A stretch of DNA of 45,372 nt from Alphaproteobacteria bacterium (GCA_027488965.1 JAIYAO010000053.1:1-45372); one strand, 5' to 3'. Positions 1-45,372 are shown, counted from the stretch's first letter. Made by a program: numbers and translations. Notes: a model not told the origin generated them from the letters alone.

Positions 1-1
1 C

Positions 2-538
2 GTCCGTGCAGTGGGCGCCCGTTTCCTCGAGGCGCCACTCGCCGGCTCACGCCCGCAGGCAGAAGCGCGCCAGTTGATCTTCCTTCTCGGCGGCGAGCCC
101 GAGGACGTCGCGCGCGCCGAGCCGTTGCTCAGCGTGCTGGGCCCCGCCCAGCATTGGGTAGGGCCAGTGGGTGCGGGTGCGTTGGCGAAGCTTGCGGTCA
201 ACGCGCTGCTGGCGGCGCAGGTAGCCGCGGCGGCGGAGCTCTTGGCCGTGCTGCGTCATGCAGAGGTCGATACGCAACGGATCGTGGAGGCGCTTGGCGC
301 AACGCCAGTGGCGAGCACGGCGATAAAGGGAGCGCTCGCCTCCATGCTTGCGGGCCAGTATGCGCCGCGGTTTCCTATCGAACTCGTGGAGAAAGACCTT
401 GCCTACGCGCTCGGCGCCGCAGAAGCGGCTGGCGTGCGCCTACCAATCACCGAGGCTGTACGGACTGCGTTCGCCGAGGCGATCGCACGCGGCTTCGGGG
501 GCGACCACATCGCCGGGATTACACAGGTGTACCGATGA
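2..538 (+). CDS. NAD(P)-binding 3-hydroxyisobutyrate dehydrogenase-like protein, 5'-truncated by the window edge
   Basis: This is the C-terminal part of a beta-hydroxyacid dehydrogenase (HIBADH/6PGDH superfamily), which oxidises or reduces a hydroxyacid with NAD(P). The reading frame is open from base 2, so the N-terminal Rossmann domain lies outside the window. The visible part starts at the substrate-loop motif FLEAPLAGS (family pattern: D/E-A-P-x-x-G). It continues into the helical domain with GAGALAKLAVN, which carries the family's catalytic Lys followed by Asn, and a late EKDL motif. The exact substrate cannot be told. The stop codon overlaps the ATG of the next gene (ATGA), so the two are translationally coupled. 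Confidence 0.8.
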   Translation, partial: VRAVGARFLEAPLAGSRPQAEARQLIFLLGGEPEDVARAEPLLSVLGPAQHWVGPVGAGALAKLAVNALLAAQVAAAAELLAVLRHAEVDTQRIVEALGATPVASTAIKGALASMLAGQYAPRFPIELVEKDLAYALGAAEAAGVRLPITEAVRTAFAEAIARGFGGDHIAGITQVYR

Positions 539-1026
539 AGGGTCGCCTGCTGCGCCAAGGTTTCGGCGCGATGATCGCCGCGGTGGCGCTAGCCGGGTGC
601 GCGGGCTTTGCAACCGCCGCGCCCGACCAGAAAACGCCCTCCGAAGGCCTGTTGACGTTTGCGCCCGCCGATATCGACTGGGCCGCCGTCCCGCCCTCGC
701 CCGATGGCCGCCAGCGCGTGGTGCTGTGGGGAGATACCGACAGAGGCGGCCCTTGGGTGTATCGCGTGCGTGTGAGCGGCCGACTCGACGTCGCACCACA
801 CATTCATCCAGTGGACGAATACATCACAGTGATCGAGGGCGACTGGTCCATCGGCTTCGGAGAACGCTTCGACGCGTCGGCCTTGCGCCGCTTTCCCGCT
901 GGCAGTTTTGTGCGGATTCCCGCGGGTACGCCGCATTTCATCGCCGTTGGCGAGGCCGGGGCGATCATCCAGGGCGCGGGCGATGGGCGATTTACGACCG
1001 CACCGGTTGGGCTACACCCGCCATGA
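535..1026 (+). CDS. Cupin-domain lipoprotein
   Basis: A 163-residue secreted cupin. The N-terminus has a basic start, a hydrophobic core and a lipobox (VALAGC, Cys near residue 22), so it should be a lipid-anchored envelope protein. The body carries the cupin metal motif: HIHPVDEY followed by an acidic beta strand (motif 1) and PAGTPHF (motif 2). This is the usual three-His/one-Glu metal site. The start is fixed by the 4-base ATGA overlap with the dehydrogenase. Single cupins bind many small acids, so no substrate is assigned. The overlap suggests it acts on a metabolite related to the upstream enzyme; that is inference. Confidence 0.8.
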   Translation: MKGRLLRQGFGAMIAAVALAGCAGFATAAPDQKTPSEGLLTFAPADIDWAAVPPSPDGRQRVVLWGDTDRGGPWVYRVRVSGRLDVAPHIHPVDEYITVIEGDWSIGFGERFDASALRRFPAGSFVRIPAGTPHFIAVGEAGAIIQGAGDGRFTTAPVGLHPP

Positions 1027-1137
1027 ATATCTGCACGCGTTTCGCGCCGTTCAAACCTCAAGGGCCAAGGCAGTGCTGGCCTGCACAGGTAGCCCGCTCG
1101 GGCTAGTTGCGTTCAACCAACCTGAATGGAGACAGCC

Positions 1138-1566
1138 ATGCGAATTCTACTTGCCTCTCTCGGTCTCGCGTTTCTCGCAACGCCAGCTTTTGCCGGCGAG
1201 CGCGAACAAGCTGCAGTCAACGCGCGAGAAGCCGCATATTGCCAGTCTTATGTGGACGCCGACATCGCCATGTTTTCGGACATTCTGGCTGACGGCTTCG
1301 TCTACCAGCACCCCTCTGGCGCCACGATGACCGAAGAGCAGTTCCTGGACCTGTTCCGCAGTAAGACCCTCGTTGTCGCCAAAGCGCCTGCGCCGTCATC
1401 GAGCGTCCGCGATTATGGCGACACCATCATCACCTACGGCCAGAGCGAGGTGGAGGCGACCGTCGGCGGCCAACCAGCCAACGGCGTGATCCGGTTCGTC
1501 AATGTGTGGCGCAAAGAGGGGCGCACCTGGAGAATGGTGCACCGCAACTCCGAGTTCCTGCCCTAA
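1138..1566 (+). CDS. Secreted NTF2-like (DUF4440/SnoaL-type) protein
   Basis: A protein of about 142 residues with a clean signal peptide ending in AFAGE. The rest is one NTF2-like cone fold: an early helix (REAAYCQSYVDADIAMFSDIL), then the conserved F-x-Y-x-HPSG strand, and a final V-N-V-W-R-K-E-G-R-T-W-R-M-V-H-R-N strand typical of DUF4440. I chose the ATG at 1138 because GGAGA lies 5 bases ahead. An in-frame ATG 12 bases upstream overlaps that ribosome site. DUF4440 proteins are often small-molecule-binding or ketosteroid-isomerase-like; no activity is assigned. Confidence 0.8.
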   Translation: MRILLASLGLAFLATPAFAGEREQAAVNAREAAYCQSYVDADIAMFSDILADGFVYQHPSGATMTEEQFLDLFRSKTLVVAKAPAPSSSVRDYGDTIITYGQSEVEATVGGQPANGVIRFVNVWRKEGRTWRMVHRNSEFLP

Positions 1567-1595
1567 CGGCGCCCCCGATCGCGACCGCTTGGCAG

Positions 1596-2537
1596 TCAAG
1601 GCGCCGGAAACGGAATCGCGAGTACTTTTGCGGGCTGACCCAGTCCTTCGCTGAAACCGCCCGTGCCCAGGACTATGAGGCGCCGTTCGGCGCCATACCC
1701 TGTGAGCGCCACCGCGGTCGACCCTCGTACGCGCGGGTCATCGGTGATGGGCTTCGCTATGCCGTCGGCGCCCACGGCGACCACGCGGTCGCCGTGGGTC
1801 GCCACCACGAATCCGCCCTCGGGCAGAACGGCGAAGTCGTCTGCGCCGGGAAGGTTCGCATCGACCGGCGTTATCGGGCCCTGCGGCAATCCATTCGGGC
1901 TGAGGGCGATTTGGTACAGCTTGCGCGTCGCAGAGCTGGACACTATCAGCACGCCGTCATCGATCTTCAGGCCATTGGCGCCCGGCAGGAACGGTTCGGC
2001 GTTCGGCGCGAGCACAGGGTCGGCAAACCAGATTGAAAACGCGCGTGTTTGAGGATCGAACCGCAGGATTTGGGCCCTTGCGCTGTCAGCGATGAGGACA
2101 CCGCCATCCGGCGCTTCGACCATACCATTGAGAAATCCCGCCTGCGGCGCTGGCGTCCGCGCGATTTCCGCGCCGGTTGCATCGAGGGCGACCATGACAC
2201 CAGTTCCCAGAAAGCTCGGCCCGGCCGTGAACGGCGTCGCGTGCGCAGCGACCAGAAAGCCCTCGCCCTGCGGCAGGATGCTGACGGGGTGCACATCGAG
2301 GCGTGCGAACGTCGCCGCCGCGCCGCCGCCGGCTGGCAGCCGCTCGATCGACTTGCCGGTGTAGTTGGTGAACAGGATCGCGCCCTCAGCGGCGACTGTG
2401 AGGTTCTCCAGGAACGTGGGCGCGGGGTAGCTGGCGAGCTCTAAAGATGCGGAGGCGGCGCCAGCTTGCGGCGGCGGCGCCGGCGTGCAGGCGACGGTCG
2501 CGAGAGCGAGCACAACGGCTGTCAGGGTCGGCTTCAT
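1596..2537 (-). CDS. SMP-30/NHL-type beta-propeller lipoprotein
   Basis: A 313-residue lipoprotein with signal peptide and lipobox (ATVAC, Cys near residue 17), followed by a Pro/Ala linker. The remainder is built of repeated propeller blades of the kind 'NG-M-x-E-A-P-D-G-G-V-L-I-A-D-S' and 'G-A-N-G-L-K-I-D-D-G-V-L-I-V-S-S-S', as in SMP-30/gluconolactonase and NHL-like proteins. Whether it is a lactonase or only a binding scaffold cannot be judged, because the metal ligands are not clear by eye. It runs convergently to the NTF2-like gene with only about 30 bases between the stops. It follows the ferritin-like/CDGSH gene by about 10 bases, so the two are probably one operon. Confidence 0.75.
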   Translation of the reverse strand: MKPTLTAVVLALATVACTPAPPPQAGAASASLELASYPAPTFLENLTVAAEGAILFTNYTGKSIERLPAGGGAAATFARLDVHPVSILPQGEGFLVAAHATPFTAGPSFLGTGVMVALDATGAEIARTPAPQAGFLNGMVEAPDGGVLIADSARAQILRFDPQTRAFSIWFADPVLAPNAEPFLPGANGLKIDDGVLIVSSSATRKLYQIALSPNGLPQGPITPVDANLPGADDFAVLPEGGFVVATHGDRVVAVGADGIAKPITDDPRVRGSTAVALTGYGAERRLIVLGTGGFSEGLGQPAKVLAIPFPAP

Positions 2538-2547
2538 CGTCAGCTCC

Positions 2548-4500
2548 TCATTCGGCTATGAAGCCGTTGGTCAGATGGGAATTGTCGCAGAACGGCTTCG
2601 TCTTCGAGCCGCCACAGCGACATAGGCGCACGGATGTGGCGCGATCGACCGTGCGGCCGGTTCCGGCGCAGATCTCCACTGGACCTCGCACCTGGAGTGG
2701 CCCGTTCGGCTGTGGGGTGACCGAGAGTCGCCCGCCGCGCACGACGAGCGGCGCGCTGTCCCGGCTCGCCGGCTCCCCGGTCGCCGCGAATCCGGCCGTA
2801 ACGTGACTGCCGTCGCAGAACGGCTTGTTCATCGACGCGCCGCACCGGCACAACGTCGCCCGGGTCATCACGCCATGACCGGCGAGGTCGACGTCTGCAT
2901 GGATGGCGTAGGGCCCGTTCTCGCGCAGGCGAACCAGGTTCACCGGCGGGGCTGTCTCCTGCGGACCGCCATCCTTGCGAACGTACCGAATGGCGCCCGA
3001 CGGGCACACATGCGCGATGGAGACCAGCGCTTCGACCGACGCCGCATCGGGATCGAGCCACGGACCCTCGACATTCGCCTTGAACACCTCCGGCAGGCCG
3101 GTGACGCAGAACCGCGCATGAATGCAGCGCTTGCCCTCGAAGAGGAGCGTCAGGCTCTCGCCCTCCACCGAATCAACGGCTTCCGTCACCGTGGGCGCCG
3201 GGGCGATCCGGGGGGCGGCCACCAATGCGCCGGGGGTGGGTACAGGTGCGGAAGCAAACTCTTCGGCCTGACGGGCGAACACGTGATCGGCCCTGCCCAG
3301 TATGTCACGCGCGCGGGCGAGTTTCGGGTGCCAGCCTGCGATGCGGTCGGCGCCGGCGGCGATTTCGCTCATCCGCTCGCGCAGCATTCGCCACTTCGCT
3401 GCTCCCGCGGGCAAAGGCGTGAACGAGCGCAATGTGGCGAAGCTCATCCCGGCTCTGCAGGAATCGTCGCCGTCACGGGCGGGGAAGCGGTTCGCCGCTT
3501 CCGCCACCGGAGTCATGGCGTGCATCATCGCGATGGCCGCATCGATCAGTGCGGCGCGCTCGGCCTCAGAGCCCGCCCGCCCAAACGTCTGGACCAGCAG
3601 CCGAAGCATGTGCGCGTACATCGCATTGGCAAGATCAACGATGACGGCGGCCTGCTCGGACTCGATCCAGACCTTACCGTCTGGCGTCGGCGGGCGGCGC
3701 ATCACGGGATTGTGGGCCGCGGGGTGCGCCGGGGCGAAGTCCGGATCGGCGGCCAGGAAGACGTCGTAGTCCCGCGCGATGGCCTTGAACCGTGCGTAGT
3801 GGCTGGTTGCATCACCAATGCGTGCGCCCTCCCCCTGCTCCACGATGGCGCGGATGGCCGCGTGCGCAGAGGCGAGGCACGCCACCGATGTGACGCCCGG
3901 CATGTTCACCAGCGTCGCATCGACCTGTCCGGCGCGCGCGCCGATGAACAATCCGTCTTCCCCCAGCCGCGCGGCGAGCGCGTCAAGATCGGCTTCGATC
4001 TGTGCGTAGAGCGCCCCTACGGTGGGATAGTCCACCGCGTGCGGCATCAGCCGCGGCCCGTCGCTCGCCAGGCCGCGCGCGTAGCGCAGGAGCGGACGAA
4101 ACCCTTCGCCCATGGGCTCGTCGACACCGTCGGGCCGTTCCAGCCAGATGAGATGCTGCAGCGTGTCCCGGTCGAACGGGGCCAAGCGCACCTGCATGTC
4201 GGCGGGCAGGCCGCCGGGCGGGATGGGGAAGTTCATCCGGCCAAAATGCGCCGCCCCGCCCACTGCGGACAGGAGATTGGAGACCAGCAACAGGTGTACC
4301 ATCTCCTCGCGCGCCACCGCGAGAATTTCCGCGCGCCACTGCTGCACGGTGGCCGCCGCCGCTGGCGTGAGCCCGTCAGCTTCACCATCCTTGAGACTGA
4401 AGGCGGCATAGAGGTACACGCACATCAGGTTGTGCTCGACCTCGGCGGCTTCGCTGAGGCGGGCGATGAGCGCTTCGCGTGTCTGTGCGGCCTTCTGCAT
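2548..4500 (-). CDS. Ferritin-like / [4Fe-4S] / double CDGSH iron-sulfur fusion protein
   Basis: A 650-residue cytoplasmic protein (no signal peptide). Residues 1 to about 250 match the ferritin-like family of the VioB/RebD type (iminophenylpyruvate dimer synthase-like), with helices carrying EVEHNLMCVYLYAAF and AREEMVHLLLVSNLLSAVGG, the E...E-x-x-H pattern of a di-metal site. After a linker near residue 440 comes a divergent 4Fe-4S domain (CIHARFC ... AHVCPSGAIRYV). The C-terminus holds two CDGSH [2Fe-2S] motifs: CRCGASMNKPFCDGSH and CRCGGSKTKPFCDNSH, with Asn replacing Gly in the second. The ATG at 4500 has AGGGAAG in front; a GTG 15 bases upstream lacks one. A redox or oxidative-stress enzyme is inferred; the substrate is unknown. 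Confidence 0.82.
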   Translation of the reverse strand: MQKAAQTREALIARLSEAAEVEHNLMCVYLYAAFSLKDGEADGLTPAAAATVQQWRAEILAVAREEMVHLLLVSNLLSAVGGAAHFGRMNFPIPPGGLPADMQVRLAPFDRDTLQHLIWLERPDGVDEPMGEGFRPLLRYARGLASDGPRLMPHAVDYPTVGALYAQIEADLDALAARLGEDGLFIGARAGQVDATLVNMPGVTSVACLASAHAAIRAIVEQGEGARIGDATSHYARFKAIARDYDVFLAADPDFAPAHPAAHNPVMRRPPTPDGKVWIESEQAAVIVDLANAMYAHMLRLLVQTFGRAGSEAERAALIDAAIAMMHAMTPVAEAANRFPARDGDDSCRAGMSFATLRSFTPLPAGAAKWRMLRERMSEIAAGADRIAGWHPKLARARDILGRADHVFARQAEEFASAPVPTPGALVAAPRIAPAPTVTEAVDSVEGESLTLLFEGKRCIHARFCVTGLPEVFKANVEGPWLDPDAASVEALVSIAHVCPSGAIRYVRKDGGPQETAPPVNLVRLRENGPYAIHADVDLAGHGVMTRATLCRCGASMNKPFCDGSHVTAGFAATGEPASRDSAPLVVRGGRLSVTPQPNGPLQVRGPVEICAGTGRTVDRATSVRLCRCGGSKTKPFCDNSHLTNGFIAE

Positions 4501-4597
4501 TGGGACTTCCCTCACGCCTGGATAAAACGATCACCGCGCCGCAGTCACCACAGGCCCGTGTGCGCACGCAGGATGCTCGGCTTGGCATCGCGCGCCT

Positions 4598-5965
4598 TCA
4601 GTAGCGCAGGCTGGTTTGAAGTGCGGCAAAGGTCTGGGTGACGGCGCCCGAGCGTGTCAGCGCGGGGCCAGGCTCAATCCGCACCGCGCTGAGCGTGATG
4701 TCCCAATGGCGACTGGGCCGAAAACCGGCCCGCACATACCATTGCGCGCCCGCATACGGTCCGCCTGGCGCATCGGTCGGCGTCAGCGCAATGGCCGGGG
4801 GCGCATAGAGCGCATCGCCGCGCTCAAGCCGCCACAGCACTTCCACCCCGCCAGCAAGCGTCAGGCGCGGATCCGGTTGCACGGTCACAAAGGGGTGCAC
4901 GTCGAGCACGTTGCGCGGCGCGAGCGCGGCGGCGTCCGACAGGTACGCAAGATTCGGGTACCCCAGATCGAACGTGCCGAGAGTATCGTCCGCCGGACTC
5001 GCATCGCCACCGGCGGCGTCCACGCGTAGCGAAGCCCGTGGCCGCCAGGCGCCGGCGAAGCCGCGGCTCAATTCGCTGGCGGCCCCGAAGGCGCGGATGT
5101 CGAGGTCGCCACCTGCAGTCTCCAGTACGCCGAACTGGGCGCCGGCCTGCGCGTCCCAGCGCCAGGGCCCGCGCTCACCGACGGTGCGCAGGGCCAGCGT
5201 ATGCCGCTCCTCCGTCCCGGCCCAGGCGGCATAGCGGGCGCGCTCGTCGCGGCGGCCGAAGTATGTGGCGGTCCATCCGCCCCGGCTTGCGGCCACGCCC
5301 CAGGCAAGATCGGCCGGATCGGGATCGTCATCGAAACTCTCCGGGCCATTGCGCGTGGGATGGGCGACAAAGGCGTCCCACCGGACGTCGCCCCGTCCTC
5401 CGCTCAGCCGGGCGCCATCAAAGGTGCGGCGGATGTTGGTGCCGTCGCGCAGGCTCAGAAACCGCCCGAACGGCAATTCCTGGCGGCCGACTCGCAGCCG
5501 TACCGCGCTCTCGCGTCCGAGATCGACAAAGCCTTGGGCGAGATCGAGCGCGCTCTCGTCTGCGCCGCGCGCACCGGGCTCGCGTCCCTGTTCGTCGGCG
5601 GCGCCCAGCTGGAGGAAGGCGCGCAGGACGGGCGTGACCCGCACGTCGGCGTGGGCCAGAAGACGCGTCTGCCCCGAAGTGAAATCGCGGGCGCCGAAGC
5701 GGCCGAACAAAGGCTCGTCATAAGCCTCCACGCGATAGCGGGCCTCCAAGCCGAAGCTTGCATGGCCGCCATAGCCAAGGGCGAGGTACTTGAAGGCGGG
5801 CACGTCGGCGGGCCGCTCCACGTCCGCGAGCCAGACATAGTCCTCCTCCCACCGAAGCGACGTGATCACATAGGCGTCGGCGCTCGCCTGCGCGAGCGCA
5901 GGAGCGGGCGCGGCGAGCGCCAGCCCCCCTGCCAGCGCCGTCCAGAGACCACCGCACAACTTCAC
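4598..5965 (-). CDS. Alginate-export-family outer-membrane beta-barrel protein
   Basis: A 455-residue protein with signal peptide (ALAQA cleavage) and barrel-type sequence: alternating aromatic/hydrophobic strands, Arg/Asp-rich loops and a C-terminal aromatic residue (SLRY). The order of motifs (LGLEARYRVE.., a VGRQELPFG strand, the RRTFDGARLSG loop) matches the AlgE-like 'alginate export' family. These form outer-membrane pores for anionic or sugar-like substrates. The start codon overlaps the stop of the DUF1579 gene by 4 bases (5962-5965), so they form an operon. The true substrate cannot be inferred and alginate export is unlikely without an alginate cluster nearby. Confidence 0.72.
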   Translation of the reverse strand: MKLCGGLWTALAGGLALAAPAPALAQASADAYVITSLRWEEDYVWLADVERPADVPAFKYLALGYGGHASFGLEARYRVEAYDEPLFGRFGARDFTSGQTRLLAHADVRVTPVLRAFLQLGAADEQGREPGARGADESALDLAQGFVDLGRESAVRLRVGRQELPFGRFLSLRDGTNIRRTFDGARLSGGRGDVRWDAFVAHPTRNGPESFDDDPDPADLAWGVAASRGGWTATYFGRRDERARYAAWAGTEERHTLALRTVGERGPWRWDAQAGAQFGVLETAGGDLDIRAFGAASELSRGFAGAWRPRASLRVDAAGGDASPADDTLGTFDLGYPNLAYLSDAAALAPRNVLDVHPFVTVQPDPRLTLAGGVEVLWRLERGDALYAPPAIALTPTDAPGGPYAGAQWYVRAGFRPSRHWDITLSAVRIEPGPALTRSGAVTQTFAALQTSLRY

Positions 5966-6567
5966 CGCGCGCGCACCCGCGTGAAGCGCTGCTCAACGAA
6001 CAGAAATTCTTCTCCGCCCGGAAACGTCGCGAAGATTCGCTGGACGTTGTTGTTGTTGTCCCTGATGTCGAACTCGAAGCGGAGATCGCGCTTTCGGCCA
6101 GTAGGCTCCGGCCCCATGCCAGCTTCGGTACTCTCTCCATAAAGCGAAAATCGCTGCGCCGTTTCGTCACCGCGGCCTAGATAGACCATCTGCCCGGGCT
6201 CGAACGTGTCAGCTGTCACCCACTCCATGCGCCGGTCGAGGCGGTTGAAGCCGAGGATGCCATCGCGCGCGCTCGGATTGCCGAACACCGTCCCCCGCAG
6301 TTCCTCGCGCACGTAGCGGCCATCGAGCATCCAGCGACGGGTCGCGGTCACCTCGCGCGATACCACGGGTTGCGCACCGGGGCCTGGATAAACCAGCATC
6401 TCCACGGTCCAGTCCCCGATCAGTGGGTCGAGCCAGCGGTGCTCGGGTCCCGGCATGGCGAGCCGCGCGGAGGCCGGAAGCTGCTGCGACTGGGTCGGCT
6501 TGGTTTGCGGCTGGGCGGCGGGCGAACCAGCTGCGAGCATGAGAACCAGCGCCAAAGAACGAAACAT
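5962..6567 (-). CDS. Secreted DUF1579-family protein
   Basis: A 201-residue protein with a signal peptide (MFRSLALVLMLAAGSPAAQ). The mature part shows the DUF1579 hallmarks: HRWLDPLIGDWTVE near residue 44, then R-R-W-M-L-D-G-R-Y-V-R-E-E and a later GFNRLDRRMEWVTAD. The fold is a lipocalin-like beta barrel of unknown ligand. It is the first gene of a two-gene leftward operon with the AlgE-like porin, with ATGA overlap. Upstream, about 135 bases separate it from the SnoaL-like gene, enough for its own promoter. Confidence 0.7.
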   Translation of the reverse strand: MFRSLALVLMLAAGSPAAQPQTKPTQSQQLPASARLAMPGPEHRWLDPLIGDWTVEMLVYPGPGAQPVVSREVTATRRWMLDGRYVREELRGTVFGNPSARDGILGFNRLDRRMEWVTADTFEPGQMVYLGRGDETAQRFSLYGESTEAGMGPEPTGRKRDLRFEFDIRDNNNNVQRIFATFPGGEEFLFVEQRFTRVRAR

Positions 6568-6702
6568 ATAGCTCTCCCTGAAAGTTTCCGTTTCGCCGCA
6601 GGTCTCGCGCGACGGCCTTCTGGTCTCGCCTCTCCCGGCAAAACTATTCGCGCGAAAAGCATCGCTCGGAATCTTGTTTCCTCGGCTTCGCCCACCGCGC
6701 TG

Positions 6703-7227
6703 CTACCGCAGGATGAGCGGGGTAAGAACTGGTGCCATCAGCATCTCGAACTCGAGATTTGTGGCGGAGACAACATTTTCGACCACCTTCCCGCGTGAGA
6801 TCCGCATCACGTGCGTCTCATCGAGGAGGATTTCCCGGTTAGTGGCCGAAAGGCCGAAATATCCGCGCGTGTGGCGGGCCCGGAAGTGAAAGCGCACCAC
6901 GGCGCGATCGCGCACGTCGAATGCGTCGATGATCTTCATCGGGCTGGCGGGATCAACGGGCGGAAACGCCCCGTGAAAGTCGAGAAAGATCGGCTTGTAG
7001 GCGGCAAGTCCCCGGATCGGCCCCTGCGGCGACAACCCGGTGTTGACCACGATGTTGGGGTCGAGCGTCCGGTCCGCGGCGGCGACATCGGCGCGGCCGA
7101 GAAAGTTTTCCACATAGTCGAGCGCGATCATCAGGGAGCGTCCGCCCCGCCGACGGTCCTGCGCAAGGGCAGGGCTGGCGGCCCCCGCGGCGGCCGCGGC
7201 CAGAATGAGCGCGCGTCTCGTGGTCAT
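6703..7227 (-). CDS. SnoaL-like polyketide cyclase/ester-cyclase family protein, probable Tat substrate
   Basis: A 174-residue protein starting MTTRRALIL, a twin-arginine-like leader with a hydrophobic core ending in ALAQD. The rest is an NTF2/SnoaL-like domain (ALDYVENFLGRADVAAADRTLDPNIVVNTG...). The ATG at 7227 is chosen because GGGAGGAC precedes it by about 5 bases; a longer reading frame to 7302 would add 25 residues with no secretory logic. It is divergent from the LysR gene and shares its promoter region, so it is the likely LysR target. Confidence 0.7.
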   Translation of the reverse strand: MTTRRALILAAAAAGAASPALAQDRRRGGRSLMIALDYVENFLGRADVAAADRTLDPNIVVNTGLSPQGPIRGLAAYKPIFLDFHGAFPPVDPASPMKIIDAFDVRDRAVVRFHFRARHTRGYFGLSATNREILLDETHVMRISRGKVVENVVSATNLEFEMLMAPVLTPLILR

Positions 7228-7307
7228 TACGTCCTCCCGCTGGCGCCCGGGAGGGGACCACACGACACGGTCTAGAGGACCTCGAAAAAACTGTGTGGGC
7301 AATTTAT

Positions 7308-7322
7308 ATAAGTGCAGCTTAT
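7308..7322. promoter_or_regulatory. Candidate LysR operator (ATAAG-N5-CTTAT)
   Basis: A perfect 5+5+5 inverted repeat sits in an AT-rich patch of the 155-base divergent region, about 60 bases before the LysR start and about 80 bases before the SnoaL-like gene. LysR regulators typically bind interrupted dyads of about 15 bases built on T-N11-A in the promoter they share with their target. The size and location fit; binding is inferred. Confidence 0.5.
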
Positions 7323-7382
7323 GTGCCCGCCTGTTCCCGAGACCCCGGCTCCTCCCTTACCCTCCACTAGAGAAACTTCAGC

Positions 7383-8288
7383 ATGGACCTCCGCCGCCTT
7401 GAAGTTCTCGTCGCCGTGGCCGAAAGCGCGACCCTGGCCGAAGCCGCTCGCCGGCTCGGGATGACGCAACCCGGGGTCAGTCAGGCGCTGAAGGCGCTCG
7501 AAGCGGAGGCCGGGTTTCTGGTCGCGCGCAAGAACGGCCGAAAGCTGGAGCTGACGCCGGCCGCACGGCGGCTGGCCGCCGACGCCGCCACCGCCCTGCA
7601 TTGCGTCGCGGTGTCCATCGATGCGTCGCGTGCGATCAGCGAGGGAAAGGCGGGCCTGATCAGGATCGCGTTCACGCCGTCCACGCTCGCAGCGATCGCA
7701 GGCGAAACCTTGCGGGCGTTGCGGGCGGAAGCGCCGAGCCTCGCCTTCGAGCTGTTCGAGATGCCCACCAACGACCAGGTCGCCGCGTTGCTCGACGGCC
7801 GCATAGACGCCGGCTTCCTGCATCCGCCGGTAGACGCCGACCTAGAACTTGTTCCCCTCCTCGACGAGCCGTTGCTCGCTGTATTGCCAGCGGATCATCC
7901 GGCTGCCGGCCTGGACAGGCTTCCGCTTCAGATCCTGCGCGACACCCCTTTTGTCCTCTACCCGCGCACCCGGGGTCCGGTGCTTTACGACAGGATCATC
8001 GCCGCCTGCGAGGCGGCCGGATTTGCGCCCCGCATCGCCGAGAGCGTTTTGCCGTGGCACGCCGCGATGGCGCTTGCGGCCATGGGGTTTGGCGTGGCGT
8101 TGGCGCCCGAGCGTCTCGCCGATAGCCCTCCACGCGGTGCCGTTGCGCGGCCGTTGCACGATGTCCGTCTCACCGTACCCCACGCCCTGGCCATGCCGCG
8201 CCGACGCCGCGTGAGCGCCGAAGCGCGGCTCGTCGAACTCGCCCGTGCCACCGCACGGCTGCTTCCATCAATGCAGCTTGTGGAGTGA
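7383..8288 (+). CDS. LysR-family transcriptional regulator
   Basis: A 301-residue regulator. Residues 1-60 form the winged helix-turn-helix (MDLRRLEVLVAVAESATLAEAARRLGMTQPGVSQALKALE), followed by a linker helix and a periplasmic-binding-like effector domain (IAFTPSTLAAIAGETLRALRAEAPSLAFELFEM ... DAGFLHPP). Length and layout are standard for the family. It is transcribed away from the SnoaL-like secreted protein, the common arrangement for autoregulation and control of the divergent gene. The effector is unknown. Confidence 0.88.
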   Translation: MDLRRLEVLVAVAESATLAEAARRLGMTQPGVSQALKALEAEAGFLVARKNGRKLELTPAARRLAADAATALHCVAVSIDASRAISEGKAGLIRIAFTPSTLAAIAGETLRALRAEAPSLAFELFEMPTNDQVAALLDGRIDAGFLHPPVDADLELVPLLDEPLLAVLPADHPAAGLDRLPLQILRDTPFVLYPRTRGPVLYDRIIAACEAAGFAPRIAESVLPWHAAMALAAMGFGVALAPERLADSPPRGAVARPLHDVRLTVPHALAMPRRRRVSAEARLVELARATARLLPSMQLVE

Positions 8289-8492
8289 GCCACTTCTACC
8301 CGCATTGGGCGGAGACTAATTGCAACTCAATAGTACTTGAAGGCGGGTCGGTACAATTTCTGGCCCCGGGGCGAGCGCTCGGGACATTATGAGAGATTTC
8401 AGGCGGCGCACAGACCATACACATTTGCAGCCAACAGACGACTTTCGACCACAGCCGTAGGACGCAGCCTGACGCGGTCCGGCCGCATTACC

Positions 8493-9077
8493 TCACGAAT
8501 CTGCCAATTCATCCCACTTTCGGAGTCTGGCTCGATATCGGCGGAAAGCGGAAACCCGGGCCGGCACTCGCGACCGGCAGCTACTCGCCGGAAGCAGACG
8601 GCGGCAATCAGTCTTCGCCTCCACCAACCACAGCTGCTTGTCCGTCTTGCGCGATATCTCGGTAAAGACATCCGCTGAGCCGACATCGCCGAGTGTCATC
8701 GAAGCCTCTATCTCCATCCGGATCGCCCTGCCGAACTAAGCAAGAGCGGCGCCCAAAGCCTTGAGGTGCTGCTCACCGGACCGGGTCCCGAGCGCATACT
8801 CGTAGAGCTTGCTGGACTTAGCCGTCGTCTGTATCCGGCCGTCGGCTACGCCGCCCGGGGCGGTGATGCGCTCGGCCAGCGTGTCGACGAACTCTTCGAC
8901 GACACCGTGAACCTCGTCGAAGAAAGCGTGCAGCTGGATGAAGTCGCGACCTTTGATGTTCCAGTGCGCCTGTTTTGCCTGCGCTTCGAGATTGAGCGCA
9001 TCCGACATCCGCGCCTGAAAGAGCGCGATGGCGCCCTTTCGGACATGTTCACTGAGATCGAGGTGTGAAATATGCAT
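8493..9077 (-). pseudogene. dps: Dps-family ferritin-like protein interrupted by an in-frame TAG
   Basis: The frame opening at ATG 9077 (GAGGAAA ribosome site) encodes a typical Dps: helix A with AKQAHWNIKGRDFIQLHAFFDEVH and E-E-F-V-D-T-L-A-E-R, the ferroxidase region. It stops after ...KALGAALA at a TAG (8736-8738). The same frame continues without a shift as FGRAIRMEIEASMTLGD...TADVFTEIS-like SADVFTEISRKTDKQLWLVEA, which is the conserved Dps C-terminus. The family normally reads ALAQFG here, so a CAG-to-TAG change explains the break. The likely original end is near 8607; the frame then runs on to 8493. Without the last helix the dodecamer should not form. A sequencing error or suppression of the stop is possible. 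It is the last gene of the hydrolase operon. Confidence 0.75.
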
Positions 9078-9088
9078 GGCCAATTTCC

Positions 9089-10951
9089 TCAGAATGCAAA
9101 GCACGAACAGCCGAGAGCGCCCCAGAAGGCCGGCGCCGATGGAGGATCTCCGGCCAACGCGTGACCGTGCGCGTGGCCGTGCACACCACACGGTGTCGCA
9201 CAGCACGCGGGCCCGGCAGCCCTCTCCAGGCGCGCGGCCGCTGCGCGCGCCTTTTGCTGACCGAGGGCATAGCGCGCCGTCGGCGCCCAATCGGGGCTCA
9301 CCGGCAATGTCGGCGGTGCATGCGAACGGAACTCTTCGCTTGCCCACACGATGCGGCCGCCGACAACCGTGAGCACGCTTTCAAGGCCGCCGATCTCCTC
9401 TTCGGACACCATGAAGAAATCGGACGACAGCAACACGAAATCCGCCAGCTGGCCGGCCTTGATCTGGCCCTTGGCGCCCTGCTCGCTTGAGAACCATGCG
9501 GCGGCTTGTGTCCACAGGCGCAGCGCCGTCTCGCGGTCCGGCCGGTTGGCGCTCGGGTAAAGGCGCAGGCCTCCGATCGTCCGTCCGGTAACCAGCCAGG
9601 CAAGCGACGTCCATGGATTGTACGAGGCGACGCGTGTGGCGTCCGTACCGGCGGCGACGGGCAGACTCGCCGACAGCATACGGGCGATCGGCGGCGTCGA
9701 TTCGGCTGCGCGCGCGCCATAGCGTTCGACAAAGGCTTCGCCCTGGAAGGCCATGCGGTGCTGTATGGCGATGCCGCCGCCGAGCGCCCCGATGCGATCG
9801 ATGTTCCTGTCGCTCACCGTTTCGGCATGATCGATGAACCAGTTGAGGCCATCGAGCGGGACATCGCGATCGACCGCTTCGAAAACGTCCAGCGCGCGCG
9901 AGATCGACTGGTCATAGGTGGCGTGCAGCCGGAACGGCCAGCGGTTTTCGGCGAGCACCCGGACAACCTGAGCCAGCTGTGCTTCCATCTCCGGCGCCAG
10001 ATCCGGCCGCGGCATGAAAAAGTCCTCGAAGTCGGCCGCCGAGAACACTAGCATCTCGCCGGCCCCGTTGTGGCGAAACCATTGATCGCCCTGCCCTGGC
10101 TTCACCTGCGCCGCCCAGCGGACAAAATCTTCCTTCTCCGCGCCCGGCTTCTGGGTGAAAAGGTTGTAGGCGATCCGGACCGTTAGCAGGTCATCGTCGG
10201 CGAGTTTCTGGACGATCTGGTAGTCCTCCGGATAGTTCTGAAAGCCGCCGCCCGCATCGATCACGCTGGTGACGCCAAGCCGGTTGAGCTCGCGCATAAA
10301 CTGGCGCGTCGAATTGATCTGATCGTCCGGTGAAAGCCTCGGTCCCTTCGCCAGCGCCGCGTAGAGAACAAGCGCATTGGGGCGCGCGAGCAGGAGACCG
10401 GTCGGTTCTCCGTTCGCATCGCGCTGGATCTCGCCGCCGGGAGGGTCCGGCGTCTCGCGCGAGTAGCCGACAGCACGCAACGCCGCCCTGTTCAGTAGCG
10501 CCCGGTCATAGAGGTGGAGGATGAAGACGGGCGTGTCCGGCGCCGCAGCGTTGATCTCGTCCAGCGTCGGCAGCCGCCGTTCCCGGAACTGGAACATGCT
10601 GAATGAGCCGATGACACGCACCCATTGCGGGGGCGGCGTCACCGCCGCCTGAGCCTTAAGAAGCGCCATAGCGTCGGCGAGACTGTCGAGGCCCTCCCAG
10701 CGCAGCTCGAGATTGTAGTTCAGGCCGCCCCGGATGAGGTGGGTATGGCTGTCGTTGAGCCCAGGGATCATGCGCCTGCCACGTGCATCGATCATCCGCG
10801 TGGCAGGCCCTGCCAGATGCGTTAGATCCGGTGCGCGCCCAACAGCTAGGAAGCGCCCGTCACGGATCGCCACGACGTCAGCCACGGGATTTTCCCGATC
10901 GAGCGTGGTGATGCGCGCGTTGGTGATCAGCAGATCAGCGTGGTCTGACAT
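9089..10951 (-). CDS. YtcJ-like metal-dependent amidohydrolase with Cys/His-rich tail
   Basis: A 620-residue amidohydrolase of the composite-domain type. The N-terminal beta domain (ADLLITNARITTLD) leads to the metal motif GLNDSHTHL (His69, His71). Later come the barrel His motifs (RLHATYDQ, FIDHAE) and the metal Asp in AAGTDATR. The beta domain closes with GQLADFVLLSSDFF. The last 50 residues hold a Cys/His cluster (CCATPCGVHGHAHGHA ... GCSCF), often seen at the end of this subfamily and perhaps metal-binding. The substrate is unknown. It starts 10 bases after the XapX stop, within the hydrolase operon. Confidence 0.85.
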   Translation of the reverse strand: MSDHADLLITNARITTLDRENPVADVVAIRDGRFLAVGRAPDLTHLAGPATRMIDARGRRMIPGLNDSHTHLIRGGLNYNLELRWEGLDSLADAMALLKAQAAVTPPPQWVRVIGSFSMFQFRERRLPTLDEINAAAPDTPVFILHLYDRALLNRAALRAVGYSRETPDPPGGEIQRDANGEPTGLLLARPNALVLYAALAKGPRLSPDDQINSTRQFMRELNRLGVTSVIDAGGGFQNYPEDYQIVQKLADDDLLTVRIAYNLFTQKPGAEKEDFVRWAAQVKPGQGDQWFRHNGAGEMLVFSAADFEDFFMPRPDLAPEMEAQLAQVVRVLAENRWPFRLHATYDQSISRALDVFEAVDRDVPLDGLNWFIDHAETVSDRNIDRIGALGGGIAIQHRMAFQGEAFVERYGARAAESTPPIARMLSASLPVAAGTDATRVASYNPWTSLAWLVTGRTIGGLRLYPSANRPDRETALRLWTQAAAWFSSEQGAKGQIKAGQLADFVLLSSDFFMVSEEEIGGLESVLTVVGGRIVWASEEFRSHAPPTLPVSPDWAPTARYALGQQKARAAAARLERAAGPACCATPCGVHGHAHGHALAGDPPSAPAFWGALGCSCFAF

Positions 10952-10961
10952 CTTCTTACAC

Positions 10962-11213
10962 TCACGCCTGCTTGTCGGTGTGGCGCCGCGCGCCCGACTG
11001 CTCGTCCGGCGAGAACGTACGGGTGTGCAGGCACTGCGCGACGGCGTCCGCCGAGCCGCGCAGGTGGCGCACGGACATTTCTCCCACCAGGATTCCGAGG
11101 AGACCCAGCAACGCGATCACCGGCGGCGCCGGCGCCTTCACGTTGAGAACGCCGTAGAGGGCGCCGACTCCGAGGCCGACGACGATTGAGAGAACGTAGG
11201 GTTGCCAGGTCAT
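10962..11213 (-). CDS. XapX-domain (DUF1427) small membrane protein
   Basis: An 83-residue protein with two membrane helices (YVLSIVVGLGVGALYGVLNV and PPVIALLGLLGILVGE). It has the XapX hallmark of a Gly-rich first helix followed by K-A-P-A-P-P and a second helix ending G-E. The ATG at 11213 is supported by GAAGGAGAT 6 bases upstream. The hydrophilic C-terminal tail (residues about 55-83) is longer than in the shortest members. XapX proteins are unexplained but often accompany hydrolase and isochorismatase genes, as here. Confidence 0.82.
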   Translation of the reverse strand: MTWQPYVLSIVVGLGVGALYGVLNVKAPAPPVIALLGLLGILVGEMSVRHLRGSADAVAQCLHTRTFSPDEQSGARRHTDKQA

Positions 11214-11349
11214 TTGGGGATCTCCTTCGGGAGCGCCGGGCTCCAGCAGTTTTTGCAAGCGGAAAGGATTGCGGGGGATGGCGCGCCGGCGCTGTGCGCC
11301 CCGGCGCGCATCCGGTTGTTGTCCGGGGCGTAGGCCGGGGGACCGGACG

Positions 11350-12000
11350 TCAGCCGCCATGCCCCCCGAACATGGCGCCGGCGTAGATGATGCCAAGGCC
11401 GTACCCGCCGCCTAGCCTCGCGGCGATGCCGGTGGTGAGGCCGTAGGTCTCCGCTCGCGCCCAGTCGCGCTGCAGCTCCAGCATGTAGGCCAGCGCCGTC
11501 AGCGGCCGTGCGCCAGCCTCAACCATACGGGAGATCGCACGTTCATGCGCCTCGCCGGAAACGTCGCCGCAGGCGTCGGCGATGACATAGACCTCGCATC
11601 CCTGCTCCAACGCGGTGAGCGCGGGGCCTGCGATGCACACCGACGTCCACAGCCCCGCCAGCACGATTCGCCGACGGCCGATGCGGTTGACCGCGTCGAC
11701 CACGTTCTGGTCCTCAAGGCAGTTCATGGTGGTGCGATCGATCACCTCCTTCTGGGGGAATGGGGCCCGCACCTCGTCGAACACCGGGCCGGAGAACGTT
11801 TTCTCGGCGACCGAGGTGAGCACCGTCGGCACGCCGAAGCCGGCCGCCGCCTGAGAGACCATCGCAGCGTTGGTACGCAGCTGCGATATGTCGATCGACC
11901 GGACGGCGAACGCCATCTGGCCCTGATGGTCGATCATGACGAGCGTGTGGTTGGCCGGGTCCAGCAGCGACTGCGCGGGATTTGTGGATAGACTGATCAT
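11350..12000 (-). CDS. Isochorismatase-family cysteine hydrolase, YcaC-like
   Basis: A 216-residue cysteine hydrolase. The triad can be read as Asp24 (LVMIDHQG), Lys84 (FPQKEVIDR) and Cys122 (GLWTSVCIAGPA). The sequence and the length of about 210 residues match the YcaC group, whose natural substrate is unknown. Its ATG overlaps the stop of the metallo-hydrolase gene (ATGA at 11997-12000). A 136-base gap separates it from XapX, the longest inside this operon. It is one of two isochorismatase-like enzymes in the cluster, and the two are not close copies. Confidence 0.85.
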   Translation of the reverse strand: MISLSTNPAQSLLDPANHTLVMIDHQGQMAFAVRSIDISQLRTNAAMVSQAAAGFGVPTVLTSVAEKTFSGPVFDEVRAPFPQKEVIDRTTMNCLEDQNVVDAVNRIGRRRIVLAGLWTSVCIAGPALTALEQGCEVYVIADACGDVSGEAHERAISRMVEAGARPLTALAYMLELQRDWARAETYGLTTGIAARLGGGYGLGIIYAGAMFGGHGG

Positions 12001-12869
12001 GAGACTGCTCCTTCCATGGGTTGCGATTGGGTTGGTCCGGACTTCTGCGACGCTCTCTGGAGGGCTTCGAGTTCGTGGCGGTCATGCGCGCAGAAGATGC
12101 GGAGGTCGTCCCGCTGCGCCGTCCGGAGCGCGCGCAGGCGCTGCTGGTTGCGGCGGCGCGCGGGGCGGTCGGTGTCCATGATGTGCTGGTAGGCGCCCAA
12201 ACCTGGCGGACAGCCGGGCCTGGGGGCCATCTGGGCATGATGCAGGTAGGCGTCGCCCGCGTGCAGCAGCCAGCCATCACCGGCCGCCACGGCGACGCCC
12301 GCATGACCCAGCGTGTGGCCGCGCAGCGGCACCATCAGAATTTCGGGCGGTAGGCCATCGAGCTGGCGCACCGCGTCGAAGCCGAACCAGCTTTCGCCCT
12401 GCGCGTCGTAGAGGCGCCAGTCCCGCACGTCGTCCCACATGCCGGGCCGGTAGCGCTGGGCGCCGACAAATCCGGATCGTCGCCCCGCCGCTTCGCGCTC
12501 TGCACGGAGCACATGCACGCGCGCGCCGGGGAAATCCTCAAGCCCGCCTGCGTGGTCGAAGTCGAGGTGCGTCAGCACGATGTGTCGGACGTCCGACGCG
12601 TTGAAACCCAGCGACTCGATCTGGCGCAGCGCCGTGGCCGATTCCCGCAACCGCACATTGAGCAGCGCGGACCACAGCCACGGCAGCCGGGCATGGGGCC
12701 GCTGCACGTCCTGCACGCCATAGCCCGTATCGACGAGCACAAGCCCGGCGTCAGTCTCCACAAGGAGGCAGTGGGTCGGAATGTCAGCCAGCGCACCCCG
12801 GCTTACGCCGTCGAAGAGGCTTCCGCCGAGCGGGCAATGCGTGCCGCAGCTGAGATGATGGACCTTCAT
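11997..12869 (-). CDS. Metallo-beta-lactamase-fold hydrolase, lactonase-like
   Basis: A 290-residue MBL-fold enzyme. It starts MKVHHLSCGTHCPLGG, resembling AHL-lactonase-type proteins, then has the fold's D-T-G-Y-G strand and the metal motif THLDFDHAGG. The canonical pattern is H-x-H-x-D-H; here the second His is Asp, as in some MBL subfamilies. Further ligands are GHTLGHAG and HAGDAYLHH. I prefer the ATG at 12869; one 15 bases upstream (12884) has a weaker ribosome site. Lactone or ester hydrolysis is inferred from the fold only. Confidence 0.8.
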   Translation of the reverse strand: MKVHHLSCGTHCPLGGSLFDGVSRGALADIPTHCLLVETDAGLVLVDTGYGVQDVQRPHARLPWLWSALLNVRLRESATALRQIESLGFNASDVRHIVLTHLDFDHAGGLEDFPGARVHVLRAEREAAGRRSGFVGAQRYRPGMWDDVRDWRLYDAQGESWFGFDAVRQLDGLPPEILMVPLRGHTLGHAGVAVAAGDGWLLHAGDAYLHHAQMAPRPGCPPGLGAYQHIMDTDRPARRRNQQRLRALRTAQRDDLRIFCAHDRHELEALQRASQKSGPTQSQPMEGAVS

Positions 12870-12897
12870 GCCGTCACCGCCCATCAGCTTTCGCGCG

Positions 12898-13866
12898 CTA
12901 ACGTGCCGCGTGTTCGAGAAAAGCGTCGATGTGGTCGACAGTCAGCTCGGGATACTGGTGCTGGGGCCCATGTCCGGACTCCGGATAGACCACCAGATGC
13001 GCGTTCGGCATGGCGCCCACGAGCGGAAACCAGTTCTGCCCGGCCGTGCTGATGTCATTGTCGCCAGCGACGATCAGCATGGGGATGCGGCTGACGAGGA
13101 GCTTTTCGCGCCGCCCGGCGCCGTCGGCCGCGTAGTCCTTCGCGGCGTTCAGGTATGCTTGGATCTTCTCCGGCGTCGAGGGGATCCTTGCGTCGACGCC
13201 GTCGCGCGCGTGGATGCGCCGCCGGGAAGCCGCTGCGGCGGCGCGACTTGCAGCAGACGCGGGCTCGAAGAACAGCACCTCTTCATCGGCGAGATCGTTC
13301 ACCGGCTTGAAGGCGCGATCGAGAAACGCCTGCTGGATCGGTCGCTCCAGCTTTCCGGGCGGGTTGGCCCCGATGATGACGGCGTGCGTGACCCGCCCGG
13401 GGTGCTCAAGCGTGACCGTCAGCGCGACCGCCCCGCCCCACGACCAGCCGACCATGATGAAGCGCGACGTCCCGATGGCGGTGGCGAACTCCGCCACGAA
13501 TGTCGCCGCTTCGCTCATGTCGCCGGGCAATGCGCCGCTGGAGTATCCCACGCCGGGATAATCCACCACGATGACGCGATGCCGCTTCGCCAAGCTGTCG
13601 AGAAACAGGGGGTCCCATGTATCGATCGTGCCCCGCATACGGTTGACGAGGATCATGGGATTGCCGGCACCGAGCGCGCGGTAGGCGATCGTGTCGCCGC
13701 CCACTTCGACATACCGCGTCGGCGCCGACAGGGCCGTCACGGCGGCAGGATCCGCGCGTGCAGAGGACGAAGGCAGCGGCGCACAGCCCGCCATCGCGAG
13801 CAGCAGCCCGCAGACGGCCAGCATGCCTGCGCCGGCCAGGCGCTTCGGTGTATGACGGGCCTGCAT
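12898..13866 (-). CDS. Alpha/beta hydrolase lipoprotein
   Basis: A 322-residue hydrolase anchored by a lipobox (LAMAGC, Cys28). The alpha/beta fold shows the nucleophile elbow GWSWGG (Ser142), the acid strand MLIVAGDNDIS and the catalytic His in ESGHGPQHQ. The oxyanion region is unusual (ILVNRMRGTIDTWDP rather than HGxPG), which is typical of one haloalkane-dehalogenase/peroxidase-like group. The start at 13866 is preceded by GGGAGCG; upstream in-frame codons would bury the signal peptide. It is the only envelope-anchored hydrolase of the operon. Confidence 0.8.
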   Translation of the reverse strand: MQARHTPKRLAGAGMLAVCGLLLAMAGCAPLPSSSARADPAAVTALSAPTRYVEVGGDTIAYRALGAGNPMILVNRMRGTIDTWDPLFLDSLAKRHRVIVVDYPGVGYSSGALPGDMSEAATFVAEFATAIGTSRFIMVGWSWGGAVALTVTLEHPGRVTHAVIIGANPPGKLERPIQQAFLDRAFKPVNDLADEEVLFFEPASAASRAAAAASRRRIHARDGVDARIPSTPEKIQAYLNAAKDYAADGAGRREKLLVSRIPMLIVAGDNDISTAGQNWFPLVGAMPNAHLVVYPESGHGPQHQYPELTVDHIDAFLEHAAR

Positions 13867-13907
13867 GTGGCGCTCCCGGTTCGTGTGGTGGAGGTGCGGA
13901 GACGGCG

Positions 13908-14750
13908 TCAGGTCGCCGCAGCGACGGGCTCGCCGCGTATGAAGGCGTAAAGGTCGGCGTTCAGCTCTTCGGCGTTGGTCGCCGCAAAGCCATGGCATCC
14001 GCCCCGGTAGATCTTGAGCGTCGCGTTCTTCAGGAGTTTCGACGACAGGAGCGCCGAGGCGCCGATGGGAACGATCTGATCGTCGTCGCCGTGCGCCACG
14101 AGGACCGGGATGTCGATCTTCCGGAGATCATCGGTGTAGTCGACTTCCGAGAACTCCCTGATGCAATCCAGCTGGCCCTTGAGGCCGCCCATCATGCCCT
14201 GCAACCAGAAGGACCGGCGCACGCCTTCCGAGATCGCGGCGCCGGGGCGGTTGTAGCCGTAAAACGGCATGGTGAGATCGAAGTAGAACTGGGAGCGGTC
14301 CTCCCGCGTGCCCTTGCGGATGCCGTCGAAGACCTCCCGCGGCAGGCCGCCGGGATTGGCCGGCGTCTTCAGCATGAGCGGCGGCACTGCGCCAAGGAGC
14401 ACCGCTTTCGCCACGTGGCCCGTGCCGTGGCGGCCGAGATAGTGCGCGACTTCGCCCCCGCCGGTGGAGTGGCCGATCATTGTGAGCCCGCGCAGGTCCA
14501 GCTTTTCGATCAGTTCCGACAGGTCGTCGGCGTACTGGTCCATGTGGTTGCCCTCCCACGTCTGGGACGAGCGGCCATGGCTGCGCCTGTCGTGGGCGAT
14601 GACGCGATAGCCGCGCTCGGCGAGGAACAGCATCTGCCGCTCCCAGTCATCGCCGCTGAGCGGCCAGCCGTGCGAGAACAGCACGGGCTGTCCCTTGCCG
14701 AGATCGTTGTAGAAGATCTGGGCGCCGTCCTTTGTGGTGATGAAGGGCAT
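13908..14750 (-). CDS. Alpha/beta hydrolase of the non-haem chloroperoxidase/arylesterase group
   Basis: A 280-residue protein with standard motifs: [15 protein letters not shown] (oxyanion loop), [12 protein letters not shown], the nucleophile GHSTGGG (Ser95), [13 protein letters not shown] (acid) and GGCHGF (His). This order and spacing match cofactor-free chloroperoxidases, which in vivo mostly act as esterases or perhydrolases. No signal peptide, so cytoplasmic. It lies 41 bases before the lipoprotein hydrolase and 34 after the preceding hydrolase, in one operon. Confidence 0.88.
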
Positions 14751-14784
14751 GTTGGTCTCCTGAATCTTGAGATGCGACCGGGAA

Positions 14785-15603
14785 TCAGGCGGCGCTGGCG
14801 ACGGCGAGGGGCGTGACGCCTGCGGCTTGTCCGCGTGCGTTCTTCACCGCCCAGTCAAGGGCGAAATCGGCGACGGCTTCCCAGCCCGGTTCAAGTCCGG
14901 TCCAGTGGCTGCGGCCGGGCCAAAGCTTGAATTCGGTCAGGGACGGCGCGCGCTTCTGCTTTCTGAAGATCGCCTTCGCCATGCTGGCGTCCGCGATCCG
15001 GTCCTCACCGCCCGCCATGATCAGCAGCGGGGCGCGCGCCGGGTTGCGCCAGTCGATGCCGATGGCGTTGATGACGCCGTCCCAGTAGACCTTCCCGGCC
15101 GTGGGCACGATGTAGCGTGCGAAGTGATCGTCCTTGAGATGATCCGGCAGCGTCTGGGCGAAGCGCGTTCCGAAGAACCTGCGCGACATCGTCTTCACCC
15201 TGAACGCACTGAGCAGGTCGCCGAACACGGGCAGCGCCGAGACGATGGCCTGCGGCCCGAGCGGCACGCCCGGCGTGGGGGCGGGATCGATGGCGACGCC
15301 AGCGACGCCGAGGCCACGATCCAGCAGGTGCTGCACGATGACGCCGCCCAGGGAGTGGCCGATCAGGATCGGCGATTCCGGCAGGGCACGGATCAAGCGC
15401 TCGTAGTTCGCGATGATGTTGCGCTGGCCACTCTTGGCCAACGCCTTTCGCGGGCGGGCGCGCAGGTCGGCCGGGTCGCCTTCGTCGTGCGGCCAGTCCG
15501 GCGCGACGACCGTATAGCCCTTCGCCTCATAGCGCGCTTTGAAGCCCTCCCAGCTCCTCGAATTGAGCCAGGCGCCGTGAATGAGCATGATAGTCCGGGT
15601 CAT
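14785..15603 (-). CDS. Alpha/beta hydrolase
   Basis: A 272-residue cytoplasmic hydrolase. It begins [21 protein letters not shown] (HGAW oxyanion loop) and carries GHSLGG (Ser84), [13 protein letters not shown] (acid) and [14 protein letters not shown] (His). The HGAW/GHSLGG combination is common in esterases of the salicylate-esterase-like type. Second gene of the leftward hydrolase operon, 37 bases after the first. Confidence 0.85.
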
Positions 15604-15640
15604 GGCAGTTCTCCTTGATGGCGTTGCCAGTATTGCGTTG

Positions 15641-16282
15641 TCAGTGCGGACGCAGGGCCGCGATAAGGTTGACGGCGGTGGTGATGACGTGGGCGAACGC
15701 AGGGCCGTTCACGTCGTGCGCGGCGTGCATGGCGTCGAGGTTGAAGGCGGCGGTGGCGTCGCGCACCAGCGTCACGTGGTAGCCGAGATCGACGGCGTAA
15801 CGCGCCGTGCCCTCCACGCAGGTGTTGGCGATGAGGCCGACGAGAATGACGTTGCGGACGCCCCGCTGCTTTAGCAGCATGTCGAGATCGGTGTTGGCGA
15901 AGCCGCTGGCGGCCCAGTGCTCCTTGACCACCGTATCGCCCGGCTGCGGCGCAAAATCGGGATGCCACTCGCCGCCCCAGTCTCCCTTGGCGAAGGCCTG
16001 GGCCTTCGCGATCTGCTGCTGATAGGGCGTCGGGTGGGACCAGCCCTCGAAATCGCCCGGCGCGGCGCGGTGATGCGGCACGATGAAGATCGCCACGCCC
16101 GCATCCCGCGCGGCCATCACCACCGCCCGCAGGTTGTCATGGAGGCGCACGCTGGCGGCGACGTCCGCCACGAGCGGCCACAGCTTGCCGCCTTCGGAAA
16201 GAAAATCGTTGTAGGGATCGACGAAGATAAGCGCAGTCTCGCTTGCATCGTAGGCGAATGTGGGGGCGACCTTCGCGTCCAT
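15641..16282 (-). CDS. Isochorismatase-family cysteine hydrolase
   Basis: First gene of the hydrolase operon, 213 residues. Catalytic triad visible as Asp22 (ALIFVDPYNDF), Lys120 (VVKEHWAASGF) and Cys155 (IANTCVEGTAR), the order used by the isochorismatase/nicotinamidase superfamily. Among three clustered ATGs the one at 16282 is chosen because GGAG lies 6 bases upstream. The promoter region carries an 8+4+8 palindrome about 100 bases ahead that recurs before the neighbouring regulator genes. Confidence 0.87.
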   Translation of the reverse strand: MDAKVAPTFAYDASETALIFVDPYNDFLSEGGKLWPLVADVAASVRLHDNLRAVVMAARDAGVAIFIVPHHRAAPGDFEGWSHPTPYQQQIAKAQAFAKGDWGGEWHPDFAPQPGDTVVKEHWAASGFANTDLDMLLKQRGVRNVILVGLIANTCVEGTARYAVDLGYHVTLVRDATAAFNLDAMHAAHDVNGPAFAHVITTAVNLIAALRPH

Positions 16283-16377
16283 GACCATCTCCGTCGCGCC
16301 GGATGATCCGTCCATCAGCGCGCACAGGGAGAATGCGCGAGGGCGCCCTGCGGGCCAATTCTACACAGGGGTGATCT

Positions 16378-16397
16378 CCTCATACTCTCGTATGAGG
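16378..16397. promoter_or_regulatory. Palindromic operator O1: CCTCATAC-TCTC-GTATGAGG
   Basis: A perfect 20-base inverted repeat (8-base arms, 4-base spacer) between the kinase stop and the hydrolase operon, about 100 bases ahead of its first ATG. It shares the core TCATAC-N4-GTATGA with two more sites before the response-regulator genes (O2, O3). It is probably the binding site of the FixJ/LuxR-type regulator encoded at 19241-19861. Confidence 0.7.
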
Positions 16398-16404
16398 CGC
16401 GTGC

Positions 16405-18690
16405 TCAGCTTGACCGGTGGGCGGGGATGCTGAAGCTGAACCGTGCGCCGCCGGCCGTGCGGTTCTCCGCACGCAACTGGCCGCCGTGCGCCTCCACGAT
16501 TGTGCGGCAGATCGGCAGGCCGATGCCCATGCCGTTCTCCTTGGTCGTGAAGAAGCTCTGGAAGAGACGGTCGAAATGCTCCGCGGCGATCCCCGGCCCT
16601 TCGTCGTCCACGGTCACCGCGACGTGATCACCCTCAAGGTGCGCGCCGATAACGACATGGCGCTGCGCCGGCGGCAGGCTCGCCAGCGCCTGCGCTGCGT
16701 TCATGGCCAGATTGACCACCACCTGCTGGAGCTGCGTGCGGTCGCCCAGCACCGGCGGCAGGTCAGGCGGCAGCTGTAGCCGGACGGACACGCCCTGGGC
16801 TTGCATGTCGTGGCGCAGGAAGGCCGTCGCCTCCTCGATCACCGATGTCATCGACAAGGGCAGGCTCTCGGCCGCCTGGCGCGTGGCCATGCCCCGGATG
16901 CGCGTGATGATGTCGGCGGCGCGCCGGGCGTCTGCGGCGATCCGCGCGGCGAGGATCTTCACCTCTTCCAGGTTCGGCTCCGGCCGATCCAGCCAGCGCA
17001 GGCTGGCGGACGCATTGGTGGTGATCGCCCCCAGGGGCTGGTTCACTTCATGGGCGATGGAGGCCGCCAGTTCGCCCAGCGTCGACAGGCGCGCGGCATG
17101 CGCAAAATCGCCCTGCAGCCGGCGCAACGCCCCCTGCGCGTTCACCCGCTCGGAGATGTCGATGACGGCGATCAGGAACTTGCTGGCGGCCACCCCTTGC
17201 GGCGGGAAGCTCACGGTGAACAGGCCATCGAACTCGGTTCCGTCGAGGCGCCGAAACCTGGTCTCTGCAGAAAATCCACGAGCTTTGCCAATCGACGCGA
17301 CCACCGACCGGGCGTAAACCTGCAACGACGCATCCGCCCAGTACGGCTCAACATTGTCGAGCATTTCCGCTTTGTCGCCCCGGCCGAACAGCGCGATTGT
17401 CTGGTCGTTGACGTCGATCACCCGCGTCGCCCGCATCATCTGGCGCACGATGTCGGGATTGTCGGCGAGATGGCCCTCCAGATCCTTCACACCCTGCTTG
17501 AACAGGTCCTTCAGGATGGGCGTGACGCCGCTGAAATCGAGTTCCCAGAAGGACGCTGCCATGGCGGCGAACATGTTGCGGTAGTGAAACTCGCTGTTGC
17601 GCAACGCCTCTTCATCCTTGCGCCGCTGGGTGATGTCGCTGAGGGCGCCGACGAACTGTTCGGGCTTCTCCTCCAGGAAGCGGCCGACCATGTGCAGGAC
17701 GCGCTCCTCGCCATCTGGCCGCACGATGCGCACGATGCGGTCAAAGCGGCTCTTGTCACGGATCGCACTCTGGACCGCCGCCTGGTAACCGGCCGCGTCG
17801 TCCGGATGCACGATGCTCTGGATCACCTGGCCCGTGAGGGGCGCCGTCCGGTCTATGCCGCAGATGCGGTAGGTCTCCTCGGACCATTGCAGCTCGCCCG
17901 TCACGGTGTTCCATGCGATGCTGCCCGTCTGCGTCAGCGCCTGCGCGGCGGCGAGCGAGACGGACTGGCTCGCCTTGAAAAGCCGCTCGGCGGCGCGCGT
18001 TTCCGTGATGTCGTCGTTCGCTTCAAGAATGGCGTCGGCCTGCCCGCCGACACCCCGACGCACCGACCAGCGACTGTGCACCGTCACCAGACGGCCGTTG
18101 CGCGCGGCATGCACCAGTTCGCCCTGCCAGCGGCCCGTCTCCTCAAGCTCTCTGCCGATGTCCTCCAGCGGCTGGGGAAACTTCGTCTTCAACAGGTCGT
18201 GCACGCGCCGGCCCACGGCTTCGCCGGCGCTCCATCCATAAAGCTCCTCTGCGCCGCTGTTCCAGAAGGTGATGTGGTCGCCACGGTCACGGACGAGCAC
18301 GGGGTGGCGGCTGAGGTGCAGAAGTTCGGCAAGATCGCTCTGGGCGTCGGCCAGGGTGCTCGTCCTGCGGACGAGGGCTGTGATCACGCCCGCTGCAAGC
18401 ATGAACCCGGCAAGGGCCCAGATGTCCTGCGCGGCGCCAATGCGGAGCGTGAACAGCGGATCGGCGAAGAAGTAGTTGAGGCAGAGCGCGGCCAGACCCG
18501 CAAAGACGATCGCCACGGCGCGGGGCGCCACGAGCGAGATGAGCACGATGGCCGAGAGAAACGCGAAGGACGCCGCCGGTAGCGGCAGCGCCAGGAGGCG
18601 CCCGACTAGCGTGACCGTCGCCAGCACTAGCGCGCCCGCAACGGCGCCCGCCCACGGCCGCTTCCACCCCGATATCCCTCCCCACCCCAT
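16405..18690 (-). CDS. Membrane sensor histidine kinase: DUF4118 + three PAS + HisKA + HATPase
   Basis: A 761-residue kinase. Residues 12-108 hold four close membrane helices with the KdpD-like DUF4118 signature (LNYFFADPLFTLRI). PAS-like domains follow at about 115-235, 255-360 and 365-515. HisKA is at about 525-600, with phospho-His547 in SIAHEVNQPLGAI (FixL-type H-box). HATPase runs from about 645 (N664 in the N-box, DEGPG 696-700, GMGIGLPIC) to the end. The start is not certain: ATG 18690 gives a natural Trp/basic lead-in to helix 1, while longer frames overlap the upstream receiver gene. PAS2 and PAS3 lack obvious haem or flavin motifs, so the signal is unknown. It pairs with the two upstream regulators. 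Confidence 0.87.
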   Translation of the reverse strand: MGWGGISGWKRPWAGAVAGALVLATVTLVGRLLALPLPAASFAFLSAIVLISLVAPRAVAIVFAGLAALCLNYFFADPLFTLRIGAAQDIWALAGFMLAAGVITALVRRTSTLADAQSDLAELLHLSRHPVLVRDRGDHITFWNSGAEELYGWSAGEAVGRRVHDLLKTKFPQPLEDIGRELEETGRWQGELVHAARNGRLVTVHSRWSVRRGVGGQADAILEANDDITETRAAERLFKASQSVSLAAAQALTQTGSIAWNTVTGELQWSEETYRICGIDRTAPLTGQVIQSIVHPDDAAGYQAAVQSAIRDKSRFDRIVRIVRPDGEERVLHMVGRFLEEKPEQFVGALSDITQRRKDEEALRNSEFHYRNMFAAMAASFWELDFSGVTPILKDLFKQGVKDLEGHLADNPDIVRQMMRATRVIDVNDQTIALFGRGDKAEMLDNVEPYWADASLQVYARSVVASIGKARGFSAETRFRRLDGTEFDGLFTVSFPPQGVAASKFLIAVIDISERVNAQGALRRLQGDFAHAARLSTLGELAASIAHEVNQPLGAITTNASASLRWLDRPEPNLEEVKILAARIAADARRAADIITRIRGMATRQAAESLPLSMTSVIEEATAFLRHDMQAQGVSVRLQLPPDLPPVLGDRTQLQQVVVNLAMNAAQALASLPPAQRHVVIGAHLEGDHVAVTVDDEGPGIAAEHFDRLFQSFFTTKENGMGIGLPICRTIVEAHGGQLRAENRTAGGARFSFSIPAHRSS

Positions 18691-18763
18691 CTGCGTCAGC
18701 CCGCCCACAGCGTCGTCATCGCGCCGGACATAGCGCGCCGGTACCAGGATCGCGCGCTGTTTC

Positions 18764-19141
18764 TCAGGGCTCGCCGCCGAGCGCAGACTCGATGCACTGG
18801 ACGAGATCGCCCGCATCGAACGGCTTGCGGAGGAAGCACGTCGCGCCGGAGGCCCGCGCCCGCCCTTCAAGGCCCACGTCGGATCTGGCGGTGATCATGA
18901 TGACCGGCGTCGCATCGCCGCGCCTGGCGAGTTCCTCCTTGAGGTCGATCCCGCTGATGCCCGGCATGTGGATGTCGGTGACGATGCAGTCCGGCCCGGG
19001 CGCGGCGATCAGGAAGGCCTCGCCGTTCGGGTAGCCCTCCGCCCGGTAGCCGTGCGACCGCAGTAACCCGACCACCGCTGAACGCAGGGACTCGTCATCG
19101 TCGATAACTGAAATCAGACTCTCGGTCACATCGCCTGCCAT
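18764..19141 (-). CDS. Stand-alone receiver-domain response regulator
   Basis: A 125-residue single REC domain with no output domain. It shows the acidic pocket (VIDDDES), phospho-Asp in CIVTDIHMPG, the Thr/Ser switch (MITARSD) and the conserved Lys (FLRKPFD). ATG 19141 is likely; a GTG four codons later is possible. Single receivers paired with FixL-type kinases often act as phosphate sinks or relay factors. It is directly upstream of the kinase with a 73-base gap and has its own TCATAC-type palindrome in front. Confidence 0.82.
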   Translation of the reverse strand: MAGDVTESLISVIDDDESLRSAVVGLLRSHGYRAEGYPNGEAFLIAAPGPDCIVTDIHMPGISGIDLKEELARRGDATPVIMITARSDVGLEGRARASGATCFLRKPFDAGDLVQCIESALGGEP

Positions 19142-19213
19142 ATCTTGGGCGCGCCAGCGGGAGCAGGCGGCGCCTCTTCCGCCCTGTGTGGCGCCAATCA
19201 TGCCCCCAGCGAA

Positions 19214-19231
19214 ATCATACGAAGGTTTGAT
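19214..19231. promoter_or_regulatory. Palindromic operator O3: ATCATAC-GAAG-GTTTGAT
   Basis: An 18-base inverted repeat with one mismatch, in the 99-base gap between the FixJ-like gene and the receiver gene, about 75 bases ahead of the receiver start. Its left arm and spacer are identical to O2. Confidence 0.65.
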
Positions 19232-19240
19232 GTCATCGCG

Positions 19241-19861
19241 TCACCCGGGGGCGACCCCGAGCGCCTCAGACATCCGCACGAGGTCGGCGAGGGTGCGCGC
19301 GCCCATCTTCCGCATCGCCGAGCCGCGGTGGATCTTGACGGTGATCTCGCTGAGATCGAGTTCGCCGGCAATCTGCTTGTTCAGCCGCCCCGCCGCCACC
19401 AGAGCCATCACCTGGCGCTCCCGCGACGTGAGGGCCGCGTAGCGGGTCTTCAGGTTGTCCAGCCTGCTGTCCTCGGTCCTGCGCCTCTGGTTCCTGTCCA
19501 GCGCGGAAGAGACGGCGTCGAGCATCTCCTGGTCGCGGAACGGCTTGGCGAGGAAATCCACCGCACCCGCTTTCATCGCCCGCACTGTCATCGGGATATC
19601 GCCGTGTCCGGTCATCAGGACCGCCGGCAGGCGCACTCCGAGTTCTTCCAGCCGCTGGTGAAAATCGAGGCCGCTCATCCCCGGCAGGCGTACATCGAGA
19701 ACAAGACAGCCGGGAGCACCGGCGGGAGGCGCTGCGGCCATGAACGCGCCTACGCTGTCGTAGAGGCGGGTGGCGCGGCCGGTGGACCGGAACAGGCTGT
19801 CCAGCGCGCTCCGCAACGACTCGTCGTCGTCGATGATATGGATGACGGCCTCGTCAGACAT
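19241..19861 (-). CDS. FixJ-family response regulator (REC + LuxR-type HTH)
   Basis: A 206-residue regulator. REC domain at 1-120: IIDDDESLRSAL, phospho-Asp in CLVLDVRLPGMSG, MTGHGDIPMTVRAMKAGAVDFLAKPF, the strongly FixJ/StyR-like segment. LuxR-type helix-turn-helix at about 140-200 (LTSRERQVMALVAAGRLNKQIAGELDLSEITVKIHRG). The ATG at 19861 has a poor ribosome site. A near-perfect palindrome is centred about 47 bases upstream, suggesting autoregulation. It should receive phosphate from the nearby kinase and is the candidate activator of the hydrolase operon. Confidence 0.88.
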   Translation of the reverse strand: MSDEAVIHIIDDDESLRSALDSLFRSTGRATRLYDSVGAFMAAAPPAGAPGCLVLDVRLPGMSGLDFHQRLEELGVRLPAVLMTGHGDIPMTVRAMKAGAVDFLAKPFRDQEMLDAVSSALDRNQRRRTEDSRLDNLKTRYAALTSRERQVMALVAAGRLNKQIAGELDLSEITVKIHRGSAMRKMGARTLADLVRMSEALGVAPG

Positions 19862-19898
19862 GACTAAATGATACAACCGAGTATCGGCCAACTCCACC

Positions 19899-19916
19899 AT
19901 CATACGAAGGTATGAT
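19899..19916. promoter_or_regulatory. Palindromic operator O2: ATCATAC-GAAG-GTATGAT
   Basis: A perfect 7+4+7 inverted repeat 38-55 bases before the FixJ-type gene. It shares its core with O1 and O3. The position is suited to autoregulation at the -35 region. Confidence 0.7.
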
Positions 19917-20266
19917 TGCAAGAGAAACAAGTTGCCGATGAGGCCCACGCGGCCCGTTGGCGGCGGCAAAGCCGCTTAGCCTGCACGTCCCGAAAGCTCG
20001 GAACCCTACCGCCGGACGTCATCTGAGGGTTTGAGAACCGTGCCTTTTTTATAGCTATAGCAATCACAAAGTCTCGGCTGATGAGCTTTCGGCTCCGAAA
20101 GCAGCTCAATGCGCAATGACCCCAGCGGACCAGCTCGCGCCCGTTCCCGCCCTTAGCCCGAGTGGCTTACCCCGCCGATTGTAGCCGTTCGGCCACGTCG
20201 TGATCCAGCCCTAGCCTTCTTCCCCCTCCTGCACCCCGCAGGACGGCCAGCAGAAGGCTCACCGCG
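19917..20266. other. Intergenic stretch between regulator and recombinase, no gene seen
   Basis: About 350 bases without a convincing reading frame. It contains a T6 run followed by TATAGCTATA and, at 20083-20107, a bulged hairpin (GAGCTTTCGG pairing with CCGAAAGC-AG-CTC). As it borders the recombinase, it may hold a promoter or an attachment remnant. I found no tRNA end that would mark an insertion site. Confidence 0.4.
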
Positions 20267-20914
20267 ATGACATTCGAACTGGCGCCCGAAACGCCCCGCC
20301 GCCCCAAGGGCGGTGGCTGCCGCCGCATCACCGGCGGCAAACTCGCCGGGCAAAAGCCCGCCCTCAAGATGAAGGAGGTCTGGTCGATCCGCGCACGTCT
20401 GGAGCGGCGACGACAGGTACGCGATCTCGCCCTCTTCAATCTCGCAATCGACAGCAAGCTGCGCGGCTGCGACCTGCTCAGGCTGCGCGTGGAAGACGTC
20501 TGGGCGGGCGGCGAAGCCAAATCCCGGGGCATCATCGTTCAGAAGAAGACGGGTCGCCCTGTCCAGTTCGAGATCACGGAGCAGACAAGGATCGCGGCCG
20601 GCGCTCTGATCCGGCGGTATGGCCTGTGGCCTGGATATTACCTCTCCCCGAGCCGCCTCGCGGAGTCACCGCATCTCTCGACCCGGCAATATGCCCGTAT
20701 CGTGCAGGGCTGGGTCGCATCGATCGGCCTGAACCCGGCGACCTACGGGACCCACTCCCTTCGGCGGACGAAGGCGGCGCTGATCTATCGGAAAACTGGG
20801 AACCTGCGCGCCGTGCAGCTCCTCCTCGGCCACACCAAGCTGGAGAGCACCGTGAGGTACCTCGGCGTCGAGGTGGACGACGCGATCGCGATATCTGAAC
20901 AAGTTGACCTCTGA
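20267..20914 (+). CDS. Short tyrosine recombinase/integrase
   Basis: A 215-residue tyrosine recombinase that consists almost only of the catalytic domain. Catalytic residues can be matched: Arg in SKLRGCDLLRL, Lys in the QKKTGRP hairpin, H-x-x-R in GTHSLRRTK, His in LLGHTKLE and Tyr in STVRYLGV. The SAM-like N-terminal DNA-binding domain of phage integrases is missing, but short forms like this are common in Alphaproteobacteria. The last 104 bases plus about 75 bases downstream are repeated at 22473-22650. Activity is plausible; the target site is unknown. Confidence 0.85.
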   Translation: MTFELAPETPRRPKGGGCRRITGGKLAGQKPALKMKEVWSIRARLERRRQVRDLALFNLAIDSKLRGCDLLRLRVEDVWAGGEAKSRGIIVQKKTGRPVQFEITEQTRIAAGALIRRYGLWPGYYLSPSRLAESPHLSTRQYARIVQGWVASIGLNPATYGTHSLRRTKAALIYRKTGNLRAVQLLLGHTKLESTVRYLGVEVDDAIAISEQVDL

Positions 20915-20989
20915 AGCCGACCCGAATGGCTGGTTCGGATCACGCCAGCCATTCCCCTGCTCCACCTGTTCGGGCTGGAGTTCGCCGAC
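20811..20989 (+). repeat. Recombinase 3'-end direct repeat, copy 1 (intact side)
   Basis: About 179 bases covering the recombinase C-terminal codons (from ...AVQLLLGH) and the noncoding tail to GAGTTCGCCGA. It matches 22473-22650 along the whole length at roughly 80-85% by eye. The two copies are in the same orientation and enclose about 1.5 kb with a phosphotransferase gene. Confidence 0.75.
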
Positions 20990-21020
20990 AAAAGTCATCC
21001 ACGTGGACGCGACAGAGCCG

Positions 21021-21230
21021 TCAGGCTGCACCGTGCTGAAAGCTGAAGTCTAGTGAGCCAGGGACGTGGTCTCCGAATTTGATCACATAGCCTGGACCCA
21101 ATCTCCGGGCCAAGTTCTCGGCATCGATGCTCGACTCAAAGACGCCGGCTAGGTGCCAAGGCGATACGCGCAGGACGCCCCAGCCTGCCGTGAGCGTGTC
21201 ACCCGGGATTGCTGCGCAGTGATCTGCCAT
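21021..21230 (-). CDS. Small hypothetical protein (69 aa)
   Basis: A short frame whose protein looks natural: balanced composition and plausible strands and helices (GWGVLRVSPWHLAGVFESSIDAENLARRLGPGYVIKFGDH), with no excess of Arg, Pro or Ala as seen in shadow frames here. No family is recognised. It lies inside the segment enclosed by the recombinase repeats, between the recombinase and the phosphotransferase, so it may be part of the same acquired unit. Confidence 0.4.
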   Translation of the reverse strand: MADHCAAIPGDTLTAGWGVLRVSPWHLAGVFESSIDAENLARRLGPGYVIKFGDHVPGSLDFSFQHGAA

Positions 21231-21491
21231 CTGCCTCGTCTCTTGAAGTCCTAAAGCAAGAGTTGCGCCGCCTTACGTCGGCCGCCCTACGCCAACATTG
21301 TGCTAAGCAGGGCCGATCGTGATGGCTTGCGAGCGGTTGACGCGCTTCAATCCCGCCGCTCGCGCCATACCGGTCAATTCGGCACGCTCTCGCCGGAAGC
21401 CCCACTCGTCGCTTGCGAGCAAGCACCCCACCTCCCGAGGAGGTGGATCACCGGTCTGCACACGATGCGAACACCAGCCATCGCAGTTTGT

Positions 21492-22298
21492 CTACGCTGA
21501 AAAGTCCGCTTCCAGCCGTTGCGCCAGTGTCGCGCTCTGAGTCGGGACCGCTCCGCCCAGGAGCACGAGCGCGCGAACGACGGGTAGGTATGGCTCCACC
21601 GTCGCCGCCAGCGCTGAAGGTGAAGCTCCGGCTAGTTTGGCGTACGCCTTCTGCATTGCCGCGTTGATTGCGAGCGGACGCTCCGGGTCGTCGGCAAAGT
21701 GGGGTGCAAGCTCTGTGAGGACGACATGCGCGCTCGCCAGGTCGAGCGCAGCCGGCGCTCGCATGGCGGCGATCCAATCGATCAGTTTCGGCCCCTCGGC
21801 CGTCAGCATCACGTTGCCGGGGTTTGGATCGCCATGGCAAAGTCCGTCTCGTGGCGACAGGCGATCGATCAGAGCGAGGATGCCAGTCGCAACCGTATTC
21901 GAAAGGCCGCCGCCGAGGTAGCGAAGACTACTCACCATATAGTCACGTAGGACCGGTACATCGGACGGCGGCGCCGTCGTGTGAACTGTGTGAAGACGAC
22001 CAGCAAGGATGACGCCCGCCTCCGCATACGACACCAAACTGCTCTTCGCGGCCTGCATCAGCGAGGGACCATCAAGCCTCGCCATCACGAAGCCAGTTCG
22101 TCCCTCAACGGTCACCTCTTCGAACACTTCCGGCGCCGACGCGCCCGCCGCGAACACGGCGCGCGTCATCCGGGCCTCGTGCACGCTGATCCGGCGTGGG
22201 ATGCCGGCCTTGAACAACTTGACCACCCGTCCCGGCGCCCACGCATATACCTCTGCTGTGGTGCCCTCGCCGATCTTCGCCCCCAACGACTGGTGCAT
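21492..22298 (-). CDS. APH-family phosphotransferase
   Basis: A 268-residue kinase-like protein. The nucleotide loop reads GAKIGEGTTAEVYAWAPGRVVKLFK. The catalytic loop is LCHGDPNPGNVML (the HGDxxxxN motif) and the metal motif is LIDWIAA (IDW/IDF). This is the aminoglycoside/choline-kinase-like phosphotransferase superfamily. The substrate could be a sugar, an antibiotic or a small alcohol, and the sequence does not decide. It is the only clear gene between the two recombinase 3' ends and is transcribed opposite to them. Confidence 0.82.
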   Translation of the reverse strand: MHQSLGAKIGEGTTAEVYAWAPGRVVKLFKAGIPRRISVHEARMTRAVFAAGASAPEVFEEVTVEGRTGFVMARLDGPSLMQAAKSSLVSYAEAGVILAGRLHTVHTTAPPSDVPVLRDYMVSSLRYLGGGLSNTVATGILALIDRLSPRDGLCHGDPNPGNVMLTAEGPKLIDWIAAMRAPAALDLASAHVVLTELAPHFADDPERPLAINAAMQKAYAKLAGASPSALAATVEPYLPVVRALVLLGGAVPTQSATLAQRLEADFSA

Positions 22299-22455
22299 CT
22301 AGCGCCTCCCACCACATCGGTCACACGACTCGCCGCAGGCTCATGCAATGCAGCTATACAACAAGGACTGTTGACGACAGAACGGAACACAGTCGGCGTC
22401 GGGGGATCGACGCTGCATCCTGGTCGCGCCAAGTCCCCGCACCCACCGTATACGG

Positions 22456-22576
22456 GCGGCAAACTCACCGGGCCGTGCAGCTACTCCTCGGCCACACCAA
22501 GCTGGAGAGCACCTTGAGGTACTTTGGTGTCGAAGTGGACGACGCCATCGCGATACCCGAACTGGTCGACCGCTAA
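22456..22576 (+). pseudogene. Internally deleted recombinase relic
   Basis: A 17-base piece (22456-22472) matching the recombinase codons for GGKLAG (20334-20350) with one mismatch is joined directly to the gene's 3' end (from 22473: AVQLLLGHTKLESTLRYFGVEVDDAIAIPELVD, stop at 22576). The roughly 460 bases coding for most of the catalytic domain are deleted, and the two remnants lie in different frames. It retains the motif region with His and Tyr but cannot be functional. Confidence 0.75.
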
Positions 22577-22650
22577 AGCCGGCCGGAATGGCTGGTTCGG
22601 ATCGCGCCAGCCGTTCCCGTGCCCCAGACCGTCGGGCTTGAGTTCGCCGA
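22473..22650 (+). repeat. Recombinase 3'-end direct repeat, copy 2
   Basis: Partner of 20811-20989 in direct orientation. The similarity extends beyond the stop codon into noncoding sequence (AATGGCTGGTTCGGATC...), so the duplication was of DNA, not only of a domain. From here to 22785 no gene is seen. Confidence 0.72.
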
Positions 22651-22785
22651 TTCACGTCGCTCAGTACTTACGAATGAGGGGCTGCCTTAGCGCTGCTGGG
22701 GTGCTTTCAGAAATCAGTCGTACAGAAATCTATGATCTCCCATTTTGCTACGTGCCAACTCTCACCAAACGATAAATTTACTGCT

Positions 22786-23487
22786 CTACCGCCTGCTTCT
22801 CGGCTGGCGACGGGAGGGCACCTCCGGTGGCACCGCCCCTGCGGCAGCCGCGGCCTGGGTTGCGAGCGCCTCCAATCGGACGGGATTTGCCTCACGGGGC
22901 GGGATGGCCGCAAACAAGCGATACGATTCAGCTGTGCCGTTGCTCATGTCGCGCGCATCGCGCCGGATGTAGTGCTCCACTTCGGGTGAATAGTGCCACA
23001 CGAGGCGCTCAAGCACCCGCATCGAGTTGGGGCTGAACCTGTCGCACTGGATGGGCCACGCGGAGAATGCACCGGCGGGAACGGCGATCCTCTCCTGCGC
23101 ACGCACCACGCATGTCCACAGATGGACGCTCCGGCGCGAACGTCTGCCCTTGTCCACCGTCGAGTTGACGGTCCGGAATTGCACCCGTCGGCCCGCGGCA
23201 AGCGGCCACAGGCGTTGCGGTTCGCCGAGGACAGCCCGTGACCCGGCCTGCCCCCGGAATGACCACTCCAGGATCGGCACGACCGGGTTGGCGCTCCGGA
23301 CATAAGTCCGACCGCTGCGCGCGGCCCAGACGACCTTGTCGCCATCGGTTTCGCGCACCTGCTCAACACGCCCGTTGTCGAAGACGAATGCCTGGCCGGG
23401 CTCGTATCGCGGGAGCGGCGAGGCGTGTGCGGAAACAAGCGCGCCGCTCCACAGCAGAAGGGCGCCGAGCGAAATCCAGACTCTCAT
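22786..23487 (-). CDS. Secreted hypothetical protein, second gene of the subtilase operon
   Basis: A 233-residue protein with a signal peptide (MRVWISLGALLLWSGALVSAHAS). The mature part is beta-rich, has two Cys (W-T-C-V-V and I-Q-C-D-R, about 25 apart, perhaps a disulfide) and ends in an Ala/Pro/Arg tail. I recognise no family. Its start overlaps the subtilase stop by 4 bases (23484-23487), so it is co-translated with it and falls under the same ECF-type promoter (25260-25285). Confidence 0.72.
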   Translation of the reverse strand: MRVWISLGALLLWSGALVSAHASPLPRYEPGQAFVFDNGRVEQVRETDGDKVVWAARSGRTYVRSANPVVPILEWSFRGQAGSRAVLGEPQRLWPLAAGRRVQFRTVNSTVDKGRRSRRSVHLWTCVVRAQERIAVPAGAFSAWPIQCDRFSPNSMRVLERLVWHYSPEVEHYIRRDARDMSNGTAESYRLFAAIPPREANPVRLEALATQAAAAAGAVPPEVPSRRQPRSRR

Positions 23488-25205
23488 TGCACGTTCTCCC
23501 CCGCCTTCAGAACGCCAGTGCCGTAAATGGGATCGCGCCCACGATCGCCCGCGTCCGCGGTGCTGGCGAGAACCTGCGCCACCGCTGCGCGCGCGGATGC
23601 TGCATCCGGCCGATCGTGCCGGGTGGCAAGCGCGGCCGCCACGAGCGGCGCGGCGAACGATGTGCCGCTGGCCTGAGTCATGCGCCCGCCCGGGGCGGCC
23701 ACCTGCACGCCCACGCCCCGCGCCGCCACATCCACATGGGGACCGCGTCCAGCGCGCCGGTACACTTCGCCATTCGCGTCCACTGCCGTTACGCCTATCA
23801 CGCCGTCATAGGCCGCCGGATAAAGAGGCGGTGCTGCAGGTCCGTCGTTGCCGACCGCGGCGACGATGATCATGCCGCGGGCCTGAGCTCGGCGGACTGC
23901 ATCTTCCACCAGACTGTTGGGCGGACCGGCCAGACTGATGTTCGCCACGGGGGTCTGATTGCGCGCCAGCCAGTCGAGCGCGCGCACCATGGCGTCAGCA
24001 GACGCGAGATCTGCGCCTTGCGCCGCGCGACCGACCACGTTGGCGGCGAACAGTCGCCCTTGCTGTCGGGGCCGGGCGGCTGCGGGATCGCTGCCCACAA
24101 GGATCGAGGCGACCGCAGTGCCGTGACTGTTGCCGGCCCCGACTGCCGGTCGCGTGCCGCGTGCGACGAAATCGGATTGGACGATGCTCGCACGCGCCAG
24201 CGCGGGATGCGTGACATCTACGCCGGTATCGACGATGCCGATCGAAGCCGACCGCAATGTCGGCGCGGCGCCGGCAGGCCCCGCCGCAGCGACAGCCGGC
24301 GCGAACGAGACGCCGCGAACCGGCAGATAGACGTGATTGAAATCGTAGGCCGTGTCGGGATCGGCGCGGCGGACCGCTTCCAGCGCCGCACGCGTCTGCT
24401 GGCCCCGCGGCACGCGTAGCTCGACGATCGACAGGCCAAGCGTCGTCAGGCGGTACCGTTCGACGATTTGGAATCCCAGTCCGCGCGCAAGCTCGAGGGA
24501 TGTCGGGTCTGCCTCGAGCGCCAGAATTTCCCCGGCGCGGACCCAGCGTCCCTCATTGTCGACATCGACGCCATCAGGCAATGCGGCGAGCCCGGCCACA
24601 TCGCGGTCGCCATCACGAATTCGCACACCGCCGTCGGCGTCTGCGCCGCGGACGCCGGCGCCGCCGGGCGCATCGTCGCCACCGCTGCGCCGGACGCCGC
24701 GCCGATCATCGGCATTGCCCGCATCGCCGACGTTGTCATCGTCGACCGGGCCGTCATCACCGACCGGGCCGTCGTCGTCTGCGCCGCCGGGTGCATCGTC
24801 TCCACCGGGGCCATCGTCGTCGCCGCCGCCGCCCGTCGCGCCGTCATCGTCGCCCGGGCCATCGTCGCCGCCTGCGCCGCCCACTTCGCCTGCCCCATCG
24901 TCGCCAGCGGCGTCGTCGCCGCCCGCATCGTCGCCCGCCCCCGCTTCTGCGTCGGCGCCATCGCCTGCGGCATCCAGATCGTCTGCGGCGCCATCGTTGC
25001 CGAGATCGTCCTGGCCCACGCCGTCGCCGCCCGCATCGTCCACCTCTTCCGTATCGTCATCCTCGTCAGGCACTTCCTGCGCACTGGCGCTGGACAGCCC
25101 AAGCTCCAACCCCGCGCCCACCCACTTGCGGACACGCTCATCGGCGAGGCCAATCCCCAATGCGGCGAGGGCGGCGGTCACGAGGATAAGGCGAGGTTTT
25201 GTCAT
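23484..25205 (-). CDS. Subtilisin-like S8 serine peptidase with long Asp/Gly-rich domain
   Basis: A 573-residue secreted protease. A leader (residues 1-43, ending SASAQ) is followed by about 130 residues of acidic low-complexity sequence made of D, G, A and few other residues (about 45-170). Then comes a region that may be a propeptide (about 200-300) and the S8 domain: Asp326 (GIVDTGVD), His361 (NSHGTAVAS), oxyanion Asn453 (VGNDGPA) and Ser516 (GTSFAAP). The triad is intact. ATG 25205 follows CAGGA; an in-frame upstream codon at 25250 is less likely. It is divergent from the ECF sigma gene with an ECF-type promoter of its own. It might process the repeat protein or the anti-sigma factor; both are inference. 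Confidence 0.87.
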   Translation of the reverse strand: MTKPRLILVTAALAALGIGLADERVRKWVGAGLELGLSSASAQEVPDEDDDTEEVDDAGGDGVGQDDLGNDGAADDLDAAGDGADAEAGAGDDAGGDDAAGDDGAGEVGGAGGDDGPGDDDGATGGGGDDDGPGGDDAPGGADDDGPVGDDGPVDDDNVGDAGNADDRRGVRRSGGDDAPGGAGVRGADADGGVRIRDGDRDVAGLAALPDGVDVDNEGRWVRAGEILALEADPTSLELARGLGFQIVERYRLTTLGLSIVELRVPRGQQTRAALEAVRRADPDTAYDFNHVYLPVRGVSFAPAVAAAGPAGAAPTLRSASIGIVDTGVDVTHPALARASIVQSDFVARGTRPAVGAGNSHGTAVASILVGSDPAAARPRQQGRLFAANVVGRAAQGADLASADAMVRALDWLARNQTPVANISLAGPPNSLVEDAVRRAQARGMIIVAAVGNDGPAAPPLYPAAYDGVIGVTAVDANGEVYRRAGRGPHVDVAARGVGVQVAAPGGRMTQASGTSFAAPLVAAALATRHDRPDAASARAAVAQVLASTADAGDRGRDPIYGTGVLKAGENVQ

Positions 25206-25259
25206 CGGATCATTCCTGCCTGCCGGCGCGGAGGCGTCGTTAAGGACCAATAAACAGCT

Positions 25260-25285
25260 AACGCCCCTTGACGTACCATTATTCC
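25260..25285 (-). promoter_or_regulatory. ECF-type promoter P1 (GGAAT-N17-CGTT) for the subtilase operon
   Basis: On the minus strand, GGAATAA (from 25285) and GCGTTAG (CGTT at 25263-25260) are 17 bases apart from GGAAT to CGTT. The transcript would start near 25254, giving a leader of about 50 bases. The same pattern appears seven times between 25.2 and 32.1 kb. Confidence 0.8.
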
Positions 25286-25313
25286 AGGACTGTTCAGAAT
25301 GTCATGATGACAA

Positions 25314-25339
25314 GGAATAACGTCTGCACTCGTGACGTT
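25314..25339 (+). promoter_or_regulatory. ECF-type promoter P2 (GGAAT-N17-CGTT) for the sigma/anti-sigma genes
   Basis: GGAATAA (25314) and ACGTTTG (CGTT 25336-25339) with a 17-base spacer, divergent from P1 with the -35 boxes 28 bases apart. The transcript would begin around 25345, only about 8 bases before the sigma ATG and on top of its GAGGA ribosome site. P2-driven mRNA may therefore be nearly leaderless. Confidence 0.7.
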
Positions 25340-25352
25340 TGAGGACCATGGC

Positions 25353-25877
25353 ATGGCCGACGATGCATCCGACACTCCAACGCCACGAGACCTGCTCGTG
25401 GCCGCGATCCCGCGGGTGCGAAGGTTCGCCTACGCCATGACCGGCTCCATGGATGCGGCGGACGACCTCACCCAGACGACACTCGAACGGGCGCTGGCCC
25501 AGATCGAGCGGTTCGAGCCGGGCACACGTATGGAGTCCTGGCTTCTCAGGATCGCCTTCAACGCCGCCATCGACGAGACCTGCCGCCGCAAGCGCCGTGG
25601 CGCACACATCGATGTGGACACGCTCGTCGATCTCGCCGGCCAGGACGGACGACGGGTGAGCGAAACACAGCTCGACCTGCAGGCGGCGCGCAAGGCGATG
25701 CGAGGCTTGCCGGAAGAGCAACGGGCGGTCCTGGCGCTCGTGGCGCTGGACGGCATGTCCTACCAAGAGACCGCCGACACCCTCGGCATTCCCATCGGCA
25801 CTGTGATGAGCCGCGTGGCGCGTGCGCGCCGGGCCGTTTCGCGCGCCGTCAACGGCGATGAAGGAGAAGTGCAATGA
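25353..25877 (+). CDS. ECF-family RNA polymerase sigma factor
   Basis: A 174-residue sigma-70-type factor with only regions 2 and 4. Region 2 (about 20-85): RFAYAMTGSMDAADDLTQTTLERALAQIERFEP, W-L-L-R-I-A-F-N. Region 4 (about 115-165): LPEEQRAVLALVALDGMSYQETADTLGIPIGTVMSRVARAR. The ATG at 25353 has GAGGA 7 bases upstream. The stop overlaps the anti-sigma ATG (ATGA at 25874). Seven GGAAT-N16/17-CGTT promoters nearby, including one in front of this gene, are its likely targets. Confidence 0.9.
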   Translation: MADDASDTPTPRDLLVAAIPRVRRFAYAMTGSMDAADDLTQTTLERALAQIERFEPGTRMESWLLRIAFNAAIDETCRRKRRGAHIDVDTLVDLAGQDGRRVSETQLDLQAARKAMRGLPEEQRAVLALVALDGMSYQETADTLGIPIGTVMSRVARARRAVSRAVNGDEGEVQ

Positions 25878-26608
25878 CCGGCGACGTCCGCGATGAGCGC
25901 CTGAACGCCTACATCGACGGTGAACTGCAGGGCGACGATCTCGCCCTGCTGGAGCAACAGCTCGCGGCCGACAGCGCGCTGCGGACACGCATCGAGCATC
26001 TTCGCTCCGTGGACCGCACGCTTGCAGCGGCGTTTGCACACCCGGATCTCGCGACTGTTCCATCACGGTTTCAGGCCATCCTGAATTCGCCGCCGGCCGA
26101 CAACGTCGTCACGCTGTTCCCACGCAAGGCAGCTGCCTGGCAGCTGCCGATCGCAGCAGGGCTTGCACTGGCGATCGGCGTGGCGGGCGGCTTCCTGACC
26201 GGGCGCTCGGCGGATACGCAGACCCCCTCCGTCATTGCCGCGCTTGCCGAAGGCGTTGGACCCCGGGACTCGTTGCATCGCCTTCTGAGCGCGACGCCGA
26301 GCGCGGATCGGCGCACACAGGGCAACGTTGTGTTCGAGCCGGTGCTGACATTCGAGGCGGCCGATGGACGCTTCTGCCGCGAATTCGAGATCACTGCCGG
26401 CGCGGAAGCGGCCGTAGGCGTCGCCTGCAAGTCCGGCGAGGAGTGGCGTCTCGAAGTGCTGACCGCGAGCGCGGCCATCGACGGTTCGGGATATGCGCCG
26501 GTCTCGGGACCTGACGCACTCATCGACGGTGCGATGGAAAGACTCGGGGCCAAACCGCCCCTCTCTCCAGAAGCGGAAGCGGTGTTGATGCAGAAGGGCT
26601 GGCGCTGA
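25874..26608 (+). CDS. Membrane-bound anti-sigma factor
   Basis: A 244-residue protein coupled to the sigma gene by ATGA overlap. Residues 1-60 resemble an anti-sigma domain (DERLNAYIDGELQGDDLALLEQQLAADSALRTRIEHLRSVDRTL). The HxxxCxxC zinc motif of ZAS anti-sigmas is absent. One membrane helix (about 90-110, LPIAAGLALAIGVAGGFLTG) leads to a periplasmic domain with two Cys (F-C-R-E, V-A-C-K). It should hold the ECF factor at the membrane until an envelope signal releases it. Confidence 0.83.
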   Translation: MTGDVRDERLNAYIDGELQGDDLALLEQQLAADSALRTRIEHLRSVDRTLAAAFAHPDLATVPSRFQAILNSPPADNVVTLFPRKAAAWQLPIAAGLALAIGVAGGFLTGRSADTQTPSVIAALAEGVGPRDSLHRLLSATPSADRRTQGNVVFEPVLTFEAADGRFCREFEITAGAEAAVGVACKSGEEWRLEVLTASAAIDGSGYAPVSGPDALIDGAMERLGAKPPLSPEAEAVLMQKGWR

Positions 26609-26657
26609 CGCGCGCAGCCTGTCGCATGGTCCCAGCCCCCGCGGACTGACAGATCTG

Positions 26658-28199
26658 TTATGCTTCTTCGGCGACGGGATCGAGCATCACCTGCCGCGTC
26701 CCCGCCGTCGGCTGGGCATAGGAGGCGGCGACAATCGCAGCCCCCGTCGCCGCCGCTACGCGCTTGAGAAGGGCCGGCGCGTCGGGTGAATAGAGCAAGA
26801 TCGGTTCAGCGATCAGAATGACCCGAGGGCGGTGCGTTATCGCCCGGGCCAGCCGCAGCATCGCCTGCGACAGTTCGTCCGGACGCCTGAGCGCCGGATC
26901 GATGGGCTGTGACAAGGGCCAGCGCGCGACCGGCAGCCCCACGATGCGCAGTGCGTCCCGCATCTCATCGTCCGTCGTCCGGACGCGTCGCAGCGACAAG
27001 TTTCGCCGCAACGATGCGCGGACGAGGGGAATACCGGGAGACACCAGGGCCACGCGTCGCCCCAGTTCCCTCCGGCTCAGCTGGGCGAGGCTTTTGCGGC
27101 CGAGGAAGCTGAACGAGGACGGGGCCCCGCCCGCCTCGACCGCCGCAAGAGCAGCGCCGCCCTCTTCAGCGCAGACAAGAACAACCTCGCCGCTCTGCAC
27201 GGGGATCGCGGCCCGGCCAGGCGGGCGCATGAGAAAATCTGCGGCGGACTCAAGCACCGGCGCCTCGCGCGCTGCGACGCCGGAAACATGTTCCGCCTTG
27301 CCGAGACGTTGCATGCGCTGCGCCGCAACCGAGAAGGCGGCCTGAGAATCGATGGCGCGCGACAGGGAGCGCAAGCCAAGCCCAAGAAAGCTCGCGCCGA
27401 ACAGCGCCATGGCCCAATCGGCGCTACTCATCGCCGCGCCCCGCCCTTGAAGCAGCACAAGCACAATGAGCACGACCGGCGCCGCGAGCACGGCCGGCGC
27501 ATCGAGGGCGGACGCCCACTTCCGCCTGCGGACAGCGTCCGTGCGCAGGCGCGCGGCGCGCCTCTCAAGGCGTTTGCGCTCCCGAGAAAATGCGTCGAAA
27601 CGGGAGATCGCAGAAGCGCCTAGCACGATGTCTCCGGCGACGGACGCCACCCGGCCACGGCTGGTGCGCAGCGTACGGATCGCCGACACCAGCCCAGGGC
27701 GGAGCAGCCCATAGGCGCCTGCCGCTGCGACCACGCAGCCAACTGCCGCCGCCAGTCCGTAGCTGCCGCCGGCGATGGCGAGCGCCACGATCGCCGACAC
27801 CAACGCAGCGACGCCCGCAGCCGATTCCGACAGCCCCACCGCCACCCACTCCCGCATGGGATTGAGGTCGCCGGTCATGCGAACCGCCATGGCGCCGAGC
27901 CGCCGATTTCCAGCGGCGGACGCCGCATGCTCGGCCAGCATCAACCGCATCTCGTTGGCGTACGCCATGCCGAGGTCTTCGGCGAAGACGCTGCGCAACC
28001 AGCCGGCCGCAAAAGACACCACAGCAACACCGACGAGCACGCCGGCGGGCACCGCCCACCCGGCGCTGGCGACGGCGGCATCGAGCAAGTTGCGGAGCAA
28101 GACCGCGCTTGCGGAAAAAAGCCCCGCCTCGGCCAGCGTGAGCAGGCCGAGGCGGGCAAACGGCCAACGCCTGGTGGGGGCTAGCAGGCTCGGCGTCAT
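26658..28199 (-). CDS. ABC-transporter-like protein with degenerate ATPase domain
   Basis: A 513-residue protein laid out like an ABC exporter half. Residues about 10-310 hold about six membrane helices (LLTLAEAGLFSASAVLLRNLLDAA ... SSADWAMALFGASFLGLGLRSLSRA). The C-terminal domain (about 340-513) has the order of an ABC ATPase but without key residues. The Walker A position reads VVLVCAEEGGAALAAVE, with no GxxGxGKS/T. The signature is PDELSQAMLRLARAI instead of LSGGQ. Walker B is RVILIAEPI, without the Asp. It probably cannot bind ATP normally. Its ATG overlaps the stop of the P-loop NTPase gene (28196-28199). Confidence 0.75.
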   Translation of the reverse strand: MTPSLLAPTRRWPFARLGLLTLAEAGLFSASAVLLRNLLDAAVASAGWAVPAGVLVGVAVVSFAAGWLRSVFAEDLGMAYANEMRLMLAEHAASAAGNRRLGAMAVRMTGDLNPMREWVAVGLSESAAGVAALVSAIVALAIAGGSYGLAAAVGCVVAAAGAYGLLRPGLVSAIRTLRTSRGRVASVAGDIVLGASAISRFDAFSRERKRLERRAARLRTDAVRRRKWASALDAPAVLAAPVVLIVLVLLQGRGAAMSSADWAMALFGASFLGLGLRSLSRAIDSQAAFSVAAQRMQRLGKAEHVSGVAAREAPVLESAADFLMRPPGRAAIPVQSGEVVLVCAEEGGAALAAVEAGGAPSSFSFLGRKSLAQLSRRELGRRVALVSPGIPLVRASLRRNLSLRRVRTTDDEMRDALRIVGLPVARWPLSQPIDPALRRPDELSQAMLRLARAITHRPRVILIAEPILLYSPDAPALLKRVAAATGAAIVAASYAQPTAGTRQVMLDPVAEEA

Positions 28200-29248
28200 G
28201 CCGCTTGTCTTGTGTCGTCCTTGCCGATCTGGGCGAGAAATCCTCTGGCCGTGTCCGCGGTCGCCAGCATTTCGCGCGTGTAACAGGAGATCCCCGTGGC
28301 GCGCTCCGCCTCGCGGGACGCCAGCGGAGAGCGGGAGATGAGACCGCTCAGGCCCAGAACACGCCCATGCGTACGCAGCCACTGGACGCCGAGAGCGGCG
28401 GAGGCCGCACTTTCACCGGCGTAGAGGTAACCGTCCACGAGATCCGAAAGCACCGCAGACTCGATGAGCCATGCCGTCTCTTCCTGGAAGAGGCCGTCCG
28501 CGATCTCGAAGACCAGCACTTCTGCGCCGGAGTCCACAAGATGTGCAGACAATGTGTTCGCACAGATTTCGAGATCGAGATGGGAGGCCCTGTAGGTCGT
28601 GGCGAGGCCCGCATCGGTGAAATCGAGGACCCGGATCGCCCCGGCATCACGCATGTGCCAGTAGTCGTTGCCGGCCCCGGTGCCCGTCAGCTTGGCGGCG
28701 CCGACCTTGAAGCCGGCTTGTGTCAGGCCGCGGATGACGGCGGCCGCCGTCGTCGTCTTGCCCGCATTCATCGATCCACCCGCGACGCAGATGCCCGGAA
28801 CCTTAAACGTTGGCGCACCCTTACGCAGCGCATGGTCGCGCACGTTGACGATGCTGAGGTCGTCTTCGACAAAGAGACCGATGGGCTCGATGCGCGTTGG
28901 CTCGGCGATGCGCTGGTTCTTGAAGGCGACGCGGGCCGCAATCCCTCCGCCTGCGGCAAGGTCGCACGGCCCCAAGTCTTCCGGCACGTGGGCCTCGAAC
29001 TGGTCTGGAGCGTAGCGGTTTCCATAGGCGAGAATGACTTCATCGCCGACGAAGAGCTTCGCCTTGCGGCTGGTGGGAAGCTCAAGATTCTCGTGAGCCC
29101 CGATCTCCAGGACGCGCGCAAGAACGACGTCGCCCGCCCGCGGCGCGGCGCCCACCGACACGGCGCCGAGGGATGTCGCCGCCACGTTGCGCGTGCTGAA
29201 CGCGCGCTTTGCATTGGCGAGACGTTCACGGTCGATCAGGGTGGTCAT
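28196..29248 (-). CDS. P-loop NTPase (DUF1611/MobB-like)
   Basis: A 350-residue protein. An N-terminal beta-rich half (about 1-150) precedes a P-loop domain with an intact Walker A, GSMNAGKTTTAA (near residue 175), then AKLTGTGAGNDYWHMRDAGA and EVLVFEIADGLFQEE (Walker B-like). The order is close to DUF1611-type proteins and the MobB/dethiobiotin-synthetase-like NTPase group; the exact family is uncertain. ATG 29248 is preferred over a codon 18 bases upstream. It is the first gene of a two-gene operon with the degenerate ABC protein and lies under promoter P3. It may supply the ATPase function the partner has lost (inference). Confidence 0.68.
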   Translation of the reverse strand: MTTLIDRERLANAKRAFSTRNVAATSLGAVSVGAAPRAGDVVLARVLEIGAHENLELPTSRKAKLFVGDEVILAYGNRYAPDQFEAHVPEDLGPCDLAAGGGIAARVAFKNQRIAEPTRIEPIGLFVEDDLSIVNVRDHALRKGAPTFKVPGICVAGGSMNAGKTTTAAAVIRGLTQAGFKVGAAKLTGTGAGNDYWHMRDAGAIRVLDFTDAGLATTYRASHLDLEICANTLSAHLVDSGAEVLVFEIADGLFQEETAWLIESAVLSDLVDGYLYAGESAASAALGVQWLRTHGRVLGLSGLISRSPLASREAERATGISCYTREMLATADTARGFLAQIGKDDTRQAA

Positions 29249-29300
29249 CGCAGATCCTGCTCTCAAAACCGCTGCATTTTCTGCAGCTTTCAGAATATCT

Positions 29301-29326
29301 AACGATGGACCACCCGTCTCTATTCC
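29301..29326 (-). promoter_or_regulatory. ECF-type promoter P3 (GGAAT-N17-CGTT) for the NTPase/ABC operon
   Basis: Minus strand: GGAATAG (from 29326) and TCGTTAG (CGTT 29304-29301), 17-base spacer. The predicted start near 29295 gives a leader of about 45 bases. It sits just past the porin stop codon. Confidence 0.78.
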
Positions 29327-29335
29327 AGTCCCGTG

Positions 29336-30397
29336 TCAGAACCTGAAGGAAACTTCTGCGATCGCCACGTACCCCGAACGGCTGGCCCGGCCCACGGGCA
29401 TTTCATCGATGGACACCACATCGCCGCGAACGACCCAATGGTCGCCAAACTCGTAGTAGGCGCCGGCCCCAAGGAGACGGTTCGTGAAGACGGTGGAGTC
29501 CGTTTCGGAGGCGGAGATCGCTGCGCCCCATTTGTCGTCACGCCAGGCAATGCCTGCATTCACTTCATCTTCGTCGAGCCCCCGCGTCAGGCTATTGCTG
29601 TCGCCCCGGCTGACGTAGGCTGCGCCGATCGAAAGCTTGTCGCGCCGAACTTCGCTGCCCACGCTCCACGACCTCAGATCTTCCCGCTGCGTCACCGGGT
29701 CGGCCTCGCCGGTCACATACGCGATGCTGATGCCCCCGGCCCACGGCCCGATCGAATTCTGATAGGCGCCCGCCACTTCAATGGCGTTGTCCTGCCGCGT
29801 ACGGCGGCGTGGGTTTGGGTCGCTCGAATTGGACTCGAACTTCGGCGCATAGGACGCGCCGACCCGGAAGCCGTTGATCGGCGGTGAGAGATAGAGAACC
29901 TTGATAGAGTCCCGCGTGTCGAACGGGCTCAGCAGGGCGGCGGTGCCTGCATAGCGCACGAAGTCGCCACGGATCTGTCCCAGCCCCACAGCGGGCGCAT
30001 GCAGCGAGATGGTATCGGCCGGGCCATCCTGTTCGCCCAGTTCGAAGCGTCCGAAGGCGCCTGAGAGATACGCGTAGATTTCATCACGCTGCAGGTCTTC
30101 CACTTCTCGCTCGCCGGTATCCACCTCAACCCGCAGGCCAAAGGTGAGCCCCCGCGGCGTCACGTACTCAGCGTTCAGGATCAGGGACGCATCCGCTTCC
30201 GTGTTTTCATCCGTCAGGCCGGTAGAGGGATCTTCGAAAGCTCCCCCCTGGAACGAGACAGCGCCAGTCGCCGTCAGGTCCACGCCATTGACGGTCGCAC
30301 GCAGGTCCTGCGCCGACGCCTGACCGGTAATACCGGCCCAGATCGCCATGACTGCAGCACCTGCCATCAGCCCCCTGCCCGCCTTGAATCGCTTCAT
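29336..30397 (-). CDS. Gram-negative porin
   Basis: A 353-residue outer-membrane barrel with signal peptide (MKRFKAGRGLMAGAAVMAIWAGITGQASAQ). The mature part has alternating strands, acidic turns (DTGEREVEDLQRDEIYAYLSGAFGRFELGEQDGPAD, the porin loop-3 region with a F-G-x-x-x-L-G-x-x-D/Q signature) and the C-terminal Phe (AEVSFRF) needed for barrel assembly. It looks like a porin_4/OmpC-like general porin. It is under an ECF-type promoter (P4), so it belongs to the same regulon as the subtilase and the repeat protein. Confidence 0.82.
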   Translation of the reverse strand: MKRFKAGRGLMAGAAVMAIWAGITGQASAQDLRATVNGVDLTATGAVSFQGGAFEDPSTGLTDENTEADASLILNAEYVTPRGLTFGLRVEVDTGEREVEDLQRDEIYAYLSGAFGRFELGEQDGPADTISLHAPAVGLGQIRGDFVRYAGTAALLSPFDTRDSIKVLYLSPPINGFRVGASYAPKFESNSSDPNPRRRTRQDNAIEVAGAYQNSIGPWAGGISIAYVTGEADPVTQREDLRSWSVGSEVRRDKLSIGAAYVSRGDSNSLTRGLDEDEVNAGIAWRDDKWGAAISASETDSTVFTNRLLGAGAYYEFGDHWVVRGDVVSIDEMPVGRASRSGYVAIAEVSFRF

Positions 30398-30479
30398 CGC
30401 TAAGTACCCCCGTATGTGTTTCTTGCCGCACGCGCGCGCCGGAGCCTGCCGGACCCGCATTTGCGCGCACGGAAGCATG

Positions 30480-30504
30480 AACGTCCGAGGAATGGGTTTA
30501 TTCC
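30480..30504 (-). promoter_or_regulatory. ECF-type promoter P4 (GGAAT-N16-CGTT) for the porin
   Basis: Minus strand: GGAATAA (from 30504) and ACGTTCA (CGTT 30483-30480), 16-base spacer. Start near 30473 and a leader of about 75 bases to the porin ATG at 30397. Confidence 0.72.
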
Positions 30505-30643
30505 GGTGGTTGCAACGCCACCGGAGCGTCGGGATGCTTGTTTATTGGCGAGCCGCGTCGCTTGGGGGCCAAGCGTCACTGCAAGGCCACAGTCGCGCAT
30601 CGGGGGAAGCTGCCACCGACGACGAAGAAACAGACGCCGCGGC
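30505..30643. other. Spacer between divergent ECF-type promoters
   Basis: The 320-base gap between the porin and the repeat-protein gene consists of P4, this stretch, P5 and a 50-base leader. I see no gene in it. Frames that cross it on either strand have shadow composition. Confidence 0.5.
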
Positions 30644-30669
30644 GGAATAATCGTTGGCAACCGGTCGTT
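30644..30669 (+). promoter_or_regulatory. ECF-type promoter P5 (GGAAT-N17-CGTT) for the SNSS-repeat gene
   Basis: GGAATAA (30644) and TCGTTAA (CGTT 30666-30669), 17-base spacer. Start near 30675; leader of about 45 bases with a GGAAGGTG ribosome site before ATG 30719. Confidence 0.8.
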
Positions 30670-30718
30670 AACACCAAGCCCGCCCAAAACCTGCGGGCAG
30701 TGACCCGGAAGGTGAACC

Positions 30719-31129
30719 ATGAACAAACTCACATTGGCCGCCGCAGCATCCGTCGCGGCGCTCGGACTGTCGGTTGTCCCCGCCTCGGCAGCCCCCACCA
30801 CTGCCCTCGTCCACGGGGCCGACGCACTGGAGATTTCGCGCACCCTGTCTCGCGCAGATGCGTCAGGCGAGGCGGCCGTGCAAGAAATCCAGGAGCGCCG
30901 CAGGGCGTGGCGGAGCCGTTCCAACAGCTCTTCCAATTCCAGCAGCAACTCCTCGTCGAACTCGAGCTCGAACAGTTCGTCGAACTCCAGCTCCAACTCG
31001 AGCAGCAACTCGTCCTCGAACTCGAGCTCTAACTCCAGCTCGAACTCGTCGTCGAACTCTTCCTCGAATTCCTCCTCGAATTCGAGCTCCAACTCGTCGT
31101 CCAACTCGAGCTCCAACAGCTCGACGTAG
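30719..31129 (+). CDS. Secreted Ser/Asn tetrapeptide-repeat protein, (SNSS)17
   Basis: A 136-residue protein. A signal peptide (MNKLTLAAAASVAALGLSVVPASA) is followed by a 43-residue stretch with a helical, charged end (SRADASGEAAVQEIQERRRAWRSR). It closes with seventeen uninterrupted SNSS units plus a final Thr, from residue 68 on. The Ser codons vary between TCC, TCG, TCT and AGC from unit to unit, so the amino-acid pattern is kept although the DNA is not a simple copy. Each unit contains N-S-S, an N-x-S sequon. No Cys, no known family. It has its own ECF-type promoter and a strong terminator after the stop. A surface or matrix protein, or a substrate of the co-regulated protease, is possible. 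Confidence 0.78.
   Translation: MNKLTLAAAASVAALGLSVVPASAAPTTALVHGADALEISRTLSRADASGEAAVQEIQERRRAWRSRSNSSSNSSSNSSSNSSSNSSSNSSSNSSSNSSSNSSSNSSSNSSSNSSSNSSSNSSSNSSSNSSSNSST
30920..31123 (+). repeat. Protein-level tandem repeat: 17 units of 12 bases coding SNSS
   Basis: A 204-base tract with period 12 at the protein level and alternating synonymous Ser codons at the DNA level. On the opposite strand the same tract reads as an artificial Glu/Leu/Phe repeat. Confidence 0.85.
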
Positions 31130-31140
31130 GGGACGGGGCT

Positions 31141-31173
31141 TGCAGCGGGGAAGGCCCCACCTTCCCCGCTGCA
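31141..31173 (+). terminator. Hairpin terminator after the repeat-protein gene
   Basis: A perfect 14-base-pair stem (TGCAGCGGGGAAGG with its complement) around a CCCCA loop, 12 bases past the stop. No T-run follows, so the exact mode of termination is open. It also lies at the tail end of the convergent DUF6065-like gene and could serve both directions. Confidence 0.7.
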
Positions 31174-31280
31174 TTCGCGCGCCCTAGGGCGGCGTGTTTC
31201 ATTATTGCGGACAAGAACTACAGTGGTCGAGATGGCTCAGCCTGGCATGCCTGCCCGCTGGCGTAGGTGGATTACCTGCA

Positions 31281-31985
31281 TCAGGCCCGCTTCGCCCGCG
31301 CGTTCTGGCGATACCATGCCGCCCCGGCCTGCGTACTCCGAAGAATCCGGTCGCGATCTGCGGCCTCCTCCGATGTTTCGCTGCGCACATCCATAATCAT
31401 CTCTGAGCGTTTGAACGCCACGATCTGCGCAATGGGCGTGCCCTTCTCAATCTCGTAAAGACCGTCTTGCGCCGTCATGAAGAATGGAAGGTGAATCTGC
31501 GACCGGTAGGTATCGGTATCGACCACGCCGGAGAGGATCTGGAAGAGAGGGTTGGGCCGGTTCAGCGGCGGCATGATCATGACGCTCCAGCCAGGCGGGG
31601 TGGCGATCGTCCAGAAATTGTGGAACTTGCACGCCGGTCCGGCCCCGAATGGATGACCGGCCACCTGGAAGGATGGATGGTAGCTGACCATCTCGCGGTC
31701 GAAATCCCAGCCGGCATTGACGGTCTGCCCACCGTCCGACACTTCAAGGCGGACAGTCGCGGCAAGGGGGAGTATCCAGCCGACGGTCAACGCATCGAGG
31801 AACGGCAGGCATCGTTTCACTGTCAGGCCGTTGTTCGTCGGGCTCTGCGCCCCGGCATCCACCGGTGGCAAGCGCTTGAACCAGGCGGGCATTGCGGTCT
31901 TTGCCGGCGCAGGCTCGGCGATGACGCCCTTGTCGGCGGGCGCGCAGGTAAACGTGATGCGCGGCGGGCGCGCAAACTCAAACAT
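31281..31985 (-). CDS. DUF6065-like protein
   Basis: A 234-residue protein without signal peptide or membrane helix. It has conserved-looking segments (VKRCLPFLDALTVGWILPLAATVRLEV, W-D-F-D-R, KFHNFWTIATPPGWSVMIMPPLNRPN and IHLPFFMTAQDG...IEKGTPIAQIVAFKR), a cupin-like beta-rich layout that I associate with DUF6065; the match is from memory and uncertain. The function is unknown. It is divergent from the next gene and under ECF-type promoter P6, tying it to the sigma regulon. Confidence 0.65.
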   Translation of the reverse strand: MFEFARPPRITFTCAPADKGVIAEPAPAKTAMPAWFKRLPPVDAGAQSPTNNGLTVKRCLPFLDALTVGWILPLAATVRLEVSDGGQTVNAGWDFDREMVSYHPSFQVAGHPFGAGPACKFHNFWTIATPPGWSVMIMPPLNRPNPLFQILSGVVDTDTYRSQIHLPFFMTAQDGLYEIEKGTPIAQIVAFKRSEMIMDVRSETSEEAADRDRILRSTQAGAAWYRQNARAKRA

Positions 31986-32018
31986 GACGTCACCCCGTAT
32001 CGCGACTGTTGGGACGAT

Positions 32019-32044
32019 AACGTCCGATGCGCGCGTCTTATTCC
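32019..32044 (-). promoter_or_regulatory. ECF-type promoter P6 (GGAAT-N17-CGTT) for the DUF6065-like gene
   Basis: Minus strand: GGAATAA (from 32044) and ACGTTAT (CGTT 32022-32019), 17-base spacer. Back to back with P7, the two -35 boxes being 8 bases apart. Confidence 0.8.
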
Positions 32045-32052
32045 CGGCCCAG

Positions 32053-32077
32053 GGAATATCTCCGCGCGCCCGGCGTT
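32053..32077 (+). promoter_or_regulatory. ECF-type promoter P7 (GGAAT-N16-CGTT) for the secreted protein at 32109
   Basis: GGAATAT (32053) and GCGTTAT (CGTT 32074-32077), 16-base spacer. Leader of about 25 bases, with CCGGAGG 5 bases before the ATG. Confidence 0.75.
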
Positions 32078-32108
32078 ATGGAAGGGTTCAGACTTTCCGG
32101 AGGCTTCC

Positions 32109-33071
32109 ATGCGCGGACTGACAGTAGCGCTTCTCATGTCTGCCGCGGGCGTAGCGCACGCAGACCCACAGGCCGCCATGCTGCGCGACGCGCCTGCCGT
32201 CTCGCCTGTTCTTACCGAACACAGTGCGGGCCTGCGGTGCCTCGGCGGCCTGATCGAGCAAAGCCAGCAGACGCCGGTGAGCGTCTCGGTGCGCGACATC
32301 GACGACACGACCGTACCCGTCCTGAACGAGGAGCGACGGCTGAGCATGGGCGGATCATTCGTGCTCCACACTGCGATCTCCCGCATGGAAACATCGAAGG
32401 TGCAGGGCGTACTGGACGATACGCGAACCGGTCAACGCCAGCTGACGCTCTCCGGGGCGTGGACGCAGGATGACCTTTTCACCGGCGAGAAGGGCATCGG
32501 CATCCGATTCCGGTCCGGCAACTTCAGCGGCGGCCTTGGCCGGCGCACCGCCTATGACTTTGTCGCCGGAGACTTCGCATCTTCGGTCAATGGAAGGATC
32601 CGCCTGTCGACGGCGGTAGGCGTCGCCCTCCCCCGTCGCGGCAACGAGGCGTTTCTCGTCATCGACGACGGCGCGGACGGCGCCAACGTCGGCTTCGACA
32701 AACGCCGCGTGCAGGGCGTGCAGATGGCCCAGCGGCGCATCCTGGAAGCGGTCGCGCTCGTCCACCTGTCGGACTACTTCCAGATCGACTATCGGCCCTG
32801 CCTTCAAGCCACCAACGCGACGCCGGAAGCCTTCGCCGGCGCCATCAGGCGCTATGAACGCATGCCGCCGGCCGAACGCCACGCGGCGGTCCGCACGGAG
32901 CTGGCGAGGGTCGGCTTCCAGACCTCGACGAGCCCGCCCCGCACATGGGATTCCGGCAGCGCCACAGCCCTGATGTCCTTCCAGTCCGCCCATAAGCTGC
33001 CGCCGACGGGCCGGCATTCGCCAATTCTATTCGCGCTTCTTTCCACCATGGCGATGCCCAAGAAGACCTGA
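32109..33071 (+). CDS. Secreted protein with C-terminal peptidoglycan-binding-like segment
   Basis: A 320-residue protein with a short signal peptide (MRGLTVALLMSAAGVAHAD). The body begins LTEHSAGLRCLGGLIEQSQQTPVSVSVRDIDDTTVP, resembling the N-terminal part of CsgG-like or curli-related lipoproteins, and includes an F-N-x-S-G-G-L-G-R region and L-V-H-L-S-D-Y-F-Q-I-D-Y-R-P-C-L. The last 60 residues (VGFQTSTSPPRTWDSGSATALMSFQSAHKLPPTGRHSPILFALL) look like one peptidoglycan-binding (PG_binding_1) repeat. The ATG at 32109 follows GGAGG. Under ECF-type promoter P7. An envelope role is likely; the exact function is unknown. Confidence 0.68.
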   Translation: MRGLTVALLMSAAGVAHADPQAAMLRDAPAVSPVLTEHSAGLRCLGGLIEQSQQTPVSVSVRDIDDTTVPVLNEERRLSMGGSFVLHTAISRMETSKVQGVLDDTRTGQRQLTLSGAWTQDDLFTGEKGIGIRFRSGNFSGGLGRRTAYDFVAGDFASSVNGRIRLSTAVGVALPRRGNEAFLVIDDGADGANVGFDKRRVQGVQMAQRRILEAVALVHLSDYFQIDYRPCLQATNATPEAFAGAIRRYERMPPAERHAAVRTELARVGFQTSTSPPRTWDSGSATALMSFQSAHKLPPTGRHSPILFALLSTMAMPKKT

Positions 33072-33455
33072 ACTCCTTTACTAGTCAGATGGGTGTTGCT
33101 GGCACCCCATGTGTCTGGAGGGGTACTGTCTGTCGCCGGATTGCGATGAATACAAGCGCCTGGCATGCGACCCATTGCGTCCGAAGCCACCCCAGATAGG
33201 CGCGCTTGAGACCTTTGCGCGAATGGCACCAATGGGCCATGACCTCCCCGGCGCGCCATATTGTGACTGATGTCCGGGTCGCTCAAGACTAGCCCTTCCC
33301 GGCCGTCCGTGCCGTCCGTGCCGTCAGGCCGGTGCGAGCCCAGAAATACGTCCGGCCTGCAGGACCCGAGATTAAAATCGCCGACCTAGCGCGCCGCGAG
33401 TTGCGTCCCTCCTACGGCCAGTTTAACCTCTTGCGAGCGGCTTCGGGAGGGATGA
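33072..33455. other. Intergenic stretch with dispersed-repeat copy A
   Basis: The 384 bases between the ECF block and the CHAT gene contain no convincing gene. The middle is repeat copy A (33234-33335). GGGAGGGATGA just before 33456 is the ribosome site of the CHAT gene. No GGAAT-N16/17-CGTT pattern is present, so the CHAT/caspase genes are probably outside the ECF regulon. Confidence 0.55.
33234..33335 (+). repeat. Dispersed intergenic repeat, copy A
   Basis: Begins GGGCCAT, then GCGCCATATTGTGAC, CGCTCAAGAC and a GC-rich part ending GTCAGGCCGG. The order of blocks is shared with copies B, C and D. Confidence 0.6.
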
Positions 33456-36227
33456 GTGCGCCGCCACTGCACGATACTGCTGTTGGGCCTCACGGTCCTG
33501 CTGTCTCCGTCACTCGCGGCGCGCGAGCACGCGTCGGTCACGCTGACGACATGCTCTGCCTCCTCCGCCCGCCCGCAGGATGACTTTCCCATATCATACG
33601 AAACGCCCGAGGACTTCGCCGCCGCGCGAACGCGCGCGGAGCTGGAGCTCAGCCGTGGGAATTACGCCGCGGCTGGTGACATGCTCGACCTGCTCGCCAC
33701 CGAAACTGACACGCGCCTGCTGGACGAGGACGCGCGCACCGACCTCACAGTCCTCTCGGCGCTAGCGTTGGCCCGGCAGGGCCGCCCGGCGGACGCCGAA
33801 GCGCGGCTGGACGATCTGGTGCGCACCAGACCAAACCGAACCCATCTCCGCGATGCGCAGCTTCACTTCTACGCGGGATTGGTCGCCGTCGAGAAACGCG
33901 ACGTTCGCGCCGCTGAGGGGCGGCTTTTTGCTATCGAGCAGGTTGCGAATGATTTGGCGCTGGGTCGAAGCCGCGTCTTCGATGCGTTCATTTTTGAGAA
34001 TGGAACGGTCGAGATCACGGAGATCGGCGCCGCGTCGGACCGAGAGCTGCAATCGACATCGCCTTGGAGGATCCTGCGCGCGCGTGCCGACTACCTGCAC
34101 GCCAGGCTGAAGGAGCTCGAAGCGGATATCACTGACCGTCCTCTCACTCGCGACACCGCGATCCGAGACAGCCTTGAGAGCACGCGCTACGCTCTGAACA
34201 ACTCCCCGCGCCTCCAGTTCACGCCCTGGTGGGGCCCGGACACAGATACGCAGCTGGCACGTAGGCATCTGGACGACGGCCGTCACCGCGATGCGTTGCG
34301 CTTGGCACAAGACACCTTGAAGAAGTACCCCGCGAGCATGGGCGGCGGCCTCGAATCCCGGCTTCGCCGTATCATGGCGGAGGCGCACGCTGCTCTCGGC
34401 GATCGCACCAGCGCGCTGCGCGAAACTCAGGCAGCAGTGTGCGCCGGCGCACAGCAGGGCTCGCTAACCGCGACGGACGCCGCTCCCCTTCTCCACCTTG
34501 TCCTTGGGCCGGTCGAACGCACCGACGACAAGGCGGTCGTCGGCGGACTCTTCCGCATCGCCGCCAGCGTCTCGGATAGCGGCGACATCCAGCAACTGCT
34601 GCGGCGCACGAACTATTCCGGCATGAGCGGCTCGCGGGAACGCCAACAGGACGTGCTCAACCAGGAAATAGCGCTGCGCCGGCTGCGGGAGCAGCTGCGG
34701 GGCCTGCTGGCAGAGGGCAGGTCCCGCAACGAAGAGGACATCCGCATCGCCAGAAGCCGCCTGCGCGACATGACCCGTGAGCTCGCCACCATGCGCAGCG
34801 GACAGATGCAGGCCATCGCCGATGTCAGCCTCGACTCGCTGCAAGCCGTTCTGCGCCCCGACGAACTCTACTTCCGGCTGGTGAGCGACAACGACAACGC
34901 GGTCGCGCTCGCCGTCACGCGGACAAGCGCAAGGGCCTATCGCATCACCGATGCGACGCGCCTCCAAAGCCAGCTACAAGTCATTCAGGAGAGCGTCCTT
35001 CGAACGTTGCGCACCGCGAATGGCAGTCGGACTGTTGAGGTGCTCGACGACGCTGCGGAGGCGTACCAGCTTCTCTTCGGACCGGCCGCCGATCTGATGG
35101 CGGGCGCGCGCCACCTGACAATCGACGTCACCGGCGCCGCCGCGAACGTCCCATTTGCCATGCTGCTGACGCGCGCCCTCACGACGGCGGAACTTGCGAC
35201 CCTTCGCGCGCAAGTCCGTCAGAGCGGCGGATACAACTACGTCGGCGTACCCTGGCTTGCCCGGGATCGGACGATCTCCATTGTGGTTGACGCGGCGTGG
35301 TTCCGGGCACGGCGCGAAGAGTCCGTCGGATCGCGCGCTACGAAGGCATTCGCGGCGTTTACTTACCCGCCCGTGGACGAAGCGATGCGCGACCAGCGCG
35401 CTGCGGCCTTGGCGACGACGGTGCAGCAGCGATTGCCTTCGCGCTATGGGAAGGCGGAATGCGCGAACCAACTGACTGAGGTCTACTCCTACCAAGGGAT
35501 CCAGAGCGCCGATGCTGAAGCGACCGAGGCGGCGAGAGCGCTTGCGAAAGACGACCCCGACGCTGCGACCATCGTATCCGGCGACAACTTCACCGATGCG
35601 CGCCTGCTGAACTTCCGCCCCTTCGCACAAACTCTCGGCAAGCCCGGCGGCCTTGAAGACTACCGCGTGCTCGCTTTCTACACGCATACCCAGCGGCCCA
35701 CCAGCTCAGACGAGTGCCTGCGCGAGCCCATGCTGATCACCAGTCAGGCAGACATCGCGAGCGTCAGCGACCAGTATGACCAGAGTTCAGCGGGGGATGG
35801 GCTCCTTACTGTCTCGGAACTACTCGATCTCAAGTTCGATGCAGACCTGATCTGGTTGCCCGACGATGGAATGGTCGGCGTGAACCGCATCCGGGATGGC
35901 GAGCGGTCTGTGTCTGACCGCGCATCGTCGGTGCGCACGCAAGGCATCAGCGCGGGCGGCGTTGTGGGCGAACTTTCGGCGGGCTTCTTTCTCGGCGGCG
36001 CGAGAGCCGTCGCTGGCAGTTACTGGACCACAAGCAGCGACGCGCATCGGAAACTGAGCACCAGCTTCTTTGAGGCCGCCGCGCAGGGCATGCCGCTCGC
36101 AGACGCCATGCAGACCAGCCAGCACAAGCTCATGGACGATCCAGATCTGTCCAATCCTCTATTCTGGGCGCCGTTCGTCATCCTCGGCGACGGCTCCAAG
36201 ACTCTACGAACGGGGTACCGGCAATGA
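33456..36227 (+). CDS. Secreted CHAT-domain protein, probably catalytically dead
   Basis: A 923-residue protein starting with GTG (GGAGGG ahead) and a signal peptide (LLLGLTVLLSPSLAARE). Residues about 50-350 are helical repeat-like (TPR-type segments such as RGNYAAAGDMLDLLATE), followed by a coiled coil (about 390-450). The C-terminal half has the CHAT layout ending in ELSAGFFLGGARAVAGSYWTTSSDAHRKLSTSFFEAAAQGMPLADAMQTSQHKLM...NPLFWAPFVILGDG. A possible His is in VLAFYTHTQ, but the place of the catalytic Cys (LSAC) reads LIWLPDDG. It overlaps the caspase gene by ATGA. Confidence 0.8.
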   Translation: MRRHCTILLLGLTVLLSPSLAAREHASVTLTTCSASSARPQDDFPISYETPEDFAAARTRAELELSRGNYAAAGDMLDLLATETDTRLLDEDARTDLTVLSALALARQGRPADAEARLDDLVRTRPNRTHLRDAQLHFYAGLVAVEKRDVRAAEGRLFAIEQVANDLALGRSRVFDAFIFENGTVEITEIGAASDRELQSTSPWRILRARADYLHARLKELEADITDRPLTRDTAIRDSLESTRYALNNSPRLQFTPWWGPDTDTQLARRHLDDGRHRDALRLAQDTLKKYPASMGGGLESRLRRIMAEAHAALGDRTSALRETQAAVCAGAQQGSLTATDAAPLLHLVLGPVERTDDKAVVGGLFRIAASVSDSGDIQQLLRRTNYSGMSGSRERQQDVLNQEIALRRLREQLRGLLAEGRSRNEEDIRIARSRLRDMTRELATMRSGQMQAIADVSLDSLQAVLRPDELYFRLVSDNDNAVALAVTRTSARAYRITDATRLQSQLQVIQESVLRTLRTANGSRTVEVLDDAAEAYQLLFGPAADLMAGARHLTIDVTGAAANVPFAMLLTRALTTAELATLRAQVRQSGGYNYVGVPWLARDRTISIVVDAAWFRARREESVGSRATKAFAAFTYPPVDEAMRDQRAAALATTVQQRLPSRYGKAECANQLTEVYSYQGIQSADAEATEAARALAKDDPDAATIVSGDNFTDARLLNFRPFAQTLGKPGGLEDYRVLAFYTHTQRPTSSDECLREPMLITSQADIASVSDQYDQSSAGDGLLTVSELLDLKFDADLIWLPDDGMVGVNRIRDGERSVSDRASSVRTQGISAGGVVGELSAGFFLGGARAVAGSYWTTSSDAHRKLSTSFFEAAAQGMPLADAMQTSQHKLMDDPDLSNPLFWAPFVILGDGSKTLRTGYRQ

Positions 36228-37756
36228 GAACCCTCTTCGTTGTGTTGAGCGTGCTCCTTCTCGGCGTCACCGGCGGAGCGGCGCAGGAAACGACGCCGCT
36301 GCGCGTGGCGCTCGTGATCGGCAACGGCGCCTACACGGCAGTGCAACCGCTCGACAATCCCGTACGCGACGCGCGCCTCATCGAGGCGGCGCTGAAGCGC
36401 ACCGGCTTCGATGTCGTCGCGCACTACGACGCCACCAAGCCGCAGGTCGACGCGGCGCTGCGCGCATTCAGCCGCAAGGCTGCGCGCGCCGACGTGGCGC
36501 TCGTCTACTACGCGGGCCACGGCATCCAGCTCGAGCAGGAGAACTGGATTATCCCGGTCGATGCGCAACTGGAGTTTGCCACCGACGCGCGCTCGGAGGC
36601 GGTTCGCCTTGAAGACGTGATCGCGATCATGGGTCCGACGCGCAAACTGCGTATCGTCGTGCTCGACGCGTGCCGCGATAACCCGTTCACAGTGCGCTTC
36701 GCTTCGGCAGGCCGCGCGCTGACCCGCGGTCTGGCGCCGGTGGAAGGCTTGCCAGGCGGCACGGTCGTCGCGTTCTCCGCGGGGCCCGGCCAACAGGCAT
36801 CGGATCGCCCTGCCACGGGCGGAGAGAATTCTCCGTATGCGCTGGCGCTCGCACGCCGCATGCTGGAACCGGGTGTAGAACTTTCGCAGGTTCTGCGGCG
36901 CGTCCGCGGCGACGTGATGCGCGATGCACCGCCGCAGGAACCGTGGGCGAACGAGAGCCGGCTCGACGAGGATTTCTATTTTGTCCCGGTCGCGACGCGC
37001 GGCAGCCCGCGCCCGCCGCCAACCGCCGTCGGCAGTGTGTTCCGTGACTGTGACAAGTGCCCCGATATGGTGATTCTGCCGCCCGGCACGTTCCGCATGG
37101 GCTCGCCTGAGAACGAACCCGGCCGCCGGTCGAACGAAGCTCAGCGCATCATACCGATTCGCGCGTTCGCGATGTCGAAGTTCGAGATCACTGCCACACA
37201 GTGGCGCGCGTGCAAGGCGGCGGGCAGATGCACCCACCCCGGCGGTGTCCCCATCGACATAAACCTGCCTGTGACGGACGTGAGCTGGCACGACGCCGAA
37301 CTCTATGTAGCGTGGCTCAACGAGCAGGCCGGTGCGCGCGTCTATCGCCTCCCCTCTGAAGCGGAGTGGGAGTACGCGGCGCGCGCAGGCGCATCGACTG
37401 CGTATGCGTGGGGCCCGACAGCGTCGCACGAACGCGCCAACTACGGCGCTGAGCAGTGCTGTCGCGGTGCGAGGGACGGCCGCGACACGTGGGATGGTCC
37501 CGCGCCGGTTGGCTCCTTCCCCGCCAACGCGTTTGGCTTGCACGACATGCACGGCAATGTCTGGGAGTGGACCGCCGACTGCTATTCGGAGACTGCTGAT
37601 CTGGCCGACGCGATCCGCGGAGACTGCCGTTTCCGCGTGTTGCGCGGCGGCTCCTGGTACGGCGATCCGCAGAACCTGCGCGCCGCCCTGCGGCTGCACG
37701 ACTATCCCACGCACCGCGCCGGCAATGGCGGCTTCCGCGTGGCGCGTACGCTGTAG
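36224..37756 (+). CDS. Caspase-domain (C14) protein fused to an FGE-sulfatase domain
   Basis: A 510-residue secreted protein (signal peptide, cleavage near AAQE). Residues about 25-250 are a bacterial caspase-like (orthocaspase) domain: VALVIGNGAY, His99 in YYAGHGIQ and Cys150 in VVLDACRDNPF, so the dyad is intact. Residues about 275-510 are a formylglycine-generating-enzyme/SUMF1-type domain (MVILPPGTFRMGSPENE ... RLPSEAEWEYAARAG ... GLHDMHGNVWEWTADC ... RVLRGGSW). In caspase proteins this domain acts more often as a binding module. It is co-translated with the CHAT protein; the two likely work together in the periplasm. Confidence 0.88.
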   Translation: MRTLFVVLSVLLLGVTGGAAQETTPLRVALVIGNGAYTAVQPLDNPVRDARLIEAALKRTGFDVVAHYDATKPQVDAALRAFSRKAARADVALVYYAGHGIQLEQENWIIPVDAQLEFATDARSEAVRLEDVIAIMGPTRKLRIVVLDACRDNPFTVRFASAGRALTRGLAPVEGLPGGTVVAFSAGPGQQASDRPATGGENSPYALALARRMLEPGVELSQVLRRVRGDVMRDAPPQEPWANESRLDEDFYFVPVATRGSPRPPPTAVGSVFRDCDKCPDMVILPPGTFRMGSPENEPGRRSNEAQRIIPIRAFAMSKFEITATQWRACKAAGRCTHPGGVPIDINLPVTDVSWHDAELYVAWLNEQAGARVYRLPSEAEWEYAARAGASTAYAWGPTASHERANYGAEQCCRGARDGRDTWDGPAPVGSFPANAFGLHDMHGNVWEWTADCYSETADLADAIRGDCRFRVLRGGSWYGDPQNLRAALRLHDYPTHRAGNGGFRVARTL

Positions 37757-37810
37757 CAGCCGTTCCCGCAATCCGACTACTCCGCCTCTGCAATGACTAG
37801 AGGGGCGGCC

Positions 37811-38310
37811 TCAGACGACAGTCCTCGATCCGCTAACGCCGGGCGCGACAACCCGAAAGTGAACTACGCCGCCCGGTTCTATTCGCTGCACAATCAGTTC
37901 GATGCGCACCATCGAGTATCCCAAGGCTCTGTATTCCGCCTTCAACCGTTCGCGAACTTCGCAAAGGACATCGAGCGCCCGCTGTTGACCACGGATAGAC
38001 CCGATTGCCCTCTCAAGGTTCGCGGGTGGCAGCATGACGCCAGAAATAATGACGGAGTTTATGGTCACTGGAATTGCCGAAGACGAGAAAATGCACGGCA
38101 ACTCTCTTTCCTGGTCTTGGCTCGCACCGGCTCTTTCCCAACGCGAGGCTTTTGCCTTCAATGGCGCGACTGGAGCGGCTTGGGGGGGGAGTCCGCAGGT
38201 GTGGAAGGCGATTGCGCGAATGAACCGTTGGCAGCCAGAAGGACCGCGGCAATGCAGACCGCCAATGCACCATGCCTGTTCAAACTCTTCATCACACTCA
38301 ACCCAGCCAT
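37811..38310 (-). pseudogene. Two-partner-secretion transporter (TpsB/ShlB-like) relic with frameshift
   Basis: ATG 38310 (or 38292) opens a signal peptide (MKSLNRHGALAVCIAAVLLAANGSFAQ) and a Pro-rich stretch ending soon after a C8 tract (38182-38189 on the complement). The next frame continues with a POTRA-2-like domain (SAIPVTINSVIISGVMLPPANLERAIGSIRGQ...VRERLKAEYRALGYSMVRIELIVQRIEPGGVVHFRVVAPG). One additional C would join the two frames. After the POTRA domain the protein stops at 37811 and the outer-membrane barrel of the family is missing altogether. So it is a broken fragment, whatever the state of the C tract. Confidence 0.62.
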
Positions 38311-38727
38311 GACAAACGTCCAGTAGCGTCGATTTATCGCACAGATCGCCTTCTCCCAACAAGCCTCGCTGTGGTCGGCGGCTTTGAACGCGTCAGCGCT
38401 TTCCTTCGGGCCGCTTGCTCTACAAGTGTTGATGTGTTGCACCGAGAAGGGTCTGCTTCTGCGACCTGGGTTGGCAGTCGCAGAGTCTCTCCCTGCGTCT
38501 CAGAAGCGCGGCGACCGACACGTCATATACGAGTTCGGGCGGGAAACGGACGCTTCGCGAGCAAGAGCTAGTGTCGGGAATGGGCCATCCCTGCCCTGAC
38601 CGCCATTTTGTGACGCATGGCGGCCTCGCTCAGCAGCTGCCGCTCAGGGCCTGCCGGCCGACCAGGCTGGTTCTCGCCGAAGGCGGTTATCGACGCTACA
38701 GAGCAAAGCCTGAACGCATGAGCATGC
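38311..38727. other. Intergenic stretch with dispersed-repeat copy B
   Basis: About 415 bases between the transporter relic and the flavoprotein gene. The right half is repeat copy B; the left half shows nothing recognisable. Short frames here look like shadows. Confidence 0.5.
38582..38692 (+). repeat. Dispersed intergenic repeat, copy B
   Basis: Starts GGGCCAT, then CCGCCAT-TTTGTGACGC-ATGGCGG (a 7-base-pair hairpin) and CGCTCAGCAGCTGCC with a GC-rich right part. Block order as in copies A, C and D. Confidence 0.6.
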
Positions 38728-40143
38728 TCAGACCGGCTGGAGATCCACTGCACCTTGAAACAAGCCGGTCGGATCCCACTTCGACTTAAGTTCGAGCAAA
38801 CGCTTCAGATTTCCGCCATATGCGCTGTCATGATTGTTCAGGACATCGCCCGCCGGAATGAAATTACTATAGCTAGTACCCATGCTATGCGGCGCCAGCC
38901 TGTCAAACAATTCACGCGCCCAGGCGACGCAACGCGCATCATCCGCCGCATCGCGCCAGCGCGTGTGGATGTTCAGCGCATAATGCGGGGTGCGGTTTGG
39001 CCACGCGGTGGCTGCGGCTTCAATCCGCGTCATCACACCGCCGATTTCACCGAAGAAGACTTCGCATTCCTCCGTCGGCAGCTGCGCCAACGCTTCCGCG
39101 ACGGTCTCGGCGACTGGCTTCGTAATCGAAGCGAGGTCGTGACTCTTCCAATAATTGCGCGCCCCTTCGGCCAGCAATGGATCGAACGATTTCTGCCAAT
39201 CGCAGAACGCTGACGGACCGGCGTGCACCGCGATCGGATCGCCGAGCGTGCGCACGCCCTCGGTGGCTTTTTCGGCATCATTGAGGGCGCCGGTGTAGCA
39301 GAAAGGCACAATGACCACGCGTTCGCCATGCCAGGCTTCCGGCAGGAACGGGAGCGGCGGCGCCTGACGTAGCACGGCCCAGATTGTGAGATCGTCTTCG
39401 GTAGAATCGATCATGGATTGAAGGGCGCAGAGCAGCTCTACCGCATGCTCGGCGCGGTGCACGGCGAGCCCAGCGAAGACCTGCGGTCCGAGACGGTGGA
39501 GCTCGAACTCGAATTGCGTGACAAGCCCAAAATTGCCGCCTCCGCCGCGCAGCGCCCAGAACAGATCAGGGTTTTCCGACTCGCTGGCGGTCACAACTTC
39601 GCCGCTCGCAATGATCACGCGGGCAGAGCGCAGATTGTCAATCGTCAGCCCGAACTTGCGGGTGGTCCAGCCGAAACCCCCGCCGAGTGTCAGCCCTGCA
39701 ACGCCGGTGGTGGAGTTGATGCCAGTCGGAACGACCAGCCCATGCGCCTGCGTGGCCGCATCGAGATCACCCAGGCTCGCGCCGGGCCCGACCCGCGCCA
39801 GCATCCGCGCCGGATCGACACTCACCGCGTTCATGTTCGCAAGATCAATGACCAGCCCGCCCTCGCAGACAGCCGAGCCGGCAATGTTATGGCCGCGTCC
39901 GCGCGTCGAGAAGAGGATGCCGTTCCGGGCTGCGAACAGAACGAGGGCCTGCGCCTGCGATTCCGTGGCGGGGCGCGCAATCGCGCCGGGACGCTTGTCG
40001 ATCATCCCGTTCCATACCGCCCGGGCAGCATCGTACTCGTGTGACTGCGGCGTGATCAACTCGCCCGCAATGGACCGGAGTTCGGTTTCGGAGGCCTGAA
40101 ACAGGCCACCCTCGCTCCTTTTAAGCTCAAGCGTACCGATCAT
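38728..40143 (-). CDS. FAD-binding berberine-bridge-type oxidoreductase
   Basis: A 471-residue flavoprotein. The FAD domain (about 40-215) has RGRGHNIAGSAVCEGG, with the His that commonly links FAD covalently, and GVAGLTLGGGFGWTTRKFGLTIDNL. The Cys used by bicovalent members is absent there, so one covalent bond is expected. The C-terminal BBE motif is SYSNFIPAGD...YGGNLKRLLELKSKWDPTGLFQ. ATG 40143 has GAGGGAAA upstream; longer frames have no ribosome site. It oxidises an alcohol, sugar or similar; the substrate is unknown. Divergent from the AraC regulator, which probably controls it. Confidence 0.87.
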   Translation of the reverse strand: MIGTLELKRSEGGLFQASETELRSIAGELITPQSHEYDAARAVWNGMIDKRPGAIARPATESQAQALVLFAARNGILFSTRGRGHNIAGSAVCEGGLVIDLANMNAVSVDPARMLARVGPGASLGDLDAATQAHGLVVPTGINSTTGVAGLTLGGGFGWTTRKFGLTIDNLRSARVIIASGEVVTASESENPDLFWALRGGGGNFGLVTQFEFELHRLGPQVFAGLAVHRAEHAVELLCALQSMIDSTEDDLTIWAVLRQAPPLPFLPEAWHGERVVIVPFCYTGALNDAEKATEGVRTLGDPIAVHAGPSAFCDWQKSFDPLLAEGARNYWKSHDLASITKPVAETVAEALAQLPTEECEVFFGEIGGVMTRIEAAATAWPNRTPHYALNIHTRWRDAADDARCVAWARELFDRLAPHSMGTSYSNFIPAGDVLNNHDSAYGGNLKRLLELKSKWDPTGLFQGAVDLQPV

Positions 40144-40264
40144 GTCGATTTCCCTCAAATAGCTGCGACACCGCTTAGAGTTTGCATCGCCGCGTGCGTT
40201 CGTTAATGCTATCTTGAACTGGTTCGGTGCTCGATCGTCCGGAATTGCTAACGGCGCGAGGAAG

Positions 40265-41245
40265 ATGACAGACATTCTCTCAGATGTCTTAAGCGCCATC
40301 CGGTTCGAGGGCAGCCTCTACTTCAAAGTCTGCGCGGGGGCGCCATGGGTCTCGACGAATCCGTCGATGCGGGAAATCGGCAGGATCGTGATGCCCAGTT
40401 CGGCGCACGTTATTCCGTTTCACATCATGTTGTCGGGCGAAGCCTGGGTCTGGCCCGAAGATCAGGACAGCGAACCGCTCGCATTCGCGTCCGGCGACAT
40501 CCTCATCGTTCCCGGCGGGTCACGGCACATGATCGCCTCGAGCCGCCAACCTAGGACAAGACCGAGTATCGACACCCATCCCTATAGCGAAGCAGCGAAA
40601 CGCTTGATGCCTTTCAATCTGGTTGAGATCGGCGAAATGGGCGCTCAGTCCACCTTCGTCTGCGGCTATCTCGGCTGCGATGACGGGCCCTTCAACCCGC
40701 TCTGGAGCGCGTTGCCGCCCATGATGATCGTCCGGCCGGCCGAAAGTCGACGCGTGCTGATTCAAAGCCTTATCGAGGCGGCGCTGGACGAAAGCATGAG
40801 CGATCTCGACGGCAGCGTCACCATAATGGCCAAGCTGAGCGAGCTCATGTTTGTGGAAGCGGTGCGCCGTTACATCCATGAGCAACCGCCTGACGCAAAG
40901 GGCTGGCTGGCCGGGGTGCGCGATGCGCGCGTGGGACAAGCCCTGCGCCTCATCCATCGCGAGCCTCAAAAGGACTGGACTCTCGCCGATCTTGCGAGCC
41001 AGGCCGGCACTTCGCGCAGCGTGCTCGCGGAGCGCTTTCTTGCCTTTACCAACGAGACGCCAGGCTCCTATCTCGCCCGCTGGCGCATGCAGCTTGCCTG
41101 CCGGATGCTCGAAAGCGGCCGCGCCTCGATCGAAGAGGCCGCAATGGCCGTCGGTTATAAATCGGACGCAGCGTTCAAAAGAGCTTTCAAGAAGGTGTTG
41201 GGCGTCCCGCCCGGGCAATGGCGCACGTCGCGCGCCCCAAAGTAG
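40265..41245 (+). CDS. AraC-family transcriptional regulator with cupin domain
   Basis: A 326-residue regulator. Residues about 20-200 are a cupin_6-type sensor domain (HIMLSGEAWVWPEDQDSEPLAFASGDILIVPGGSRHMI). The C-terminal AraC domain (about 225-320) has two helix-turn-helix motifs: WTLADLASQAGTSRSVLAERFLAFTNETPGSYLARWRM and SIEEAAMAVGYKSDAAFKRAFKKVLGVPPGQWR. The ATG at 40265 follows GAGGAAG closely. It is divergent from the BBE oxidoreductase with about 120 bases between starts. Confidence 0.87.
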   Translation: MTDILSDVLSAIRFEGSLYFKVCAGAPWVSTNPSMREIGRIVMPSSAHVIPFHIMLSGEAWVWPEDQDSEPLAFASGDILIVPGGSRHMIASSRQPRTRPSIDTHPYSEAAKRLMPFNLVEIGEMGAQSTFVCGYLGCDDGPFNPLWSALPPMMIVRPAESRRVLIQSLIEAALDESMSDLDGSVTIMAKLSELMFVEAVRRYIHEQPPDAKGWLAGVRDARVGQALRLIHREPQKDWTLADLASQAGTSRSVLAERFLAFTNETPGSYLARWRMQLACRMLESGRASIEEAAMAVGYKSDAAFKRAFKKVLGVPPGQWRTSRAPK

Positions 41246-41837
41246 CGAGGTTCTTGGCCCAAAGTCTGCCGAAGTATTCAGTCAAGGATGGAGGCACCAC
41301 TTTAAGAGAACGTGCTACGTGAAAGCAGACGAGGCAAAATTGTTCCGGCTTCGAACTGGCTGAAAAGGGCCATCAGCGCCGAGGCCGCCACATTCCTACA
41401 AATGACGGGGTCGCCCTTTTCCTGCCGGCCGGCAGGGGTCCGGCTGGTCTGGCCGGGGCGCAACCCACCCTGCCCGGACCCCGTACTGCAGCTTCGGGAC
41501 GACCCTGCCATTCCCGTCGACGCCGGCGTCAGGCGGGAGATCGCCGAATCCGGCCGCCCAGCCAGGTGTCGTTGGTCAAGGCATTGCTATAGAAATGCTG
41601 AGCACAACCATCCTGTCATCGGTCATCGTTGGTCTCCCCGGTTGGGCGCACTGTTCGGTAAGGCAATCCTGACCCCCAATCTGCCAGAAGAAAGGGACCT
41701 GCGACGGCGACGCCCTGACACCCCATCTTTGGGCCGTGATTCACAAAAGTGTCAGCCCGAGCTCGTATTGTAAGATTGGTTTGGGATTCGATATGGCCGT
41801 CACCTCCGAGCTGCTCCAATTGTAAGGAACCCGTCGC
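41246..41837. other. Intergenic stretch with dispersed-repeat copy D
   Basis: The 592-base gap between the AraC gene and the universal-stress gene. It holds repeat copy D (41367-41566) and no convincing gene. A long frame at 41312-41773 has high Arg/Pro and no natural start. AAGGA lies just before the stress-protein ATG. Confidence 0.5.
41367..41566 (+). repeat. Dispersed intergenic repeat, copy D (long, diverged)
   Basis: Left block GGGCCAT...GGCCGCCA, then ATGACGGGGTCGCC; right block TCAGGCGGGAGATCGCCG...CCGGCCG. The right block matches copy C. The middle is longer than in the other copies. Confidence 0.5.
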
Positions 41838-42575
41838 ATGTACCGCGACCTTCTGGTCCAGCTTCACCCTGGTGAGACTTGGCCTGCCCACGTGGCTTGT
41901 GCGGTAAGTTTGGCGGCGCGCTATCGCGCCTTCCTGGACGCGCTTGTGACCGGCGGCAAGGAGAATGACGAGGCTGTCGCGCACTTCGAAACGGAGCGGC
42001 TAAGGCGCGGCGTTCGGGGTCGCGTTGAACGATTATCAGGCGCTCCCGGAGCCGCCCTGGCACTCGGTGCGCGCTTTCATGACTTGGTGGTTGTCTCCCA
42101 GACCAATGCGGGGCTGACCCCGTCACAGGCAGCTGTCTTCAGTGGGCGGCCGACACTTTTTGTCCAGCCGGGTCATGAGCATCACGGTGATTTCGAGCGC
42201 GTTATGGTGGCCTGGAACGGCAGCTTGTCGGCGACGCGGGCGCTGCATGCGGCCCTGCCCTTCATCGAAGCGTCGCAAACGACTTTTCTATTGGTTGGGT
42301 CGAGCGCTGGGATGACTGCAGGGGCTGCAGTGCCGGACGCTGCTGTCCGGCTCAAAACGTATCTCGAACGCCACGCCAAGAACGTTTCCATAGTCGATGC
42401 AGCAGTCGAGAATGACGGCGCAGCCAAAGCGATCGTGCAAGCCGCCTCGGCCCATTCCTGCGAACTCATCGTCATGGGCGCGCACGCGACTGCGTCGACT
42501 GAGGGGATGAAGCTGGGCGGGGCGACCACCGAAGTTTTTCGCCAGTCCATGGTGCCTATCCTCGCGGCGCATTGA
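41838..42575 (+). CDS. Universal stress protein (UspA family)
   Basis: A 245-residue protein with a weak N-terminal half (MYRDLLVQLHPGE...) and a C-terminal Usp domain (FERVMVAWNGSLSATRALHAALPFIEASQ ... ELIVMGAHATASTEGMKLGGATTEVFRQSMVPIL). The ATP-binding G-2x-G-9x-G pattern is only partly kept (MGAHATASTEGMKLGGATTEV). Stress proteins of this tandem kind often lie beside PHA synthase genes, as here (100 bases upstream). Confidence 0.83.
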   Translation: MYRDLLVQLHPGETWPAHVACAVSLAARYRAFLDALVTGGKENDEAVAHFETERLRRGVRGRVERLSGAPGAALALGARFHDLVVVSQTNAGLTPSQAAVFSGRPTLFVQPGHEHHGDFERVMVAWNGSLSATRALHAALPFIEASQTTFLLVGSSAGMTAGAAVPDAAVRLKTYLERHAKNVSIVDAAVENDGAAKAIVQAASAHSCELIVMGAHATASTEGMKLGGATTEVFRQSMVPILAAH

Positions 42576-42674
42576 ACGTGGCTTGCAGGTCGCAACCTGC
42601 GCATACGCGCTTCGCCGCATTGCGTGTCTCCTGGATGTCGCCGCGTCCAATCGAATGAACGAACTGGGGACCTT

Positions 42675-44525
42675 ATGGCGTCTTATGGTGAGGAGCGGCT
42701 CACGCCACTGCCAGACAGTGCGAACAATCGTGCAGACACTTCGAAGGCCCACAGGGACGCCACACCTTCGTTACTTGGCGCAGGTACGGGCAGCGGGGGG
42801 CCGTCCGGAGTTCATCCTGCGTCACCGCTTGTAGACAAAGTCATTCGCGCTGCGATTGGCCGCACCACCAATGGTGTCTCCCCCTATACGTTGGCCAGCG
42901 CGACGTTGGACTGGATGTCTCATTTGTCCTCCGCCCCAAGCCGCCAGCTAGAGCTCGCCCAACTCGCTGCGAAACTCAGTTCAAAATGGATGATCAGCAC
43001 GCTGGGATGGTCATTGGGCCAGCCAGGTCTGGAGCCTGAACCGCATGATCATCGCTTCGATGCCGAGGAATGGCGCGTTCAGCCCCGTCGCGCCGCGATG
43101 GAGGCCCATCTTGCGATGGAAGCATGGTGGCGTGAGGCCACCGCCCCGGTGCATGGCATGCAGCCGCGCAACGCTGACCGCCTGCGCCTTCTGGCCGATC
43201 AAGCCCTCGCCCCTTTCGCACCCCATCACAACCCGCTTCTGAATCCTGCCGTCGCAAGCAAGACGCGCGCGGAGATGGGTCACAACTTGTGGCGCGGCTA
43301 TCAGCATTTGATGCAGGACCTCACCGCGTCGGCGACGGCAATACCGCCAGAGCGCCACGATCCGTTCATTGTGGGGAAGACACTGGCGATCACGCCCGGC
43401 GCCGTCGTGTTCCGCAACCATCTGTTCGAGCTGATCCAGTACAAACCCGCCACGGATGCCGTGTTAAGGGAACCGGTACTGATCACACCCGCATGGATCA
43501 TGAAGTACTACATTTTCGATCTTCAGCCGCATAACTCCCTGATCCGCTACCTCGTTGAACAAGGCCACACGGTGTTCGTCATCTCCTGGAGAAATCCGGG
43601 ACCTGAAGATCGCGACATCTCGTTTGACGACTATCGCATCCAGGGCATCATGCCGGCCATTCATGCGGCAAGCACGCTGTGCGATGGCTCCTCGGTTCAT
43701 CTGTGCGGCTATTGTCTCGGCGGCACCATGGCCGCCATCGTCTCCGCCACGATGGCGCGTGATGGCGACTGGCGATTGGCATCGCTGACGCTGCTCGCGG
43801 CGCAAACCGACTTCAGCGAAGCCGGCGAACTGATGATGTTCGTTGACGAAAGTCAGGTGGCGTTTCTGGAAGATCTGATGTGGTCCCAAGGCGTGCTGAC
43901 AGGCGGACAAATGGCATCCGCCTTCAAGACCATGCGCGCCGAAGAGCTCGTCTGGGGTCGGCTGCTTCAAGAGTACTTCCTGGGTGAGCGCGCTTCAGCA
44001 TTTGACCTCGCAACGTGGAATGCCGACCAGACCCGCATGCCCGCAGCGATGCACAGTCAGTATCTGCGGGGCCTGTTCCTCGAGAACCGACTGACTGCAG
44101 GACGCTTCGCCGTCGACGGTCGCGTCATCACGCTAAAGGACATTCGCACCCCGCTTTTCGTCGTGGGCACCGAGGCTGACCACATTGCGCCCTGGCGATC
44201 AGTCTATAAGGTTAACCTTTTCACCGACGCCGAACTCACTTTCCTTCTCGCAAGCGGCGGCCACAACGCCGGCATCGTTTCCGAGCCAGGGCACCCGCAT
44301 CGGCACTATCGCATTGGTCAGCGCCGACGCGGCGACCTCTACTGCGACCCAGAAACATGGGCGACCATCGCCGAGCGTCGCGAGGGCTCATGGTGGCCGG
44401 AATGGAGCGCATGGCTGCACGCCCGCAGTGCGAAGTCAAAGCGTCCCCCGCCTCGTCTCGGGGACGCGGACAAGGGCTTCCCCATCCTCGCGCAGGCCCC
44501 GGGTGACTACGTGCTGATGACGTGA
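42675..44525 (+). CDS. phaC: Poly(3-hydroxyalkanoate) synthase
   Basis: A 616-residue synthase of the class I size. The catalytic Cys347 sits in the lipase-like box GYCLGGT, and the expected Asp and His appear as VGTEADHIAPW and SGGHNAG. Typical PhaC segments are GKTLAITPGAVVFRNHLFELIQY, PAWIMKYYIFDLQPHNSLIRYLVEQGHTVFVISWRNP and WWPEWSAW. ATG 42675 has GGGGA in front; an upstream frame start at 42624 is unlikely. It polymerises hydroxyacyl-CoA on storage granules. No phasin, phaA or phaB lies nearby, so this may be a secondary synthase. Confidence 0.9.
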   Translation: MASYGEERLTPLPDSANNRADTSKAHRDATPSLLGAGTGSGGPSGVHPASPLVDKVIRAAIGRTTNGVSPYTLASATLDWMSHLSSAPSRQLELAQLAAKLSSKWMISTLGWSLGQPGLEPEPHDHRFDAEEWRVQPRRAAMEAHLAMEAWWREATAPVHGMQPRNADRLRLLADQALAPFAPHHNPLLNPAVASKTRAEMGHNLWRGYQHLMQDLTASATAIPPERHDPFIVGKTLAITPGAVVFRNHLFELIQYKPATDAVLREPVLITPAWIMKYYIFDLQPHNSLIRYLVEQGHTVFVISWRNPGPEDRDISFDDYRIQGIMPAIHAASTLCDGSSVHLCGYCLGGTMAAIVSATMARDGDWRLASLTLLAAQTDFSEAGELMMFVDESQVAFLEDLMWSQGVLTGGQMASAFKTMRAEELVWGRLLQEYFLGERASAFDLATWNADQTRMPAAMHSQYLRGLFLENRLTAGRFAVDGRVITLKDIRTPLFVVGTEADHIAPWRSVYKVNLFTDAELTFLLASGGHNAGIVSEPGHPHRHYRIGQRRRGDLYCDPETWATIAERREGSWWPEWSAWLHARSAKSKRPPPRLGDADKGFPILAQAPGDYVLMT

Positions 44526-44527
44526 TT

Positions 44528-44645
44528 GGGCCAGCTCTGCCTGGGCCGTCACTTTGTGACGGACGGCAGCGCCGCTCAAGACCTGCCGGTCCGGCCTTCC
44601 CCGCCGGTCAGGCCGGAGATCGCCGTGTGCGGCCGGTCTAGCAAG
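44528..44645 (+). repeat. Dispersed intergenic repeat, copy C
   Basis: Starts GGGCCA, then GCCGTC-ACTTTGTGACG-GACGGC (a hairpin whose stem differs in sequence from copy B but pairs equally well), CGCTCAAGACCTGCC and TCAGGCCGGAGATCGCCG. It fills most of the 208-base gap between phaC and the TPR gene, where both genes end, so it may act as a terminator. Confidence 0.6.
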
Positions 44646-44733
44646 ATGGCTGGAATGACTGCTTTGGGAGCAGAACTCACCCTTCCGAACACAACTGCCG
44701 CTGGCGCCGGAATGTAGCCGCCGATGGGCGCCG

Positions 44734-45372
44734 CTAGCCCCGCTTCGGCCCATCGCCATACGGCCAGGCCTCACCCAACTGCGCGCGGGCCTGGTCGATC
44801 GCGTCGCGCAGCGGGTTGAGGGCAGGGTTGGCGGGATCGGCGTCGAGGACTGCAATCATGGCGGCATAGGCGGCCTTTCCGTCCTGCCCGCGGCCTTCGT
44901 TGTGCGCCTGCGCCCAAGCTTGGAACTGCGCGACCTCCGGCGGCTGGCCACCGCCATCGCCCAGCTCCGCTCCCAGCTTTTCCAGCGCCGCGGCAATCTC
45001 GCCTTCCGTCACAACAGCCACTTGTGCTGCGCGAACGAAGTCCCGCAGCAGGTTTTGAAAGAGTTCGCCGAAGGCCTTCGGCATTGCCGCGAGCAAAGGC
45101 TTCAGAGCCTCAGCAGCTTCGAAGAATGCGGCCATGGCCAAGCGGGCGTCCTCAACTTTTCCGGCGTTCAACAGCGCCTGCCCATAGCCCCCAAGAGACG
45201 TCGCCAGTTCAGGCGTGAAGGCTTGCGGGTTCTCTTTGGCCAAGGCCCGATAGAGCGCGACGGCCTCTTGCGCTGCGGCCAGCGCGCCGGGCCGATCACC
45301 GCCTTGTGACAGGAAGGTCGCGAGGTTCGAGACGGACATCGCGACATCAGGCGTGAAGGCTTGCGGGTTCTC
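44734..45372 (-). CDS. Tetratricopeptide-repeat protein, C-terminal part (runs off the right edge)
   Basis: The frame is open to the window end, so the N-terminus is missing. Visible are TPR units of about 46 residues with the motif ENPQAFTPxLAxSLxxxG followed by GxRPGALAAAQEAVALYRALA, as in the TPR_10/12-type repeats of large bacterial sensor or CHAT/STAND-type proteins. They degrade towards a unique C-terminal domain (about 120 residues, FQAWAQAHNEGRGQDGKAAYAAMIAVLDADPANPALNP). What the N-terminal part does cannot be seen. Confidence 0.72.
   Translation of the reverse strand, partial: ENPQAFTPDVAMSVSNLATFLSQGGDRPGALAAAQEAVALYRALAKENPQAFTPELATSLGGYGQALLNAGKVEDARLAMAAFFEAAEALKPLLAAMPKAFGELFQNLLRDFVRAAQVAVVTEGEIAAALEKLGAELGDGGGQPPEVAQFQAWAQAHNEGRGQDGKAAYAAMIAVLDADPANPALNPLRDAIDQARAQLGEAWPYGDGPKRG
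45209..45372 (-). repeat. TPR coding repeat with 138-base period
   Basis: A 26-base stretch at 45209-45234 is repeated exactly at 45347-45372 (both code for the ENPQAFTP junction), 138 bases or 46 residues apart. The array evidently continues past the window edge. Confidence 0.75.

Follow-up and report, generated by a model that had tools for sequence, protein, structure and literature searches.

Can a bacterial regulon be recognized from a single promoter pattern repeated around a sigma factor gene? The question is raised by a 45,372-nt sequence from an Alphaproteobacteria bacterium (GCA_027488965.1 JAIYAO010000053.1:1-45372), the whole of which is referred to here as the window. Within it, a first-pass annotation had marked seven copies of GGAAT-N16/17-CGTT between 25260 and 32077 (6.8 kb), and an exact pattern search of the window recovers all seven at the same coordinates and on the same strands:

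25260..25285, minus strand: P1, GGAAT-N17-CGTT, ahead of the S8 peptidase unit, 54 nt from the ATG at 25205
25314..25339, plus strand: P2, GGAAT-N17-CGTT, ahead of the sigma/anti-sigma pair, 13 nt from the ATG at 25353
29301..29326, minus strand: P3, GGAAT-N17-CGTT, ahead of the P-loop NTPase and ABC unit
30480..30504, minus strand: P4, GGAAT-N16-CGTT, ahead of the porin gene
30644..30669, plus strand: P5, GGAAT-N17-CGTT, ahead of the gene for an exported (SSSN)n protein
32019..32044, minus strand: P6, GGAAT-N17-CGTT, ahead of the DUF6065 gene
32053..32077, plus strand: P7, GGAAT-N16-CGTT, ahead of the gene for a peptidoglycan-binding-domain protein

All seven sites are intergenic and point at a gene, in a region (22786-37756) where intergenic DNA makes up 8.4% of the sequence. 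The spacer is 17 nt in five sites and 16 nt in two, position 5 is T (not C) and position 6 is A throughout, and the CGTT box ends 13-82 nt before the probable ATG, in line with the correct orientation and the roughly 10-85 bases first described. The extensions to GGAATAA and to CGTTA, proposed for most sites, are each found in 5/7. The pattern had also been said to occur nowhere else in the window, which overlooked an eighth exact match at 39964-39940(-). This match reads GGAATC, with no A at position 6, and lies inside an FAD-oxidase gene (38728-40299); it is intragenic background.

The sites are interspersed with the following genes, for which a downstream ATG was chosen over the first in-frame start wherever the extended reading overran a promoter or lacked support:

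22786..23487, minus strand: conserved protein without a Pfam match, found behind the S8 gene in several relatives and likely part of the P1 unit
23484..25205, minus strand: S8 peptidase (Pfam), divergent from the sigma gene, with an N-terminus resembling a signal sequence and a low-complexity region rich in Asp/Gly
25353..25877, plus strand: ECF sigma factor, assigned as ECF26/RpoE6-like (Pfam Sigma70_r2 and Sigma70_r4_2; tree)
25874..26608, plus strand: anti-sigma factor (weak Pfam zf-HC2; full-length homology to the EcfR6 ortholog)
26658..28199, minus strand: ABC-transporter-like protein (weak Pfam ABC_membrane)
28199..29248, minus strand: MobB-like SIMIBI-class P-loop NTPase (weak Pfam MobB; relatives in PLSDB are annotated DUF1611)
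29336..30397, minus strand: outer-membrane porin (Pfam Porin_4)
30719..31129, plus strand: small protein, signal-like at its N-terminus and ending in an (SSSN)n tail, read from the sequence
31281..31985, minus strand: DUF6065 protein (Pfam; identity to the S. meliloti protein)
32109..33071, plus strand: PG_binding_1-domain protein with a signal-like N-terminus (Pfam)
33456-37756: CHAT and caspase/FGE genes, beyond the peptidoglycan-binding gene

The window's ABC-like protein lacks a Walker A motif (no GxxxxGK[ST]), which is present in 36/43 relatives. The predicted structure of the NTPase (pLDDT 94.7) has a beta-rich N-terminal part, and its best PDB matches are SRP54/FtsY, HypB, and dethiobiotin synthetase; a sequence search found no solved relatives of this protein or of DUF6065. 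We did not adopt the DUF1611 label used for relatives in PLSDB, as it has no Pfam support here. The CHAT and caspase/FGE genes were likewise set aside as core members: no site stands ahead of them, a 384-bp gap follows the peptidoglycan-binding gene, and the relatives' sigma loci have no CHAT gene nearby. A defence reading gained no support, with PADLOC returning partial matches only, of the protease to IetS and one to a caspase model. A literature search for an ECF sigma with CHAT, and for DUF1611 with peptide products, found nothing relevant.

GGAAT-N16/17-CGTT is observed 8 times in the window against 0.53 expected, a count reached in 0/100 shuffles. Across the genome (3.28 Mb, 200 contigs), which was searched by pattern scan rather than with a matrix, it occurs 23 times, with 8 matches within the window and the other 15 scattered. 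The form GGAATA-N15/16-CGT has 17 matches genome-wide, 7 of them in the 6.8-kb block, and its reversed control pattern has 8; each of the ten matches outside the block is contained in an open frame of 145 aa or more. By these scans the sites cluster in the block and nowhere else. For a block of this size 0.02 sites are expected (Poisson P about 4e-16, a value that is indicative only because the pattern was picked after the block was seen). One match elsewhere (G000:C119 7193) lies 32 nt ahead of an alternative start, inside what appears by sequence to be a cysteine desulfurase gene. It is the sole distant candidate site in the genome, and a weak one; the scan found no convincing distant site.

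Which sigma factor might read these sites? Pfam and homology confirm that an ECF sigma/anti-sigma pair is encoded in the block. The sigma is a 174-aa protein with sigma2 and sigma4 domains only (Pfam), and shares 50% identity over 151 aa with the sigma of the S. meliloti rpoE6 locus. In a tree it groups with RpoE6 and the sigmas of related modules, apart from the genome's other ECFs, with support of 95/91, although paralogs sit on long branches and the tree is arbitrarily rooted. The published ECF26 consensus (-35 GGAATA, -10 GT; Lang et al., PMC6180224) is matched by 7/7 sites, so the annotated GGAA/CGT shape of ECF promoters holds and can be narrowed to a class already described. A serine protease divergent from the sigma is described as widely conserved in this group (PMC6180224); in the window this position is occupied by the S8 gene at 23484-25205, an arrangement that recurs in relatives. 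From sequence kinship, the tree, the promoter consensus, and gene context, we assign the window sigma as RpoE6-like ECF26, the only ECF26-like sigma found in this genome. Its nearest paralog, 38-39% identical, is encoded on another contig next to frames resembling PhyR and NepR, with upstream GGAAC sites, and is therefore most likely EcfG. The marks of EcfG (ECF15), a PhyR/NepR neighbour and a GGAAC -35 element, are absent from the block.

The S. meliloti RpoE6 regulon allows these predictions to be compared with experiment. Promoters that depend on RpoE6 have been mapped for ecfR6, SMa0142, and SMa0148 and read GGAATA-N15-CGTT, whereas the listed RpoE1/RpoE4 promoters mostly carry CGTC or related -10 elements (PMC6180224); the CGTT of all window sites thus points to the RpoE6 subtype. 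Of the listed RpoE6 targets, SMa0148 responds most strongly (log FC 6.5, against 4.7 for SMa0142), and SMa0146 is counted with the most prominent ones (PMC6180224). In the pSymA rpoE6 region (L195) we find sites ahead of the S8 gene (7913-7936), the anti-sigma gene (8457-8480, inside the sigma gene), a gene for a 128-aa (SSSN)n protein with a signal-like start (9315-9338), and the DUF6065 gene (10708-10731). Because the PLSDB record is unannotated, these genes were named by gene order and by match to the printed promoters: sites one, two, and four correspond to those of SMa0142, ecfR6, and SMa0148, and by position the (SSSN)n gene behind the third would be SMa0146. The window and S. meliloti proteins are 57% identical for DUF6065 and 39% for the S8 protease. 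By these matches, experiments in S. meliloti have already tested orthologs of the P1, P5, and P6 units, and of the P2-unit anti-sigma, as targets of RpoE6, and the mapped transcript starts (PMC6180224) belong to orthologs that we matched to L195.

To place the module in a broader setting, loci were gathered by three baits: the anti-sigma within the same family, the NTPase in named genomes, and an anti-sigma profile across the class. Cultured relatives that carry the module include Erythrobacter dokdonensis, Novosphingobium taihuense, and Chelativorans salis. A site stands upstream of the sigma in 19/45 loci with a sigma ortholog, against a mean of 0.08 for permuted motifs. The strict motif is missing from the other 26/45 sigma upstream regions; many family members that carry S8 and a related sigma thus do without it, and its retention is not universal. 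A site precedes the NTPase in 13/17 sigma-bearing loci (mean 0.03 for permuted motifs) but in only 4/64 loci without a sigma in view, and precedes S8 in 12/42 relatives (0.12 for permuted motifs). The 16 class-wide loci found through the anti-sigma alone hold 28 sites, where permuted motifs give a mean of 2.7 and a maximum of 23. Since the pattern searched for came from the first reading, the evidence here lies in the contrast with permuted motifs and not in conservation of the boxes. Column information in the aligned promoters is mostly low outside the boxes, with the exception of a T after CGT and, in NTPase promoters, an A after GGAATA. Judged from relatives' loci, other gene orders, and these alignments, the sites are kept at orthologous loci, and the boxes stay while the spacers drift. 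Support for the individual sites is uneven. P4 has a counterpart ahead of a porin ortholog in genome G016 (L092 17799-17822) and P7 has one ahead of its ortholog in a Sphingomonadales MAG (L104 1019-1043), each at one locus only, while for P5 and P6 the comparative support comes from S. meliloti alone. As a negative control, no GGAATA site was found ahead of the genome's own DUF6065 paralog or of 15 class-wide DUF6065 homologs.

The comparison with relatives and with S. meliloti therefore supports the first reading, and P1-P7 are very probably ECF26-type promoters read by the sigma encoded at 25353-25877 to switch on their units together. The RpoE6-like sigma would be kept in check by the product of the next gene, the predicted membrane anti-sigma; once the anti-sigma is switched off, sigma and RNA polymerase would start transcription just past each CGTT. 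The units induced together would comprise the sigma and anti-sigma; the S8 protease and the gene behind it; the P-loop NTPase and ABC-like protein; the porin; the small exported (SSSN)n protein; DUF6065; and the peptidoglycan-binding-domain protein. That the window sigma uses P1-P7 in its host organism is what we infer from these data. The annotation had the local sigma controlling all seven units (ten genes), itself included; control of the units is supported by comparison, and autoregulation through P2 is the more conjectural part. P2 would leave a leader of only about 5-8 nt ahead of the ATG at 25353, and since the S. meliloti rpoE6 promoter is RpoD/RpoH-like (PMC6180224), such autoregulation is not universal.

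That S. meliloti promoter also speaks for split control, in which the sigma reads most sites while P2, or P4 and P7, are served mainly by other promoters, with the motif minor or residual. The single relatives supporting P4 and P7 are compatible with this arrangement, as is one match near P1 in a sigma-70-like scan, although the scan's total is at chance level. The seven sites, all with CGTT at -10, are nevertheless equally good matches and similarly placed, and the sigma-gene site is kept in the 19/45 relatives above. We therefore regard split control as improbable, though still the best of the alternatives. It is much less likely that the main reader is the general stress sigma EcfG, with its near-identical promoter shape GGAAC-N16/17-CGTT. 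RpoE6 and RpoE2 (EcfG) targets in S. meliloti overlap in 27/40 cases with similar consensus motifs (PMC6180224), and the host genome has an EcfG of its own. However, RpoE2 targets carry GGAAC (PMC6180224) while all seven window sites have T5 and A6, the genome's own EcfG locus has GGAAC-type sites upstream, and NTPase sites are almost confined to loci with an ECF26 sigma near. Seven close copies could also arise by chance or local duplication, but the excess over expectation, spacers and flanks that resemble each other no better than random sequence does (29%, 30%, and 27%, against 27%) and are thus not copies of a segmental duplication, and like sites at orthologous genes in other gene orders make this negligible.

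If P1-P7 are indeed switched on together by the RpoE6-like sigma, the anti-sigma would be the point of control. It shares full-length homology and gene order with the EcfR6 ortholog, and has no cysteine in its N-terminal part, hence no zinc-type motif there. A hydrophobic stretch read near residues 92-113 is probably a membrane segment, in a part of the predicted model (76-125) where pLDDT is <50. Given this stretch, and the description of S. meliloti ECF26 anti-sigmas with a periplasmic C-terminal domain (PMC6180224), the C-terminal domain is predicted to be periplasmic. Residues C168, R169, C185, and W191 are invariant in 44/44 orthologs. The model (mean pLDDT 74.9) places the cysteines on two adjacent strands, 167-175 and 178-187, where by register they would face one another; a fold search gave no PDB match at E <= 0.001. 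A Cys168-Cys185 disulfide in this domain may thus act as the sensor. Sulfite can cleave disulfides. RpoE1/RpoE4 respond to sulfite (PMC3511301), but compounds that generate sulfite reportedly do not induce rpoE6.

What might such a regulon do? RpoE6 targets have been measured in S. meliloti, where a role could not be defined (PMC6180224). Among the genes behind these sites, signal-like N-termini and low-complexity segments recur: (SSSN)n in the window and S. meliloti, GGGS in L123, GADDPAGHVRQ in L127 and L179, and DNSG/DDDG in L086 and L095. In relatives, sites also stand ahead of Asp/Asn beta-hydroxylases (L116, L126; Pfam) and, in Paracoccus albus (L197), of an HTTM/VKGC carboxylase (Pfam). 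These data suggest a role for the regulon in the cell envelope or in the biology of an exported repeat protein, perhaps under redox/thiol control. More speculatively, RpoE6-type regulons could be a widespread and hitherto undescribed alphaproteobacterial system that produces, modifies, and releases exported proteins of low complexity (Ser/Asn or Asp/Gly repeats), switched on by a change in the invariant Cys168-Cys185 disulfide of the anti-sigma's presumed periplasmic domain, with S8, NTPase/ABC, porin, DUF6065, and the relatives' beta-hydroxylases or vitamin K-type carboxylase as processing parts; we put this forward as a tentative proposal. The promoter class and part of the regulon were known already; what is new is the larger set of members, how widely the module occurs, and the invariant anti-sigma cysteine pair. 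Comparison across Alphaproteobacteria describes a conserved module, larger than its S. meliloti form and with the extra members named, and the two invariant cysteines offer a testable sensor idea. More generally, tallying a single promoter pattern can be enough to recognize a local regulon from sequence alone.

Amongst known systems, the closest is the RpoE6-EcfR6 regulon of S. meliloti pSymA. Both have an ECF26 sigma/anti-sigma pair, a divergent S8 protease with a low-complexity N-terminal region, an exported (SSSN)n protein, a DUF6065 protein, and GGAATA-N15-CGTT sites ahead of the corresponding genes, with the main targets clustered locally. Only the window adds the NTPase and ABC, porin, and peptidoglycan-binding units, and it has a site directly ahead of the sigma gene, with none inside that gene ahead of the anti-sigma. 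RpoE6 also activates distant genes, whereas the scan of this genome gave no convincing distant site. S. meliloti RpoE1/RpoE4 (PMC3511301) resemble the window system as ECF26 sigmas with a GGAATA -35, small autoregulated regulons, and a downstream anti-sigma; they differ in a -10 that is mostly CGTC rather than CGTT and in targets that include sulfite oxidation genes, of which the block has none. EcfG/RpoE2 (ECF15) shares a very similar promoter shape, GGAAC-N16/17-CGTT, but has C at position 5, is controlled by PhyR/NepR rather than a membrane anti-sigma, and is represented in this genome by a separate EcfG.

The anti-sigma factor encoded directly behind the RpoE6-like ECF26 sigma gene carries two residues of note:

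25874-26608, anti-sigma gene, with cysteines at residues 168 and 185

Both cysteines, together with one Arg and one Trp, are unchanged in 44/44 orthologs, and structural modeling predicts that Cys168 faces Cys185 across a β-hairpin. The ABC-like protein (26658-28199) lacks the Walker A motif that 36 of 43 relatives retain, and may be an inactive or repurposed ATPase. The module S8 proteases, both in the window (23484-25205) and in relatives (e.g. L251, L253, L261), feature long, acidic, low-complexity N-terminal regions that differ in length between proteins and include stretches such as DDDIEDDIESD and DDGGDDGG.

Elsewhere in the same genome, a second DUF6065 gene (C134, 14094-14774; L214) is 57% identical and lacks a preceding promoter site. 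The sole distant regulon candidate, a weak one, is a GGAATAG-N-CGTT site (C119, 7193-7217; L020, L066) that lies inside a gene resembling a cysteine desulfurase, 32 nt upstream of an alternative start.

Adjoining the regulon, overlapping genes for a CHAT-domain protein and a caspase/FGE-sulfatase protein (33456-37756) have no promoter site of their own, and the neighborhood of the sigma gene in the relatives yielded no CHAT gene. A phage-type integrase gene (20267-20914) lies a few kb from the block, hinting at earlier mobility. In other loci (L116, L125, L126, L181, L197), the regulon's promoter type precedes Asp/Asn β-hydroxylase-like genes and, in Paracoccus albus (L197), an HTTM/VKGC carboxylase gene.
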